Notes under the pieces: model-generated
What the model was told of the DNA's origin: nothing
The model's input: the letters and a program-made list of their open reading frames with translations, nothing else
Databases searched by the model: none
In this document: positions 1 to 64,000 of the stretch, piece after piece
How positions within the stretch are numbered: position 1 is the stretch's first letter
How the letters are laid out: every line of letters starts with the position of its first letter
Position numbers and translations under genes: made by a program
Origin: Candidatus Gastranaerophilales bacterium
Lineage (GTDB): Bacteria > Cyanobacteriota > Vampirovibrionia > Gastranaerophilales > Gastranaerophilaceae
Length of the DNA stretch: 64,000 nt
Direction: 5' to 3'
NCBI GenBank assembly: GCA_944325555.1
Contig: CALVAN010000007.1
Coordinates: 1 to 64,000, forward strand

Positions 1-130
1 ACGGCTTACTTCTGCTCGCTCACCGGATTCGTTCACTTTGTTCACTCCATCCGTCCGCAAATCCGCAGGATGCCCTTAGGTACAAGCGAGGTCCCTCTCA
101 GACATAATCTGCAGACCTTAGTATGCCAAT
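1..130. repeat. Edge of a dispersed non-coding repeat
   Basis: Bases 1-184 contain no credible gene. They share features with the gene-free block near 37 kb. The 15 bases at 48-62 are the exact reverse complement of 37167-37181, and the first nine bases (ACGGCTTAC) equal one arm of the hairpin at 37717-37739. The short ORF at 42-239 on the minus strand has no recognisable content. I read this as the end of a dispersed intergenic repeat cut by the window edge; its full extent cannot be seen. Confidence 0.4.
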
Positions 131-184
131 AAAATTTGTCAGAAAATGGTACATACCTGTCAGTCAGCAATATCACAAGAAAAG

Positions 185-1702
185 CTATGACATATTTGCG
201 TGTTTGGATTTCATCGACTTGTTCAGATAAACGCCGCACGCAGCCACAGCTGCTACACCAAGAGCAATAAATATATTCTTTTTGTTAAACAAAGCCGCTC
301 TGTTCATTGGTTTAGCCGAATCTTCTGTTACAGTTTCTGTCACCATTTCTATTACTTTTTCAGTTTTTTGCTCAATTTTTTCAAACACTTTTTTAACAAT
401 ATCGTCTTTTTCTTCTAATACAGCACCGTGATATCTTCCGTCAGAAAGAGTGTTATTAAAGGCCTCCAGATGTTTTGTCATTAATTCAAAATATGACTTT
501 TCTGCACCCTGTGCGTTTTGAGAATATTCTTTTGTTTGTTCAACAAGTTTGTTAAAATAGTCAAAAGCCTTTGTGTGTGCACCCTGATAATCATTCATCA
601 ACCATTTCAACTGAATTTTACCAAGCTCTGTTCTTACAACATTTTCTCTGGGAGAAGCAAAAACAGTCTTAAATACTCTTTCAGCTTCCAGTGCATCATT
701 ATGCTTTTGAACCTGCAATGTATCTGTGGGCGACATATCCATTTTTTCCAAAAAATCGACCATTTTAGTATGATAATTTTGAGATTTTGCTTTCAAATAA
801 TCCGTTAAAAGCTGTTTCGGATTTTCAGCCCTGTCATGTTTTATGTAATCGTAAATCGAACGGAATTCAAAATTGGAAGCATTCGATTTTATATTCAAAT
901 GCGGATTATCAGAATGATTTTTTATATCAAAAACAGGATCGTTATTGTAGAAAACCGCTCTAAATTTGTCTTTTACCGGTGAGTTTATTTGATGCCCGTC
1001 TTTAATAAAGTTTCCGTCTATCATATCAGAAGAAATATAGCTTCCGTTATTTTGCAGAATATTAAAGGAGCCAAAATCAATAAATTTGGCTTTGTTGTCT
1101 GCGGAAAGAATGATGTTTCCGCTCTGCAAATCACTGTGGGCTATACCGTTAATATCCATCTTAAAGGTTTTTGCCATAATATCTGATAAATAAGAAGAAT
1201 TTAATTTTGTATCAAATGGGTGCTTACCCTCAAGGTTTTCCAAAACAAGATAGTGCTTGTCGTTACTATCTATCAAATCAACAGGCCTCACTGCAATATC
1301 AGGGTCAATCTGTTGCATTCTTTTTAAAATGCGGTATTCCTTTATGTTGTTTTCCCCTTTAATATCAGCCATAGGACCTTGATCCTTCGGGTTAGGTGCT
1401 TTCAGCCCGAATTCTTCGTTAAGTTTGTAATACTCACTTTGAAACCCCTTGCCGCTTGCACTTGCTTGATTTGCATTTATTCTGCCAATAAGGTTTTCAG
1501 CTTCCTGTCTGTTATATCCACCTTTAAACGATACAGGTTTTGCCTTAAAGTAATCCGTTTGTGTTTTTACAAAAACATCCTGTTCTAAATTTAAATTTGT
1601 TCCCAAGAATGAAGTAGTCCATGCCGTCGGTTGGCAATGTCTTGTTTGGCGGACATTACCGTAATTTTTCCCCGACAATACGGAAATAGATGCAGCTCTC
1701 AT
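185..1702 (-). CDS. Kinase-like protein with C-terminal membrane anchor and SFKG motif
   Basis: A 505-residue protein with the hallmarks of a protein-kinase-like (PKL) fold. HSDLQSGN at residues 189-196 matches the catalytic-loop pattern HxDxxxxN, and IDFG at 208-211 matches the metal-binding DFG. GLKAP (99-103) may supply the ATP-binding lysine. The rest of the kinase domain is divergent, so it could be a RIO/APH-type small-molecule kinase or a protein kinase. VSFKGG at 57-62 is the N-terminal motif shared with four other proteins in this window. A hydrophobic stretch near 475-493 followed by a basic tail looks like a single C-terminal membrane anchor; there is no signal peptide. The gene is divergent from the HAD gene at 1851, with about 150 bases between them. 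The ATG at 1702 is preceded by a purine-rich AGGGG about 12 bases upstream. The substrate is unknown. Confidence 0.7.
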   Translation of the reverse strand: MRAASISVLSGKNYGNVRQTRHCQPTAWTTSFLGTNLNLEQDVFVKTQTDYFKAKPVSFKGGYNRQEAENLIGRINANQASASGKGFQSEYYKLNEEFGLKAPNPKDQGPMADIKGENNIKEYRILKRMQQIDPDIAVRPVDLIDSNDKHYLVLENLEGKHPFDTKLNSSYLSDIMAKTFKMDINGIAHSDLQSGNIILSADNKAKFIDFGSFNILQNNGSYISSDMIDGNFIKDGHQINSPVKDKFRAVFYNNDPVFDIKNHSDNPHLNIKSNASNFEFRSIYDYIKHDRAENPKQLLTDYLKAKSQNYHTKMVDFLEKMDMSPTDTLQVQKHNDALEAERVFKTVFASPRENVVRTELGKIQLKWLMNDYQGAHTKAFDYFNKLVEQTKEYSQNAQGAEKSYFELMTKHLEAFNNTLSDGRYHGAVLEEKDDIVKKVFEKIEQKTEKVIEMVTETVTEDSAKPMNRAALFNKKNIFIALGVAAVAACGVYLNKSMKSKHANMS

Positions 1703-1850
1703 ATGTCCAAGTCCCCTTTATTGACTTTTATTATAAAACAAATTTATATTTTTGTGTATTACTCTTGTAACATTTTGTAAAACTAAGTGAATTAATTCTT
1801 TTAATCCGTTATATTTTTTTTTATTATCAGAAAAAGTATTGAGGTTTACT

Positions 1851-3131
1851 GTGTTTATTAATCCTATAAAATTTAATATATTCCCCAACAATTCAATATC
1901 ATTCAAAGCCGGAAAAACCGCTGTATTTACTGATTTCGACAAAACATACACCCCGTTTTCTCATGTTGAAATGTGCGAACAAAATACTTTGCCCGAAGGC
2001 AGTGAAAGACGGCATTTGTTCAACGATTATTTTCAAAAAATCAAAGATTTTTCAGACACATCAAAAGGTAAAGTTTTGTTAACAATTACTACAGGAAGAA
2101 ATTTATCCGAGTATAAATATGTTGAAAACAAACTTAAAGACAAACATCTCAATTACTTTGCTCCTGATGCTATTATTACAAAAGACGGCGGTGACCGTTT
2201 TGTAAGAACAGAAGACAGATGGAAAAAAGATACAAACAAAACCGAACAAATAAAAAATGAAACAAACGGCTGGGATTCTTTACGTATAAAAATTGCTATT
2301 AAAGACATAATAAGACAGGAATTTAAAAATCCTGTATTTATTGAATCAGGCGTAAACAGAACAAAAGATGATTACGGCGATATATCTCTAGAGGCTCAAC
2401 TGGACACATTACCGAAAGATAAGGCCCAAAACTATGTATCTTTTACAAAAGACGAAGATAACGCAATAGAAATTGCATTTTCCAATAATTTACCAACGGA
2501 ACGTATTAAAGAAAAAATAGAAGCCTATTTAAAAGATAACAATATTAAAGCTGTTGTAAAGCACTACCCCAATGATTATAACGGATTTTGCCCGCAAATA
2601 ATTGACGGGCACAAGGAAATAATCCCCGGCAATAAAATGTTTATAAAACCTGCTCCGGAGGACAAACAGATTACAAAACTCTATGATGTTAAAAACGCAC
2701 TGAAAAATGTTGTGCGCAATGACTCAAATGACCTGATTATTGCGGCAGGTGACGACAGCAATGATGAAGAAATGCTCAACCCGCTCAATTATCTTGACAT
2801 ATACGGCATAAATATTGATAAAGACCTGCCTGCATTTGTAATATTAAAAGATGACAGGGTACTTGATGCAATAAGTAAAATGCCTTTCTGTTCAATCATT
2901 GTAGGCAGCAGCGAAAGACTCAACCACCTGCGGGAAATGGACAAACTGCTGAGAGAAAAGGGGATAAACAAAATGATTTGCATCCCTGATTCTCTGGACA
3001 AAAACAATGGATTTTTAAATGCAATAAAAACGGCAATGTACAACTATGCGGAACAAAATCCTGAATACTCTTATGAAATGGGGATGGACCTGTACACCTC
3101 ATTGATGGACGGAGGCTCGATATGGTCTTAG
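1851..3131 (+). CDS. HAD-superfamily phosphatase (sucrose-phosphatase-like) with SFKA motif
   Basis: A HAD hydrolase, probably of the C2-capped sucrose-phosphatase/trehalose-phosphatase type. FTDFDKTYTP near the N-terminus is motif I (DxDx[T/S], nucleophile aspartate), TITTGR is motif II, and AAGDDSNDEEML near residue 300 is motif IV (GDxxND). I chose the GTG at 1851 because GAGG at 1841-1844 sits six bases before it; an upstream TTG at 1839 overlaps that ribosome-binding site. From this start the protein is 426 residues and carries ISFKAG at 16-21, just before the HAD fold, matching the SFKG motif of neighbouring proteins. The gene overlaps the following radical SAM gene by ten bases and heads a coupled four-gene unit. 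The substrate is probably a sugar or polyol phosphate, by inference from the fold and the GH13 gene downstream. Confidence 0.8.
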   Translation: MFINPIKFNIFPNNSISFKAGKTAVFTDFDKTYTPFSHVEMCEQNTLPEGSERRHLFNDYFQKIKDFSDTSKGKVLLTITTGRNLSEYKYVENKLKDKHLNYFAPDAIITKDGGDRFVRTEDRWKKDTNKTEQIKNETNGWDSLRIKIAIKDIIRQEFKNPVFIESGVNRTKDDYGDISLEAQLDTLPKDKAQNYVSFTKDEDNAIEIAFSNNLPTERIKEKIEAYLKDNNIKAVVKHYPNDYNGFCPQIIDGHKEIIPGNKMFIKPAPEDKQITKLYDVKNALKNVVRNDSNDLIIAAGDDSNDEEMLNPLNYLDIYGINIDKDLPAFVILKDDRVLDAISKMPFCSIIVGSSERLNHLREMDKLLREKGINKMICIPDSLDKNNGFLNAIKTAMYNYAEQNPEYSYEMGMDLYTSLMDGGSIWS

Positions 3132-4387
3132 AACTTCCGTTTGAAATGGAATTTATTTTAAGCCTTACCTATAGATGCAACCTAAACTGCTCGATGTGCA
3201 CGCAATACGGCGAAGGTTTTAAACAGCAGGCGACTGACGATATGACGGTAGAACAGTGGGAAGCTTTTTTTGAATCCGTATCAGACGTTAACCCGAAGCC
3301 TAAAATGCTGTTGATGGGCGGTGAACCCCTGTTGTATAAAGACTTTGAAAAGCTTTTTGCGCTGACCCAAAAACACGGCTTTAACGTTCAAATTGTCACT
3401 AACGGGGTTTTGTTGGACAGGTATCTTGAGCAAATTGCAAAAACCAATACAACAATAACCATCAGCCTGGACGGTCTTGAACAGACACACGATTCAATCC
3501 GTAACCGTAAAGGCACGTTCAAAAAGGTTATGGAGAATATTGACAAAATCGAAGCGCACCAAAAAGCGGGAAGCAAAATTGAGCTTTGTATAAACTGTGT
3601 TATGCTGCCTGACAATGTTGACGAACTGTCAGAGTTTTTGCAATTTATACAGAAAAAAAACATAAAAACTCTTACTTTCCAGCATCTTCAATTTTCTTCT
3701 CCGGAGCTTAACAAGCACACGGATACTCAATGGATGAAGAGATTGAACAAGCCTTATGCAGGCGGGCTTATTCCACCCAAGCACTATAAAATCGACAAAA
3801 ATTACGTTGAAAAACTTACAAAAGCAATAGACTCTCTAAAAGATGTCTGCAAAACCACTGCATTTATTTTCCCCGCACTGGAAGACGAGGAAATCGAAAA
3901 TTATTATCTGGATAAAAACCTTGATGAAATCCGAACCGGCAGAATCTGTACAACTCCGTGGGTAAACCCGACAATACACTCAAACGGTGATGTATCAAAC
4001 TGTATTGGCAACATTATCGGCAACATCAACCAAGAAGATTTTTGGACAATATGGAACAACGAAAAAGCTAACAGTTTAAGGCAAACACTTTGCCAAAACG
4101 GCAAATTTACAATCTGTGCAAAATGTTGCAATTTTTATAAAGGCAACTTTATTTATGCACCAGCAACATTATTGCGCATAAACAACAAACTGCTCAGTCT
4201 TCCGGATGAAATTAACTTCATAAAATCATCCAAAAACGGTGTATTCATATTGGACAAATACAGGGATAAAACCTCTGAAAATGCGACACCTGTTATACCT
4301 TTGGAAACTTTTACCCCTGCATCCGTTAGAAATCTGCAAAAAACAGAAACAATTGTCGCAAAATTCAGCGAATTAAAAGGAGCTTAA
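3122..4387 (+). CDS. Radical SAM/SPASM-type enzyme
   Basis: A 421-residue radical SAM protein. CNLNCSMC at about residues 19-26 is the CxxxCxxC motif for the SAM-binding 4Fe-4S cluster, GGEPLL near 66-71 is the GGEP motif, and TISLDG is a later strand motif of the barrel. Cysteines in the last third (ICTTPW, NCIGN, ICAKCCNFYKG) form a SPASM-like region for auxiliary Fe-S clusters, as in peptide- and protein-modifying maturases and in some sugar-modifying enzymes. The start ATG has GGAGG at 3110-3114 and lies inside the end of the HAD gene. The next gene begins two bases after the stop. No short precursor-peptide gene is visible alongside it, so the neighbouring coiled-coil protein or a glycan substrate are the alternatives. 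Confidence 0.85.
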   Translation: MVLELPFEMEFILSLTYRCNLNCSMCTQYGEGFKQQATDDMTVEQWEAFFESVSDVNPKPKMLLMGGEPLLYKDFEKLFALTQKHGFNVQIVTNGVLLDRYLEQIAKTNTTITISLDGLEQTHDSIRNRKGTFKKVMENIDKIEAHQKAGSKIELCINCVMLPDNVDELSEFLQFIQKKNIKTLTFQHLQFSSPELNKHTDTQWMKRLNKPYAGGLIPPKHYKIDKNYVEKLTKAIDSLKDVCKTTAFIFPALEDEEIENYYLDKNLDEIRTGRICTTPWVNPTIHSNGDVSNCIGNIIGNINQEDFWTIWNNEKANSLRQTLCQNGKFTICAKCCNFYKGNFIYAPATLLRINNKLLSLPDEINFIKSSKNGVFILDKYRDKTSENATPVIPLETFTPASVRNLQKTETIVAKFSELKGA

Positions 4388-4388
4388 T

Positions 4389-5741
4389 ATGAAAATAAGT
4401 AAAATTTCTCCACAAACCTTAAAGAAAACAAGAGCTAATTCCCAACAAAAAGAACAGGATTTAACAAGCTTCGGCACTAATGAAAATAAAACCGCTGTAG
4501 AGACAAAAAATGCTTCAGACGCAATAAAAAGCAATTTTTTGTCAGGTATTTCTTTTAAAGGACAGACGCAAAATATAATACGCAAACAATTCGGTACGGC
4601 AGGTGTTGTAGCTATCGGCAGAGAACCTACTTATAACGACTCACAATACGGAACACTTGAAGAAAAAATAGGTCAAAATCCGTTAAGCCACGCAAACTCT
4701 TCTATTGAGCGAACACATAACAATTACACAACAAACCGTGTATATTTTGCCGACCCTGAAGAGGTTGTTAATGACCAGACAAAACGTGACCACGACTTTA
4801 TTGTGTACGACAATCAGCCGAAGTACCCACGACTTGAAGAGCTAAAAGAAAACTATTTCAACGAAAATCGCAACGCAAACAATTACGGTCAAAACTTTAA
4901 AACCCTTGCAGAATACTATTACAGGTTAGAGCTTGCGGACAAAAAAGAGCTGCAGAAACTGCTTGACGAAAAAGCAAGTTTCCAACACGAATATGATATC
5001 TCAGCCGGATATAAACACGACCTTGACGAAAAAGCACAGGAATATCCTTGGCAATCGGATGATTTAAAAAGAGATAAGGAAAAAGCAGATTATTTCTACA
5101 GCATAAACGCTGAAAAATACAACAGCATTAATCAAAAAATAGGCTACTACAATGACAGAATAAATCATTCAAAAATGCAGCAGAAAAAAGCAATACAGGC
5201 CTTCAAACTTTTTGATGAAGTCGGTTTGATGTTTATGGACAGAGATAATGCAAGAAACCAAATCCAATACAAACGTTACTGTATGGAAAATTCTCAGTCA
5301 GCAATAAATAAAAATAATAAACTGTTAAATGAATTTATAAAACAAAAAGCTGATTTAGAGAAACAAATTAAAGTGGCTCAAGATTGGAAAGACCTTAATG
5401 ACGAAAAAGTAAATGCTCCAATGAGCGACTTTAGCCAGTTTGATTATTATACGGCAAAAAGCAAAAAAGAAGAAGAAATTGCAGAAAAAGATGAGGCTAA
5501 AGTTGAAAGCGAAAGAGTGTCAAAAAAATTAGCAGTGCTGAAAGACAGGTTAAACAAAATAGATATGAATATAAAACACGGTGAACAGGCAAACCGTGAG
5601 CACCAACTGCTAATTGATCGTTACAGAAAAGTACTTCCGGAACTTGAAGCAAATTTCAAATACAAATCGGAAGAAATAAAAAAATTCTATCCCAAAATGG
5701 AAGAATTTTACCGAAACAATATTGAAGAATGGCAATACTAA
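4389..5741 (+). CDS. Coiled-coil protein with N-terminal SFKG motif, unknown function
   Basis: A 450-residue protein that I cannot assign to a family. The first 60 residues are polar and probably disordered; they contain TSFGTN (about 26-31) and GISFKG (53-58). From about residue 150 to the end it is rich in Lys, Glu and Gln with heptad-like spacing, consistent with long helical coiled coils. There is no signal peptide or membrane segment. It starts two bases after the radical SAM stop and overlaps the GH13-like gene by 13 bases, so all are probably translated together. It could be a structural or scaffold protein, or the protein substrate of the radical SAM enzyme; both are guesses. Confidence 0.6.
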   Translation: MKISKISPQTLKKTRANSQQKEQDLTSFGTNENKTAVETKNASDAIKSNFLSGISFKGQTQNIIRKQFGTAGVVAIGREPTYNDSQYGTLEEKIGQNPLSHANSSIERTHNNYTTNRVYFADPEEVVNDQTKRDHDFIVYDNQPKYPRLEELKENYFNENRNANNYGQNFKTLAEYYYRLELADKKELQKLLDEKASFQHEYDISAGYKHDLDEKAQEYPWQSDDLKRDKEKADYFYSINAEKYNSINQKIGYYNDRINHSKMQQKKAIQAFKLFDEVGLMFMDRDNARNQIQYKRYCMENSQSAINKNNKLLNEFIKQKADLEKQIKVAQDWKDLNDEKVNAPMSDFSQFDYYTAKSKKEEEIAEKDEAKVESERVSKKLAVLKDRLNKIDMNIKHGEQANREHQLLIDRYRKVLPELEANFKYKSEEIKKFYPKMEEFYRNNIEEWQY

Positions 5742-7591
5742 ACCAATATAACTTTTATCCATTAAAACCGAAAGATTGTTTGGACATAACGTTCGAACAA
5801 TCTTTTGCGATGCTGAAACAAATTGTCGGTGAAAAAGAATTGAACAGGGCTTTTGATATTTCAACTCCTTATCCTTCTCCGATTGTAAATCAAAAAGATA
5901 CAAAATGGTGCCAAACCGCAAAAATAATCGGCATAAATCCGAGATTAACAAAGACCTTCTGGGGCATAATAAAATACGCAATGACTTTTAGCGAAAACTG
6001 CGTACACATTATGCCGCTTTGGACTACCGGGGATAGAGGGAGCCTTTATGTACAAACCTCGTGGCGTTTAAACGAGGAGTTTTTGGATCCGAATTTGATT
6101 GAAAAAGGATACAAAACGCCAGAGCAGCAGCTTAAACTGACAATAAACGTGCTGCATGCAATGGGCAAAATCGCAGGATTTGACGTTTTGCCGCATGTTG
6201 ATAATTTTTCCGAAATAACTTTGCTGAATCCAAAATTTTTTGAATGGGCCAAATTAAACGAACAAAAGACCTCGCAGCTGTTTGCACCCGATGTTGATTA
6301 CAACACAATTTATAAAGAGGTTGAAAGCATAATCATTAAAGCAACAAACGCACCATATAATCTTTTTGAACTTGACGAGCGGGAACGGGAAAATTTTATA
6401 TTTCCACAAAACTCCGACAGAACTTCTATAAGGATAAACCTTATGAATAAAATACGGGAAGCCGGGCTTGAACCGCTTCCCGTAGCGGAACACGCACCTA
6501 TGCGTCCAGTTGTTTTTCAAAAAATCGAACACTCAGGCGGACAAAGCTGGGCGGTGTTCGATGTAAAAAACCGTTCATCGGCAGCAAAAGTAATAGGCTG
6601 TGTTACTCCTTACAAGTGGTACAAAATCGATGACAACGGATATCCCATTCAAAATACGGTTGAACAAGAGGTTTGGGACTATTTCAGCGACAAAATCAAC
6701 GATTTCCAACAGGAATACAACTTTGACTTTTTAAGAGCGGATATGGCACACAACCAGATTGCCCATTCCCATAATTGCGAAGAAAAAAACGAAAACGAAC
6801 AACAAGAGATGTGGGCATATTTAAAAGACAAAATTAACCGCACAAAGCCTTATTTCGGTATTTTAGCGGAAGCTTTTTACAACACATATTATATCAACGG
6901 CATTGCGGATATGATTAACAAAAAAGTTGATATAGTTTTGGGTAATATGAATTTTCAATATTTAAACAAGGAATATGTTGATACAATTGATGATTACCTG
7001 AGACCGTTTCGGGAAAACTTTCCGTTTTATCCCTGTATATGCACTTTTTCAAACGACGGGGATTTAAAAGAGCATTCAGTTTATTTTCAATCTGAAGAAG
7101 CAAACGAAGCAAGGTTTTTTATCTCGATGTTTTTAAACTTGCCCTCTTATACGGGCATCGGCTATGAAACCAAAAAGCTGAAACCGCAAAATGAAAATGA
7201 ATTTTCTAACGAGTATGTAAAAATACAAGAAAAACCCTACCTCTGGGGTGATAACGATATCCTGTTTGAACAAATTACTCAGATGCGTGAATTGTATGTA
7301 AAATACAAAACAATTATTGATAGCGCTCATCTTGATTTGATTGCAACTGACAATGAGAACTCTCTTGTGTGGACATATTCAACTAACGAAAAGTTAAAAC
7401 TGCTGTTTGTTGTCAATTTGAATCCCGACGAGCAAACAATACAATTTGCCTTACCTGCTTCTATGCGAGATGCAAAAATGGTGTACACCAATTCTCAATA
7501 CGATGAAATTTCGGCAAGTGTAGAACAAAAAGTTTTTACAATAGAAAATATTTACATAGGCGAGTGTGCGGTGTTTGAGTTCGAAAATTAA
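5729..7591 (+). CDS. GH13-like (alpha-amylase family) glycosidase or phosphorylase
   Basis: A 620-residue protein with the four conserved GH13 regions in order. FDVLPHVDNF at 151-160 is region I. FDFLRADMAH at 332-341 is region II, with Arg336 and the nucleophile Asp338. GILAEAF at 377-383 is region III with the acid/base Glu381. SNDGD at 441-445 is region IV, with Asp443 in place of the usual HD. The catalytic triad is therefore intact. The last 100 residues resemble the C-terminal beta domain. No signal peptide is present, so it should act in the cytoplasm on an alpha-glucan, sucrose or similar substrate. It is the fourth gene of the coupled unit starting with a sucrose-phosphatase-like HAD. 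It is convergent with the next gene, and both stop codons use the same TTAA at 7588-7591. The exact subfamily is not determined. Confidence 0.75.
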   Translation: MAILNQYNFYPLKPKDCLDITFEQSFAMLKQIVGEKELNRAFDISTPYPSPIVNQKDTKWCQTAKIIGINPRLTKTFWGIIKYAMTFSENCVHIMPLWTTGDRGSLYVQTSWRLNEEFLDPNLIEKGYKTPEQQLKLTINVLHAMGKIAGFDVLPHVDNFSEITLLNPKFFEWAKLNEQKTSQLFAPDVDYNTIYKEVESIIIKATNAPYNLFELDERERENFIFPQNSDRTSIRINLMNKIREAGLEPLPVAEHAPMRPVVFQKIEHSGGQSWAVFDVKNRSSAAKVIGCVTPYKWYKIDDNGYPIQNTVEQEVWDYFSDKINDFQQEYNFDFLRADMAHNQIAHSHNCEEKNENEQQEMWAYLKDKINRTKPYFGILAEAFYNTYYINGIADMINKKVDIVLGNMNFQYLNKEYVDTIDDYLRPFRENFPFYPCICTFSNDGDLKEHSVYFQSEEANEARFFISMFLNLPSYTGIGYETKKLKPQNENEFSNEYVKIQEKPYLWGDNDILFEQITQMRELYVKYKTIIDSAHLDLIATDNENSLVWTYSTNEKLKLLFVVNLNPDEQTIQFALPASMRDAKMVYTNSQYDEISASVEQKVFTIENIYIGECAVFEFEN

Positions 7592-10509
7592 AACAGACTC
7601 AGTTGATTAGATTCATCTTTTATTTTTTGCTCACGTTCGTATTTTGAAAGTGTCAGCAGGTTTTCTTCTATCCTTTCAAGGAATGGCGAAATTTCAAAAT
7701 GTTCTGTTTTTCCGTACATATGTCTTTTTAAAGCTCTACATAAAAACAGACGCTGTTTTGCCCTTGTCATACCCACATACAACAATCTTCTCTCTTCTTC
7801 TATTTCGTCGTTGCTTTTTGCTTTGGAAAGAGGCAACAAACCATTTTCAAGACCGACGATAAAGACATTTTTAAACTCCAACCCCTTGGAAGAATGCATT
7901 GTCATTAGGGCAATTCTGTCGGCTCGTTCGTCAAGAGTGTCCGATTCTTTAAGCAGAGAAACCTCGTGTATGAAATCTCTGCGGGTTGTGTAAATTGAAG
8001 CAAGTCCCTTTAAATATGTAAAAATATAATCCTGTATTTTTTCCTTAAAAGTTTCGCTCAGTTTGGCAATTTGCACATCAACGGGCTGAGTGTCATCCAG
8101 TGCTTTTAAAAAGTCACGTACAGGCTTTTTGTTACATAGCAGGTCGTCTGACAGCTGTATAAACGGCATACCGGAACGTTCCAGCGCTTCTGTTAAACAT
8201 GGAAGCTGCGCATAGGTTCTGTATAATACAGCAAAATCAGCAAAGGAATAACTTTCCTTCTGTCCGTCTGATCTATCGGAATCAAAAGAGAAGAAACTGT
8301 TCCCTCCGATAAGATTTTCTATGGTACTTACAACAAACTCAGCCTCTGCTTTATCTGTCGGAGCAGTATGTATGGTTATTTTGTCATAAGCTCCTGCGGT
8401 TTTTGCAACAATGTTAAAACTGTCCATCATCTGATTTGATGCATCTACAATATAACCTGATGAACGGTAATTGTTTTTAAGATTTACTGTTTCTGCCAGA
8501 GGATAATCCTCTTTGAAATGATTAAAATACTCTGCACTGCCGCCTCTAAATCCGTAAATCGACTGGTTAGGATCGCCTATTGCAAAGATATTTCCGTCTG
8601 GAGGCACAAGCAATTTTATTAGCTCATACTGGTTTTTGTCAATATCCTGATACTCGTCAACAAAAGCATAACGAAAAAGCTGCTTGTATTTTTGTTTAAT
8701 TTCGGGACAATCATTAAACAGTTTCAATGCATAAGTAATTAAATCATCAAATTCAAGAACATTGTCAGGCAGGTCATCCCCGTTATACAACTCTTTTTCC
8801 TGCTCGCTAATCACGCTAAAATCTTGTGATAATCCAGCCGGGGTATAATTTTCTTTTAGTATTGCAAGGCACAACGAATGGAAGGTATGGATATTTATTT
8901 TTAACGATTCATCACCCAGCAGTGAATAAAGACGTGCTCTCATTTCCTGTGATGCTTTTCTTGTAAAAGTTATGGCAAGAATGTTTTCTGCGGAAATATT
9001 TTTATCTTTTATTAAATGAACGATACGTCTTGTAAGCACAGTTGTTTTGCCTGAACCGGGACCCGCAACAATCAGAATTTGATTGTTTTCGTTTTTGACG
9101 GCAGCTGTCTGAAACTCGTCAAGCTCATTATTTTTAAAAGAGTTTTCCCGCTTTTGTATATCAGTACTGATTCTATATTCTTTGGTTGAAACATTATATT
9201 GCTGTTTTGTTTCTGTTGGAAGAGTTTTTGGAATTTCAATATCCAGTTTAAGGTTTACAAAGTTTTTTTTTACAAGTTCTTCGGATTCAAAAAGTTTTAT
9301 CACCCCGTATTCTCCGTCGTAGCCGGCATGTTTTATTACTTTGCCCGCTCTTAGTCTTGTAACAGCCTCGGCAAGCAGCGGCGAATCTTTTTCGATTTCT
9401 TCAACGGGAACGTTTCTTAAAATTTCCAACTCTGCACCGAACTTGTGTATTAAACGTTCATATTCAGCATTAAGAGATTTAGCGGAAGTACCCACCTGCA
9501 TAATTTCCGACAAAATTTCAGCAAGAGGTACAAGGCTAAAGACCTGTCCAGCAGTAGCCGGTTTAAAATCTGAATTTTCAGACCTATCCGACAATTCCAT
9601 AACCCTGTTTAAAACCCCTATTGTAAGAGGTTTGCCGCAAACAGGACAAATACCGTTATACTTTTGGGTTTCAGACGGAGTTAAGCAGACATTGCACTTT
9701 CGGTGTCCATCCTCGTGGTATTTTCCTTCTTCCGGGAAAAATTCCACCGTACCGACATATCCGTCACCTGTTTTTAAAGCATTCATAATGCTGAAATAAT
9801 CAGGGTTTGCATCAAAAACCGTTGCTTCTCTTGCCAGTTTTGCAGGCGAATGCGCATCGGAATTTGAAACAAGACGGTATTTATCGAGCTTTGAAACTTT
9901 CCAATTCATTTCAGGGTCAGAGGAAAGCCCCGTTTCCAACGCAAAAATATGTTCAGACAAATCTTCATAACAGTCTTCTATGGAATCAAATCCTGACTTT
10001 GAGCCAAGAACGGAAAACCAAGGTGTCCAGATATGTGCGGGGATAATATAAGCCCCCTCTCCTGATTCGAGAGCAATTTCCAACAAGTCACGAGAATCCA
10101 ACCCCAGTATGGGTCTGCCGTCGGATACAATATTGCCTATTGCGCCTAATTTGCTTCTAAAATTTTGTGCGATTTCCATATCCGGAGCAAAAACTACGTG
10201 GTGGACTTTGCGGGTTTTATCTCCCTTTTTGTATATGGTCGAGATTTCAACTGACAATAAAAATCTTACATTTGTGCCGTTTGGAAAAAGCTGCTTTTCT
10301 ATTTCAGGCTTAAGTTTAAACACTCCGTTATCAACAGGAACAAGTTTTTCACTTATTTCTTTAAACCATGCCGGATGAGTAAAATCGCCCGTTGATATTA
10401 CGCCCAGCCCTTTTTTGTGAGCCCAAAGAGCAAGTTCTTCAAGATTGCAGCTTTTGCTTGTTGCTCTTGAATATTTTGAATGTATATGTAAATCTGCATA
10501 AAAAAGCAT
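7588..10509 (-). CDS. Endonuclease Q (PHP) fused to UvrD/PcrA-type SF1 helicase
   Basis: A 973-residue two-part DNA repair protein. Residues 1 to about 240 are a PHP metal-dependent domain (DLHIHS at 6-11, VSNSDAHS further on). It is followed near 270-295 by a four-cysteine zinc finger (CNVC...CPVC), the arrangement of endonuclease Q, which nicks DNA 5' of deaminated bases. From about residue 470 it is a UvrD/Rep helicase: Walker A AGPGSGKTT near 481-489, FVDEYQD near 614-620, GDPNQSIYGFRG, TMHSSKGLEF near 870 and YVGMTRAK. The fusion would couple nicking at hypoxanthine, uracil or abasic sites to unwinding. The start ATG has GGAG eight bases upstream. It lies 16 bases downstream of the GNAT gene, so it may be transcribed with it. 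Confidence 0.85.
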   Translation of the reverse strand: MLFYADLHIHSKYSRATSKSCNLEELALWAHKKGLGVISTGDFTHPAWFKEISEKLVPVDNGVFKLKPEIEKQLFPNGTNVRFLLSVEISTIYKKGDKTRKVHHVVFAPDMEIAQNFRSKLGAIGNIVSDGRPILGLDSRDLLEIALESGEGAYIIPAHIWTPWFSVLGSKSGFDSIEDCYEDLSEHIFALETGLSSDPEMNWKVSKLDKYRLVSNSDAHSPAKLAREATVFDANPDYFSIMNALKTGDGYVGTVEFFPEEGKYHEDGHRKCNVCLTPSETQKYNGICPVCGKPLTIGVLNRVMELSDRSENSDFKPATAGQVFSLVPLAEILSEIMQVGTSAKSLNAEYERLIHKFGAELEILRNVPVEEIEKDSPLLAEAVTRLRAGKVIKHAGYDGEYGVIKLFESEELVKKNFVNLKLDIEIPKTLPTETKQQYNVSTKEYRISTDIQKRENSFKNNELDEFQTAAVKNENNQILIVAGPGSGKTTVLTRRIVHLIKDKNISAENILAITFTRKASQEMRARLYSLLGDESLKINIHTFHSLCLAILKENYTPAGLSQDFSVISEQEKELYNGDDLPDNVLEFDDLITYALKLFNDCPEIKQKYKQLFRYAFVDEYQDIDKNQYELIKLLVPPDGNIFAIGDPNQSIYGFRGGSAEYFNHFKEDYPLAETVNLKNNYRSSGYIVDASNQMMDSFNIVAKTAGAYDKITIHTAPTDKAEAEFVVSTIENLIGGNSFFSFDSDRSDGQKESYSFADFAVLYRTYAQLPCLTEALERSGMPFIQLSDDLLCNKKPVRDFLKALDDTQPVDVQIAKLSETFKEKIQDYIFTYLKGLASIYTTRRDFIHEVSLLKESDTLDERADRIALMTMHSSKGLEFKNVFIVGLENGLLPLSKAKSNDEIEEERRLLYVGMTRAKQRLFLCRALKRHMYGKTEHFEISPFLERIEENLLTLSKYEREQKIKDESNQLSLF

Positions 10510-10525
10510 TTAAAAACTCCAATAC

Positions 10526-11065
10526 TCAACTGTTTTTATTATATTCTTTCAAAACGAAAATTAAATGCTCCATATCCTTGTCTTTTACTTTTTTAATAAA
10601 ACTACCGTCTTGTACAGCACCGAGCCTTTTGGCAACATTGATTGATTTTTGATTAACGGGACGGATTTCAAAAACAACTTCACTTAAATGCATTTTGTTT
10701 AGTGCATAATCCGCCATAAAAGCGGCCCCTTCCGTTGCAAAGCCGTTATGCTCGTATTCTTCTTTTAGAATATATCCAATCTCGTAACGTTCAATGCCGT
10801 TAATAACATCGGGCATAAGCCCTATTTGACCGACAACGTTATTTGTCGTTTTGTCCTGTGCAAGAAAGTAGCCGGTATTATAGCGCTCATAAAAGTTTTT
10901 GCACTTTTTTATCCAGTGGTTTACGTCAGCATCGGAGAAGTAATATTCCCAAATTTTTTGAACATTACTCCCACGCATAATTTCTGCAATTTCGTTAAAA
11001 TCATGAAATGATATTTTTTTGAGCCGCAAGCGTTTTGTTTCGCCCCAAATATCGGTAAGTTTCAT
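10526..11065 (-). CDS. GNAT N-acetyltransferase, RimJ/RimL-like
   Basis: A roughly 179-residue GNAT protein of the RimJ/RimL/SpeG-like group. It opens with TKRLRLKKIS, typical of the family's first strand. It has GQIGLMPDV and YEIGYILKEEYEHNGFATEGA, covering beta4 and the acetyl-CoA-binding loop, and ends with VAKRLGA. I chose the internal ATG at 11065 because AAGG sits about seven bases before it and the sequence upstream does not resemble the family. The gene is 20 bases downstream of the giant adhesin stop and 16 bases upstream of the EndoQ-helicase start. The acceptor is probably a protein N-terminus or small amine. Confidence 0.8.
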   Translation of the reverse strand: MKLTDIWGETKRLRLKKISFHDFNEIAEIMRGSNVQKIWEYYFSDADVNHWIKKCKNFYERYNTGYFLAQDKTTNNVVGQIGLMPDVINGIERYEIGYILKEEYEHNGFATEGAAFMADYALNKMHLSEVVFEIRPVNQKSINVAKRLGAVQDGSFIKKVKDKDMEHLIFVLKEYNKNS

Positions 11066-11084
11066 TTTAAACCTTACGTTTTCC

Positions 11085-14000
11085 TTAATTTTTAGACATT
11101 TGAGGCGCCTTATCTTCATTTTCCGCCATAAACATATTCATATAAAGAATTTTGTTTGCGGTTGCTTTGTCCAGATTAATGAACTTCAAGCCGGCTCTGT
11201 CGTTCACAACACGTACGACCTCTACCTCAGGTGATGCCTTGATGTTATGGTAATCTATATCAATTACAAAGCGTTCACCTTTTCTTAGCGAGCCGTCATG
11301 AACTACTGCCAGACCGCCTCTTGAGATGTTTTCAATTGCGATAATACGAGGTGTTTTCTCTTTTTTCTTCTTTTTATCGGAAATATTTACGTATCCGTCA
11401 CCTTGCTTAACAGTAAATCTGATGGAATCACGTTTTGTAGGTTTGTAAGTAGATTTATCGATATCCGCAAAATCCGGCGTTGTCGTAGTTTTTTGTATTT
11501 TATCATCTTTATAGGTTAAGCGATAAAAACTGTTTTCCGTTCTCGGAAGCAAAATTACCTCATACGGGTTGTAATGAACAACCGGTGCTTGGGTTTCCAG
11601 TGCAATAACATTACCCATATTTAAACCAAAGGAACCTGTAAGTTTTGTGTATAACTGCGAAGTTACAGGGATACCGTAAAGATTTGTAATGTTTCTGAAA
11701 TAATCGTTATCCACAATAGTCAGCCATCTGTAATCATCACTTATATAGTGACCGCCGCCGGCTCCGCCTCTGTTACCGTTTCTAAACTCGCCGTAGTTAG
11801 TAATAAACGCATCACTGATATGCATATTCAAATCTTTTGTATCCACATATGCGTTATCTGTATAGATTTTAGAAATTTCCATACCTCTGTTGTCCGTCGG
11901 AGAAGTCGAAGCGGAATTTAAAGACAGAGTAACATCTTTTGCTTTGTAAACCGTATCTTTAAAACCTATCGGGTTGTTAAAGATTTCCCAGGTTTCAATT
12001 ACCTCCTGAGGTTTGTAGTTTCTGTCACCCTGCTGTGCTCCGGCGTTAACGACATCGTCAGGAGAAACGCCCTGTATATCAAATACAAGTTTGCTTCCGC
12101 TGCCTACCGTATTAAATCCGGTTGCCTTAAGGTTTTTGTCTGCATCCGCATCCGTATAATCATTTGCATACAAACGACCTTCCGTTGCATCGAAGCCATC
12201 CGGTCTTGCGACATTGTTAACTGAAGAGCTCGGTGCTTCATAAGCGTGAGCAACAATATTATCCGCACGCAGCGTCACATCCGGTGTTCCGTTGCTTTGA
12301 CCTTTTACATAAGCGTTATAGATATTAAGAGTAGAATTTGCCTCATTCGGGTTTACTCTTGTATCAGGGTTTACATCCAGCACTCTTATATCAACCGTTT
12401 CCGGTGAAACAGATGACATCAAAATACCGTCGTGAGGGAAGAGTATATCATCGTTATCCTCAAGGTTTGTTGTTTTTCCCAGGTCATATATAGTCAGGTT
12501 AGCACCTTTAGAAACAATCTTAAGGTCTTTACCGGCAGTGAGCTCTCTTATTACGGCATCACCGCTAAATTCAAGCCCCATGTTGCCGCGTTTTGTAATA
12601 AGCTGCCAGATATTATCATTTAATCCCATACCTTTAATGTAAAGGTCATTTTCAGCCATAGCGCTTATTGAGCCGCCTTCAAGCTGATTATAGGTGAAGG
12701 AGTTTCCGTTTGTACCTATGTTATCGCTTGAAATCACGGAAATGTTTCTGCCCGTAACGTTAGCTTTGGACTTATCTGTTGCGCTGTTTACTACGGAATA
12801 TCCGTGATAATAGCTTTCATCAGACGGAGCCGGTCTTGCGTCAGCCTGTTTCCAGTCAACTGCTGTCAGCATAACATTTCCGTCAGAGGTTATGTTGTTT
12901 ACATTAAGGTTGGAATCTTTGGCACGCAGATTAATAAGTGCATTGTCATTGTTTGAAGCATTTGCGTTGACAACACCTGCGACATTAACGTTTATTGACT
13001 CCGTGTAATCACGGGTTGATGCGTTGATGCCAAAACCTGATTCTTTGCCGTCAAGAGCGTGGGTATCAGAGCCGATATTACCACCCTCTACGTTCATTGT
13101 AAGATTTCCGCCTGTCGACAGCAGAGTTTTGTATGCCTGATCTTTGTTGCCCAGATCATGGTTCTGATTTTTATTTTCAGTATCGGTATCATCTATTCCG
13201 TTTAAGATATCGCCGTTTGTCTGGCTGATTATGATATTTCCGTTTTGAGCGTTTACGTAGAAATCATTAGAGCTGTCATATTCGCCGATTTCAATGTCGG
13301 AATTTTCATTGATAATTTCAATGTTTTGTTTTATTGCGTTGACAATACCTTCAATATCAAGACCGACATCTTTTGTACCGTAGTTTTTGATATAGATTGT
13401 ACCGTCGTTGTTTGTAACACGTCCAGTTGTAGCAATTTTTATTGCAGAGGTGTCAGATGTATTGTTGTTAACAATATTTGATGCACCTTTAATGTTGTTA
13501 ACAGTACCCGCAACGGAGATACCGTTTGCGCCTTCGTTGGTTATATTCAAAACGCCGTTTGTGTTTTGAATCAATGAGCCTGCGGCGGTGGTTATCGCTG
13601 AGGAATTTGCATTGTTATTTACAACCTTCAGGTTACCTTGATTTGTATTAACAACTTTACCGGCAATGCTGATTCCGCCGTCACCGCTGTTTTGGACAAG
13701 GAGATTGTCTTCATTTGTATTGGAAGTATTTGTAACACTGCCCGTATTTGTTATTGTAATACCGCCTACGGTGTTATCTATAGTAAGTTTGCCCGCATTG
13801 CCGGTATTTGAAACAATACCTGAAATCAAAGCGCCGCCTTTACCGGAGTTGGTAATTTGTGTATTACCCTGCGAATTTGTCATTTTGCCGGAGATTTCCA
13901 AAGCGCCTGCGGTGTTGCCGACAATCGTATTACCCTGCAGATTGGTAACGGTACCTGAAATCAGCGCTCCGCCTTCGCCGCTGTTTGAGATAAACAGATT

Positions 14001-17000
14001 ATCTTCATTAGTTTTGGAATCGTTAGAAACCGTGCCAGATACGGTTACATTGCCTTTAGTATTGTTAATTGTAAGTTTGGCGTTATCGCCGTTGTTTGTA
14101 ACGGTACCTGAAATCAATGCGCCTTCAGAGCCGTTGTTGGTAATTTGAGTATCACCGTTTTGGTTTTGCGTTTTACCTGCGATTGTGAGTTTGCTGTTTT
14201 CATTTGTGACAATTATATTGCCGATATTGTTTGAAACAACAGCTGTTTGCGCAATTGTTGCAGCACCAGTACCCTTGTTCTGTATATCGATATCGCCAGT
14301 TCCGTAATTGTTAACAGCACCGGCAATGGTCATAGATGCAGCCGTTTCGGAATTTAAGATGTTTATGTTGTTTGATTGGTTTGTATAACCGTCGTTAAGG
14401 CTTATTAAAGAATCCTTGCCAAGCAACATATCTCCTTTATTGTTAGTAATATTGATATCACCTTTTGTTGCAAGGATATTACCCTGTGCATTAATTCCGA
14501 GAGCGCCGTTGTTTGTAACGGTAACTTTGCCGTTGTGGTTTTTAATTTCGCTGCCAACAGCTGTAATTATACCGCCTGCGGCAGAATTATTTGTAATAAC
14601 AACATCTTTTTCTCCGACAAAATCGTTTTCTGTAGTATTGTTGATTTTTCCTGAAATTTCTATATTTCCGTTGTTATTATTTATGTTTACTTTTCCGTTT
14701 TCATTGTCGATAAAGCCCATAGCAGCAATTGTAATACCGCCTGCTCCTGCATTATTTACAGTTGTGTTGCCTGAATTTTGTATCAGACCTTGAATTAATA
14801 CGCCGCCGTTGTCAGTAAGTTTGTTAAGTACAATATCGCCTTTTGTATCAATCGTCGGTACCTGATAATCGGAATCCTCCGAAGCCGTTCTGTTATTAAT
14901 AACGAGATTTCCGTTAGTCTGTAACAGCAGACCGGCTTCATTTTCGGTTAAGTTACCGGAAGAAATAAGTCCGTTAACGATAAGGTCGCCTGTTGTGTTG
15001 TTTTTAGATGTATCAACAGTGGTTTTTCCGTTAGTTAACGCAGTATCAGCAGTATTTTGCGGTTTTGCGCCAAAACCTACAGTTTTTTCTGTTTCAACAG
15101 TATATTCTCCGATTGCAATATACGGGAATTCGTCAATCTGATGTATTCCGAATTTTGTTTCTTCAATTATTTTTGTACCATATTCAGGCAACTCTGTGCT
15201 GCCGTTATAGGTTACAGCTCCTGAAATCTTGTTGTTTTCAAGTCCGTTAACAACAAGGTGAGCATTGGTTTGGTTATCGATATTTATCTCACCGTACCCG
15301 TTTGCATATTTTATTGACGATTTATCTGAAACATATACCGCATCAGCGTCAGAGCTTGTCGCTGTAAGGTTAATGTTAGCCTCATCAGTAACTTTTACGC
15401 CGAAAAGTTCAACAGTATTTGTTTTCGGATCATAAAGTGCCTTGATGTTATTTGTATTATACATATAGTCAGACTGCTTGGAACCTTCTGAGCCGTCCCT
15501 GCCAAGTGCAAGATTTACAAGCAGTCTGCCTGTTTCTACTTCTTTATACTGAACATTGCCGTTTGCATCTTTAATTGGGTTTCCGGATGCATCAGTAACT
15601 ACCTGTTTTACAGTTTCTTTAACGGCATGTTCAAGCATATCCTGTGTAATTGTTATATTTTTGTCGGCTATGCCTGCCTGCATATTGCCTTCAACTTTAA
15701 TTTTTGAAGCGATAATATTTATGTTTTTACCGGCAAACAGTGTATCACCTGAGTTAAGCACGTATTCTTTACCCTTTGTATCCTGCGTAAAGCTGCCCTG
15801 AGCAACATTGACAGTTAATTTATTAGAGGTAACATCGTTGTTAATTGTGACATCGCCGCTTTCGTTGTATATATTAACGTTGCCGACACCGGTATTGATT
15901 ACACCGTTAAATATCATATTGCTGGAAAGAACACCAAGAGCAGTATTGTTATCCGGATCATTCTGGTCATACCAGTTATTAATAGTAATACCGCCTTTAT
16001 TATCAGCCGAACCTATTGTACTGATGGTGATTCCATTATACGGATTATCCGTTACGGTTTTTCCATCCACAACAAAGCTGCCTACACCGCCGGCAACCGT
16101 AATATCACTGAATATCAGGTTGTAGTTTGAGTAATTGTTAATCAACACATCGGCTAGGCTCATGATAATTTGACCTGAACCGGAAACTTCACTCTTGCCT
16201 TTGTTGGCCTGAATATTAATAGTACCGCTTGTTGCGTTGATATCTTTAAATATGTAAGAACCGTTCTCAGCTTTGAATTCTCCGAGTCCGTTCTGGGCAA
16301 TATTGTCTTTTCTTGCCTCGTTTTCTTTTATTTGATTTTTTATATCGTTCAAATCATCGGCGATTGATGAAATTGTTTCATTTAATGTATTAGCACTATT
16401 TTCAGCCGCCGTAATTTCAGAAGAAACAGACTGCATATTATCTACATATTTGCTATCATAGATAATTTGTCCGTTTGTTGTAAGGAAGGTTACTTCTTTA
16501 CTTCCGGAATCGGTTTTTATAGTAGCGGTTTGAGAATCAATTTTCATACCGCCTAATGAAGTTTTTATAGAGTTTAGAGCATCTTCACCGACCCCAAGCC
16601 CTGCTAAATAATCATCAAATGTAAGTGTTCCCACATTTATTACAGAGCTTGTTCCGTCCGGTGTAACACTTACCGGAATATTGTTTTCATAATTTATCGT
16701 ATAGCCTTCAATATCTGCCAACTTGTAGTGTCCATTTTCTATAATATAGCTACCGTTTTCAGCCACAGCATATTTCAGAATAATATTATTTCCGTCAGAT
16801 GTATTGAAGCTGTAGATAGGCAGATTAGTTTTATCATCCACAGCCATTGTGTAGTAATCCAAAAGTTGATTAGCTACTGTTTCTGCATTTGCCACATTGT
16901 TATTTTCAAGCATTGTAACGATACTGTTTTTAAAATCGTTTTGCGAAATTTTGCCAGAATCTTCAACGCCCTGAATATATTCAGCCATTGCAAGCTGCAA

Positions 17001-20000
17001 TTTAAGCGCATCGATTTGCTCAAGCAGAGATTCGTAATTAGCAGTATTTGTTTCGTTAATATTTTTCAGGCGTTCTTTTTCCGAATTTAACTCGCTAAGC
17101 GCCTGTTCAATTTTTGCGATTTCATCTTTTGCAGCCTGAGAATCTTTACCGGCCTCAATAAGAGTGCTGTCTTGTTTCTCGTATAAGTTGTCCTGTATTG
17201 TACCGGTTGCATTGCCGTCTTTATCGATTGTAAGATGCATAGAGTTGTTCTTGCCGGCAATAAGTTTTCCGTCAACTTTTACGTTATTTGAGGATTCATT
17301 TTTTACGGAAGTATAACTGCCGTCATCATGTATTTTTATCCCAAAAAGGAGTCTGCTTACTCTGTCGTAAACAATTTTTGAAGAAAGTTTTTCTTCCCCT
17401 CTGTCAAACACAACGTTAATATCTTTTTGAGAGCTTATTACCCCATTATTTTTAACATTCACTTTATTATTTGTAGTGAAATTAATACCACCATCCGCAT
17501 CGCCCGTTGCAATTGCAGCTTCTACATACAAATCCGCAAGCTGGTAAAGGTCTTGTTTGGAATTGCCCATAAAGTTGATATTTACGCTTGTATCCTCGTT
17601 AACACCTGCTGTTTCGGATTGAGCAAACAATTCGCCGGCAACGTTCAAAGTGTTGTTAATAGTGAGGTTAACCTCGCTGTTAACTGACGGATTACCGGCA
17701 AAGTGGTGTGTGTCAACTTCCGCAATAGAGCTTAGCTCGTTAGATGAGTTCATATTGATATCAACGTATTTGCCGCTGAGCAAACCGTCGTTTATGTTTA
17801 TATTGTTATTAACTACTGCGGTTACAATAGAACTTGCGTTATTATTTGCGGTAAAGCCGCTTCCGTCAGAGGTAACTTTCTGCTTAAAGCCCGTTGTACC
17901 GCTGGTTATATCCAGTTCGAGTTTGTTACCGGCATTGATTTCGGTATTTCTGTTAACATTGATACCGGCACCGATATTAAGCGTGTTGGAAAGTTTTGCA
18001 CCACCTGATACAACAAACCCGCCGGCATCGTCTGTTACCTGCATTTCGCTCGGAGTATATGCATCGTTTGAAACGTTAAATAGCGCGTCACCAGTTGTAG
18101 AAATTTTAGCATTGTTAAAATTCAATTCTGAAGTTGCAAGAAGTTCGTTTGTCAAAGGTCCGCCTTTGATTACGAACAAACCGTAATTGCCGCTTTCTTT
18201 AAACAGATAAGCACTTGTTAAGGTGTTAACATCAGCATTAACGGTATTTGCTACTATTCCGCTGCCGCCGTTGTTAAAGTTAACAATGTTTTTGGCGTTG
18301 TTTTCAACGGAATTTGTCGTAGAGCCGTGTGCAAGAGCAACAAGGCCTGCCGAGAAATCGTGAACATAAGCTTCTACAGTGTTGTTCATATCGGAATTTA
18401 CATCCAAAGTGTTTGCATTTATTGCACCAGATAATGTAGTTGTTGTTCCGTTGGCTATTATACTGTCCAAATTCATCACGCCGATATTGGCAAGACCTGC
18501 TCCGGAAGATGCGGCGTTGGATACTGCGGTTCTGTTGAGTTCGGAGTTTATATCAACATCATTTGCTTTGATAGTTCCGCCTATGTTATTGCTTATTGAA
18601 GAATCAACTTTGGATTCGATATTTAAACCCGAGCCGCGGACAAAGCCTATAGATTTGTTTACGGATTCATTCTCAGCCTTTGAGTTGTCTTTTACGTTAA
18701 CTGCAACCTTTTGCGCCTGTCCGTTTGCTGCATTATTTTGAATTGTTTCGTAAGTATTTATGCCTGAGGTTCCGGTTGCGTTTGCTTTGAGGCTTGTGCC
18801 GCTAAGCCCGATAACAGATGCGGAATTGTCGTTGTTTGTTATTTTGGCATTTCTGTCTATATCTATGTTCAGATTTGTGTTATCGGCATTGATATTGCCT
18901 GCGTCGATTTTGGCATTTGCACCCGCAACAGCTTCAACAACGGTAGCACTGCCGCCGACAAGGGAAATATCGCCGCTAAGCATCGAAGATGTTGCATTAT
19001 TTACACTTTGAGCAAGCATATCTACGTTTTTAGCCGTCAAAGTTGAGCCGTTTGTATTAATATTTGTGTCGCCGCCGGTTGAATTTGATACAACGAGAGC
19101 ATTTATTTCCAAACCATTTATGGAAAAGCTTTCCGAATCTGTTTTTGCTGTTCTGTTAAGTTTGGATTTTATATCGATTTTATTTTTTGCCGTAACGTTT
19201 CCACCTGTAATCTGTGCGTTTGCGTTACCGTTAGCTCTTGCGTCAACAACGGTTGTACCAAAAGAATAAAGAGCACCGGTTGCCTCTTTTGTGTTAACTG
19301 TTGCTGTTATGTTACCGCCTTCATCGGAATCCTTTGCTGTACCGGCATTAATTTTTACGTTGTTTGCATTAATTTTTCCACCGGCAATTCCCGAGTTAAA
19401 CGTTGCGTTTGATTCTGCCTTCTGGTAGTTGCCATCTGCAGAATACACACCGACTGAACCAACAACAACGTTGTTTATTGTGTTGATTCCTCCGGTTTGA
19501 GAGATGATGTTTAAATCATTTAACACGTCAACGGTTGAGTTGTTGTTAAGTGAAATCAAAGCATCTGAAACAGCCTTTGATACGGCGGTGTTTACAACAA
19601 CGGAAACATCAACTCCTGCTATACTTGCGCCGTACAATTCTGATTCAAGTCTGCTTGTATTTGTTGCTTTCACGTTTAAGTTGTCAGCATCAATATCGAC
19701 ATTGTTGCCTGAAATTAAAGATTGTATTGTATTTTCCGTATTTGCAACCGCAATATTAAGGTTAACACTTACACCGCCGACGCTTGCGGAAATTGCTTTG
19801 GAAACAATACTGTCCGATGACTCTGCCAGCACGTTTATGTCATTGGCAGAATTGACATTGGCATTTATAATTTGAGCAGTGGTGTTTGCTTTGTTATCAA
19901 AGTATGCAACGTTGCCTGCAACACCAACAAGAGCTGTTAATGTTGTTGCAACAGCATCGGTATTTGCTTTAACATTGGAATCTGCTTTTACAGTAACATC

Positions 20001-23000
20001 GCCGTTATCTTGGGCAACGACATTTCCGCCCGATATGGAAGCCGAGGTGTTGTATTTCATATCCGTAACAAGCACGCCTACTGCTGCGGCACCTGTTCCG
20101 CCTGCTGCAGTTGCGTTAGTAATGCTCATTGTATCGGAATCATAGCCTTTTAACGTGTTTTGGGCACTTACTTTAACTCCGTCATCACCGGTTGTTGTCA
20201 CGTTGGCGTTAATTTCAGCCTGTGTTCCGGCTTTGGCTTCACCTGATGTAAGATTATATGATCCGGCTAAAGTCTGATTTTGACCGTCTTTTTCATAGGT
20301 TATACCTTCTACAATACTGTTAAAATTATTGTTTGCCTGTGTGATTGATTCGTCTATTCCTGCATCTTTAAGGTTAGCATCCGTTGAATAGTCGGATACC
20401 TTTCCTCCGATTGAATTAACAAAGACTGTACCTGCAATTGCGCCAAATCCTGCCGCAGCCGCTGTAATACCGCCTTCGTCAAGACCAATAATTGAGTTTG
20501 AATTAACCTCTACGCTGTTGGCATTAATTTGACCTTGCGAAGTGCTTAACAATTGAGCTAAAACAGCATTGTTAATTACGTTTACGTTAACATTTGCACC
20601 GACAGCCCCAATGCCGGAACCACTGACAAGTCCCAGGTTATTTTGCATTAATATTTCGTCTTTAGCGGCAACGCTTACTTTTCCAGAGACATTCATTGTA
20701 TTGTTTTCGGCATCAATGTATGCTTTTGCGGTATTTTCAAGAACATTAACAGTTGTATTCACACCTGCAGCATCTGTGCCCGAAGCACCAATACCAATAT
20801 TATTATTTGAAATATCCTGTTTGTTATTTGCATTAACCGTTAATGAATCAACATCAGTCGACGTCTTTGTTATATTTGCATTCAAATTATTGGTCAAAAC
20901 AGACACAAGTGTATTGGCAGAAACTGCGGCTCCAACACCATTTGCTGCAATTGAAGCGGTTGTGTTGTCAATATCAGAGTTTTGTATTGCCGATACGGAC
21001 ACACTTCCCCCTGAGATTGATGAATCCGCAATATATGCATTTACATTATTTTTGATAACGTTTACTATACCGTTTACAAGTACTGACGCACCTACACCGT
21101 TTATCCCGATTGATCCAATAATGCCATCCAAATTAAGGTTAGCTGTTGAAGAAACCGAGGTTGATTGTGCATTTGTAAAGCTTACGTCAGAGATATAAGA
21201 ATTCAATTCGTTATCAAAAACATTTACTCCTGCAAATCCGGAAACACTAGCGCCCACGCCGCTGCCTGACACACCTAAAATAGCAGAGATAACATTAATA
21301 TCCGATTGTGCATCTACTGTAGTTTGTGCATTATCAACGGAACCGCCTTGAATATAAGCGTTTGTGCTGTTAGTAAACACATTCACAATAGGAGCAAGGC
21401 TGACACCGGCACCCGTTCCTGCTACCGCACCTGCTGCAAGAACATCTGTTGTTGTAACTGTATTTTTAGCTGTAACCTTAACTGTTTGCGCATCATTAAT
21501 ATCAGTATTTTCAACTTTTGCAGTTACTTCATTTGAAATAGTATTTACGTTTGTAATAGCCGTAACAGCTGCAGTACCAGACGCAGCTGTTGTAAATATA
21601 ATTGTATTTAAATTAAAAGCATCATCAGCCGTAACATTTAGAGAACCATTGACTGTCGAATCAGTTACAGATGCAATAGTAGTACCGGAATAAATATTTG
21701 TTACTCCGTTCACACCGACTCCGGCAACACCTGCAGCAGCAACGCTTAACGCTGCATCATAAGTTGTCATTGAAGAATCCGCATCAACATTTAAGCCTTT
21801 AAGTGTTGATATTGTTGAATTATCGACATATGCATTAACAGCAGTAGTTACAGAATTTGCAATGAGCGTAGCACTAACACCTGCACTACCTGCTGCACCT
21901 ATAGTTATAACACCTACCAGAGGAATAAGTTTTGATATATCGTCAGAAGAAACAGAACCTTTGTTTATTAGTGACTGCAGTCCTGTATTTTGATCTTTAT
22001 GAGCCCCGTTAAAACTGTTGTTTGCTGTTATTGTTACACTATCATTTGAGGTTACAGTTGTGTTTTCAATACCGGCATTCACTTCCGATGCCATAATATT
22101 GGCTACAGCTACTGCGCCTACACCCGCCGCACCTGCTGCAGAGGTAACAATCACATTAGCTTGGAAGTTCTGATCATCATTCGCAGAAACTTTCACATCA
22201 CCGGTTGTATTAATATTACCTGATTTTTGGCCGTCAGTGCCGTCTTTACCGACAATTGAATTTACTTTATTAGCAAGTACATTTGTAAAAATTGCCCCGC
22301 CAACAGCTGCAGAACCGGCTGCAGATACTGCAACATTTAATGCTTCAGTATCCATAGAATCAGCGGCAGCAACATTTAATCTGTCAGCAAATATATTTAC
22401 ACCGTTTCCTACATATGCATTTGTTTCATTTACAATTATATTGGAATTGATGGAACCTTTAACAGCAGCTGTACCTGCGCCGCCAACTATAGCCATCATT
22501 GATTTATAAATCTGTTCGGAGTTTGCATTAACATTAACATAACCAACTCTTGAAGAGTCAGAACCGACTTGTGCACCGTTTTTGATACCTGCATCAACCG
22601 TGCTTACATTTACATTAGAAAATATAGAACCTCCTACAGCGGCAGTGCCTGCTGCAGTAATACTGCCTACGATAACATCGGCAACTGTTTTGTTAGAAGC
22701 AAAAACGTCAATGTTTCCTGCCTCTTGAATTGCGACGTTAGAACCAATATAAGCATCCACATCATTTATAACATTTTTAGATATCAAAGATCCGGAAACA
22801 CCAGCAGTGCTTGCACCGGCAACATCAAAGGTCATATCCCAGTTCTGGTAATCGGTATCTTTTTTCATATCATAATCAGGATTGGACAACTTTTCTGTCA
22901 GAGCGGCAGCTGTAATTGAGCCGGGCGTTTCTTCCCCAAAAATATTTTTAGCAGAAGCATCAACTTTTATATCTCCGCCTTTTGCTATTGTTGCGTTATC

Positions 23001-26000
23001 GATATGAGCGTCAACGTTTTTTAAATAAACATCAGTAAGTATTGAACCGCCGACAGCTGCAGTTCCGCCGGAAGCAGCAAGCACTCCGCCTCTGCTTCTT
23101 GATTGGGTGTTATCAGAAGCTGTTACTTCAACGCCGTTTGCGGACACATTGTTTTTTTTGCCGTTTTCAGCGTCAATTTTTGCGGTTGTGGAATTTTGTA
23201 CCACATTAACCCCGACATTTGCTGCAGCACCGCTTCCGCCTGCACTGATGGCGGCAGCAACGGGGATGACATCAATTTTTTCATCGGTTGTTGCTTTAAC
23301 GGACAGTTTTCCTCCGGAAGTTATATCAGAACTCATTAACTGAGCGGTATTATTGCTCAACAAGGTGTTTGACATTACGTTTGCACCGAAAGCATTTCCG
23401 CTGCCGACAGCAATAGAGTCGGCATTTGTTATGCCCTGTATGGAGTTGTCGTAATCGGAAAGTACATTTAAGTTTCCGTTGTTCGTTATTGAAGAATCAG
23501 CTACGGAAGCCGCAATGTCATTTTGAATTACGTTAACAATACCGTTTGCCGTCACGGAAGTTCCTTCCTTGGCTTGAACTCCCATATTTACGGCGAGGAA
23601 TTTTAAATCCTCGTTATTGTATGCGTTAACGTTAACATCGCCGCCTGTTATGTTTGAATTGTTTGTAACGGAAGCATTTATGTTGTTGTTAATAACGCTT
23701 ACAATAGCACCGACTCCGACCCCGACTCCACTGGCTGCCGTTGAAAAGCCCAGAGCACCTGCAATATTTCCGTTAGAGAAATTATTGTTTGCTGCAACGT
23801 TAACATTATTCGCCGCAGCGATGGTTGAATTGTCAATGTTGGCATTAATTGTATTATTGATTACATCGGTAGCCATTGCACCGGAGAAGCTGTATCCGTT
23901 TGCTGTACTTGCAATAACACTGCCTCCAACACCGACAGAGATTAAGTCTTCTGTTTTTTGAGTTTTATCCTTGTTTGCCACAACCTCAACCGATTTGGCA
24001 TTTTGAATGTTTGAATTTGTTATTTTAGCATTGGTTTCTTTCGTTATAAGGTTTAAGTTTCCACCCATGCCGGCACCGACAGAAGTATTACCTGACTGAG
24101 CCTTTGTTGAACCTGTCGAGCCAGAAGAACCACCTGTTCCTGTTCCGCTGCTGCTTGTATTAACTGAAAGACCTCCGGCACCTTTATACGAGGTTGAGTG
24201 GTTTTCTGCATCAACATTAACAGCAATACTATTTGAATTATTCTGATGTTTCACAGTTGCACCGTCAATCTGTGAAACAACTTTATTTTCGAGTATATCC
24301 GTGTTGAAAGACCCGCCTGCGGAGACCTGCGTTGTTGCATCATCCTGACTTGCTTTTGAAACACCAACACCTATAGCCACCTGTATATTGTCATTGTTTT
24401 CCTCTGCTTTAACATTGAGCTTGTTATCAGATGTGCCTGTATAAGTAATTTGGCTGCCGTTCAGCGAAGCAGTTGTTTGGTTTGTATTTTCAATTAAATT
24501 AACAGCGGCTCCGGCTCCGACTGTTGCTGCTTTTGCAACACCGCCGCCTACATTAAGAACTTTTGTTGCTTGATTAGCTTCTACGTTAACATCATTACCG
24601 ACTTTTATATCAGCATTACCAATTTCTGCTTTTACTTCCGTATTATTAAATTGGACATTTACAGAACCTGCTGCAGCAGCTGACATATTTTTGGAATGTC
24701 CTTTTTCCGAATCCAAATTGTCAAGGTTAGCGGCTTCTTTACCTGTTGAGCCGGCATATTTAACTTCATTGCCTTTTTTATCTTTTAAAACATTACCGTC
24801 TTTATCGCAATATTGACCTTTATCATTAGTAGTATATTCTTTGCCTTCAACATTTATTATCGGGTTTCCGTTTTTATCAAGTTTTGCAGATGAAGATTTT
24901 GAAGTGTTAGCATTTGCTAATAAATTATCAGCTTTTGTTGCTGCATTATCAGTTTTGTCCTGCCAAGAGTTAAGTAAATTTGTTTTACCTGTGGCCGAAT
25001 TAGCTGCAACATTATTTTTATCTGTATCTTTTTTCTCTTTCTTAAGTTTGACACCGCCGGCAAATGCACCCGCAATTGCAATATTTAACTCTTGGTTTAA
25101 AGTATCGGCTTTAACATTTAAACCTTCTGTTAGTTCAATAGTTGTATTATCAGCAATATAAGATTGAACCCCACGGGATATATCAGACACAACAACTGAT
25201 GCACCTACTGCAACACCGCTTGAACTTTGCGGATTATTTTGAGAAGAGGTACCTGTATTGCCACCCTCAGATGGTACTGTAACTTGTCCTGTTTGGTTTG
25301 CAAGAGCACCTGTTATTGTTATATTGGAAACGCCGTCAGTTATTGTTGACGGAGCATCAACGCTAATCAAACCAGTATCCTCGTTCAAATCAAGGAACTG
25401 ACGGACCTGAGGCGTGGACAAATCGATGTCATCCGTTATTAATACATCATCTCTATCTGCAAACGGATCAGAAATCAATTGGTCTTTAGCTCTTGTTGCT
25501 GTTGCTATGGATGCACTTCCTGCAATAACATCAAGATTTTTTGCCTTTATGCTTGTACCTTTGCCAACGGAAGATTCGGTAGTACCATTTATCTCCTGTA
25601 CAACAGTGCTGCCAGAAAATGCAAGTCCGTTCTGCGTCGAGCTGCCGGTAATAGCCGTATTGATATATGATTGCTGGCTTGCAGAATTGAGTTTTACATC
25701 TCCTGTTGAATCAATAATTACATTTTCACCAATTTGAGCTTTTGCATTATTCGTAACATAAGTTACAATACCACTGCCGCCAACACCGCTTGATTCACCG
25801 GAAGAACCGCTTATTTTCCATAGTTTAGACAAATCACCGGCTGCGTTATTTTGCACAATTTTATTTGCCGCATTTACTATAACATTTCCTGTGTCTGTGA
25901 TTTGTGTACCATTCCCGATTCTTGCAACAGTATCATTTACAACTTCGGAATACACAAATGAACCGGCAAGACCTACACCACCGTCTTTAACTTTTGATGT

Positions 26001-28532
26001 ACTTTGCGCCCAGTTATTAGTAAAACCTTTTAAGCCGAGATGAGAAGTAGCCCCCGATTGTTTTAAACCGAGTCTAATATCTTTTATATCCGCCAGTATT
26101 TCACCTGACTCATTAGTAAATAATGTAGTCAAGCCGGAAAAATCCCAAGGGGTATTTGTATTTATATCAAAAGAGCTTACTCCGTCAACAATATTACCGC
26201 TACCATCAACCAAATCATTACCGAGTTGAGCCAGACTCAATAAAAATTCGAAGGTTGCTTCGTTCATCGGCTGTTCTGTTGTTGCACTGACATTAAGTCC
26301 GTTTTTAGCCTTAATTTTTGCTGAATTTGTTCCGTCGGAATCTTCAATTTGAGCATGAGCAGCATTATTCTGTTCATTAACAATTACAGCCACACCGGGA
26401 GCCGGAACATAACTGGCTGTTTTATCATCACCTGTTTTAGCAGTAGAACTGTTAACGCTCAAGTCTACTATATTGGCATTAACATTAACTTTGTTTGCAG
26501 TAATATCCGCTTTATTACCAATAGTTGCAGAAGCACTGTTGTTGACAGTATTAACTACTACCGATCCGCTGGCATTAGGAGCAGCATCAGCGATAAATGT
26601 CCCGAGAAGTCCGCTGATTTTTTCCTGTATTTGTTTAACAGCTTTTTCTGCTTTGCCTAAATTTCCCGGAAGCGGAAGTTTGCTTCCTTTATCTTCTGCA
26701 ACAGAAGCAGTAGAACTGAGGGAAGCAACATGTAAATTCTGCGCATTGACATTAACATCTTCTGCGGCATTTATGTTCCCATTAACCTTTGCTTCAGTAT
26801 CAATATCAGCATTTCTTACTATTACACCTGCGGAAAACGAGGGTAAACTGTCGCTTTTATACATAGTAGTTTTAGCGGCTATATTAACAAAATCATTTGT
26901 TACATTAACAGCTTGCACATCAACATTTTTGGCCTTAACAGTTGCTCCGCTGTCAATAACAGCACTTGTGTCAGCATCTGTTGTTGAATTAAGCACAACA
27001 ACCTGCCAGTTAGGCAAAATAGCCTGATCCAGCCATGTTGTAGTATTTTTAATTTTTGCCCACAGAGTATTTTTAGATGTTGCATTGGCAACAAAATTTT
27101 CACCTGCTTCTATTTTAGCACCGTCTTGAACGTGCACGCTTGATTCTGTTTGTGTGCCGACTGCATAGTACATTTCCGCAATATCTGCAATTTGAACTTT
27201 TTTAGTTATTTTTAATGGTTTTACTTTTATATTGGAAGTAGCAATAGCCAGTGAGTTCAGTAAAACATCACCGGATGCAATAAGCTCCGCACCGCTGCCG
27301 ATTGTAACGGTTGCCTTTGAGCGTGCACCTTCCCAGTTTACATAGCCATTCGTCAGCAGTTGTGACAATGTTGTTGCATCAGGATTTGTAATGTAATTTA
27401 AAGACGGTGCACCTTTTTTAGCGTTGTATTCTACTTTTGTGGTTGCGAAAACATCAATATCATGAGCCTTTAGAATTGCATCTTGAATTAATACCGAAGA
27501 TGAATTATTTTCAAATGAATCCGGATTCACAAAATCATCACTGGGTTTAGGAAATAAAGAAGCAATTAAAGAAGAATCTTCCACTTCTGTAACATTAGAG
27601 GGAACATCCTCATTTGTTATTTGTTTTATTGATTGAGCCTTTATGACAATCTTGCCGTTTTGGTTTTCAAAACCGGCACCGTTTTGCACATCATTGTTAA
27701 CAAGGGCATTGAATAATTTTCCGGCAGCTTCGGTTGTTTCAAGCTTTGCGTTAACCGCCGTATTGGAATTTGTTACAGCATTATTATTTACACCCGCAAG
27801 AATCCCTGCTTTGTCGGCATTTGGATTGTTAGGATCTTTTTGCACTTTTATATGTTTGCCGACAAGTTCAACATCACCTCTGGCAATGATTTTACCGTTA
27901 ACATCAATGTTACCCTCTTGGTCGGATATTTTTAAAGTATTTAAATCAAAAGCAACCTGTTCGTTATCGGTTCTTTGTGCGGTAGAGTAATCATCTTTAA
28001 CATACGTATCATTAACAATATTCAAAACAGGATCAGCAGGTGTTTGATGATTTTGGAAATTCGGTGTATATTTATTTTTCATTGTGTCGTACACATTTTG
28101 AGTAGGCGCAATTGTAGTTAATGCTCCCACATTCAATACACCCGAAGCGCCGATTACCATCCCTTGCGGAGAAACAAAAATTGCATGCCCGCCGATATCT
28201 CCGTTACTGAGCACACCGTTTAAAATACCGTTAATTATAATTCTGCTGTCAACAAGGTTAACAAATTTGTTTACGTCAATTTGACCGTTTTGCAATGCAA
28301 AAATAAGGTTGGCGACATCGCCTTTGCTTAAATTAAAATTATCATAGTGTCTAAAACCTGTATCGCCGTGGACAAAATCGGGATGAATATTATACTGTCC
28401 GTTCTCCCCCGGTCTAACACCTGTGATGTCCGTTGCTATTGCCGGCAATATCATGGTCTGCTGCATAAAAAACAAAGATGTTAATACAAATGCAACAAGT
28501 TTTTTTACACTCAAATTAAATTTTAAAAACAT
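11085..28532 (-). CDS. Giant LktA-family filamentous adhesin (TpsA exoprotein) ending in a PilZ domain
   Basis: A 5815-residue two-partner-secretion exoprotein. Residues 1-33 form a signal peptide ending PAIA, followed by a TPS secretion domain (VRPGENGQYN, NFNLSKGD, INGILNGVL, FVSPQGMVIGASG) that closely resembles leukotoxin LktA-type filamentous adhesins. Most of the rest is Asn/Ala/Ser/Thr/Val-rich with repeating alternating-hydrophobic units (VNVNA, GNAxVNVI, GALISGTVTN), consistent with a very long right-handed beta-helix on the cell surface. A Lys/Asp-rich insertion lies at about 24690-25060, a coiled-coil hairpin insertion at about 16270-17170, and a short-repeat stretch at about 13400-14850. 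The C-terminal 100 or so residues are a PilZ domain. The start ATG follows AGGGAA at good spacing. The partner TpsB gene is divergent at 28712. The reading frame is uninterrupted. Likely roles are adhesion, aggregation or toxin-like contact; the precise role is unknown. Confidence 0.92.
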   Translation of the reverse strand: MFLKFNLSVKKLVAFVLTSLFFMQQTMILPAIATDITGVRPGENGQYNIHPDFVHGDTGFRHYDNFNLSKGDVANLIFALQNGQIDVNKFVNLVDSRIIINGILNGVLSNGDIGGHAIFVSPQGMVIGASGVLNVGALTTIAPTQNVYDTMKNKYTPNFQNHQTPADPVLNIVNDTYVKDDYSTAQRTDNEQVAFDLNTLKISDQEGNIDVNGKIIARGDVELVGKHIKVQKDPNNPNADKAGILAGVNNNAVTNSNTAVNAKLETTEAAGKLFNALVNNDVQNGAGFENQNGKIVIKAQSIKQITNEDVPSNVTEVEDSSLIASLFPKPSDDFVNPDSFENNSSSVLIQDAILKAHDIDVFATTKVEYNAKKGAPSLNYITNPDATTLSQLLTNGYVNWEGARSKATVTIGSGAELIASGDVLLNSLAIATSNIKVKPLKITKKVQIADIAEMYYAVGTQTESSVHVQDGAKIEAGENFVANATSKNTLWAKIKNTTTWLDQAILPNWQVVVLNSTTDADTSAVIDSGATVKAKNVDVQAVNVTNDFVNIAAKTTMYKSDSLPSFSAGVIVRNADIDTEAKVNGNINAAEDVNVNAQNLHVASLSSTASVAEDKGSKLPLPGNLGKAEKAVKQIQEKISGLLGTFIADAAPNASGSVVVNTVNNSASATIGNKADITANKVNVNANIVDLSVNSSTAKTGDDKTASYVPAPGVAVIVNEQNNAAHAQIEDSDGTNSAKIKAKNGLNVSATTEQPMNEATFEFLLSLAQLGNDLVDGSGNIVDGVSSFDINTNTPWDFSGLTTLFTNESGEILADIKDIRLGLKQSGATSHLGLKGFTNNWAQSTSKVKDGGVGLAGSFVYSEVVNDTVARIGNGTQITDTGNVIVNAANKIVQNNAAGDLSKLWKISGSSGESSGVGGSGIVTYVTNNAKAQIGENVIIDSTGDVKLNSASQQSYINTAITGSSTQNGLAFSGSTVVQEINGTTESSVGKGTSIKAKNLDVIAGSASIATATRAKDQLISDPFADRDDVLITDDIDLSTPQVRQFLDLNEDTGLISVDAPSTITDGVSNITITGALANQTGQVTVPSEGGNTGTSSQNNPQSSSGVAVGASVVVSDISRGVQSYIADNTTIELTEGLNVKADTLNQELNIAIAGAFAGGVKLKKEKKDTDKNNVAANSATGKTNLLNSWQDKTDNAATKADNLLANANTSKSSSAKLDKNGNPIINVEGKEYTTNDKGQYCDKDGNVLKDKKGNEVKYAGSTGKEAANLDNLDSEKGHSKNMSAAAAGSVNVQFNNTEVKAEIGNADIKVGNDVNVEANQATKVLNVGGGVAKAATVGAGAAVNLIENTNQTTASLNGSQITYTGTSDNKLNVKAEENNDNIQVAIGVGVSKASQDDATTQVSAGGSFNTDILENKVVSQIDGATVKHQNNSNSIAVNVDAENHSTSYKGAGGLSVNTSSSGTGTGGSSGSTGSTKAQSGNTSVGAGMGGNLNLITKETNAKITNSNIQNAKSVEVVANKDKTQKTEDLISVGVGGSVIASTANGYSFSGAMATDVINNTINANIDNSTIAAANNVNVAANNNFSNGNIAGALGFSTAASGVGVGVGAIVSVINNNINASVTNNSNITGGDVNVNAYNNEDLKFLAVNMGVQAKEGTSVTANGIVNVIQNDIAASVADSSITNNGNLNVLSDYDNSIQGITNADSIAVGSGNAFGANVMSNTLLSNNTAQLMSSDITSGGKLSVKATTDEKIDVIPVAAAISAGGSGAAANVGVNVVQNSTTAKIDAENGKKNNVSANGVEVTASDNTQSRSRGGVLAASGGTAAVGGSILTDVYLKNVDAHIDNATIAKGGDIKVDASAKNIFGEETPGSITAAALTEKLSNPDYDMKKDTDYQNWDMTFDVAGASTAGVSGSLISKNVINDVDAYIGSNVAIQEAGNIDVFASNKTVADVIVGSITAAGTAAVGGSIFSNVNVSTVDAGIKNGAQVGSDSSRVGYVNVNANSEQIYKSMMAIVGGAGTAAVKGSINSNIIVNETNAYVGNGVNIFADRLNVAAADSMDTEALNVAVSAAGSAAVGGAIFTNVLANKVNSIVGKDGTDGQKSGNINTTGDVKVSANDDQNFQANVIVTSAAGAAGVGAVAVANIMASEVNAGIENTTVTSNDSVTITANNSFNGAHKDQNTGLQSLINKGSVSSDDISKLIPLVGVITIGAAGSAGVSATLIANSVTTAVNAYVDNSTISTLKGLNVDADSSMTTYDAALSVAAAGVAGVGVNGVTNIYSGTTIASVTDSTVNGSLNVTADDAFNLNTIIFTTAASGTAAVTAITNVNTISNEVTAKVENTDINDAQTVKVTAKNTVTTTDVLAAGAVAGTGAGVSLAPIVNVFTNSTNAYIQGGSVDNAQTTVDAQSDINVISAILGVSGSGVGASVSGFAGVNVFDNELNSYISDVSFTNAQSTSVSSTANLNLDGIIGSIGINGVGASVLVNGIVNVIKNNVNAYIADSSISGGSVSVSAIQNSDIDNTTASIAANGVGAAVSANTLVSVLTNNLNANITKTSTDVDSLTVNANNKQDISNNNIGIGASGTDAAGVNTTVNVLENTAKAYIDAENNTMNVSGKVSVAAKDEILMQNNLGLVSGSGIGAVGANVNVNVINNAVLAQLLSTSQGQINANSVEVNSNSIIGLDEGGITAAAAGFGAIAGTVFVNSIGGKVSDYSTDANLKDAGIDESITQANNNFNSIVEGITYEKDGQNQTLAGSYNLTSGEAKAGTQAEINANVTTTGDDGVKVSAQNTLKGYDSDTMSITNATAAGGTGAAAVGVLVTDMKYNTSASISGGNVVAQDNGDVTVKADSNVKANTDAVATTLTALVGVAGNVAYFDNKANTTAQIINANVNSANDINVLAESSDSIVSKAISASVGGVSVNLNIAVANTENTIQSLISGNNVDIDADNLNVKATNTSRLESELYGASIAGVDVSVVVNTAVSKAVSDALISLNNNSTVDVLNDLNIISQTGGINTINNVVVGSVGVYSADGNYQKAESNATFNSGIAGGKINANNVKINAGTAKDSDEGGNITATVNTKEATGALYSFGTTVVDARANGNANAQITGGNVTAKNKIDIKSKLNRTAKTDSESFSINGLEINALVVSNSTGGDTNINTNGSTLTAKNVDMLAQSVNNATSSMLSGDISLVGGSATVVEAVAGANAKIDAGNINADNTNLNIDIDRNAKITNNDNSASVIGLSGTSLKANATGTSGINTYETIQNNAANGQAQKVAVNVKDNSKAENESVNKSIGFVRGSGLNIESKVDSSISNNIGGTIKANDVDINSELNRTAVSNAASSGAGLANIGVMNLDSIIANGTTTTLSGAINANTLDVNSDMNNTVEAYVHDFSAGLVALAHGSTTNSVENNAKNIVNFNNGGSGIVANTVNADVNTLTSAYLFKESGNYGLFVIKGGPLTNELLATSELNFNNAKISTTGDALFNVSNDAYTPSEMQVTDDAGGFVVSGGAKLSNTLNIGAGINVNRNTEINAGNKLELDITSGTTGFKQKVTSDGSGFTANNNASSIVTAVVNNNININDGLLSGKYVDINMNSSNELSSIAEVDTHHFAGNPSVNSEVNLTINNTLNVAGELFAQSETAGVNEDTSVNINFMGNSKQDLYQLADLYVEAAIATGDADGGINFTTNNKVNVKNNGVISSQKDINVVFDRGEEKLSSKIVYDRVSRLLFGIKIHDDGSYTSVKNESSNNVKVDGKLIAGKNNSMHLTIDKDGNATGTIQDNLYEKQDSTLIEAGKDSQAAKDEIAKIEQALSELNSEKERLKNINETNTANYESLLEQIDALKLQLAMAEYIQGVEDSGKISQNDFKNSIVTMLENNNVANAETVANQLLDYYTMAVDDKTNLPIYSFNTSDGNNIILKYAVAENGSYIIENGHYKLADIEGYTINYENNIPVSVTPDGTSSVINVGTLTFDDYLAGLGVGEDALNSIKTSLGGMKIDSQTATIKTDSGSKEVTFLTTNGQIIYDSKYVDNMQSVSSEITAAENSANTLNETISSIADDLNDIKNQIKENEARKDNIAQNGLGEFKAENGSYIFKDINATSGTINIQANKGKSEVSGSGQIIMSLADVLINNYSNYNLIFSDITVAGGVGSFVVDGKTVTDNPYNGITISTIGSADNKGGITINNWYDQNDPDNNTALGVLSSNMIFNGVINTGVGNVNIYNESGDVTINNDVTSNKLTVNVAQGSFTQDTKGKEYVLNSGDTLFAGKNINIIASKIKVEGNMQAGIADKNITITQDMLEHAVKETVKQVVTDASGNPIKDANGNVQYKEVETGRLLVNLALGRDGSEGSKQSDYMYNTNNIKALYDPKTNTVELFGVKVTDEANINLTATSSDADAVYVSDKSSIKYANGYGEINIDNQTNAHLVVNGLENNKISGAVTYNGSTELPEYGTKIIEETKFGIHQIDEFPYIAIGEYTVETEKTVGFGAKPQNTADTALTNGKTTVDTSKNNTTGDLIVNGLISSGNLTENEAGLLLQTNGNLVINNRTASEDSDYQVPTIDTKGDIVLNKLTDNGGVLIQGLIQNSGNTTVNNAGAGGITIAAMGFIDNENGKVNINNNNGNIEISGKINNTTENDFVGEKDVVITNNSAAGGIITAVGSEIKNHNGKVTVTNNGALGINAQGNILATKGDINITNNKGDMLLGKDSLISLNDGYTNQSNNINILNSETAASMTIAGAVNNYGTGDIDIQNKGTGAATIAQTAVVSNNIGNIIVTNENSKLTIAGKTQNQNGDTQITNNGSEGALISGTVTNNGDNAKLTINNTKGNVTVSGTVSNDSKTNEDNLFISNSGEGGALISGTVTNLQGNTIVGNTAGALEISGKMTNSQGNTQITNSGKGGALISGIVSNTGNAGKLTIDNTVGGITITNTGSVTNTSNTNEDNLLVQNSGDGGISIAGKVVNTNQGNLKVVNNNANSSAITTAAGSLIQNTNGVLNITNEGANGISVAGTVNNIKGASNIVNNNTSDTSAIKIATTGRVTNNDGTIYIKNYGTKDVGLDIEGIVNAIKQNIEIINENSDIEIGEYDSSNDFYVNAQNGNIIISQTNGDILNGIDDTDTENKNQNHDLGNKDQAYKTLLSTGGNLTMNVEGGNIGSDTHALDGKESGFGINASTRDYTESINVNVAGVVNANASNNDNALINLRAKDSNLNVNNITSDGNVMLTAVDWKQADARPAPSDESYYHGYSVVNSATDKSKANVTGRNISVISSDNIGTNGNSFTYNQLEGGSISAMAENDLYIKGMGLNDNIWQLITKRGNMGLEFSGDAVIRELTAGKDLKIVSKGANLTIYDLGKTTNLEDNDDILFPHDGILMSSVSPETVDIRVLDVNPDTRVNPNEANSTLNIYNAYVKGQSNGTPDVTLRADNIVAHAYEAPSSSVNNVARPDGFDATEGRLYANDYTDADADKNLKATGFNTVGSGSKLVFDIQGVSPDDVVNAGAQQGDRNYKPQEVIETWEIFNNPIGFKDTVYKAKDVTLSLNSASTSPTDNRGMEISKIYTDNAYVDTKDLNMHISDAFITNYGEFRNGNRGGAGGGHYISDDYRWLTIVDNDYFRNITNLYGIPVTSQLYTKLTGSFGLNMGNVIALETQAPVVHYNPYEVILLPRTENSFYRLTYKDDKIQKTTTTPDFADIDKSTYKPTKRDSIRFTVKQGDGYVNISDKKKKKEKTPRIIAIENISRGGLAVVHDGSLRKGERFVIDIDYHNIKASPEVEVVRVVNDRAGLKFINLDKATANKILYMNMFMAENEDKAPQMSKN
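11100..11445 (-). other. PilZ domain at the C-terminus of TpsA
   Basis: The last 115 residues or so contain RDSIR (about 11416-11440, pattern RxxxR) and, after about 35 residues, ENISRGG (about 11313-11333, pattern [D/N]xSxxG). These are the two c-di-GMP-binding motifs of PilZ domains. The intervening and following strands (FVIDIDYH, EVEVVRVV, AGLKFINL) match the PilZ barrel. A Lys-rich loop lies between the motifs. Placing this normally cytosolic domain on an exported adhesin is unusual. Confidence 0.85.
13400..14850 (-). repeat. Protein-level tandem repeats in TpsA (short beta-helix units)
   Basis: This part of tpsA encodes many diverged copies of a short unit built on variants of ALISGTVTN, GNTQITNSG and GKLTIDN. 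One larger block containing TNEDNL occurs twice. Repeats this close could recombine and change protein length. The underlying DNA has diverged between copies, so it is not a simple-sequence repeat. Confidence 0.7.
16270..17170 (-). other. Coiled-coil insertion within TpsA
   Basis: About 300 residues whose composition differs from the surrounding beta-helix. Two Lys/Glu/Leu-rich heptad stretches (including EIAKIEQALSELNSEKERL and DDLNDIKNQIKENEARK) flank a compact middle part. This suggests an antiparallel helical hairpin protruding from the fibre. After it the Asn/Thr-rich beta-helix pattern resumes. Confidence 0.65.
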
Positions 28533-28595
28533 ACAAATTCCCTATTCTTACGGTATTTTACCAGTTTAAAATAAGGTTATTAGTTTTTCATTAAT

Positions 28596-28614
28596 TTGTG
28601 ACACTTTGTCACAA
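28596..28614. promoter_or_regulatory. Perfect 19-bp inverted repeat between tpsA and tpsB (candidate operator)
   Basis: TTGTGACA and TGTCACAA form 8-bp perfect arms around a 3-bp spacer, in the 179-bp gap between the divergent tpsA and tpsB starts. It contains TGTGA and TCACA half-sites as in CRP/FNR-type operators, but seven bases separate them instead of the CRP-standard six. Position and symmetry suggest a shared operator controlling both genes. A T-run follows on the plus strand, so a hairpin in the tpsB leader is an alternative. Confidence 0.55.
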
Positions 28615-28711
28615 TTTTTTATAAAATCGTTACAGAAGATACAAATTATTTTATTTCATGTAAAAATAAGATTTATATAAGTTTTATAAGAAGCGGGTTG
28701 AAAAAGATTTA

Positions 28712-30772
28712 ATGAAAAAAAATAAAGCGAGGCAAATACTACTTTTAGCAGCCATAATATTGCTTGCTCAAAGCAGCTGTTTTGCCGACCCGATTGGCGG
28801 TTTTAATCCGTCGGATATTCCGACAAACATGAATTACGGCGGTATTATTAACAGCCATGACATGATGATGCTGAAAGAAAAACAAAGGCTCAAAGAACAG
28901 GCTGAAGATTTTCAAAACTATCAGGACAGAAAAGAAGGAAAAGACCAACCCGAAGAAATAATAAAAGACGAAACCGGCAGCGGCGAAAAAATTTACGATG
29001 CCGAAACCTCGCAAAAAATCAAAGAACAGCAAGAGCTTTTAAAGCAGCAGCAAAAAAAGAAAAAAAGATTTTCACTATTTAAAAAGAAAAAACAAGAAGA
29101 CCAGCAGGAACAAGCAGACGGCGAAGCTGCCGAGGATTCTGCAGCACAGCCTGATGATAAAAAAAAAATTATAGAAAAGACGGATACAACTACTACTATT
29201 AAAGCCCAAACCGAAAAAACAACTCTGCAAGACGGAAGGGTTTTTATCAGAGCGGTAGGCGTAACAAATTCCAAAATCCTTTCCGATACAGAGATTCAAA
29301 ATATAACGGATTCCGTCATCGGTCAATTTGTAACCTTTGAAGATTTGGAAAAACTTGTTCAGGATTTCAACTATGCTTATGCAACAAAGGGTTACGTCAC
29401 AGCCCGTGCTTTTTTGCCGCCGCAAACCATTGAAGACGGAGTTGTAAGAATAAACCTTGTCGAGGGTCTCGTTGGCGAAGTAACAGTTGACAACAACAAA
29501 TGGACCTCTGACAACTACGTCAAAAAAAGAATTAAAGCAAAAAAAGGTGATATTTTCCAGATTGTTGAACTCGAACAGGACATATTAAAGTTCAACAAAT
29601 ACAATAACGGAATAAAACTTAAAGCCAACCTTGTCAAAGGCGAACAAATAGGTACTACTGATATAAAGCTGCAAGCTGACGAAAAATTCCCGTTCCATGT
29701 CACAGCATTAATGGATAATGCCGGCAGAAAAACAATCGGCGAATTAAGAGGCGGCTTAATGCTTCAGGCGGACAGTCTTTTTAAGCAGCGTGACAGACTT
29801 ACGCTTGGTTCATACGTAAGCAGACACTCGGTCACTCCGTTTGCGGATTACAACATCCCCGTTAACAAATACGACGGCAGAGTCGGGTTCTTGTTCTCCT
29901 CAAGCTACGCACAAATCGGAGAAGGTCCTTACAAAATATTCGATATCGAAAGCCGTTCGTACAACTATTCGCTTTACTACACACATCCTTTAATAAGAAA
30001 GCCTAACTTTGAATTAAATGCCTATGTTGGTGCAAACTACAAACAGGCTGCAACCTCTTTCAGCGGATATACACTCAATACGGATAGAATTGCCAGTGCC
30101 GAAGCCGCATTAAATGCAAGATTAGATACCAAAAAAGGTATCTGGTACTTAAATCAGGGTGTTTATCAAGCATTTCCAATGTTTGACAAAGATTTAAAAT
30201 ACTTTAAATACACCGGCAGCTTAATCAGACTGCACGACTTCGGGCACGGTATTGTAGGTCAGTTAAGAGGTATGTATCAGTTCTCGCCGCAGGATGTAAT
30301 CCCTTACATCGACCAGTTTCAGGCAGGGGGTCTCGCCACGGTCAGAGGCTACTCGGAAGGTCTTTTAATCGGACGTTCTGGCTACATTATCAGCACGGAG
30401 CTTATGTTCCCGATTGCGCCTCAAAAAATAACAATCAAACGTAAAAAAGAAAAAAGACAGATACCGTTTATCGGCAGTTACGTCAAAGGTATTGCGTTTG
30501 TTGACCATGCCGGTATTTATCCATTTAAGGGAGAAGGTCCGGGAGCAAGAAGTTACACTCAGGCGGATTACATGCTGAGCATGGGGCTTGGTTTAAGAAT
30601 TTCCCTGCCGGGTGATGCCAGCGCAAGGCTATACTGGGGCTGCCCGCTTATGCACAACCCGAACGAAGTCTATTACAGGAACCCGAGATTCAGCTTTGAA
30701 ATATCGCTTGCGCCTGACATAGACAAAATATTGAAATACAGAAAAACCGTGAAAAACAGAGAAACGCTGTAG
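28712..30772 (+). CDS. TpsB/FhaC/ShlB-family outer-membrane transporter
   Basis: A 686-residue two-partner-secretion transporter. An N-terminal signal peptide ends near SSCFADP. Residues 50 to about 170 are a Lys/Glu/Gln-rich, coiled-coil-like periplasmic linker, longer than in typical FhaC proteins. POTRA-type domains follow at about 175-320 (VGVTNSKILSDTEI, FNYAYATKGYVTARAFLP, RINLVEGLVGEVTV), and then a roughly 16-strand beta-barrel to the C-terminus. GGLATVRGYSEG (near 549-560) matches the conserved [V/L]RG[Y/F] lid-lock motif of the Omp85/TpsB superfamily. It should export the TPS domain of the divergent giant adhesin. Most systems place tpsB and tpsA in one operon; here they diverge. 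The start ATG (MKKNKAR) begins a convincing signal peptide. Confidence 0.92.
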   Translation: MKKNKARQILLLAAIILLAQSSCFADPIGGFNPSDIPTNMNYGGIINSHDMMMLKEKQRLKEQAEDFQNYQDRKEGKDQPEEIIKDETGSGEKIYDAETSQKIKEQQELLKQQQKKKKRFSLFKKKKQEDQQEQADGEAAEDSAAQPDDKKKIIEKTDTTTTIKAQTEKTTLQDGRVFIRAVGVTNSKILSDTEIQNITDSVIGQFVTFEDLEKLVQDFNYAYATKGYVTARAFLPPQTIEDGVVRINLVEGLVGEVTVDNNKWTSDNYVKKRIKAKKGDIFQIVELEQDILKFNKYNNGIKLKANLVKGEQIGTTDIKLQADEKFPFHVTALMDNAGRKTIGELRGGLMLQADSLFKQRDRLTLGSYVSRHSVTPFADYNIPVNKYDGRVGFLFSSSYAQIGEGPYKIFDIESRSYNYSLYYTHPLIRKPNFELNAYVGANYKQAATSFSGYTLNTDRIASAEAALNARLDTKKGIWYLNQGVYQAFPMFDKDLKYFKYTGSLIRLHDFGHGIVGQLRGMYQFSPQDVIPYIDQFQAGGLATVRGYSEGLLIGRSGYIISTELMFPIAPQKITIKRKKEKRQIPFIGSYVKGIAFVDHAGIYPFKGEGPGARSYTQADYMLSMGLGLRISLPGDASARLYWGCPLMHNPNEVYYRNPRFSFEISLAPDIDKILKYRKTVKNRETL

Positions 30773-30777
30773 CCGGA

Positions 30778-30806
30778 TTAACACAAATATATGGTTATGC
30801 TAAAAT
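30778..30806 (+). promoter_or_regulatory. Candidate sigma-70-type promoter of the phosphonate operon
   Basis: TTAACA (30778-30783) and TAAAAT (30801-30806), separated by 17 bases, match the -35 and -10 consensus well. They lie about 75 bases upstream of the pepM start, with an AAGGG ribosome-binding site just before the ATG at 30880. It begins six bases after the tpsB stop, so read-through from tpsB cannot be excluded. Confidence 0.45.
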
Positions 30807-30879
30807 TAAGACGGTTAAATAACCCGTTGAGTTTTATTGGGGATAAAATAAGGGGAATAATCGAAATAAGGGATTAAAA

Positions 30880-32193
30880 ATGCCAAAAGTTTACATAGGG
30901 ATGAGTGCGGATTTATTACACCCGGGACATTTGAACATTATTAACGAAGCAAGAAAAGTTGCGGGTGATAACGGAGAAATTATTGTCGGGCTGCTTACGG
31001 ACAAGGCGATTGCCAGCTACAAAAGGCTGCCTTATATGACCTTTGAGCAAAGAAAAATTGTTATCGAAAACGTAAGAGGCGTGACGGAAGTCGTTGCACA
31101 GGAGACTCTGGACTACGTGCCCAACCTGAAGAAAATAAAACCAGATTTTGTTCTGCACGGCGACGACTGGAAAGAAGGCGTGCAGGCGCAAACGAGGCAA
31201 AGAGTAATTGAAGCGATGAAGGAATGGGGCGGAAAAGTTATTGACATTCCTTACACAAAGGGGATTTCTTCAACAAAGCTCAATCAGGTTTTGAAAGAAA
31301 TAGGAACGACACCTGAAATCCGCTGCGGAAGACTGAGAAGACTGCTTGCCTCTAAAGATATAGTAAAAATATGCGAAGCACATAACGGCTTAAGCAGCTT
31401 GATTGTTGAAAATACAAGCGTTGTAAAAGAAAACAGAAAATACGAATTTGACGGTATCTGGATATCCTCGCTTACGCAGTCCGCAGCAAAGGCAAAACCC
31501 GATATCGGGTACCTTGATACAACATCCCGTCTTGAAGATATTAACGACATTCTTGATGCAACCACAAAATCCATAATCTACGACGGCGACAACGGCGGTC
31601 CGCAGGAGCATTTTGTTTTCACGGTAAAATCACTTGAAAGGCTCGGGGTTTCGGCTATTATTATTGAGGATAAAACGGGACTCAAGAAGAACTCGCTTTT
31701 CGGCACGGAAGTTACGCAGGAGCAGGAAAACAAAGAGGTTTTTGCTCAAAAAATCAGAGCGGGCAAGCAGGCTCAATTCGGCGAACAATTTATGATAATT
31801 GCCCGCATAGAAAGCCTTATTCTTGAAAAAGGTCAGCAAGATGCGCTTGAGAGAGCAAAAGCGTATATCGAAGCCGGGGCTGACGGTATTATGATTCACT
31901 CACGCTCTGCCTCTTTTGATGAAATAAGAGAGTTTGCCAAAGAATACAACAAGTTTGAAAACCGCAAGCCTCTTGTTGTTGTGCCTTCTTCGTATTCTTA
32001 TGTTACAGAGGAAGAACTCGTTGAAAACGGCATAAATATGGTGATTTACGCAAACCACCTTTTGCGTGCGGCTTACCCCGCAATGGTTAATGCGGCAAAA
32101 TCGATACTCGAAAACCACAGCTGCAAGCAGGCATCAGACGATTACTGTATGAAAATAAAAGATATTATAACTTTGATTCCGGGGGCAAAATGA
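30880..32193 (+). CDS. pepM: Cytidylyltransferase-phosphoenolpyruvate mutase fusion
   Basis: A 437-residue bifunctional protein. Residues 1 to about 135 are a TagD/RfaE-type nucleotidyltransferase, with LLHPGHLN (HxGH) near 12-19 and GISSTKL near 128-134. Residues 155-437 are PEP mutase: [16 protein letters not shown], the diagnostic gating loop [10 protein letters not shown], and [11 protein letters not shown] mutase converts phosphoenolpyruvate to phosphonopyruvate, forming the C-P bond that commits carbon to phosphonates. The attached nucleotidyltransferase probably makes the CMP-phosphonate needed to transfer the group to a glycan or lipid. The next gene starts within its stop codon (ATGA overlap). 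The cytosolic pathway role is secure; the nucleotide and final substrate are inferred. Confidence 0.92.
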
Positions 32194-34391
32194 TTGAGCC
32201 TGCAGACTTTTTAGAAACTTTAAAAAGTAACGGAGCAGATTTTTTCTGCGGGGTGCCCGACAGTCTGCTTAAAGATTTTTGTGCCTGCGTAACCGACAGC
32301 ACCTCGGGCAATCAGCACGTAATTGCGGCGAACGAGGGCAATGCAATTGCTCTTGCTGCAGGACATTATCTTGCCACAGGCAGACCCGCCGTTGTTTATA
32401 TGCAAAACTCGGGACTGGGCAATTGTATAAACCCGCTGCTTTCTTTAATCGATGAAGAGGTCTATAAAATCCCTCTGCTAATGCTCATCGGTTGGCGTGG
32501 AGAACCGGGAATAAAGGACGAACCCCAACACGTTAAGCAGGGCAAAGTTACGGACAAAATTTTAGAAGCGTGCGCCATAGACTACGAAGTTTTGTCTCAG
32601 GAACCCGTCAAAGCCAATGCAGTCATTCATAAAGCCTGCAAATACATAAAAGAAAACTCAAAACCGTTTGCATTAATTATAAAAAAAGGAACATTTGCTA
32701 CTTACGAACTAAAAAACAAAAAAGACAACGGCTTTGAAATGACAAGAGAAGAAGCCGTTATCACGGCGGCACAGAGCCTTGATAAAAATGCGGTAATTGT
32801 TTCCACAACGGGACAAATATCTCGTGAGCTTTACGAGTACAGAGAATCTGCGGGGCAGTTGCATAATCAGGACTTTTTAACGGTAGGTTCAATGGGGCAC
32901 GCAAGCTCAATTGCGCTGGGTATAGCCATTGAAAAGCCCGAGCGAAACGTTTACTGCTTTGACGGAGATGGTGCTTTTATTATGCACCTCGGCGTATTGC
33001 CCGTCATTGCCAAAACGCAGGTAAAAAACTTTAAGCACATAGTCTTTAATAATCAGGCGCACGACTCCGTCGGGGCTCAGCCAACAAGTGCTGATTATCT
33101 TGATTTTGAACATCTTGCAAAAGCCTGCGGGTACAAAAACGTTTTTTCCGCAGCAAATAAAGAAGAATTGCAACAGTGTATGGAAAAATTAACCGCCTGT
33201 GACTCGCCTGCATTGCTCGAGGTTAAAGTAAAATGCGGGGCAAGAAAAGACCTTGGCAGACCCAAGGAAAAACCTCAGGAAAATAAACAGTGTTTTATGT
33301 CTTTTTTAAGTGAAAACATTTCATATACCGGCAAGGACTCTTTGTCGAATATACCTGATATTTTAAAAAAACATAACGCAAAAAATGTTCTGCTTTTTAC
33401 GGGCAAAAACTCTTATGAAAAAATAAAAGACAAAATAGAAAAAAATCTACAAAGCATAAATTACGCAATATACAACGACATAAGCCCGAATCCAAAGGCG
33501 CAAGAGATAGACAAAGCTTTAAACAATTTAAGCGGTTTTGATTTTATCATAGCTGTTGGCGGCGGCAGCGTAATGGATTTTGCAAAACTTTTCAGATTCT
33601 GTTATGACAACAAAATTTGCGCGAAAGACTCAAGCAATTTTAGCACGGCAATAAAGCAGACTCCGCTTGTTGCAATCCCGACCACCGCAGGCACGGGAGC
33701 TGAAGCGACAAGATTTGCCGTTGTTTATGTTGACGGAGTAAAGCACTCTTTTGAACACGAATACATACTGCCGGATTATGCAATAATCGACGGCGGCCTT
33801 GCAAAAGACAACCCGAAGCATCTTAAAGCCTGCTGTGCTGCGGATGCACTGTGTCAGGCAATAGAGTCTTACTGGTCCGTAAATTCCACAAAAGAAAGCA
33901 AATACTATGCCCAAAAAGCAATGGAGCTGTGCAGAGATTACCTTGAAAAATACGTAAACACCGCCGACGAAACATCTTCTCAAAAAATGGCAGAGGCTGC
34001 GTTTTTATCGGGCAGAGCGATAAATATATCAAAAACCACGGCGGCTCACGCTTTGTCTTATAAAATAACGACGGATTATAAAATCCCGCACGGGCATGCG
34101 GTATCATTGAGTATTGCGGGCTTGATGAAAGTAAACGAGAAAGCCGAAGAAGTAACGGATGCAAGGGGAGCAGAGTATGTCAGGGAAACAATTGCACAAA
34201 TAAAGCAAATACTTGGCATTGATGATATTGACGGCTATTTTAAAACTTTGTTTGACAACATTGCTCTTGAACAGGATTTGGAAAAGCTCGGCATAAACAA
34301 TATTAACGATATTGTGCAATCCGTAAACAAAGAACGGCTCAAAAACAATCCCGTCTTAATCGGGGATTTAAAAGAATTATTTAAAAGATAG
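32190..34391 (+). CDS. Phosphonopyruvate decarboxylase-iron alcohol dehydrogenase fusion
   Basis: A 733-residue fusion. Residues 1 to about 370 are phosphonopyruvate decarboxylase (thiamine-diphosphate dependent): [30 protein letters not shown] containing the ThDP-activating Glu, [11 protein letters not shown], and [12 protein letters not shown] for cofactor binding. Residues 375-733 are a type III iron-dependent alcohol dehydrogenase: [25 protein letters not shown], and metal-ligand histidines in TTAAHALSY and IPHGHAVSL. Together the halves would convert phosphonopyruvate to phosphonoacetaldehyde and reduce it to 2-hydroxyethylphosphonate in one polypeptide. No 2-aminoethylphosphonate transaminase is present nearby, which supports hydroxyethyl- over aminoethylphosphonate. 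The ATG overlaps the pepM stop by four bases and GGGGG lies just upstream. Confidence 0.9.
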
Positions 34392-34404
34392 ATAGAGGAA
34401 GAAT

Positions 34405-35535
34405 ATGCAAACTGATAAAGATTTTATTGAACAAATACCACATAACGCTAAAATAGCGTTTTTTGGTGCAGGCGTTGTTGCCAACTATTTATATGAGTAC
34501 ATAAGTGAAAACAGAAAAGATATAGACATGGTCTGTTGTATAGATTCTTTTGCAACAGGTGAGATGAACGGTTTAAAAATATATAATTTAGCTGAGATTG
34601 AAAAAGTAAAAGACTCGTTTGACCTTCTTGTATTCACAACAAGAAAGTGTATCCATGAGTTGATTGAACTTTTTGCATATCTGGATATTAATTTTCTGAT
34701 AATTCCGAGAGAAGTTGAAAAATACTGCCGATTAAAAGACTACATACCAAAGTTTCAAACAGCCTCCGAGGTTTTAAAAAGTGAAGAAGATAAAGAATTA
34801 TACAAAATATTATGGCAATTCAAATTAGGCTCCGATGATGCATTACTCCAAAAATATGCCTTTGAAAAACATGGCATAAGACTATTGGGACCTGTCAGAA
34901 ATTATCATAAACAGTATATGGAATTTATAAATAAAGATGCAATCAAAACTGTCTTTGATGCGGGAGTCTGTAACGGAATACAGTTTTTTGTATACAAAAA
35001 ACAATTTAAAAATGTACAAAAAATATACGGTTTTGAACCAATGTACGATATGTTCAAAAAAGAAACCTACGACAGCTTTATACAAAAAATGCAGGAAGTT
35101 GAAATAATAAATAAGGGACTGTGGGATCAAGAAGATGAGTTGTCATTTGTTGAAACGCCCAATAATCAGGCAGGTTCATATGTTCAGGATGTTAAAACAG
35201 CAAGACCGCTGAAAGAAATTGATAATGTTTATAAAATAAAAACAACTACGATAGATGATTTTAAACAGAATAATAAAATCGAAAAAGTCGATTTTATAAA
35301 AATGGATATAGAAGGTTCGGAATTAAGAGCATTAAAAGGAGGAGAAAAAACAATTCTTTCAGACAGACCGCAAATGGCGATTTCAATTTACCACAGCATT
35401 GATGACCTTGCAGATATACCTGTTTATCTGTCGGAATTGTTAAAACATCAAAATTATACCTTCCGTCTTGGTCATTACAGTGCAAAAGTGCACGAAACCG
35501 TTCTTTATGCAATACCTGATGAATTGTTAAAGTAG
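34405..35535 (+). CDS. FkbM-family methyltransferase with N-terminal Rossmann module
   Basis: A 376-residue protein. The first 110 residues or so form a Rossmann-like module (KIAFFGAGVVANYLYEY, then VCCIDSF) resembling the stand-alone proteins at 35542 and 40174. From about residue 165 it is an FkbM-type SAM-dependent methyltransferase: FDAGVCNGIQFFVYKK replaces the usual GxNxG SAM loop, and KVDFIKMDIEGSELRALKGG near 291-310 is the family signature. FkbM enzymes usually O-methylate sugars or small molecules. Its place in the phosphonate operon suggests it methylates the glycan or the hydroxyethylphosphonate itself, which is inference. GAGGAAG precedes the ATG, 13 bases after the upstream stop. 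Confidence 0.82.
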   Translation: MQTDKDFIEQIPHNAKIAFFGAGVVANYLYEYISENRKDIDMVCCIDSFATGEMNGLKIYNLAEIEKVKDSFDLLVFTTRKCIHELIELFAYLDINFLIIPREVEKYCRLKDYIPKFQTASEVLKSEEDKELYKILWQFKLGSDDALLQKYAFEKHGIRLLGPVRNYHKQYMEFINKDAIKTVFDAGVCNGIQFFVYKKQFKNVQKIYGFEPMYDMFKKETYDSFIQKMQEVEIINKGLWDQEDELSFVETPNNQAGSYVQDVKTARPLKEIDNVYKIKTTTIDDFKQNNKIEKVDFIKMDIEGSELRALKGGEKTILSDRPQMAISIYHSIDDLADIPVYLSELLKHQNYTFRLGHYSAKVHETVLYAIPDELLK

Positions 35536-35541
35536 GTCAAT

Positions 35542-35940
35542 ATGGACTATCTGAAATTTTATAAAGACATAAATCTGCAAAAACAGATAAACGACATTGC
35601 CAAAAAGTATAAAAATAAACCCGTTGTAATATACGGAGCGGGGGTGATGTCGAGTATTTTTTTTGAGAATTTTGACCTTTCAAAACTCAACATAACTGCG
35701 GTTTGTGACGCAAAATACAAAAAAGATTCAGAAGAAACTTTTTACGGCTGCAAAACCATTGCCCCCTTACAACTGCCCGAGGCTGATTTTGATGCGGTGT
35801 TTATAATCCTTAGAGAACACGAAAAACTAAAACAATATATAAAATACGACCTGCTTATCAATACAAAAAACGAGGACAAACCGGTGGAGAGTTTGTTCAA
35901 ACTGCCGCTTATTTTTATGATTAAACAGATACTGAAATAA
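35542..35940 (+). CDS. Small Rossmann-like protein of glycan loci, function unknown
   Basis: A 132-residue single-domain protein. KPVVIYGAGVMSSIFFENF is a dinucleotide-binding-like GxGxxx loop, followed by FDLSKLNITAVCDAKY. It is clearly paralogous to the protein at 40174-40575, which has a matching VIIYGSG, YDLSKLNIIGISD and a similar C-terminal helix, and to the N-terminal module of the upstream FkbM protein. It lacks any catalytic domain. It sits six bases after the FkbM stop and four bases before LicD, so it is part of the phosphonate operon. It may be an accessory or adaptor to the transferase; nothing in the sequence proves that. Confidence 0.7.
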   Translation: MDYLKFYKDINLQKQINDIAKKYKNKPVVIYGAGVMSSIFFENFDLSKLNITAVCDAKYKKDSEETFYGCKTIAPLQLPEADFDAVFIILREHEKLKQYIKYDLLINTKNEDKPVESLFKLPLIFMIKQILK

Positions 35941-35944
35941 AACC

Positions 35945-37027
35945 ATGACAGACTACAAAAGCTTATACAAAAAAATAATAAAAGAATACAAAGAGTTTTA
36001 CAAAACGCTAGATGCGCAAAATCTAAAACCCGCACAGTGTGCCTTGCGCGACTATCAGTTAAGGACGCTTGACTTTTGCAAAAAGATAATAAATCGTCTT
36101 GACAGCTTAGAGCTTCCATACTTTCCAATTGGCGGAACGCTGATAGGGGCGCTTCGCCACGGCGGTTTTGTTCCGTGGGATGATGATTTTGACATAGGAA
36201 TGATGCGTGAGGATTACGACAGATTTTTGGATTTTTGTGCAAAAAATTACGTATGCATTCCGCCAAAGAAAATTTCTTTTTCCAAAAACAACAGGACGGC
36301 AGTGTGGAACGAGTATCTGAAACAATATCCCAAACGGGTTATTTATTCTCAAACCCCGCACCACACGCAGCTGATTTACGGAACGAATATAGACGACTGT
36401 GTAAATATCGATATTTTTGCGCATGAATACTACGACACCGGCATAACGATTGGTTGGTTTAAGAATTATATAAGTGAAATAAACAAGAAAAAATACAACA
36501 AAGATAACTTTCAAAAGATTTTGTCTTTCTTTGATGAAGAAAGACAAACAAATAATATATTTGTTGAAAAAAGCGAGCGAATATACTACGGTTTGGATAA
36601 CATAGACAATTATATTTTAAGACACAGGGGCTTTTTTACGTATGATATGATTTTTCCTCTTCAAAAAATAAAGTTTGAAGATACGGAAATATCCGTACAA
36701 AACAGAGCTCTGGATTATGCACAGCTGCAATATTCAAACTGTATGTCCATGCCTGCCGATATAGAAATATCACCGCACATAAACAGAAGAAACGAAAGCA
36801 AAAATTGTTTTCAAACACAAGGTCAAAATTTCTTTAAAAGAATCTTATATCGTGTAATATTTGCAATATGTTTCAGAAACGTAAATGACGAAAACGCCGA
36901 TTACAAAACCCTTGTAGCCAAAGAGTGCAAGCATAAAATCTTTGCCAAAAACGAAAAAGAAATGTACAAAGAGCTTTATGAAACAACAAAACAGAAATTG
37001 GAATTTTTAAAATCAATTGATAAATAG
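35945..37027 (+). CDS. LicD-family phosphotransferase
   Basis: A 360-residue LicD-family protein. YFPIGGTLIGALRHGGF followed by VPWDDDFDIGM (about residues 59-88) is the family nucleotidyltransferase-fold core, with the metal-binding acidic cluster DDDFD. Characterised LicD proteins transfer phosphocholine from CDP-choline to surface glycans. No choline kinase or LicC-like gene is nearby, whereas a CMP-activating domain fused to PEP mutase is in the same operon. The most economical inference is that this protein transfers a phosphonate (from CMP-hydroxyethylphosphonate) to a sugar. The C-terminal 100 residues are basic and may bind membrane or glycan. It is the last gene of the operon, before a gene-free block. 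Confidence 0.82.
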   Translation: MTDYKSLYKKIIKEYKEFYKTLDAQNLKPAQCALRDYQLRTLDFCKKIINRLDSLELPYFPIGGTLIGALRHGGFVPWDDDFDIGMMREDYDRFLDFCAKNYVCIPPKKISFSKNNRTAVWNEYLKQYPKRVIYSQTPHHTQLIYGTNIDDCVNIDIFAHEYYDTGITIGWFKNYISEINKKKYNKDNFQKILSFFDEERQTNNIFVEKSERIYYGLDNIDNYILRHRGFFTYDMIFPLQKIKFEDTEISVQNRALDYAQLQYSNCMSMPADIEISPHINRRNESKNCFQTQGQNFFKRILYRVIFAICFRNVNDENADYKTLVAKECKHKIFAKNEKEMYKELYETTKQKLEFLKSIDK

Positions 37028-37290
37028 TTTTATTGACTTACAGATAGTCAAATATTGCTGATGTTTTATAATGATAATATTTATTATGTAAATTTAAAAA
37101 TAATATTGTATTTTATATTAATCTATGGAGTTGCTTTATTAGATACTGCGTAAGCAGTGTTAGCGAATTTGCGGACGGATGAAATCCAGAAAGCGAGGTA
37201 CAAAGTGAGCTAAGGCGCAGTGCAGCGAACGGCTGTACCGAGCGCAAAGCAAATTCAAGACAGCGGCTCTGCCGCAGGAATACGACTAAA

Positions 37291-37371
37291 CACTGTTAGT
37301 TTTTAGAGTGAATTTTGACAGACCGTAACGCAGTGGAGTGGATGCAAAATTTATTCTAAAAATTTACAGTG
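37291..37371 (+). repeat. Long hairpin with G-U wobble pairs
   Basis: Arms 37291-37316 and 37346-37371 (26 bases each) pair at 22 positions by Watson-Crick. Three of the four remaining positions do not match as DNA, and two of these pair as G-U when transcribed from the plus strand. The loop is 29 bases and a T-run follows. Wobble pairs at mismatches suggest the RNA structure has been kept, possibly as a terminator-like or stable RNA element. Confidence 0.6.
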
Positions 37372-37403
37372 TTTTTTGATTAGCGTTCTTTTCTCTTTCT
37401 TTG

Positions 37404-37449
37404 GTTCGTTTCTTTCTCTTTTGGTCGCAAAAAAGAGAAAGAAATGAAC
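37404..37449. repeat. Inverted repeat (19-bp arms)
   Basis: Arms 37404-37422 and 37431-37449 differ at one position, which is a G-U pair if transcribed from the plus strand. The loop is eight bases. The arms are pyrimidine- and purine-rich (CTTTCTCTTTT and its complement). The hairpin at 37515-37559 is a related copy. Confidence 0.65.
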
Positions 37450-37514
37450 AAATAAAAAAGATAAACTAATATTTTTTAGATACTTGTCATTTATTAATAA
37501 ATCTTTTTCTTTAC

Positions 37515-37559
37515 GTTCATTTTTTCTTTTTGTTTGCGAGGCAAAAAGAAAAAACGAAC
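37515..37559. repeat. Inverted repeat (18-bp arms), related to the previous one
   Basis: Arms 37515-37532 and 37542-37559 differ at one position, with a nine-base loop. Both this and the preceding hairpin begin GTTC and end GAAC, with TTCTTTTT-type arms, and appear to be copies of the same element. Confidence 0.65.
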
Positions 37560-37716
37560 CAAAAAAGAAAAACACGCTATATCAAAAGAGATTTTAAAAC
37601 TCAGAAACGAAAATTTCCGTCCACTCGTAAAATGTCAAATTCGGTACGGTAAATTTTCATTCCTTCGTTTAAAAATCTCTAGCCAAAGTTCCGTCAGGGC
37701 TTCGCCCCGAACCCCC

Positions 37717-37739
37717 TACGGCTTACATCGTAAGCCGTA
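37717..37739. repeat. Perfect hairpin (10-bp arms)
   Basis: TACGGCTTAC (37717-37726) and GTAAGCCGTA (37730-37739) pair perfectly around ATC. The first nine bases of the window repeat one arm. A second short hairpin (GGGCTTCGCCC) lies just upstream at about 37697-37707. Confidence 0.65.
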
Positions 37740-37833
37740 ATAGTTATTGTATTTTCTATAACTAACTTATTTCTACATAATAAATATTATCACTGCAAAG
37801 TGATAGCGCTGCACTTCGAAATATATCTGCTTT

Positions 37834-38870
37834 CTAGACCGATATTGATTGTTTAATTGCACTGCAGGTCTTTTTTAACTTGTCATGATATTTAAAAATA
37901 AAATACGGCATTTTTAATATTGTTTTATACTGTGCAAAATATTCGCTTTTAGATACAACCGAATCGCCTATGTTTTTATGAATATACTTAAAGGTTTTTT
38001 GCATAACCTTGTAAAACTTTGCTTTTGCGGCGGGGGTAATGTGTTTGTAGTGGTAAAAGAAGTTTCTTATTTTTCGCAGCACAAACTGCTCAAAAAATAT
38101 GCTGCCGTATTTTGTTTTTTTAATTTCTTTTTCACACAGCAAAAAATCTTCATAGAATGCATTTATACAGCGTTCCACGGTTCTTGTCGAAGAGTTATCA
38201 CGCAGTCTGTAATTATACAGACATTTGTTTAATACGCTAACCCTGTCGACATTAGCCAAAAAGCAGAAAAACGGAACGTGATCTTCAAGATGTTTGTGCG
38301 CCGCATAGCGGTAACCGTATTTTTGCATACTGTCACGCCTGTACATTCTGAAAGGACGAGGGGTTGTGTTGTAGATAAAATCTTTTGCTTCAAGCGGAGA
38401 GAATACACGTTCTCCAAACTTTGCGTAAAAAGCATCTGCGGGTTTGTAAATGTGTTTTTTGTTGTCCGAGCCGACCTCGTAAACATTAAACATCAGTATC
38501 TCGCAGTTGTCCTGCTCCATTTTATTGTACATAAGCTCCAGAGCATCGGGTTCAAGCCAATCATCGCTGTCGACAAAAAGGACATACTTGCCCGTAACAT
38601 ACTGCAGGGCGTTGTTCCTTGCAACGCCCTGTCCTGAATTTTTCTGGCATAAAACATGTAACCTTTCAGTGCATTGTTGATATTCTGTAAGAATATCAAC
38701 AGACGTGTCTGTTGATATTCTGTAAGAATATCAACAGACGTGTCTGTTGAACCGTCGTCGACGCAGTACACCTCAATATCCTTGAAGGACTGATTTAATA
38801 TGCTGTCCAGACATTCTCTTAAATACTCTTCGCAATTGTAAACTGGTATAACTATGGAAATCAGCGCCAT
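37834..38870 (-). pseudogene. GT2 glycosyltransferase, frameshifted by a 35-bp duplication
   Basis: A family 2 glycosyltransferase in two frames. The N-terminal part starts at 38870 (ALISIVIPVYNCEEYLREC, VDDGSTD). The frame changes at the duplicated 35-bp unit at 38675-38744. Removing one copy joins it in frame to a sequence with the expected GT2 order: NSGQGVARNNAL, VLFVDSDDWLEPDA, then MYNKMEQDNCEILMFN, and on to the stop at 37834. The joined protein would be about 330 residues, normal for the family. The rest of the gene shows no other damage, so the lesion is recent, reversible or an assembly error. It overlaps the upstream glycerophosphotransferase gene by one base (TAATG) and is the last gene of a three-gene minus-strand unit. 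Confidence 0.85.
38675..38744. repeat. Two exact tandem copies of a 35-bp unit inside the GT2 gene
   Basis: Copies at 38675-38709 and 38710-38744 are identical, and a six-base start of a third (TGTTGA) follows at 38745-38750. Each copy contains a perfect palindrome, TGTTGATATTC and GAATATCAACA around five bases. The ancestral single copy would be bounded by TGTTGA at both ends, the expected setting for slippage duplication. Because 35 is not a multiple of three, copy number 1 or 4 keeps the gene open and 2 or 3 shuts it. Confidence 0.9.
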
Positions 38871-40171
38871 TATTCAATCTCCAGCGTGTTTTTTATGTCG
38901 GTTAAAATATTGTTTGCAGCATAATTGTTCTGATAACCAGCAGTTTTTAACAGGCTTAATCTCTTTTCTTTTAAATAATCATTGCCTTTTATAACAACCT
39001 CGTCAAGAGCGTTTTCAAGCTCCGTAATGCCGCAAACGTTATAATAATTATCCACAATCCGTTGTACTGAAGGGTTAAACGGAGTTGCATCAGGTGATTT
39101 TAAATAAATAAGCGGCTTGCCCGTATAAAAATATTCTGTTTCAAAAGAGCCGCAGTCCGTTATCATCGCCTTGGATTCCATAAACATATCAAGATAATTG
39201 CCCGTTTCACACACTTGACCTACTTTATTCCATTCGTTCCAATAGTTTTCGGCGTCCTGCTTTTTCATATATTTATGCCGGATTAAATAATTTTTTAAAC
39301 ACGGATGCGGCTTAAACACCCAGTTTATTTCGGGATGTTTTTGCGCATAATCAAGCATAAATCTTCCGTTGCTCAAAAACGTGCCCCAGCAAAGGTTGTT
39401 GTCCTTGTCCACAGACCAGTGCGGAGCATATATTACAAACTTTTTGTCCTCAAAATGTTTGTCCCTGTTTAAATAAAAGTAATCAAGCATCGGATGCCCG
39501 ACAGCTTTAAGATTTACTCCATTGTTGGTCATATTAAAGGCGTAATAATCTTTTATTAAAGCATCCAAAACATAATGGGTTTGCACATACTGATGAAATC
39601 TTAAATAATACTCGATGTGAGATACTGAAGTTGCAACAAAATAAGGCACATAATATGTCAGCGCAAATTTTGAACAAACAACAGGTCCCTGTGAGGTTTC
39701 AACATACCACGGATGCTGATAAATTATAATATCGGGCTTTGGCTGCATTTGTTCAAAGGGTATGTGTCTGTCGTTTTCAAAATCATAAGCATACTCTACA
39801 CGCATATTTTGAGCTTTGAAAAAGTCAAACACCTTTTTTAGTTCGTCAGGTTTTTGAAAATTAAAGTTTTCCTTAGGTGCAGCGTTTTTGGTTACAAAAA
39901 TATAAGGGATAAAATGTTCGTCTTTTTCCAAAAGGTCATAAAGGCTCTGACATTTCCATTTTGTTTCGTCATATACATAAAAAGCAACATTGAGTTTTTG
40001 GTGTTTTGCCTTTTTGCGAATATGTTTAAGTACGCCTTTTTTATTTTTGTTTATGTATTTAACATTAAAAAAAACTTTAAGGTTTACGCCAAAATCACGC
40101 AGTTTTTCCCTGTACTTTGCAGGAAGAAACAGAGCCGCAATCTGTGCAATTTTATCGTAAGGAACATACAT
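38870..40171 (-). CDS. CDP-glycerol glycerophosphotransferase-like protein (TagB/TagF family)
   Basis: A 433-residue protein with the C-terminal pattern of the Glyphos_transf family (GT-B fold): FVIYAPHWSVDKDN, WVFKPHPCLKN (the conserved HP), MITDCGSFETEYFYTGKPLIYL (the conserved DxSS/E-type nucleotide-binding region), and a final helix. Family members transfer glycerol-phosphate, ribitol-phosphate or a similar group from a CDP-alcohol to a growing surface polymer. The N-terminal 60 residues are basic and probably membrane-associated. It sits two bases after the small Rossmann gene and overlaps the frameshifted GT2 by one base. The exact polyol is unknown. Confidence 0.85.
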   Translation of the reverse strand: MYVPYDKIAQIAALFLPAKYREKLRDFGVNLKVFFNVKYINKNKKGVLKHIRKKAKHQKLNVAFYVYDETKWKCQSLYDLLEKDEHFIPYIFVTKNAAPKENFNFQKPDELKKVFDFFKAQNMRVEYAYDFENDRHIPFEQMQPKPDIIIYQHPWYVETSQGPVVCSKFALTYYVPYFVATSVSHIEYYLRFHQYVQTHYVLDALIKDYYAFNMTNNGVNLKAVGHPMLDYFYLNRDKHFEDKKFVIYAPHWSVDKDNNLCWGTFLSNGRFMLDYAQKHPEINWVFKPHPCLKNYLIRHKYMKKQDAENYWNEWNKVGQVCETGNYLDMFMESKAMITDCGSFETEYFYTGKPLIYLKSPDATPFNPSVQRIVDNYYNVCGITELENALDEVVIKGNDYLKEKRLSLLKTAGYQNNYAANNILTDIKNTLEIE

Positions 40172-40173
40172 GG

Positions 40174-40575
40174 TTATTTACTCCATATTTCCCTGATTAA
40201 ATCCCACAGCGGAATCCGTGCGAGAGGATAGACTTTTGTTTTTGTCTTATCAAAAACGTTTATCTCAAAATCCTCAATTATCCCAAGATATTGCAGCGTT
40301 GCAACAAGCACTACATCGGGGTTGTAATCTTTCATTTTGTTTTTGGGGATAATTTTGTACCCCGAAAAGTCTTGTCCCTCTTGTTCTTGTGAAAACTTCA
40401 TATCGGAAATTCCGATAATATTCAATTTCGACAGGTCATAATGCTCTTTGATGTATTGAAACAATGAGCCTGAGCCGTAAATTATTACCGTTTTGTTTTT
40501 GAGTTTTTTGTTGAGCTTTGAAAGATATTTTTCAAATTTTATATGCTTAAGATGTTCTTTTAAATCCCCGCCCAT
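40174..40575 (-). CDS. Small Rossmann-like protein, paralogue of 35542-35940
   Basis: A 133-residue protein with KTVIIYGSGSLFQYIKEHY (glycine-rich loop) and YDLSKLNIIGISDMKF, ending in IPLWDLIREIWSK. It aligns along its whole length with the 132-residue protein of the phosphonate operon. It begins the three-gene minus-strand unit and precedes a CDP-glycerol transferase-like gene, so both copies of the family are next to genes for transferring phospho-groups to glycans. Function is unknown. Confidence 0.7.
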   Translation of the reverse strand: MGGDLKEHLKHIKFEKYLSKLNKKLKNKTVIIYGSGSLFQYIKEHYDLSKLNIIGISDMKFSQEQEGQDFSGYKIIPKNKMKDYNPDVVLVATLQYLGIIEDFEINVFDKTKTKVYPLARIPLWDLIREIWSK

Positions 40576-40800
40576 AGCAATCCTTACTGTAAGGTGTAAA
40601 CAAAATTTGACATTATTTTAGCAAAAACAAATAAAGTGCAAAAGTTTTTTGCTGTCCGGCAGGTATGCCTGCTATAAACTACACACCCTCTCCGGCGAGA
40701 GAAGATTATTTTTTGTTATATATTCGTAACAAACTATTGTGCAAAGTCAAAACAGGTTTCATAATAAAGATATCGGTCTTTATTTGTGGAAGTTGAGTGT

Positions 40801-42777
40801 ATGAATAATATTGCGATTTCACCGTTTTTGTATGTTGTAAAAAAACACATATCTTTCGGGACAAACCCTAATGACTCTTATCAAAAACAAATCCCAAAAC
40901 CCATTGTAAAAACACCCAAAAAAGATCATCCGGTTGCGCTTGAGGATGTTTCGTTTTTTGTTGCAAAAAAAATTGCGGAAAACGCAAACAAACTAGGGCT
41001 TTCCCGTACGGAATACCTTATACAAAACATAAAATCTCTTGCCTACATCCCGCAGGTTATTCCCGAAGATTCAAAAACAGCCATTGTAGGCAGAACAAAT
41101 GTTACCACTCTCATAGACGGCGGACAGATTTTTGACAAAGCCGTTGAATACATAAAAAGTGCGCAGGATTCCATCCAGATAGAAATGTTTGAATTTCAGC
41201 ACCCTTCAATTGACGGACACAAATGGCCGTCCAACGGCGCAGAAGCCGTTGACGGTTTTGAAGAACACAACAGCCTGCTGCCTATGATTATCAAAAAGAA
41301 AAAAGAAAATCCTAACCTTAAGGTACAGATTATTCTTGATGCGCACAAATGGTACATGGACGGAACAGGCGCCCCGACAAGGCATTACAACAATCAGGAC
41401 ATGATAAGATACCTCAAGCTCAACGGCATTGATGTTGTTCCTTATCCCCGTCCGGCGCAAAGCGGCGCAGCGCTGCAGCACGTAAAACTCGTTGCTGTTG
41501 ACGGTAAAAAACTTATCATAGGCGGTATGAACTGGGGCACGCATTCCACGGCAAACCACGACGCCTGCGTTGCATTGGAAACCCGTGACGGATACAAAAA
41601 CTCGGAGGTCGACAACATCCTTACTGAAATTTTCAACAAAGACTGGGCTTTCTCCTGGCAAAGGCTCGGGCGGACAAAGATTGTGGCAGGTCCTTTAACA
41701 GAGGACGAACAGCAGTTCTACAAAGGGTTGAACAAGGAAATAAAAGACGAAAACGTAGAGTATATGAAAATAGTGGGCAAACTCTATGACAATGAAAAAG
41801 ACAGAAACCGCTACGACGAAAAAGACCTTTCCAAACTGGATATTATAAAAAGAAACCCCGTTGAAAATCCTGCAATAAAAGTTCTTTCAACAAAGCCGAG
41901 AGAACTCGCCTATATAGGAGAGCAGGGCTCCGAATCCATCCGACAATACGTCATGGACAAGGTTAAAACGGCAAAGAAAATAAGAGCCGAGCTGTTTGTA
42001 CTCTCGGATAAAGAGATTATCCAAACAATAATTGACAGGGTGCACAAGGGCGAGTTAGACGCAAAAATCATTGTCGACCCGTCCATTATCGAAGAGTTTC
42101 CGTATTGCAACACCGCATACCAAAAACTTGTGGAAAACAACATTGATGTCAGACAGTACAAAACCGATGCAAAAATTACCCAGCGCATGCACGGAAAATG
42201 GGCCGTGTTCGACGACAAAGAGGTGCTTATCGGTTCTGCCAACTGGTCTGCAATGGCAATGAACCAGAACCTTAAAAAAGGGCAAAGAGAAGATTACGAA
42301 AAATACACGGAAGAAATAAACCGAGAGATTGTCGGCTACTTAAAAACCGTGGAGAAATACGAGGACGCCCTCGGCCTGCCGCCGTTGATAAGGAAAAAGC
42401 TGGATTACAAAGAGGTGCTTTTAAGACGCAGAAAAATAAAAAAAGCTGTCAACGAAATTAACGAAACAGGCTCAGCAAAAATAAGATTGCAGGACAAAAC
42501 GTACGAATTCGGCGTAAAAGACCGTTCGGACTTAAACACAGTAAAAGGCTATTACAAAATAATTATTGACAGAAACAACGCAAAAGAAAAATACAAACGA
42601 GGCAACAATGAGGCTGCAATTGCCTTTGAAAAGCCGATTCTTGCAAGGGTGTTTTTAAAACAGTTTGAAAAGGACTGGAAACACTCGGAATCCGAATACG
42701 AAAAAGTTAAAAACAGGTTCTATGAGGCTCCGCCAATGATAGCAGGCGGCACTTCAAAACTGGATTTGGTAGGTTAA
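40801..42777 (+). CDS. Phospholipase D-like protein with N-terminal SFG motif
   Basis: A 658-residue PLD-superfamily protein with two HKD motifs. The first is HVKLVAVDG near residue 227 with GGMNWG downstream. The second is MHGKWAVFDDKEVLIGSANWS near 464. Two motifs in one chain fit phosphatidyltransferases, phospholipases or nucleases of this superfamily; the substrate is open. ISFGTN lies at 17-22, the position of the SFKG motif in neighbouring proteins. I chose the ATG at 40801, since GGAAG at 40788-40792 precedes it at good spacing; the GTG at 40786 would overlap that site. There is no signal peptide or membrane segment. The exonuclease gene starts two bases after its stop. Confidence 0.85.
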   Translation: MNNIAISPFLYVVKKHISFGTNPNDSYQKQIPKPIVKTPKKDHPVALEDVSFFVAKKIAENANKLGLSRTEYLIQNIKSLAYIPQVIPEDSKTAIVGRTNVTTLIDGGQIFDKAVEYIKSAQDSIQIEMFEFQHPSIDGHKWPSNGAEAVDGFEEHNSLLPMIIKKKKENPNLKVQIILDAHKWYMDGTGAPTRHYNNQDMIRYLKLNGIDVVPYPRPAQSGAALQHVKLVAVDGKKLIIGGMNWGTHSTANHDACVALETRDGYKNSEVDNILTEIFNKDWAFSWQRLGRTKIVAGPLTEDEQQFYKGLNKEIKDENVEYMKIVGKLYDNEKDRNRYDEKDLSKLDIIKRNPVENPAIKVLSTKPRELAYIGEQGSESIRQYVMDKVKTAKKIRAELFVLSDKEIIQTIIDRVHKGELDAKIIVDPSIIEEFPYCNTAYQKLVENNIDVRQYKTDAKITQRMHGKWAVFDDKEVLIGSANWSAMAMNQNLKKGQREDYEKYTEEINREIVGYLKTVEKYEDALGLPPLIRKKLDYKEVLLRRRKIKKAVNEINETGSAKIRLQDKTYEFGVKDRSDLNTVKGYYKIIIDRNNAKEKYKRGNNEAAIAFEKPILARVFLKQFEKDWKHSESEYEKVKNRFYEAPPMIAGGTSKLDLVG

Positions 42778-42779
42778 GT

Positions 42780-44522
42780 ATGAAAATTTCCGCTGTTACG
42801 TTTTATACAAACAACAAAACAAATTTGCCCGTACGCAAAAATTCTCCCGATACTCCCGCAGAAAACGGCGAGAGAACAATCGATGTTGATATACCTTATT
42901 TTACTCCGGTCTTAAACAGGTTTGTCCCCACTTTTAAGGGCGACTTTTTCGAAAACAACTTCACCAGAAAAGTTGAGGGCAAGGAGTATCAGGGGCTGGG
43001 ACTTATGGAAAAGAACGAAATAGGCTCTGCCGAGTGGTACGATTTTTCAAAAGTCGGGTGGGAATATTTAAGCAAAGAGCCGCTCGATTGGAAAACAGCA
43101 ACCCCGAGGGATTTTTACGTATTCTTGCAGGCAAATGCGCTGGCAGAGGGCTACGAGTCTGCCTGGGTGCGGCGATTTAACTACACAAACCGTAAAAAAA
43201 TGCTGGCGACCTCTCATTCAATAGATTCACGTACTGTAAAAGAGCCGCCATCAAAGGATTTGAAATACGACATATACAAGGACAAATCTTTTGCCTCTAA
43301 CTTGGAGGAGCTTTTAGATACAAGGCGTCACAAGTCACTGGACAAGCCGATTACTGACGAAAACGGAAACCTTTGCCTTGATGCGGTTGTGTTCGATACG
43401 GAAACAACAGGCACAAACACCTCTGACGAAAGCAGACCTCTTGATAAAATCATTCAAATAGGCGCAATTCAGGTTAAAAAAGGAAAAATCGTTCCCGAAA
43501 GCGCAATGAGTCAGCTTATTAACCCGGAAATTCATATACCTGAAGCCGCCTCAAACGTTCACGGCATTTATGACGACGATGTAAAAAATGCTCCGGTTAT
43601 GGAACAGGTGCTAAAACCGTTTGTTAACAACTATTTAAACAAGAAAAACGGTATAATCGTCGCTTACAACTCGCAGTTTGATATTACAATGCTCAACAAC
43701 GCAATACGTGAGCATAACGGCTATTCGGCAGACGAGCTGAAGCCCAAAAGATACTTTAAAGTAATAGATCCATTTTTGCTGATGCAAAGAATCCACCCTT
43801 ATGTCGGTGCGTCAAAGCGGCTGTCCAACCAGTACAGATACTTCTTTGCAAAGAATATGGAAAATGCGCACGATGCATTTGCCGATGTAAAAGGAACGGT
43901 GGACATACTCAAATACACGCTTTATTATCTTGACAAACACCGTGTTGACAAGACAAAACCGCTGACGATAAGAGAGGTTCTGCTATTCCAGAATGGTTTT
44001 GAGGTTCCGAATATTGATATTCCTTTAGATGCGCAGGGCTGCAACGCAAACGTTAATTTCCGCACTTCTTACAGACCGGTATCAATAAGCGTGGACAACT
44101 ATCACAACGGCTATATGCTTACAAAGCAGGATATAAAAGAGCTTGAGCCGATAATCGGAGAAGAAAACGCCAAAAAGCTCCGTAACGAGGTTCAGAACGA
44201 AAAAATTGACATGAAACAGCCTTCGGGGCTGCCGATTAACGCTGCGGAAACAAGACCGACTCCGGACGGAAAAGGTATGGAAAATGCTTTTTACGTAATG
44301 AAGAATAATTTTAAAAAGGTTCTGGAATTTGCCAAAATAGACGCCTATCAGGACAAATCAAAAGAGGAAATCATTGAACTGATAACGGACAAAGCAAAAA
44401 ATTACATACACAAAGATTCCATTGACTTTTGGATGAAAAACCCCAACCCCTTTGACATAAAAGAGGGCAACGACCTGCCTGATTTTGAAATTTCCAAAAG
44501 GGTTATGGAAGAAGCTATATAA
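42780..44522 (+). CDS. DEDDh 3'-5' exonuclease (DnaQ-like) with SFKG-type motif
   Basis: A 580-residue protein. The exonuclease domain spans about residues 200-380: VFDTETTG with Asp and Glu of motif Exo I, a middle motif in AYNSQFDITML, and HDAFADV near 364-370 as Exo III with the catalytic His and Asp. This is the DnaQ/epsilon type, acting on DNA or RNA 3' ends. About 200 extra residues on each side have no domain I recognise. PTFKGD at 50-55 is the local form of the N-terminal motif. It starts two bases after the PLD gene and so is co-expressed with it. A terminator-like hairpin follows the stop. It is too long and too decorated to be the replicative proofreading subunit. Confidence 0.85.
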   Translation: MKISAVTFYTNNKTNLPVRKNSPDTPAENGERTIDVDIPYFTPVLNRFVPTFKGDFFENNFTRKVEGKEYQGLGLMEKNEIGSAEWYDFSKVGWEYLSKEPLDWKTATPRDFYVFLQANALAEGYESAWVRRFNYTNRKKMLATSHSIDSRTVKEPPSKDLKYDIYKDKSFASNLEELLDTRRHKSLDKPITDENGNLCLDAVVFDTETTGTNTSDESRPLDKIIQIGAIQVKKGKIVPESAMSQLINPEIHIPEAASNVHGIYDDDVKNAPVMEQVLKPFVNNYLNKKNGIIVAYNSQFDITMLNNAIREHNGYSADELKPKRYFKVIDPFLLMQRIHPYVGASKRLSNQYRYFFAKNMENAHDAFADVKGTVDILKYTLYYLDKHRVDKTKPLTIREVLLFQNGFEVPNIDIPLDAQGCNANVNFRTSYRPVSISVDNYHNGYMLTKQDIKELEPIIGEENAKKLRNEVQNEKIDMKQPSGLPINAAETRPTPDGKGMENAFYVMKNNFKKVLEFAKIDAYQDKSKEEIIELITDKAKNYIHKDSIDFWMKNPNPFDIKEGNDLPDFEISKRVMEEAI

Positions 44523-44530
44523 TTCTTGCA

Positions 44531-44551
44531 GGCAGACTAAAGTCTGCCTTT
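44531..44551 (+). terminator. Intrinsic terminator after the exonuclease gene
   Basis: GGCAGAC and GTCTGCC form a 7-bp GC-rich stem with a four-base loop, followed by TTT. It starts nine bases after the exonuclease stop. Confidence 0.65.
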
Positions 44552-44571
44552 CAAATATCAAATATACAAAC

Positions 44572-44602
44572 CGTCATGCTGAACTTGTTTCAGCATCTGT
44601 AC
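44572..44602. repeat. Left 31-bp inverted repeat of the GIY-YIG cassette
   Basis: An exact reverse complement of 44912-44942. It begins CGTCATGCTGAA and ends CATCTGTAC, with an internal palindrome. Confidence 0.85.
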
Positions 44603-44627
44603 AAGCGTTGCATGTTATAATCTGTCT

Positions 44628-44924
44628 ATGGATAAGGTTATTGCTGTTTATATATTATCAAACTATGAAGGCACTACATTTTATGTTGGAGTTACTTCTG
44701 ATTTAAAAAAGAGAATTTATGAACATAAAAACAAATTGTTCAAAGGTTTTTCCGCAAAATATAATTTAGAAAAACTTGTTTATTATGAAATCTCGGACTC
44801 TATTGAAAGTGCAATTGAAAGAGAAAAACAAATAAAAAGGTGGCACAGGCAATGGAAAATTAATCTTATAAAAGAACAAAATCCACAGTTTAATGACCTG
44901 AGTTCAAATTGGTACAGATGCTGA
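44628..44924 (+). CDS. Single-domain GIY-YIG endonuclease
   Basis: A 98-residue protein consisting almost entirely of a GIY-YIG domain: AVYILSNYEGTTFYVGVTSD (the Y-I-L and Y-V-G variants of the GIY and YIG strands), KKRIYEHK with the conserved Arg, LVYYE, and REKQIKRWHRQWKINLI. This is the small UPF0213/YhbQ-like group rather than an intron-encoded homing enzyme. It probably cuts or binds DNA with little added specificity domain. It sits alone between inverted repeats, with no co-directional partner closer than the exonuclease gene, from which it is separated by a terminator. Confidence 0.85.
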   Translation: MDKVIAVYILSNYEGTTFYVGVTSDLKKRIYEHKNKLFKGFSAKYNLEKLVYYEISDSIESAIEREKQIKRWHRQWKINLIKEQNPQFNDLSSNWYRC

Positions 44925-44942
44925 AACAAGTTCAGCATGACG
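44912..44942. repeat. Right 31-bp inverted repeat of the GIY-YIG cassette
   Basis: An exact reverse complement of 44572-44602. It contains the last codons and the stop of the GIY-YIG gene. Confidence 0.85.
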
Positions 44943-44969
44943 TCAGGTCGGTTGGACAACAAAAAGATA

Positions 44970-45007
44970 CGTCATCCTGAGGAGCAAAGCGAGCTCAGGA
45001 TCTGTAC
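44970..45007. repeat. Third, variant copy of the cassette palindrome
   Basis: In the same orientation as the left arm. It starts CGTCATCCTGA and ends CAGGATCTGTACAA, so it matches the left arm at both ends, with C and G replacing G and C at paired positions. Its centre (GGAGCAAAGCGAGCT) differs. The paired change keeps the stem, which is typical of a palindromic repeat family. Confidence 0.7.
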
Positions 45008-45082
45008 AAATGTTCAAACGAAGTCAACGAATTTTATAAAGTAAGAAAAAACAGTCAAACAAAAATCAACCCCTCACCCTTC

Positions 45083-45101
45083 CCCTCTCCCCCGGAGAGG
45101 G
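45083..45101. repeat. GC-rich hairpin
   Basis: CCCTCTCC and GGAGAGGG pair perfectly over eight bases around CCC. It lies between the GIY-YIG cassette and the convergent GT2-radical SAM gene. A weaker relative (CTCTCCGGCGAGAG) is at about 40687-40700. It may serve as a terminator, but no clear T-run follows. Confidence 0.5.
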
Positions 45102-45140
45102 AACAGGAAATAATAATTGCTGTAACTGGTGGATAGAAAA

Positions 45141-47009
45141 TCAACTCCACTCATTAATATCCCTTTTACTCGTTTTCCAAGGCAAATCATATTTTCTGCC
45201 CTTCACATTGCAATAACGGCAAAAAGGAATCGGGGTCGCTAAAAATCGTAATATTTCATCAATATCTTTAGCTTTATAAATATCAATATAGTCCTTTTCG
45301 CAAACTTCCAAATTTTTGCCGAAATACTCATTAAAATGATGGATATTAGGCGGAACCACGCAGGTAAACAACTTTCCGTCACGCAAAAATATACAATTAT
45401 TAGCATCATCGCAATTTAAAAAGTTTTCATTGGCATTTTGACTACCAGACAAATCCATAGGATATTTCCAAGAATGTTTGATTGCCTCATTATTTGCCAG
45501 CCAGTATTCAATATTTACTCTGTATTTTTCTGCAATATAATCAATTTTATCCCAATCTATTTTTACAGGATATTTTGTTATACATATTTTTATATTATTT
45601 TCCGCACAACTCAACCAAAAACTTTCTGGTTGGTTCAATAACAAAATCCCGTTTGTTACCAACAAAATTTTAATATTAGGAAATATATTACGAGTTACAT
45701 CAAAAAACTCAGTCAGTTGGTTATTTAATAAGGGTTCCCCGCCCAAAAGTTTTATTTGTTGAATATTACCGTTTGTAAGTTCTTTAATTCGTTCAATATC
45801 CTTTTTATAGCTATTTATATCTAATATGGATTCCTTAGCCAACGGCGAAAAGTGATTACATCCAAAACAATTCAAATTACAATGTTCTGCCAAGTGAACT
45901 TCAAAACTTTTTAAATGTGAATGTACAATTTTATGAAAACAGTCCTTTGTTTTTATTTTAAATTTAAGTCCGAGTACTCTTAAAATTTTACTATTATCTT
46001 CATTTTTAACAGAAAAGACTTTTTGCAAGAAAGACAGTTTATTTAAATGTTTTTTATAAAACTTTTTAGGATTATTGATAACCAGCAACAAATTTTGGTA
46101 ATCTTTCTCCGGAAAAATATCCTTTTCAATTTCTCCGTTTGTCATTGCTGTTTTAAAATCCTTGTTAAATCTTTCAACAAACTCTTTTTTAAAAGTTTTA
46201 TCTATTCTGTTAAACGTACCCATATAATTTTGATATCGTTTAAACTGATATATCGGTATAAATTTTTTTAATTTTTCATCAGAGTCAATAATTTTACGAA
46301 TATATGTATATTCATCACACATACAATAAACTTTTTCTTTATTTTTTACCGATGAATTAGGATTATCTCTACGGTTCATATAAAACGGTTTGTTTAAAAA
46401 ATAAGCCCTCTTGGCATACATAAAAGTTTGAAACCAAAAACCGTTGTCCTGAAAAGAAGCCCCCGGTGTTTCATTGTGTCTTATATTATATTTTTTCAAA
46501 AATTGAGATTTATAAATACCGCACCAGGTATTCATTATAAATTTAAAAGCATCAATACATTCGGATGTATCTATAATTTTGTTATAATATTGTTCCGAAC
46601 CGTCAAGTTTATTGTAATAGAGTTTTAAATTTTCACCAGAACCGGTAAAACGGTAAAAATCGGATTTTATAAAGTCTAAATCCAATTCTTTTGCTTTTTT
46701 GTATAATGTTTCAAACATATTGTTTTTAACATAGTCATCTGGTTCCACAATGCCGACATACTCACCGGAAGCATTGTCCAATCCGACATTCATTGAATGT
46801 CCGTAACCCGAATTAGGTTTGTCTATAATTTTTATACGTTTGTCCTTAGCAGAATATTCTTCTAATATTTTTAGCGAATTGTCGGTTGAGCCGTCATTGA
46901 CACATACAAGTTCTATATCACACAAAGTTTGATTAAGTACACTGTCCAAGCATTCTCTCAGATATTGTTCCACATTATATATCGGAATGATTACCGAAAC
47001 TTTAACCAT
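45141..47009 (-). CDS. GT2 glycosyltransferase-radical SAM fusion
   Basis: A 622-residue fusion. Residues 1 to about 320 are a family 2 glycosyltransferase: VSVIIPIYNVEQYLREC, VNDGSTDNS, SGYGHSMNVGLDNASGEYVG, and EPDDYV as the DxD-type motif. Residues 327-354 are the linker FLQKVFSVKNEDNSKILRVL plus GLKFKIK, seen in six other proteins here. Residues 368-622 are a radical SAM domain: CNLNCFGC (Cys377, 381, 384), LLGGEPLL, VTNGILL, and C-terminal cysteines in NCDDANNCIF and PFCRYCNVKGR that could bind an auxiliary cluster. One protein may therefore add a sugar and chemically alter it or a partner group. The start overlaps the upstream GT2 stop by eight bases. It is the last gene of the minus-strand arm. 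Confidence 0.87.
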   Translation of the reverse strand: MVKVSVIIPIYNVEQYLRECLDSVLNQTLCDIELVCVNDGSTDNSLKILEEYSAKDKRIKIIDKPNSGYGHSMNVGLDNASGEYVGIVEPDDYVKNNMFETLYKKAKELDLDFIKSDFYRFTGSGENLKLYYNKLDGSEQYYNKIIDTSECIDAFKFIMNTWCGIYKSQFLKKYNIRHNETPGASFQDNGFWFQTFMYAKRAYFLNKPFYMNRRDNPNSSVKNKEKVYCMCDEYTYIRKIIDSDEKLKKFIPIYQFKRYQNYMGTFNRIDKTFKKEFVERFNKDFKTAMTNGEIEKDIFPEKDYQNLLLVINNPKKFYKKHLNKLSFLQKVFSVKNEDNSKILRVLGLKFKIKTKDCFHKIVHSHLKSFEVHLAEHCNLNCFGCNHFSPLAKESILDINSYKKDIERIKELTNGNIQQIKLLGGEPLLNNQLTEFFDVTRNIFPNIKILLVTNGILLLNQPESFWLSCAENNIKICITKYPVKIDWDKIDYIAEKYRVNIEYWLANNEAIKHSWKYPMDLSGSQNANENFLNCDDANNCIFLRDGKLFTCVVPPNIHHFNEYFGKNLEVCEKDYIDIYKAKDIDEILRFLATPIPFCRYCNVKGRKYDLPWKTSKRDINEWS

Positions 47010-48003
47010 TACATTTTCTCCTATTTCGCTTAAAATAAAAACTCATCCCCAAAACAGTCAAAACCTTATAACATCCGATATTTTTTAAAGAAAATATGCG
47101 CCAAATTATTAAATTCAGTACACAAAAACACCTGTTAAATTGAAAATCAGGGAATTTATCTTTGATAAAATCAATATCTATGGATTTCAGAAGTTTGTAT
47201 AATTCATAAATTACAGACAAATCAGTATGAAAAAACGCTGTTGAATGTTGATTTAAACGCATCAAGGTAAGGTAATACAAAACTTTCAGATTGTGTTCTT
47301 TAGCAAAATCAAGGTTATCTTTTATACCGTTAATTAAACCTATTTGCTGCGGACGTTTCCAATTTACCATTTTATGTTTTATTCTTAAACAATATGTTAT
47401 TTTGGAAATTGCATAAAATCTTTGAGCGGCAAACATTACCTTTACAAAAAAGGGCGGATCCTGAAAGCGTCTGTAATCAGGAAATTTTATATTGTTATTT
47501 TTCAAAAATTCCAGGTTATATATAAATCTGTGATACCCGTAATCAAATTGATAATCCGCATACTCTATCAATCCATCTTGGGCAAAGACATATCCGGAAT
47601 TATCTTCAGGGAATTTGGTCAATATCGTATCATTGTCCAATTCTGAAAAACTGCCGCCGCATATTTTTACATTATGTTCTTTTGCCTTATTATACAAAGT
47701 TTCCAGTATATCGGATTCAGGATAAAAATCATCACTGTCAAGAAAAATTACAAACTCACCGTTTGCGGTATCCAATCCCCTATTTCTTGCAGCTCCCGAG
47801 CCCTGATTTTTTTGAGCAATAAATTTTATTCTGTTATCATTTTTTCTGTATTTTTCACAAATATTAATACTTGAATCCGTTGAACCGTCATCAATAAGAA
47901 TGATTTCTATATCTTTTAAAGTTTGATTAATAACACTTTCCAGACACTGTTCAAGATATTCTTCCACATTAAAAACCGGTATAATTACGGAAATTTTTGC
48001 CAT
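47002..48003 (-). CDS. GT2 glycosyltransferase with C-terminal FSLKN element
   Basis: About 333 residues. The GT2 core includes ISVIIPVFNVEEYLEQC, LIDDGSTDSS, QNQGSGAARNRGLDTANGEF and FLDSDD (metal-binding DxD-type site). The C-terminus carries IFSLKNIGCYKVLTVLG, the linker element found between modules in neighbouring proteins, here as the end of the protein followed by a basic tail. I took the ATG at 48003 because the sequence before it does not belong to the GT2 fold and the upstream gene ends at 48005. It is part of the XRE-GT2-GT2-GT2/radical SAM unit. Confidence 0.87.
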   Translation of the reverse strand: MAKISVIIPVFNVEEYLEQCLESVINQTLKDIEIILIDDGSTDSSINICEKYRKNDNRIKFIAQKNQGSGAARNRGLDTANGEFVIFLDSDDFYPESDILETLYNKAKEHNVKICGGSFSELDNDTILTKFPEDNSGYVFAQDGLIEYADYQFDYGYHRFIYNLEFLKNNNIKFPDYRRFQDPPFFVKVMFAAQRFYAISKITYCLRIKHKMVNWKRPQQIGLINGIKDNLDFAKEHNLKVLYYLTLMRLNQHSTAFFHTDLSVIYELYKLLKSIDIDFIKDKFPDFQFNRCFCVLNLIIWRIFSLKNIGCYKVLTVLGMSFYFKRNRRKCNG

Positions 48004-48004
48004 T

Positions 48005-49072
48005 TTAGCCGTGAACCTTTCTTTTAAAAACAAATGGTACTCCTATAAGTGTCAGGCATTTGTATTCACCGACATTTCTTATAGAAAATATTTGTTGAAG
48101 TATTTTTAATTTCTGATTCCGTGAAAATGCGATATAAAGTCGTGAGTAATTTTTCTTTCGTAAAAAATTAAAAAACAGATTTTCGTCAAACGACTTTTCA
48201 ATAGTTTTATATTTACAGTTATCTATTATTCCGTTAGCAATGTCGCAATAATAGGAAAACTCATCTAAATTACAAGACTTTTGTATAATTTTTAAATCGT
48301 TCAATAAAGCCTGCACTACTTTATATTTGAAAAACCGAGTATATTTTTCTTCGTTATCAATATTTTTATTGAGAAAATCACAAACATCACTTCTGCTGGC
48401 TATGTAATCTCTAAATTTTTCATGTGTTAATTTTTGATCAGTTAAAGACCCTTTTCTTTTAAAATAGTGATAAAAAACATCATCAACAACTTTAAAATTT
48501 TCAGCTGCAGATAAAGTTTTATATAAAAAAGCGACATCTTCTTTATATGCCAGCTGAGGAAATACTATTTTATACTTATTTAAAAAATCTGTCCTATAAA
48601 TAGCGCTCCACCACGAGGTTACAAATGTTTTTAGCGGAATATTATTTGTATTTAATTCATCTTTTATATTGTTTATTTCTTCGGTATTTTGAGTTTTGCC
48701 TGAATCATAGACTATATTAAAATTACCTTTTACAATATCAAATTTACCATTGTCCGCAGCGAGAAACAGTTTTTCGAAAAAATCAAAATCCACCCAATCA
48801 TCAGGATCGCAAAAACCGATATATGCACCGCAAGCAACAGCAAGACCTTCATTTCTTGCAACAGCAACACCCTGATTTTTCTGATTAATAACTGTTATTC
48901 TACTGTCTTTTTTCGCATATTTTTCCAAAATATCAGGCGAGCCGTCCGTAGAGCCGTCATTTATACAAATTATTTCAATATCCTGCAATGTCTGATTAAC
49001 AAGGCTGTCCAGACACTGACACAAATATTTTTCAACATTATAAACAGGCACTATCACCGATACTTTAGGCAT
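48005..49072 (-). CDS. GT2 glycosyltransferase with C-terminal FSIRN element
   Basis: 355 residues. The GT2 core includes VSVIVPVYNVEKYLCQC, INDGSTDGS, QGVAVARNEGLAVACGAY and FCDPDD. The mid-region TSWWSAIYRTDFL is typical of the sugar-acceptor side of these enzymes. It ends with IFSIRNVGEYKCLTLIG and a basic tail, like the next gene. Its start overlaps the XRE regulator's stop by eight bases, and its stop is one base from the next start, so the arm is one operon. Donor and acceptor are unknown. Confidence 0.87.
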   Translation of the reverse strand: MPKVSVIVPVYNVEKYLCQCLDSLVNQTLQDIEIICINDGSTDGSPDILEKYAKKDSRITVINQKNQGVAVARNEGLAVACGAYIGFCDPDDWVDFDFFEKLFLAADNGKFDIVKGNFNIVYDSGKTQNTEEINNIKDELNTNNIPLKTFVTSWWSAIYRTDFLNKYKIVFPQLAYKEDVAFLYKTLSAAENFKVVDDVFYHYFKRKGSLTDQKLTHEKFRDYIASRSDVCDFLNKNIDNEEKYTRFFKYKVVQALLNDLKIIQKSCNLDEFSYYCDIANGIIDNCKYKTIEKSFDENLFFNFLRKKNYSRLYIAFSRNQKLKILQQIFSIRNVGEYKCLTLIGVPFVFKRKVHG

Positions 49073-49481
49073 TTTTTCTCCTTTTTACTAACAGCTCCAT
49101 CATCTCTATACACAGTGCAATTTCATCAGATTTCATCTGCTTAACGAGCGAAAAGATTTTTGTTTCGCAGGGTGTTGCGACCGTTTTAGTAAGACTGCAG
49201 ACATCAGACGTATCAAAATGCAAAACCTCTGACAATTTAAGATACGTAATAAATTTAGGCAAATATGTTCCGTCCTCTAATTTGCCTATATGTCTTGTAC
49301 TCAATCCCACTTTCTCCGCCAGCTGGCGCTGTGTAAGGTTGTTTGCTCTTCTTTGCTTTTTTATAAGAAAAGAGAGCACCCTTGATATATTTTGCTCATC
49401 TATCATTTTATTTTTAACGACTAATTGTTTAACGCCTAATATACTGATACCAAAAAATCGTTTAAAATACATGTTTTTCAT
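49065..49481 (-). CDS. XRE-family helix-turn-helix regulator
   Basis: 138 residues. The Xre/Cro-type HTH is at about 35-90 of the long form: RRANNLTQRQLAEKVGLSTR, then GKLEDGTYLPKFITYLKLSEVL. The C-terminal half is helical and basic. The start is uncertain. The ATG at 49481 gives a basic 25-residue leader, and the ATG at 49406 (MIDEQNIS) would give a more standard 113-residue protein; neither has a strong ribosome-binding site. It heads the minus-strand glycosyltransferase arm and faces a second XRE gene across about 270 bases, so it probably controls its own arm or both. Confidence 0.83.
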   Translation of the reverse strand: MKNMYFKRFFGISILGVKQLVVKNKMIDEQNISRVLSFLIKKQRRANNLTQRQLAEKVGLSTRHIGKLEDGTYLPKFITYLKLSEVLHFDTSDVCSLTKTVATPCETKIFSLVKQMKSDEIALCIEMMELLVKRRKNA

Positions 49482-49751
49482 TACCTATATTTACAAAAAG
49501 TAATGTAATACATTTATAAAATCAGGCGCAAAAAAGTTAAAATACACTGCAACAAAGCACAAAGCTAATATACAAAGATTTGCACACACATTTAATCGAT
49601 TCAATGCCAAACACCTAATAACGACAAGAAAATTCAGCGTTTTATATGTTTTTTGTTACAGACCGCCAACAAAAGTAATGACAAACACTGTGTAAGTGAG
49701 GATTAATACAAACTAACATGAAATAAACACAAAATCATTAAGGCGTTTTAA
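49482..49751. other. Intergenic region between two divergent XRE regulators
   Basis: About 270 AT-rich bases without a gene. Both arms of the glycan locus must be driven from here or from within the first genes. I see ATGACA at 49678-49683 as a possible plus-strand -35 box but no well-spaced -10 box, and no convincing long inverted repeat. Confidence 0.4.
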
Positions 49752-50084
49752 ATGGACAAAAAAGATATAGGGCGAAAAATAAAAGAGTTCCGAAAACGAA
49801 AAGGGCTTACACAGGAGCAGCTTGCGGAAATCGTACACATGCACGAAAAACAAATTTCCAGAATCGAAGCGGGAATCCACTTTCCCACCTTCGACAACTT
49901 TGTCAAAATTCTTGAGGTCCTTAATGTTACCCTGAAAGATTTTGATGTTTCCCCGCAGCAGCTGGATTTGAGAGAAAGAGCCCTGCACATAATCGAACAA
50001 GCAGACAACGACGATTTACTTTTCTACACCCCGATGCTTGAGGTGTTACAAAAATGTATCACCAAAACTAACAAACACAACTGA
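49752..50084 (+). CDS. XRE-family helix-turn-helix regulator
   Basis: 110 residues. A canonical Xre HTH occupies residues 7-60: IKEFRKRKGLTQEQLAEIVH, then KQISRIEAGIHFPTFDNFVK. The C-terminal part (RERALHIIEQADNDDLLFY) is short and acidic and may mediate dimerisation. It is divergent from the regulator at 49065 and 124 bases upstream of a GT2 gene in the same direction. It is not similar to the other XRE protein beyond the HTH, so the two are unlikely to be a recent duplicate pair. Confidence 0.88.
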   Translation: MDKKDIGRKIKEFRKRKGLTQEQLAEIVHMHEKQISRIEAGIHFPTFDNFVKILEVLNVTLKDFDVSPQQLDLRERALHIIEQADNDDLLFYTPMLEVLQKCITKTNKHN

Positions 50085-50208
50085 TTCGAGCTTAATAAAT
50101 ATTTATATACGGTAAATATTTTTTGTCTTTGTTATACAATTTCATGTATTGTTTGCATACACTTTTTGTATAAAACAACACAAACATCATTAACGGAGTG
50201 AGAGATTA

Positions 50209-51306
50209 ATGCCTAAAGTATCCATAATTATGCCGACATACAAAGTCGAAAAGTACTTCAGACAGTGCATTGAAAGTGTCATTAACCAAACTTTAACGGA
50301 TATTGAAATTATTCCGGTCGACGACGGCTCACCCGATAACTGCGGTGCGATTATGGACGAATATGCAGCAAAAGACACGAGGATTAAGCCAATCCACCAG
50401 CCAAACGGCGGCTACGGAAAAGCTGTCAATGCCGGCATAAACGCAGCAACCGGAGAATACATAGGCATTGTGGAAACAGATGATTTTATTGAGCCTGATA
50501 TGTATGAAAAATTGTACAATCAAGCGAAAAAATTTGATGTCGATGTCTGCAAGTGTGATTTTAATTACTATTTCGGGAACAACAAATACAAAAAGTACGG
50601 AAAATTTTCTCTTGTAGCTCCGGAAGGCGAAGTTTTTACAATAAAAACCAACCCGAAGATTTTTGAATATCACGTTTCCATCTGGTCTGCAATATACAGA
50701 CGAGATTATTTAAACAACAACAATATCAGGGTTATAGAAACCAAAAGCGCAAGCTATCAAGATATGCCTTTTGCTGCAACGGTCTTTGCAAAAGGTGCAA
50801 GAATAACGGTTTTACACGATGCGCTAATAAACTACAGAGCAGAAGAAGGGATGAACTCTTCAACAATACGCACTGACGGAAGGTTAAAACAAATGCCCGT
50901 TATGTGCATGGAAGCAATGAAAATATTTAAAGAAAACAACTGTTGGGATATCGTCAAACCCATTGCATACAGACAGTTTTACAATTGTTCGGTAAACATG
51001 TTTTTCCAAACAGAAACACAATATCAAAAAGCTCATTTTGATGAACTGGTTAAATTGTTTGCCGACTTTGATAACAAATGCGCTTTAGGTTTTAAGAAAA
51101 AAGAACTTCGGGTAATCAATATGATACGGAAAAATGATTTTAAACGTATGCGCAGATTCACCCAAAGATTTAAGTTCTTTTTAGCAATTAGAAAAGCCAG
51201 ACAAAAATTTGTAAGTATAAGATGGAACAAGGAGGAAAAAGAAATACAAATTTTTGGAAAAACATATCATCCCCGTACTAAAGAAAGTGCAATCAATGCA
51301 AAATAA
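50209..51306 (+). CDS. GT2 glycosyltransferase
   Basis: 365 residues. VSIIMPTYKVEKYFRQC, VDDGSPDNCG, NGGYGKAVNAGINAATGEY and VETDDFIEPDM define a GT2 domain close to the one in the GT2-radical SAM fusion (same GYGxxxNxGxxxAxGEYxGIVExDD pattern). The last 60 residues are strongly basic and contain IQIFGKTYHPR, a possible distant form of the LGIKIK element. It begins the plus-strand arm of the locus. A purine-rich GGAG precedes the ATG. It overlaps the next gene by 11 bases if that gene starts at 51296. Confidence 0.87.
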   Translation: MPKVSIIMPTYKVEKYFRQCIESVINQTLTDIEIIPVDDGSPDNCGAIMDEYAAKDTRIKPIHQPNGGYGKAVNAGINAATGEYIGIVETDDFIEPDMYEKLYNQAKKFDVDVCKCDFNYYFGNNKYKKYGKFSLVAPEGEVFTIKTNPKIFEYHVSIWSAIYRRDYLNNNNIRVIETKSASYQDMPFAATVFAKGARITVLHDALINYRAEEGMNSSTIRTDGRLKQMPVMCMEAMKIFKENNCWDIVKPIAYRQFYNCSVNMFFQTETQYQKAHFDELVKLFADFDNKCALGFKKKELRVINMIRKNDFKRMRRFTQRFKFFLAIRKARQKFVSIRWNKEEKEIQIFGKTYHPRTKESAINAK

Positions 51307-53629
51307 AAATATACAGCTATTATATATTGCATCTGATAACAATGCATCTTCCGGCGCATTTTTGTCAATGGTAAAATTGTGCGCATTGCTAAAACAGAAT
51401 TATGATGTAACCCCTTATGTAATACTGCCTTGCAACGGTGACGGAGCTCAATTATTGGAAGACAGCGGGCTTGAATATGAAATAATTCGTTCGGAAGATT
51501 GGATTATACCGATAAATTGTTCCTTCAAATTCTATTTAAAAAAATTAAAAAAATCTTTAAAAAATATTTTAGCTGTATTTAAAATTATACAAATTATAAA
51601 AAAAAGAAAAATTGATATTATACATATCAATACTATTTTCTCTTATGTAGGTGCTTTGGCGGCTTTGCTATGCCACAAACCATTTGTTTGGCATATTAAA
51701 GAAATTATACCAAACTCATCAGTTTTTAAATTTTTATTTTCATATTCGTTAAGTATAAATCTTATAAACCAATCAAACGGAATTATTGCTGTTTCTAACG
51801 CAGTAAAGTATGCCTATTCAAAATTACAATCCAATAAAATTTGTGTCGTATATGAGGGTATAGACCCAACAAACTTTAATACTACCCCCAGAACAATATT
51901 ATCAAATGACAATTTCAAATTTATATGTATTGGAGAAATATATAAACAGAAAGGACAATTTAACTTAATTGAAACCCTTGAAATGCTGTACCAAAAAGGA
52001 ATAACAAACTGGTCACTGCAATTCATTGGGAAAGGACAAACCGACAAATTACAAGAACTTATTTCAGACAAAAATCTTCAAAACAACATTAAAGTTGAGG
52101 GATACCATAATAATATTTCCGAATTATTAAAAGATATTGATATATCCTTTATACCATCTCATCAAGAAGCTTTTGGCAGAGTAGTTGTTGAGTCAATGAT
52201 GTCTGGCTGTTTAACCATTGCATCAGATACAGGGGGAATACCGGAAATTATTGAAAACAATAAAAGCGGACTTCTTCATCAAAAAGCAAACACTGAAGAT
52301 ATTTTAAACAAAATTCTATTTGCACTAAACAATAAAGAGCAAAGCAATATTATTGCACAACTTGGACAAAAATCAGCTTTAGAAAAATTTGCGGCTTCAA
52401 ATAATGCTAAAAAAATCTTTGGACTATATAAAGACATAAATAAAGAAATAACAAAAACTAATAAGATATTAGAAACAATATTTTCGTTAAAAAACACAGG
52501 TCGTTACAAAATTATAACGATACTGGGTTGTCGCATAAACATATTAAAGCCATTTTCCCCAAAAGAAAAGGAGCAATTAAAAAAACTCGAGCAATACAAA
52601 ATAAAGAAAAATTCTGTATTGCTTGTTGAAATTAACGACTGGCATGGAGAAGTTCTCCCGGGTATTGCAAAATATTTTTTGGATTTAGGCTTTAATATTG
52701 ACATATTGTTATCTGATAGCGAATATCAAAATGACCCTTTTTCCAGAATGAAATCGGAAAAGATAAATATATTTCCGGTGTCCAATATGGTTGCAAAAAA
52801 ATTACTTGAAAGCCCCAATTTTATAGACCAATACACCAAAGTTTATTTAAATTCAGACCACACATTCAACCCGATTAAAAACGAGTTTACTTATTATTGG
52901 GAATTTTTAGACTTACCGCAGCGAAAAAACAAATATATTTATATGACGCACCAGCCAAACCTATACAATCTTTCGAAAGAAAAAGCAGACGCAGTGATGT
53001 TGGCGGATTTGCCAATTAATAACCCTAATATAAAAGTCGTAAATTCGCATTATTTTGGGAATGTAAATGTTACTCCGAAAGGAGATATGACTAATTTTAT
53101 AGTTGTTGGGAATATCTTTAAGGATCAGCGAAATTACAATTTATTGTTTAATGCAGTTAATAATCTGATTGAAAAAGGTATTAATAATTTCAAAATTACA
53201 TCTGTTGCGAGAATAGGTACACTTGACTTTGTACCTGACTCAATAAAACAATATATCGATTTTAAGGGCTGTTTAAACTATCCAGACATGTATGATGAAA
53301 TCGAAAAAGCTGATTTTTTCCTTCCGTTATTAGACCCGCTCAATGTTGATCACAATAGATACATTACAACCGGCACATCGGGTTCCTTTCAGCTTATATA
53401 TGGGTTTAGAAAGCCTTGTTTAATAAACAAGAAATTTGCATCTATACATAGTTTTACCCCTCAAAACAGTATAATTTATGACAACAATGCAGATTTAGGC
53501 GAAGCAATGCAGATAGCAATTAAGATGTTACCCAAGGACTATAAAGAAATGCAAAACAATATAGTTATTTTATCAAACCATATATACGAAAACTCATTAA
53601 ACAATATTCGGAGGATAAGTGTTGGATAA
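51296..53629 (+). CDS. Two-module glycosyltransferase (GT4 plus second GT-B-like domain)
   Basis: About 777 residues. Residues 1-375 are a GT4-type glycosyltransferase: SGAFLSMVKLC at the N-terminus, VYEGIDPTNF, FICIGEIYKQKGQFNLIETL, and EAFGRVVVESMMSGCLTIAS with the E-x7-E signature. The linker ILETIFSLKNTGRYKIITIL follows near 392-415. The second half (VLLVEINDWHGEVLPGIAKY, FIVVGNIFKDQRNYNLLFNA, GTSGSFQLIYGFRKPCL) looks like another GT-B fold, but I cannot place it in a family. I prefer the ATG at 51296 over 51254, which would overlap the previous gene by 53 bases and add only non-GT sequence. Confidence 0.83.
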   Translation: MQNKNIQLLYIASDNNASSGAFLSMVKLCALLKQNYDVTPYVILPCNGDGAQLLEDSGLEYEIIRSEDWIIPINCSFKFYLKKLKKSLKNILAVFKIIQIIKKRKIDIIHINTIFSYVGALAALLCHKPFVWHIKEIIPNSSVFKFLFSYSLSINLINQSNGIIAVSNAVKYAYSKLQSNKICVVYEGIDPTNFNTTPRTILSNDNFKFICIGEIYKQKGQFNLIETLEMLYQKGITNWSLQFIGKGQTDKLQELISDKNLQNNIKVEGYHNNISELLKDIDISFIPSHQEAFGRVVVESMMSGCLTIASDTGGIPEIIENNKSGLLHQKANTEDILNKILFALNNKEQSNIIAQLGQKSALEKFAASNNAKKIFGLYKDINKEITKTNKILETIFSLKNTGRYKIITILGCRINILKPFSPKEKEQLKKLEQYKIKKNSVLLVEINDWHGEVLPGIAKYFLDLGFNIDILLSDSEYQNDPFSRMKSEKINIFPVSNMVAKKLLESPNFIDQYTKVYLNSDHTFNPIKNEFTYYWEFLDLPQRKNKYIYMTHQPNLYNLSKEKADAVMLADLPINNPNIKVVNSHYFGNVNVTPKGDMTNFIVVGNIFKDQRNYNLLFNAVNNLIEKGINNFKITSVARIGTLDFVPDSIKQYIDFKGCLNYPDMYDEIEKADFFLPLLDPLNVDHNRYITTGTSGSFQLIYGFRKPCLINKKFASIHSFTPQNSIIYDNNADLGEAMQIAIKMLPKDYKEMQNNIVILSNHIYENSLNNIRRISVG

Positions 53630-54422
53630 AATTATTTTGTTTTTTAAAATCTCTATATTGAAAATAATTTCTTTATTTATAACTAATTCAGAAGAACGGA
53701 AAAGTTTTATTGAGAAAAACAAAGACCAAATTATCACCAATAAAACAGAACTTTGTTCGCAATATAAAATAATTAGCTTAGGTATCCACTGTTTAACAAG
53801 ATATGCCCTTACGTTGGAACATATAAAGCCAACAAAGGACCAAGGAGAACTATCTTATCCTTTTGATTTAGCATTTCACTCTTCTAATGCTATAATTTAT
53901 TTTTTAAAAAATAAATTTAACAAATATTTTGAAAATCTCCAATATGATTTTCAAAAAGGTTTTTGGGTAAACAAGGATTTTACAATTGAATACAATCACG
54001 ATTTAGATTGTAATTCAGAAGAAAAAGACAAATTGGTTGCTCGTTATACAGCAAGAATCAACAATTTCTCAAAACTTATAGAAGATAAAAATACATTTAT
54101 ATATTTTGTAATAACATCACCCCAAAATGAAAAAGCGTGCAATACAATATTCAAAACACTCAAAAAGCTAAGAAATAATATAAATTTTAAATTAATTGTA
54201 TTAGATATTAATAAAAAGCTAAAACGTAAAAAATTATTTCCTTGTATTTCAATATTTTCAATCCACCACCCTTTTATATATGAATACAACTGGTGGAAAG
54301 AAGGATATAGAGATTCTATTGCAGGGAAAGAATATTTTAAGCTAATTGGAGATTTTGTAAAAGATGAAATTTCTAAAGATTTTAATGTTGTTATTTATGA
54401 GGATAAAAAATGTTTTCAATAA
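53619..54422 (+). CDS. DUF1796-like putative cysteine peptidase
   Basis: 267 residues. ISLGIHCLTRYALTLEHIKP followed by YPFDLAFHSS matches the opening of the DUF1796 family (SLGxxCxxA...PFDW), described as papain-like, with Cys as the candidate nucleophile. SIFSIHHPFIYEYNWW later in the chain may supply a histidine. The N-terminus is hydrophobic (about 1-22) and could be a membrane anchor. GGAGG at 53610-53614 precedes both GTG at 53619 and TTG at 53622; the second has the better spacing. It overlaps both neighbours by about a dozen bases. Its job in a glycan locus is unknown; related genes occur next to glycosyltransferases. Confidence 0.65.
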   Translation: MLDKIILFFKISILKIISLFITNSEERKSFIEKNKDQIITNKTELCSQYKIISLGIHCLTRYALTLEHIKPTKDQGELSYPFDLAFHSSNAIIYFLKNKFNKYFENLQYDFQKGFWVNKDFTIEYNHDLDCNSEEKDKLVARYTARINNFSKLIEDKNTFIYFVITSPQNEKACNTIFKTLKKLRNNINFKLIVLDINKKLKRKKLFPCISIFSIHHPFIYEYNWWKEGYRDSIAGKEYFKLIGDFVKDEISKDFNVVIYEDKKCFQ

Positions 54423-57418
54423 TCATACCCACAATGCAGAAATGTAACAAAGTATTAGATATGCTTATTTATGAGCTTGTTGAAGAACCTCTTGTCGGGG
54501 AAATAATAATTATTGATAACTCACAAAAGGGGTTTAAAAATTATTCAAATGGAAAAATAAAAATTGTTATCCCTGAAAATAATCTTTATGTTAATCCCGC
54601 TTGGAATTCAGGAATAAAATTAGCAAAATATGATTGTATTGGAATTTTAAATGATGATCTTATTATCCCAAAGAATCTTTTTCGACAGATTTATTATTTT
54701 TTAACAAATAACAAAAATGTTGGATTAATAGGATTAGACTCAACAGTTATAACAAACACCGATATAAATAGTTTTGTCAAATATCCAGAAGAAAGTGAAG
54801 CAGTTTTCCAAGAATTGCATAAAACCAAAGACACAGGGTATTGGGGCTCAGCGATTTTTGGTCAAAAAGAAAATTACCATAATATTCCGGAAAATATAAA
54901 AATTTGGTGCGGAGATAATTATTTGTTGTCTGCAAACAAAAATAGAGGAAAAACTAATTTTGAAATAAAAAATATAGAGATAAAACATCTGGGTTCTGCA
55001 ACATGTGAAAATCCAGAAGTCACAAAAATCAGAAAAAAAGATATACAAAATTATGCAAAAATTGATGAGAACTTTAAACAACATCCAGACTACGAAAAAG
55101 AACCGACATTTTTACAAAAAATCTTCTCCATAAAAAACGAAAACAAACATAAAGTTTATAGATTATTAGGTATAAAAATAAAACAAAAATTAGAAAAACC
55201 TTTTGTTTATGATTGTTTTACATTTTATAATGAATTTGAGATTTTAGACTTGCGCCTCAATATATTAGACAAATACGTCGATAAATTTATTCTTGTTGAA
55301 GCAAATAAAACGCATACAGGAAAGGATAAACCTTTTTATTTTGAAGAAAACAAAGAAAAATTTTCAAAGTTTTTACACAAAATTATTCATATAAAAGTTG
55401 ATGATTTCCCGCCATTAGAAGAATCTTTAACAGATAAATTTAACAATAAATGGTTATATGAAAATTATCAACGTGATGCAATTATGAGGGGACTTAGCAA
55501 CGCAGATGAAAATGATATTGTTATAATATCAGATTGCGATGAAATACCAAACCCAAAGGCAATAATTAAATATAAAAAAGCCAAATCAAAAGAAATTTGG
55601 ACTCTTAACAGCTTAATGATGTACTATTACCTTAATTGTATAAATATGAATGATGCGATATGGAAAAAAACAAAAATCGGACGTCTAAAAAACATATTGA
55701 ATCCAATGCAAAACTTAGAAGAATCAGGATATTACTCAAATAGTAAAAAGGGATTACCAACCTATTTCAGATTTTGTAACGGCAAAGAAATCTCTGACGG
55801 AGGCTGGCATTTTAGCTATATAGGAGATGTAAAAAAAATCTTACAAAAAATCAATTCAATTGCTGATCAAGAATACAATATTTCAGAAGACTTAACTGAG
55901 GAAAAAGTTTCTGAATTAATCAAGTCAGGGCAAGATATATTAGGTCGCAATTACAAATACACGGCAATAAAAATAGATAAAAATTTCCCTGAATATTTGC
56001 GTAAAAACCGAGAAAAATACAAAAATCTCATACTCCATTCAAATCTTATGGATTACACAAAGTATAAAAAGAACCTCAAGCTAAAAAGGTTTATCCAAAA
56101 TATTTTTTCAATCAAAAATATCTACAAAGAAAATCAAAAATGCAAAAGAATAACAATATTAGGAATAAGAAAAACAATAGTTCCTAAAATCACATCAAAA
56201 GATAAGGATATTTACATAGACTATGTGTTGAATAAGCAGCTTGACACCTCGAATTATGTTGAAATTACAGATAAACCATATATATGTAAAGAAAACACTC
56301 CTAAATTAATTTCTTTTTATTTGCCCCAATATCACAGTTTTCCTGAAAATGACGAATGGTTTGGCAGAGGTTTTAGTGAATGGTCTAATGTCGCTAAAGC
56401 AGTGCCGCAATATACAGGGCACTATCAACCTCACCTGCCCATTGATGTTGGATTTTACAATCTGGAAACTACGGATATAATGAAACGTCAAATAGAGCTT
56501 GCCAAAATGTACGGTATTTATGGATTCTCATTCTATTATTACTGGTTTTCCGGCAAAAAAATTATGGAAAAACCGATTGAAGCATTTTTGAAAGACAAAT
56601 CACTTGATATGCCATTTTTTATATTTTGGGCTAACGAACATTGGACAAGATTGTGGGGAAACGGTGCCCAAAACGAAATTTTATACGAACAAAAACTTCA
56701 TGAAAGTGACGCAAAAAAATTCATGGACGACATTTTGCCCTATATGAAAGATAATCGCTACATTAAATTAAACAACAAACCATTATTAATCATATGTAAC
56801 CCTCAGTTATACAAATTGGAAATATTTACCAATTTTATAAAAGATATTCGAAAAATTGCCCAAGAAAATGGTTTTGATGACTTACACATTATGACTCTTC
56901 GCAAGTCATATATGATAAAACAAAATTTAAAAAAGACATTAAGAGAATACAATCTGGATGCAATGATGGAATTCATTCCGGGAGATGTCGGAGGCAGTGA
57001 ATTCGATTTAAAATCAGAAAAAATTATGAATCCAAAATTTTCCGGTACTTGCTATGATGTCGAAAAATATATAAAAGATAAAAAATATTTATTTGAAACA
57101 AATTGTAGGTTATATAAAGGATGCTTTCCTCATTGGGACAATACTGCAAGAAAATGCTATAAAAAAGCTTGGATATTCGAATCCACTCCACAATTATACA
57201 AAACCTGGCTTAAAGACATAATAAATTGGACAAAAGAACACAACCCGCCTGAAGAACAATTTGTCTTTATAAATGCGTGGAACGAATGGGCTGAAGGCGC
57301 ACACCTGGAACCCGATCAAAAATACGGCTATGCCTATCTGCAAGCAACAAAAGAGGCGCTGGAGGAAACATCCTCTATAACAAACACGGAGAGTAAAAAT
57401 GAATTACAAATTAATTAA
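54410..57418 (+). CDS. Three-module glycan enzyme: GT2, GT17-like and WbsX/GH99-like
   Basis: 1002 residues in three modules joined by the FSIKN element. Residues 1-210 are a GT2-type domain (FSIIIPTMQKCNKVLDMLI, GILNDDLIIP). Linker 1 is at 233-262 (FLQKIFSIKNENKHKVYRLL). Residues 265-540 resemble GT17 beta-N-acetylglucosaminyltransferases (YDCFTFYNEFEILDLRLNIL, FILVEANKTHTG, IISDCDEIPNPKA). Linker 2 is at about 558-590 (FIQNIFSIKN...RITILGI). Residues 625-985 are a WbsX-type domain (YLPQYHSFPENDEWFGRGFS, FSFYYYWFSGKKIMEKP, FIFWANEHWTRLWG, FINAWNEWAEGAHLEPD), related to GH99. No signal peptide is present. It may assemble several linkages of one repeat unit. It overlaps the first ketoisomerase gene by 20 bases. 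Confidence 0.87.
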   Translation: MFSIIIPTMQKCNKVLDMLIYELVEEPLVGEIIIIDNSQKGFKNYSNGKIKIVIPENNLYVNPAWNSGIKLAKYDCIGILNDDLIIPKNLFRQIYYFLTNNKNVGLIGLDSTVITNTDINSFVKYPEESEAVFQELHKTKDTGYWGSAIFGQKENYHNIPENIKIWCGDNYLLSANKNRGKTNFEIKNIEIKHLGSATCENPEVTKIRKKDIQNYAKIDENFKQHPDYEKEPTFLQKIFSIKNENKHKVYRLLGIKIKQKLEKPFVYDCFTFYNEFEILDLRLNILDKYVDKFILVEANKTHTGKDKPFYFEENKEKFSKFLHKIIHIKVDDFPPLEESLTDKFNNKWLYENYQRDAIMRGLSNADENDIVIISDCDEIPNPKAIIKYKKAKSKEIWTLNSLMMYYYLNCINMNDAIWKKTKIGRLKNILNPMQNLEESGYYSNSKKGLPTYFRFCNGKEISDGGWHFSYIGDVKKILQKINSIADQEYNISEDLTEEKVSELIKSGQDILGRNYKYTAIKIDKNFPEYLRKNREKYKNLILHSNLMDYTKYKKNLKLKRFIQNIFSIKNIYKENQKCKRITILGIRKTIVPKITSKDKDIYIDYVLNKQLDTSNYVEITDKPYICKENTPKLISFYLPQYHSFPENDEWFGRGFSEWSNVAKAVPQYTGHYQPHLPIDVGFYNLETTDIMKRQIELAKMYGIYGFSFYYYWFSGKKIMEKPIEAFLKDKSLDMPFFIFWANEHWTRLWGNGAQNEILYEQKLHESDAKKFMDDILPYMKDNRYIKLNNKPLLIICNPQLYKLEIFTNFIKDIRKIAQENGFDDLHIMTLRKSYMIKQNLKKTLREYNLDAMMEFIPGDVGGSEFDLKSEKIMNPKFSGTCYDVEKYIKDKKYLFETNCRLYKGCFPHWDNTARKCYKKAWIFESTPQLYKTWLKDIINWTKEHNPPEEQFVFINAWNEWAEGAHLEPDQKYGYAYLQATKEALEETSSITNTESKNELQIN

Positions 57419-57818
57419 TCTGAAAGTTTTTGGTGATGAAAGAGGACACCTTATATCCTTTCAGAAGGATAACAACTGTCCCTTTGATATAAAACGTTCT
57501 TTTTATATATTTGATACAAAGCCTGGAGTTGTCAGAGGGAGTCACGCTAATAAACATTCACAATTTTTGCTTATAGCAATAAATGGTTCTTGCAAAATAA
57601 AAATAGACAATGGTAGCGGTAAAATAGAGAATATTATCTTGAATGATCCGCATAAAGCATTATGGATTGACAAAATGATTTGGAAAGAGATGTATGATTT
57701 TTCATACAATGCAATATTATTAGTCCTAACGAATACATTATATGATGAAAATGAATACATCAGAAATTATGAAGAATATAAAAATATCATACAGGGAGAT
57801 AACGAACGAACGAATTGA
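57399..57818 (+). CDS. FdtA/QdtA-like sugar 3,4-ketoisomerase, first copy
   Basis: 139 residues of the WxcM-like/FdtA cupin family: GDERGHLISFQKD, DIKRSFYIFDTKPGVVRGSH, INGSCKIKIDNG, LWIDKMIWKEMYDFSY and VLTNTLYDENEYIRNY. Family members convert dTDP-4-keto-6-deoxyglucose to a 3-keto isomer for later 3-amination. The usual HAH in the RGxHAHK motif is HAN in this copy, so one active-site histidine is replaced. This copy may be altered in specificity or inactive. It overlaps the WbsX-type gene. A second copy with the standard motif follows 66 bases downstream. Confidence 0.86.
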   Translation: MNYKLINLKVFGDERGHLISFQKDNNCPFDIKRSFYIFDTKPGVVRGSHANKHSQFLLIAINGSCKIKIDNGSGKIENIILNDPHKALWIDKMIWKEMYDFSYNAILLVLTNTLYDENEYIRNYEEYKNIIQGDNERTN

Positions 57819-57884
57819 AAGGGAAAAAGCATTATGTAAAAAATTGATACACAGACTGCTGATAAACGAACTATCGGAGGTCGC

Positions 57885-58283
57885 ATGAACTATAAATTAC
57901 TAAATTTTAAAATACATGGGGACCTCAGAGGCAAACTTGTTTCTCTAGAAGGAAATAAAAATATTCCTTTCGACATAAAACGAATATATTATATATTTGA
58001 CACTTTGCCTGACCAAGACAGGGGTATGCATGCTCACAAAAATATGGAACAGATTATAATAGCTATAGACGGAGCTTGCCAATTTATTCTTGATGATGGG
58101 AAAACGAGAGAAAAATTATGGCTGAATAGACCTGATGTAGGCTTATACATAGGCAAAAACATGTGGAGAGAAATGAGACACTTTTCTTACGGCTGTAAGT
58201 TGATGGTTCTAGCTTCAGACTATTATGATGAAAAAGAATATATAAGAAATTACAATGAATTTTTGAAAGAGATAAAAAAATGA
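57885..58283 (+). CDS. FdtA/QdtA-like sugar 3,4-ketoisomerase, second copy
   Basis: 132 residues of the same cupin family, with the intact RGMHAHK motif (HxH), FDTLPDQDRG, IAIDGACQFILDDG, WREMRHFSYGCKLMVLASDY and YDEKEYIRNY. This copy should be the active dTDP-hexose 3,4-ketoisomerase. With the DegT-type aminotransferase at 62495 it gives the core of a pathway to a 3-amino-3,6-dideoxyhexose (Fuc3N or Qui3N type). The rmlA and rmlB genes for the precursor are not in this window. GGAGG lies before the ATG. It overlaps the next gene by four bases (ATGA). Confidence 0.88.
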   Translation: MNYKLLNFKIHGDLRGKLVSLEGNKNIPFDIKRIYYIFDTLPDQDRGMHAHKNMEQIIIAIDGACQFILDDGKTREKLWLNRPDVGLYIGKNMWREMRHFSYGCKLMVLASDYYDEKEYIRNYNEFLKEIKK

Positions 58284-59794
58284 CTATTAACATACTGGTT
58301 TTATCTTGTGGAATAAATGCAATTTATCATTTTACAAAAGTACTAAAAGAAAAATTTCGTGAAGATTTTTACATTATAGGTACTGACATTAATGAAGAAT
58401 ATCTTGTTGCGACAAGGAAAAATCTGGACAAATTTTACAAGGTTCCTCTATCAGGAACGGATGGATACTACGAAAAAATTTTAGATATTTGTAAAAAAGA
58501 AAAAATAAACTATATTATTCCAAGTCTTGATAAAGACCAGATCTTTTTCTACCCTCAAAATCCAGATCTATTAAAATTAAATATAAAATCTATTTCTACA
58601 CCTAAATCAACAATAGAATTTTACAAAAATAAAAAACTTTTGTTTAATAAAATGCAAGAATCTGGTTTACCAATACCCAAACTTTATTCAATTAACAATA
58701 TCAAAGAAAAAACAATATATTGTATCAAACCTATTAATGGTTTCGGATCACACGGTGTACAATTTTTAGAGAAAGACGCTATCACGCAAATTAAAGATCT
58801 TGAAAATTACATTATACAGGAAAAATGTTTATCCCCGGAAATTACATTAGAATGTTTTCACTTTAACTCAAAAATATCTACTGTTGCAAGAGAAAGAATT
58901 GAAACCAAAGCGGGGGTATGTACAAAAGCAAAAATACATCACATACCAGAATTAGAAGATATAGCAAAAAAAATTATCACATATTACGAAATACCCAACT
59001 ATTTTAATCTACAGTTTATGAAAAATTTTAACGGAGATTATGTTATAACAGATGTAAATTTGAGATTGCCAGGTGGTATGAGTTTGACATACCAATCAGG
59101 TTGGGATGTTGCATCATCAATTGCAAACTTAATGTTAAATAAACAGGACAAAATTTTTGACTCACTAAAACGCAAAAATAAAATTGATTATGTAGTCAGA
59201 GCATACACTGATATTAAAACAAAATCAATAAATAAAATTATCGCTTTTGATTTAGATGGAACATTATTAAACAGCACCCAAAGACATAAAATAGTATTGG
59301 ATAATATTCTAAAAAAACACAACAAACAAATTGATCTATCTGGGTTAATTGAACATAAAAGAACTGGAAAAAACAATGTAGACTATCTTGTATTACATGG
59401 ACTAAGCATTGACGAGGCAAAAAAAATACAACAAGAATGGATAAATAATATAGAAAAAACTAAATACTTAAAAACTGATTTTTTATATCCAGAAATGCTT
59501 GACAAAATTAAAATATTATCAACAAATAACGAATTGATTCTAATTACAGCCAGAAATAACAAAAAGTCTTGTGAACATCAAATTAAACAACTTGGATTAA
59601 ACGAATATTTTAGCCAAATATTTATAGTTGATACTAACAACGAAACATGCATAAAAAAAGCCAACATCCTAAAAGAAATGGATGCAGATGAAATGTACGG
59701 AGATACAGAAATAGACAAAAAAGCCAGTCAAATCGCAGGTATAAAGTTTATTCCCGTTTATCATGGTTTTCGAAATAAAGAATTTTTAAGTTAA
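58280..59794 (+). CDS. ATP-grasp ligase-HAD phosphatase fusion
   Basis: 504 residues. Residues 1 to about 310 are ATP-grasp: a Rossmann-like pre-domain (NILVLSCGINAIYHFTKVLK), CIKPINGFGSHGVQFLEKD as the ATP loop, and YVITDVNLRLPGGMSLTYQS with the metal-binding N/R/P cluster, as in carbamoyl-phosphate-synthetase-like ligases. Residues 320-504 are HAD: IIAFDLDGTLLNSTQR (motif I), LILITARNN (motif II) and MYGDTEIDKKAS (motif IV). ATP-grasp enzymes join an amine and a carboxylate through an acyl-phosphate, so the protein may attach an amino acid or acyl group to an amino-sugar pathway intermediate and remove a phosphate. The substrate is not visible from the sequence. Confidence 0.83.
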   Translation: MTINILVLSCGINAIYHFTKVLKEKFREDFYIIGTDINEEYLVATRKNLDKFYKVPLSGTDGYYEKILDICKKEKINYIIPSLDKDQIFFYPQNPDLLKLNIKSISTPKSTIEFYKNKKLLFNKMQESGLPIPKLYSINNIKEKTIYCIKPINGFGSHGVQFLEKDAITQIKDLENYIIQEKCLSPEITLECFHFNSKISTVARERIETKAGVCTKAKIHHIPELEDIAKKIITYYEIPNYFNLQFMKNFNGDYVITDVNLRLPGGMSLTYQSGWDVASSIANLMLNKQDKIFDSLKRKNKIDYVVRAYTDIKTKSINKIIAFDLDGTLLNSTQRHKIVLDNILKKHNKQIDLSGLIEHKRTGKNNVDYLVLHGLSIDEAKKIQQEWINNIEKTKYLKTDFLYPEMLDKIKILSTNNELILITARNNKKSCEHQIKQLGLNEYFSQIFIVDTNNETCIKKANILKEMDADEMYGDTEIDKKASQIAGIKFIPVYHGFRNKEFLS

Positions 59795-59816
59795 TCAATA
59801 AAAAGGAACGTACTGT

Positions 59817-60530
59817 ATGAATACAAATAGAGAAGAGAAGAATAATTTGGAACATATAGCTCAACACAGTTTATATGCAAACTACCTGAATGCAAAAATG
59901 ATTAATTATACATTTAAAATTTTAAAAAATTATCTTAAAGGAAAAATCTTGGAGCTAGGTCCCGCAGAAGGCATTATGACAGAAAGATTAGCCAAAATAA
60001 GTACAGATCTTACTATTGTTGAAGGCGCAAAGAAATTTGCCGAAAATATCAGCAAAAAATATCCTGAAGCAAAAGTACACAATTGTTTATTTGAAGAATT
60101 CACCACAACTGAAAAATTTGACACAATTATACTTGGACATGTATTAGAACACGTTGAAAATCCAGTAGAAACATTAAAACATGTGAAAAACTACCTTACG
60201 CCAGATGGAATAGTTTTTGCAGCAGTTCCTAATGCACATTCTTTGCATAGGCAAGCTGCCGTATTAATGGGTTTATTAACAAAAGAAAACTCTATGAGCG
60301 AACTTGACATATTTCACGGTCACAGAAGAGTCTATTCAATACAAGAATTTAAACAAGATTTTATCAAGGCAGGTTTAAAAATACAAAAATGCGGCGGTTA
60401 TTGGCTAAAACCATTGTCAAATAAACAAATTGAAGATCAATGGACAGAAGAGATGATTGATGCATATTTTGAACTCGGAGAAAAATACCCTGAAATAGCT
60501 GCCGAAATATATATCATTGCATCTTTATAG
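59817..60530 (+). CDS. Class I SAM-dependent methyltransferase
   Basis: 237 residues of the Methyltransf_11/23 type. KILELGPAEGIMTERLA (about 42-58) is the SAM-binding motif I. TIVEGAKKFAENI is motif II, and FDTIILGHVLEHVENPVETL is motif post-I/III. VPNAHSLHRQAAVLMGLL with HGHRRVYSIQEFKQD is typical of sugar or acyl-group methyltransferases in polysaccharide loci. It follows the ATP-grasp-HAD gene by 22 bases with AAAGGAACG before the ATG. It could modify an amino-sugar or the O-position of a glycan residue. Confidence 0.87.
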   Translation: MNTNREEKNNLEHIAQHSLYANYLNAKMINYTFKILKNYLKGKILELGPAEGIMTERLAKISTDLTIVEGAKKFAENISKKYPEAKVHNCLFEEFTTTEKFDTIILGHVLEHVENPVETLKHVKNYLTPDGIVFAAVPNAHSLHRQAAVLMGLLTKENSMSELDIFHGHRRVYSIQEFKQDFIKAGLKIQKCGGYWLKPLSNKQIEDQWTEEMIDAYFELGEKYPEIAAEIYIIASL

Positions 60531-60546
60531 AAAAAGGCGCCATAAA

Positions 60547-61371
60547 ATGACTATACCAATATTTATATCAACAAATAAAAATTATATAATACCTGCAATA
60601 ACTCTTATTGCGTCAGTTATGGAAAACACTTCTGAAAAATGTATTTTTTATATTCTACATTCAGAATTAACAAAAGAAAATAAAATTTTTATTCAAAATT
60701 CTTTAAAAGAATATGCCAGACTATCTATAGAATTTATCAAAATATCAGAAGACATATTTAAAAATGCTCCGCCAATGGGACACCTTACGAAGGAAACATA
60801 TTACAGGATAATGATACCTGAGCTAAAAACGGAGATAGACAAAGCCATTTATCTAGATTCCGATATGATAGTAAACTGTGACATAAAAGAATTATATAAC
60901 ACCGACATAGACTCATTCCCGCTCGCTGCAGCACAAGACAAAGTTGCACAATATATACCTTATTGGATGTTACATTCATATTTTATGGGAATTACATCCC
61001 TGAATTACTTCCAAGCAGGAGTGCTTGTCATTAACACAAAATATTTTAGGAAAAATAATATAAAACAAAAGTTTTTTGAAATACTAGAACAATACAAAGA
61101 TAAGATAAAAACTGCGGACCAGGATATTTTGAATTTAATCTTTGCGGATAATCACAAAAAACTTGATTATAGTTTTAATTTTCATGTACCATTAGAAAAC
61201 TATTTAATCCTCAACAAAGACTCGGATTTACCAGCATTTAATAATCCCAAAATTTATCATTTTGCATCAGATAAAAAACCCTGGAACAGCAATTGTAAAT
61301 ATGAAGAAATATGGTTTAAATACGCTAATAAACTTATCGAGGAGGAAAAATTAAATGAATTTTGCGCATAA
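60547..61371 (+). CDS. GT8 glycosyltransferase
   Basis: About 274 residues of family 8: IFISTNKNYIIPAITLIASV, AIYLDSDMIVNCDIKELYN with DSDM as the metal-binding DxD, YFQAGVLVINTKYFR, ADQDILNLIFAD and IYHFASDKKPWN with the catalytic-side HFxxxxKPW motif. These are retaining enzymes that add glucose or galactose from UDP-sugars. I chose the ATG at 60547, since AAAGGCG precedes it and the family starts there; the longer 60517 form overlaps the methyltransferase stop. It overlaps the next gene by 17 bases. Confidence 0.88.
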   Translation: MTIPIFISTNKNYIIPAITLIASVMENTSEKCIFYILHSELTKENKIFIQNSLKEYARLSIEFIKISEDIFKNAPPMGHLTKETYYRIMIPELKTEIDKAIYLDSDMIVNCDIKELYNTDIDSFPLAAAQDKVAQYIPYWMLHSYFMGITSLNYFQAGVLVINTKYFRKNNIKQKFFEILEQYKDKIKTADQDILNLIFADNHKKLDYSFNFHVPLENYLILNKDSDLPAFNNPKIYHFASDKKPWNSNCKYEEIWFKYANKLIEEEKLNEFCA

Positions 61372-62419
61372 AAACAGCCTGCAGAAGGAAGGAAGGAAAA
61401 AATTCCTGTCACTTGTCAATGAATACACAAATAATTCTAAAACAAAAGTATTGTACTTATTCGGTTTAAAAATACCGATATATAAAAGGGAAAAGACTGA
61501 AAAATATACAATAAAAAATTTTTTGGGTATTCGCTACTCTAAAAAACAAAATCCTGACTACATAAAATTAATTATGACGCTTTTAGTAAAAAATGAAGAA
61601 GAAATCATTGAAACAAACATACGCTATCATATAGCTATGGGGGTAGACGGTGTAATTGTCACAGATAACGGCTCTACAGACAAAACTGTTGAAATTCTTG
61701 AAAAACTCAAAGAAGAAGGCTTAGTGCTGGAAATAATACACGAGCCGAAACAAACATATGAACAAGAAATTTGGGTTGCAAGAATGATAAAACTTGCCAA
61801 AGAAAAATACGGGGCAACCTGGGTAATCAATGCAGATGCTGATGAATTTTATTACTCTAAATCGTTGAATCTTAAAGAAAGCATAAAAAAGTCAGGTGAT
61901 ATAAATTCGATGATGATTTATCTATATTTTTTATTTCCTGATGACAGACCGAATTTTCTCTCTTGCCCATATTTTTACAAAAAAATATTTCAAGATTTTG
62001 AAACAACAATGCTGCAATTATCGCCAATAGGAGTATTACATAATGAAAACATGAAGACGTGTACTAAAGTTATACACAAAACAGAAGGTTTTATTTCAAT
62101 AATAAAAGGGAATCATAACGTTACTATGAAAAATCAAAAAATGATTGTACCTTCTGACATTACTTGCTATCATTACCACGTGAAAAATTATAAAGAATAT
62201 GAAGAAAAGACAAAACGATGGATTGAAACGTTAAAATATCTTCCCAAAATGTACTGCGGTCATTTAAGAAGGAATTTAGAGTTATTCAATAACGGTAAAT
62301 TAAAGGAAGAATATGAAAAACTCTATAATAAGGAGGAAAGAGAGACCTTAACACAACTTGGGGCAGTCAGTATAGATCTCTCTGTATACAACTTTTTGAA
62401 ATGGAAAGGATTAATATAA
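61355..62419 (+). CDS. GT2-like glycosyltransferase with N-terminal LGIKIK element
   Basis: 354 residues. The first 60 or so carry KVLYLFGLKIPIYKRE and FLGIRYSKK, a variant of the linker element otherwise found between or after GT modules. The catalytic part reads IMTLLVKNEEEIIETNIRYH, VIVTDNGSTDKTVEIL, ATWVINADADEFYYSKS (metal-binding DADE), then CYHYHVKNYKEYEEKTKRW. This belongs to the Glyco_tranf_2_4 group, often annotated for lipopolysaccharide or polysaccharide assembly. The start overlaps the GT8 gene by 17 bases. A gap of 75 bases follows before the aminotransferase. Confidence 0.85.
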   Translation: MNFAHKNSLQKEGRKKFLSLVNEYTNNSKTKVLYLFGLKIPIYKREKTEKYTIKNFLGIRYSKKQNPDYIKLIMTLLVKNEEEIIETNIRYHIAMGVDGVIVTDNGSTDKTVEILEKLKEEGLVLEIIHEPKQTYEQEIWVARMIKLAKEKYGATWVINADADEFYYSKSLNLKESIKKSGDINSMMIYLYFLFPDDRPNFLSCPYFYKKIFQDFETTMLQLSPIGVLHNENMKTCTKVIHKTEGFISIIKGNHNVTMKNQKMIVPSDITCYHYHVKNYKEYEEKTKRWIETLKYLPKMYCGHLRRNLELFNNGKLKEEYEKLYNKEERETLTQLGAVSIDLSVYNFLKWKGLI

Positions 62420-62494
62420 ATAAGAAAAAAGTTTATTAGCGTTATTTTAAAGTTAAATTTACTTATACACCTAAAATAAGGATGTTCCGTAACA

Positions 62495-63586
62495 ATGATT
62501 AAATTTTTAGACTTACATAAGATAAACGAAAGATTCAGAGAAGAAACAGACAAAAGAATAAAAGAAGTGCTTGATTCCGGATGGTATCTGTTAGGCAAAC
62601 AAAATGAATTGTTTGAAAAACACTTTGCTGATTTTTGCGGTGTAAAACATTGCATTGGCTGCGGAAACGGACTTGAAGCATTAAGTTTGATAATAAAAGG
62701 ATATGGATTTGGACCGAATGATGAAATAATTGTTCCTGCAAACACTTATATTGCCTCGATACTTGCAATAACACAAAACGGATGCTCTCCTGTTCTTGTT
62801 GAGCCAGATATTAAAACATACAACATTAATCCTGACTTAATTGAAGAAAAAATTACAGATAAAACAAAGGCTATAATGGTTGTGCATTTATACGGTCAAG
62901 CTGTGGAAATGGATAAAATATGGGCACTTGCAAAAAAATACAATTTGAAAATAATTGAAGACTCTGCTCAAGCACATGGAGCTTATTATGAAGGTAAAAG
63001 GACAGGAAATCTTGGCGACGCAAGCGGATTTTCTTTCTACCCCGGCAAAAATCTAGGCTGCATGGGTGACGGTGGCTGCGTAACAACCAATGATGACAAA
63101 CTGGCACGAAAAATTAGAGCAATAAGAAACTACGGATCTGAACAAAAATATAAAAACATTTATAAAGGAGTAAACTCAAGATTAGATGAAATACAAGCGG
63201 CCATATTAGATGTAAAACTTCCATATCTTGATGAAGATAATAAAAAACGGAGAGAAATTGCAAAATTCTACCGTGAAAACATAAAAAATCCGGAGATAAT
63301 ACTTCCCGATACTTATGATGAAAAGGCCCATGTATGGCATATATTTGCAATAAGGACCTCTGACAGAGAAAAACTGCAAAAATATCTGTCTGATAATGAC
63401 ATACAAACACTAATCCACTACCCTACCCCGCCACACAAACAGGAATGCTATAAAGAATGGAATAATCTTAAATTCCCGATTACAGAAAAAATACATAAAG
63501 AGATTCTTTCTCTGCCTATGAGTCCTGTTCTAACAGAAAATGAAGTTCAAAAAGTAGTTGAGGTCTTAAATGAATACAGATTATAA
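62495..63586 (+). CDS. DegT/DnrJ/EryC1/StrS sugar aminotransferase (FdtB/QdtB-like)
   Basis: 363 residues. [19 protein letters not shown] at the N-terminus, [67 protein letters not shown], and [20 protein letters not shown] with the PLP-binding lysine in PGKN. C-terminal [15 protein letters not shown] and LSLPMSP complete the family pattern. It should transfer an amino group from glutamate to a 3-keto-6-deoxy-dTDP-hexose made by the FdtA-like enzymes upstream, giving a 3-amino sugar. GGATG precedes the ATG. It overlaps the last gene by 17 bases. Confidence 0.92.
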
Positions 63587-64000
63587 AAAAATATATGAAA
63601 ATAAAAAGAAATTTGAGCACCTCTTAAGCAAAATCAATAAAAATAATGACTTGTCAGAAAACCTTATCATCGCAAATGAAGCGTTATATTTTGCTGTAAA
63701 ACAAAACACAGGATATTATGTTTCAAATAAACTTGAAAAATTTTATTGTGATTGTGCAAAGCAGATAAAAACAGATATTTCTAATATAGAATATGAAAAA
63801 AATTCCGTATTGCACGTTGCAACTTTAACCTGTAATATTGGCGGACATTCAAGAGTAATAGAAAGATGGGTAGAATTGGCACCCGAACATCAAAAAAACT
63901 CTGTTGTCCTTCTAAACCAAACTTGTGAAATTCCTTCTAAATTAAAAGAAAATACAGAAAAGAAAAACGGGCAGCTGTATGTTTTGGACAAACAAGCCGA
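63570..64000 (+). CDS. Glycosyltransferase-like protein, truncated by the window end
   Basis: The frame is open from the ATG at 63570 to the window end without a stop, giving at least 143 residues. The first 75 are helical and charged. Then [20 protein letters not shown] looks like the N-terminal glycine-rich loop of a GT-B glycosyltransferase, followed by a plausible beta strand (NSVVLLNQ). It overlaps the aminotransferase stop by 17 bases, so it belongs to the same operon. The catalytic half is outside the window, so the family is not certain. Confidence 0.65.

What the first reader, a model, noticed from the sequence alone, without database searches (positions are those of the whole stretch)
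40801..44522. Paired phospholipase D-like and DEDDh exonuclease genes with SFKG leaders
Two bases separate the genes and each carries the leader motif. A lipid- or DNA-cutting enzyme coupled to an exonuclease, both with long unassigned extensions, resembles a toxin or defence pair. No immunity gene or sensor is visible, so this remains a question.
Basis: partly seen in the sequence, partly recalled or inferred. Interest (0 to 1): 0.55.

Follow-up and report, generated by a model that had tools for sequence, protein, structure and literature searches.

The report
Leader-tagged nuclease pair, gut Melainabacteria
Two neighbouring genes in an uncultured gut bacterium encode DNA-cutting-type enzymes that were side by side in every relative where we found them, often next to a third enzyme that destroys DNA building blocks, and all three carry a similar unusual front-end tag, which hints at a dedicated DNA-dismantling kit kept apart from the cell's normal machinery.

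Summary
The pair is real. Gene A (40801-42777) is a two-HKD phospholipase-D-superfamily protein; gene B (42780-44522) is a DEDDh exonuclease with two extra domains; 2 nt separate them. The organism is a Candidatus Gastranaerophilales bacterium. A and B occur in the same 24 of 59 genomes searched and are adjacent in all 24; B follows A in 31 of 31 named loci (overlapping set). Their divergences mirror each other (rho 0.96) and the main catalytic residues are invariant. New: a third gene, a second, leader-bearing dGTPase, lies beside the pair in 22 of 31 named loci; within the genus it occurs in 15 of 15 genomes with the pair and 1 of 8 without. In the window's genome it is on another contig. 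All three start with a variable leader that ends at a conserved Phe; neither window protein contains literal SFKG. Neighbours are not visibly defence genes. Best reading: a leader-tagged DNA/dNTP-dismantling kit, probably routed out of the cytoplasm (0.45). A flagellum-like type III apparatus, kept in all 11 flagellin-less relatives, is a candidate route, but that link is inferred and one test went against it. Substrate, toxicity and export are untested.

The parts
40801..42777 (+). Gene A: two-HKD PLD-superfamily protein, 658 aa, with N-terminal leader
   Evidence: ORF and frame; PLDc_2 6.4e-30, two stretches; full-length orthologues in 24 of 59 genomes; VIA-align Z 32.0 (7e0m), 30.9 (PLD3), 30.4 (PLD4)
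40801..40875 (+). Leader of A (residues 1-25, variable), containing SFGT (18-21, 40852-40863)
   Evidence: 27% against 86% mean pairwise identity in 15 genomes of the genus; F19 nearly invariant; pLDDT under 50 for residues 1-25
40945..41043 (+). Weak ribbon-helix-helix-like stretch of A (residues 49-81)
   Evidence: NCBIfam VapB_Myco model 6.8e-4, 20.1 bits against cut-off 60; 14 of 23 members at E up to 0.1; two helices in the model, no strand
41479..41502 (+). First HKD motif of A (H227, K229, D234)
   Evidence: H227 and K229 invariant in 23 of 23 rows; the Asp is not
42190..42213 (+). Second HKD motif of A (H464, K466, D471)
   Evidence: H464 and K466 invariant in 23 of 23 rows, D471 nearly invariant
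42780..44522 (+). Gene B: DEDDh exonuclease-family protein, 580 aa, with N-terminal leader
   Evidence: RNase_T 1.3e-21; orthologues in the same 24 genomes; PolC exonuclease Z 18.0, DnaQ Z 16.3
42780..42944 (+). Leader of B (residues 1-55, variable), with TFKG at 51-54 (42930-42941)
   Evidence: 26% against 80% identity in 15 genomes of the genus; F52 invariant in 22 rows; pLDDT under 50 for residues 1-54
42945..43379 (+). N-terminal extra domain of B (residues 56-200), no family assigned
   Evidence: mostly helical, pLDDT mostly 61-94; outside the Pfam match
43386..43907 (+). DEDDh exonuclease domain of B (residues 203-376; D206, E208, D301, H364, D369)
   Evidence: all five residues invariant in 22 of 22 rows
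43962..44519 (+). C-terminal extra domain of B (residues about 395-580)
   Evidence: modelled with good confidence except around 481-500; no Pfam match over cut-off

Best explanation
A and B form a conserved two-gene operon that works with a leader-bearing second dGTPase (D) as a DNA- and dNTP-dismantling kit. A is proposed to cut or chew nucleic acid with a composite double-HKD site (close folds include the PLD3/PLD4 5' exonucleases), B to remove nucleotides from 3' ends, and D to hydrolyse dNTPs. The variable leader ending in a short motif around a conserved Phe (typically [ST]F[KGA][GAST]) is proposed to be a sorting signal that separates these enzymes from leaderless housekeeping paralogues and takes them out of the cytoplasm, as effectors against other cells or as scavenging enzymes. 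Shown: linkage, co-inheritance, families, invariant catalytic residues, purifying selection, leader pattern. Inferred: nucleic acid as A's substrate (about 0.65), leader as sorting signal (about 0.6), export (about 0.45), the flagellum-like type III apparatus as route (about 0.25).
For: Mirror divergence rho 0.96 over 231 pairs of 22 genomes. dN/dS 0.02-0.05 without the leader in the 5 of 8 comparisons where it could be computed; dS is above 1, so rough. H/K of both HKD motifs and all DEDDh residues invariant. D passes the dGTP_triPase cut-off, 173 and 166 against 152 bits, keeps GHDxGH in 13 of 13, lies beside the pair in 22 of 31 named loci (20 divergent, L097 codirectional upstream, L102 codirectional downstream), and in the genus occurs in 15 of 15 genomes with A-B and 1 of 8 without (p 3e-5). 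A leaderless dGTPase paralogue is also present in most genomes. Leaders of A and B vary and are disordered in the models; motif concentrated at N-termini in a 400-kb sample. In the first 70 residues only one A, one B and one D reach a 19-residue hydropathy above 1.2, so no general Sec-type signal. Nearest sequences with solved structure for A are NucT nuclease (4e-5) and mitochondrial cardiolipin hydrolase.
Against: No export, toxicity or enzymatic data. Fold does not settle A's substrate: the top match 7e0m is titled phospholipase D, and vaccinia F13 (30.2), PLD2 (27.9) and phosphatidylserine synthase (25.8) are also close; the cardiolipin synthase ClsB model matches 20 of 23 members below its cut-off (best 5e-10), much as NucT (21 of 23) and DrmC (23 of 23) do. 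D is not beside the pair in the window's genome (contig C16), in 11 of 24 genomes of the first set or in 9 of 31 named loci (two on 8-kb contigs); outside the genus only 2 of 9 genomes with A-B in the first set have D, and G054 has D without A-B. The leader is also on kinase-like and AAA-like proteins and on proteins with hydrophobic stretches, so it need not mean secretion. Enrichment of [STN]FK[GAS] was weak in G027 (2.6-fold, p 0.09; a broader pattern 2.6-fold, p 0.009) and not significant in G157, G058, or 100-kb samples of G034, G040, G041 and G060.
Confidence: 0.45

Rival explanations
1. Anti-phage defence: the enzymes act inside the cell, degrading phage DNA and dNTPs or killing the infected cell.
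For: Patchy presence (15 of 23 genomes of the genus); flanks differ between most genomes; PLD, DEDDh and dGTPase domains occur in defence-related models (PADLOC DrmC 5.9e-12, DEDDh 8.3e-29; an anti-phage dGTPase model exists).
Against: 112 neighbours show no run of defence families (no control); DrmC and anti-phage dGTPase cut-offs not met; no sensor recognised; A has no relative in the viral contigs scanned and only one partial match each in phages (59% of A, 27.9% identity) and plasmids (28%, 26.9%); the leader is shared with unrelated proteins.
Confidence: 0.17
2. Nutritional or DNA-uptake role: leader-routed surface or periplasmic enzymes that break down environmental DNA.
For: Nuclease, exonuclease and nucleotide hydrolase suit scavenging (general knowledge); NucT nuclease is the best-scoring named PLD model (43.5 bits) and the best solved-structure match by sequence.
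Against: dGTPases act on dNTPs, not on the dNMPs that an exonuclease releases (recalled); no general Sec-type hydrophobic stretch in the leaders; NucT cut-off of 297 bits not met.
Confidence: 0.2
3. A is a lipid enzyme (cardiolipin synthase-like or true PLD) and its pairing with an exonuclease reflects something else, for example envelope stress.
For: PLD1/PLD2, F13, Streptomyces PLD and phosphatidylserine synthases are strong structural matches; the one phage homologue, 27.9% identical, is annotated clsA; ClsB model matches 20 of 23 members.
Against: Window A scores only 14.9-25.7 bits with cardiolipin synthase models; constant linkage to an exonuclease and frequent linkage to a dGTPase.
Confidence: 0.15

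Closest known systems
PLD3/PLD4 (5' exonucleases) and other two-HKD PLDs
   Same: Bilobal double-HKD fold over residues about 94-637 (Z 30-32, rmsd 2.9-3.1 over 321-327 residues for the top rows)
   Different: 12-15% identity; leader, weak ribbon-helix-helix-like stretch and a long insert in the second lobe; substrate unknown
DnaQ / PolC exonuclease domain / TREX1 (DEDDh 3'-5' exonucleases)
   Same: Fold and all five DEDDh residues
   Different: Two further regions of about 145 and 185 residues and a leader; in NCBIfam the best model (86.9 bits) is far below its cut-off of 495
dGTP triphosphohydrolase (TIGR01353)
   Same: Partner D passes the subfamily cut-off
   Different: Carries a leader before the enzyme domain; a leaderless paralogue exists in most of the same genomes
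DISARM DrmC and other defence PLDs
   Same: HKD PLD domain
   Different: Cut-off not met and no run of defence genes among neighbours
Export signals of early flagellar subunits (N-terminal hydrophobic signal plus gate recognition motif; PMC8983047, passages seen)
   Same: Layout: short hydrophobic start, spacer, short motif further in
   Different: Motif differs, and some leaders here are under 15 residues, shorter than the separation of at least 26 residues described there

Membership tests
DEDDh exonuclease (RNase_T, PF00929) | Profile match over the curated cut-off | tested here: met
   78.3 against 24 bits
DEDDh exonuclease (RNase_T, PF00929) | Asp, Glu, Asp, His, Asp catalytic residues | tested here: met
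   D206, E208, D301, H364, D369 invariant in 22 of 22 rows; assignment of the roles follows the family pattern (recalled)
DEDDh exonuclease (RNase_T, PF00929) | 3'-5' exonuclease activity | not testable with these tools
   no biochemistry
PLD superfamily (PLDc_2, PF13091) | Profile match and two HKD motifs in one chain | tested here: met
   104.1 against 27 bits, two stretches; H227/K229 and H464/K466 invariant in 23 of 23 rows
DISARM DrmC (NF038319) | Curated cut-off | tested here: not met
   40.7 of 133 bits
NucT nuclease (NF010492) | Curated cut-off | tested here: not met
   43.5 of 297 bits
Cardiolipin synthase ClsB (NF008427) | Curated cut-off | tested here: not met
   25.7 of 281 bits for window A
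Anti-phage dGTPase (NF041026), partner D | Curated cut-off | tested here: not met
   139.5 and 134.3 of 400 bits
dGTP triphosphohydrolase (TIGR01353), partner D | Curated cut-off and HD motif | tested here: met
   173.1 and 165.8 against 152.35 bits; GHDxGH in 13 of 13
Defence island | Neighbouring genes enriched for defence families | tested here: inconclusive
   112 of 113 neighbours scanned (one 2611-aa ORF left out): 11 PADLOC families at E up to 1e-10, each in one member; no control set, so enrichment was not measured
Type III secretion substrate | Secretion dependent on the apparatus | not testable with these tools
   only correlations available
Non-flagellar type III apparatus (second FHIPEP copy) | SctV (TIGR01399) curated cut-off | tested here: not met
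   590.1 of 692.25 bits; FlhA cut-off also not met, 698.5 of 772.1

The most novel reading that the evidence does not exclude
Gut Gastranaerophilales use a stripped-down flagellar-type export apparatus (export gate, ATPase, rod-family proteins, kept in relatives without flagellin) to send out a class of leader-tagged proteins, and A-B-D is one cargo set: a PLD3/4-like, a TREX/DnaQ-like and a dNTPase enzyme that together strip DNA and dNTPs from a target cell, or blunt DNA sensing by the host.
Probability: 0.15. Interest if true: 0.92.

Novelty: new variant of a known kind. Interest (0 to 1): 0.58.

Why it matters
The enzymes belong to known families, but I found no paper on the fixed pairing, the recurrent dGTPase partner or the shared leader (searches in one open-access library, most results seen as listings only). 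If the leader is a sorting signal, it would turn a list of unannotated proteins in a common but uncultured gut lineage into a predicted secretome, and could give a function to the partial flagellar gene sets that earlier work judged unable to make a functional flagellum (PMC4040986, passage). The pair is a good first test because its activities can be assayed.

Tried and rejected
Defence: 112 neighbours scanned, nothing recurrent, no control set. Phage or plasmid origin of A: no relative among viral contigs scanned with two peptide patterns; one partial match each in phages (Microcystis phage MaAM05, 59% of A) and plasmids (28%). Type IV secretion: the VirB4 family is in 0 of 59 genomes. Contractile injection: phage-sheath family in 10 of 59 genomes, too rare for a general route. 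Toxin-antitoxin: the ribbon-helix-helix-like stretch lies inside A and is weak; no separate antitoxin gene was recognised; not pursued.

Type III link: by my reading of the rows the second FHIPEP copy is present in all 11 flagellin-less genomes of the order (flagellin), which lack the first copy; G058 has neither. But no second copy is listed for G026, G039, G049 and G053 (75-88% complete), of which G026 and G049 carry A-B; and G157, which has only the second copy, shows no leader enrichment. The leader does not follow the published gate-recognition spacing. In the control sample G060 one of three patterns gave 2 N-terminal against 0 other matches (p 0.05), which shows how noisy small samples are. 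A Sec signal was looked for by hydropathy only. The extra domains of B were barely tested by the fold search and were not folded alone, so nothing is said about their novelty. Promoter and terminator scans were not informative. The first pattern for a dGTPase motif was badly written (1 of 13) and was corrected (13 of 13). D's leader variability was judged by eye, not measured.
Full report
What is there. Gene A (40801-42777, 658 aa) and gene B (42780-44522, 580 aa) lie on the + strand with two bases between them. A carries two PLD-like domains (PLDc_2, 6.4e-30); B carries a DEDDh exonuclease domain at residues 203-376 (RNase_T, 1.3e-21). The window is contig C7 of a 2.32-Mb genome in 60 contigs. 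Named records that hold the pair are mostly labelled Candidatus Gastranaerophilales.

Is it a real pair? In 59 genomes (the window's own and 58 relatives) full-length orthologues of B and of A were found in the same 24: 15 of 23 in the genus, 2 more in the family, 7 more in the order; other hits are short matches to the catalytic domains. In all 24 the genes are adjacent and codirectional, from 62 nt of overlap to a gap of 49 nt by my ORF starts; in G055 both genes are in pieces, and in G026 B is cut by the contig end. A second scan gave 31 named loci, with B after A in 31 of 31. Pairwise identities of A and B rise and fall together (rho 0.96, 231 pairs; 0.89 over 105 pairs within the genus). 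dN/dS without the leader is 0.02-0.05 in the 5 of 8 comparisons where dS could be computed.

Are they intact enzymes? In A, H227/K229 and H464/K466 are invariant in 23 of 23 rows; the Asp of the first motif is not. In B the five DEDDh residues are invariant in 22 of 22 rows. The model of A (mean pLDDT 76.1) matches two-HKD structures: 7e0m, titled phospholipase D, Z 32.0; PLD3 30.9; PLD4 30.4; vaccinia F13 30.2; PLD2 27.9; phosphatidylserine synthase 25.8. Fold alone does not choose between DNA and lipid. By sequence A is nearest to NucT in solved structures (4e-5), and DrmC, NucT and ClsB models all match most members below their cut-offs. The model of B (81.7) matches PolC exonuclease (Z 18.0), DnaQ (16.3) and TREX1 (13.7), mainly over residues 183-405. 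A also has a weak ribbon-helix-helix-like stretch at 49-81.

A third partner. Flanks differ between most genomes, though a few close relatives share them. One gene recurs: a leader-bearing dGTP triphosphohydrolase, D (TIGR01353, 173 bits against a cut-off of 152). It is beside A-B in 13 of 24 genomes of the first set and in 22 of 31 named loci, in three arrangements: divergent upstream (20), codirectional upstream (L097) and codirectional downstream (L102). Within the genus D is in 15 of 15 genomes with A-B and in 1 of 8 without (G012; p 3e-5); relatedness of the genomes is not corrected for. Outside the genus the link is looser: of 9 further genomes with A-B, 2 have D, and G054 has D without A-B. 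In the window's genome D is on contig C16. A leaderless dGTPase is present as well in most genomes.

The leader. In 15 genomes of the genus the first 25 residues of A and 56 of B show 27% and 26% mean pairwise identity, against 86% and 80% for the rest; they are disordered in the models. Both hold a conserved Phe near the end. The window proteins read SFGT and TFKG there, not SFKG. In a 400-kb sample of the window's genome [STN]FK[GAS] is 15-fold enriched near the N-terminus (16 against 3), with the caveat that the motif was picked after a look at that sample. Other carriers include a protein with a protein-kinase match (2.5e-8), an AAA protein, and several with no Pfam match. Elsewhere the enrichment was weak (G027) or not significant (G157, G058, and 100-kb samples of G034, G040, G041, G060), although single leader-like starts are seen in G027, G034, G040 and G041.

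Where might they go? VirB4 is in 0 of 59 genomes and the phage sheath family in 10 of 59. FHIPEP, the export-gate protein of flagella and type III systems, is in 58 of 59. In the window's genome one copy passes the FlhA cut-off; a second falls below both the FlhA and SctV cut-offs and sits with a FliI/SctN-type ATPase, a FliH-type protein and a FliF-type ring protein. Flagellin is absent from 11 genomes of the order, and by my reading all 11 keep the second copy and lack the first. Of these 11, the 8 that I checked, with 6 other genomes, keep FliP and rod-family proteins. Earlier work described partial flagellar gene sets in this order as unable to make a functional flagellum (PMC4040986, passage); another paper speaks of partial sets and one likely motile species (PMC5877343, passages). 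Near the second cluster in this genome lie leader-type genes, and a gene pair there (121 and 337 aa) has relatives beside A-B in G018 and, for the larger one, in G020 (30% and 35% identity); the 337-aa protein has a sub-threshold RelA_SpoT match (0.013). These are leads, not proof: G157 has the second copy without leader enrichment, and G026 and G049 carry A-B with no second copy listed, in incomplete assemblies.

Defence? Of 113 neighbouring ORFs within three genes of the pair (23 genomes, D left out), 112 were scanned: 11 PADLOC families at 1e-10, one member each, among them AAA- and HTH-type models. No matched control was run. The pair does not meet the DrmC cut-off, nor D the anti-phage dGTPase cut-off.

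Verdict. The pair is real, conserved and linked to a third enzyme of DNA metabolism; all three wear a leader that looks like a sorting signal. The most likely reading is an exported or otherwise segregated DNA/dNTP-dismantling kit (0.45). The resemblance to the human set PLD3/4, TREX1 and SAMHD1 rests on fold matches for the first two and on recall for SAMHD1; it is a suggestion only.

Noticed in passing
window 185-1702 (-), 1839-3131 (+), 4389-5741 (+): Three further leader-bearing genes (the first with a protein-kinase match, 2.5e-8); their relatives lie downstream of A-B in G001 and G014.
   Followed up: partly
L116 13139-19815 and start of L117 (window genome, contig C6): Second flagellar-type export cluster (ATPase, FHIPEP copy 2, FliH-type, FliF-type) with leader-type genes on both sides.
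   Followed up: partly
G000:C16:10451-11509 (L142 10082-11542) and similar in many relatives: A 486-aa protein matches only positions 301-654 of FHIPEP: a stand-alone FlhA-C-terminus-like protein, about 8 kb from gene D.
   Followed up: no
L116 10491-11501 (-); L060 2737-3828; L062 2074-3168: A protein family, one member with a sub-threshold RelA/SpoT match, beside the second export cluster in G000 and near A-B in G018 and G020.
   Followed up: partly
window 44628-44924 (+): Small GIY-YIG protein just downstream of B (1.9e-16); no relative of it in the fetched flanks of the other genomes' pairs.
   Followed up: no
window 11085-28532 (-): A 5815-aa ORF with a signal-peptide-like start.
   Followed up: no
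Microcystis phage MaAM05, MW495066.1 146178-147206: A phage of 274 kb encodes a PLD 27.9% identical to A over 59% of its length.
   Followed up: no
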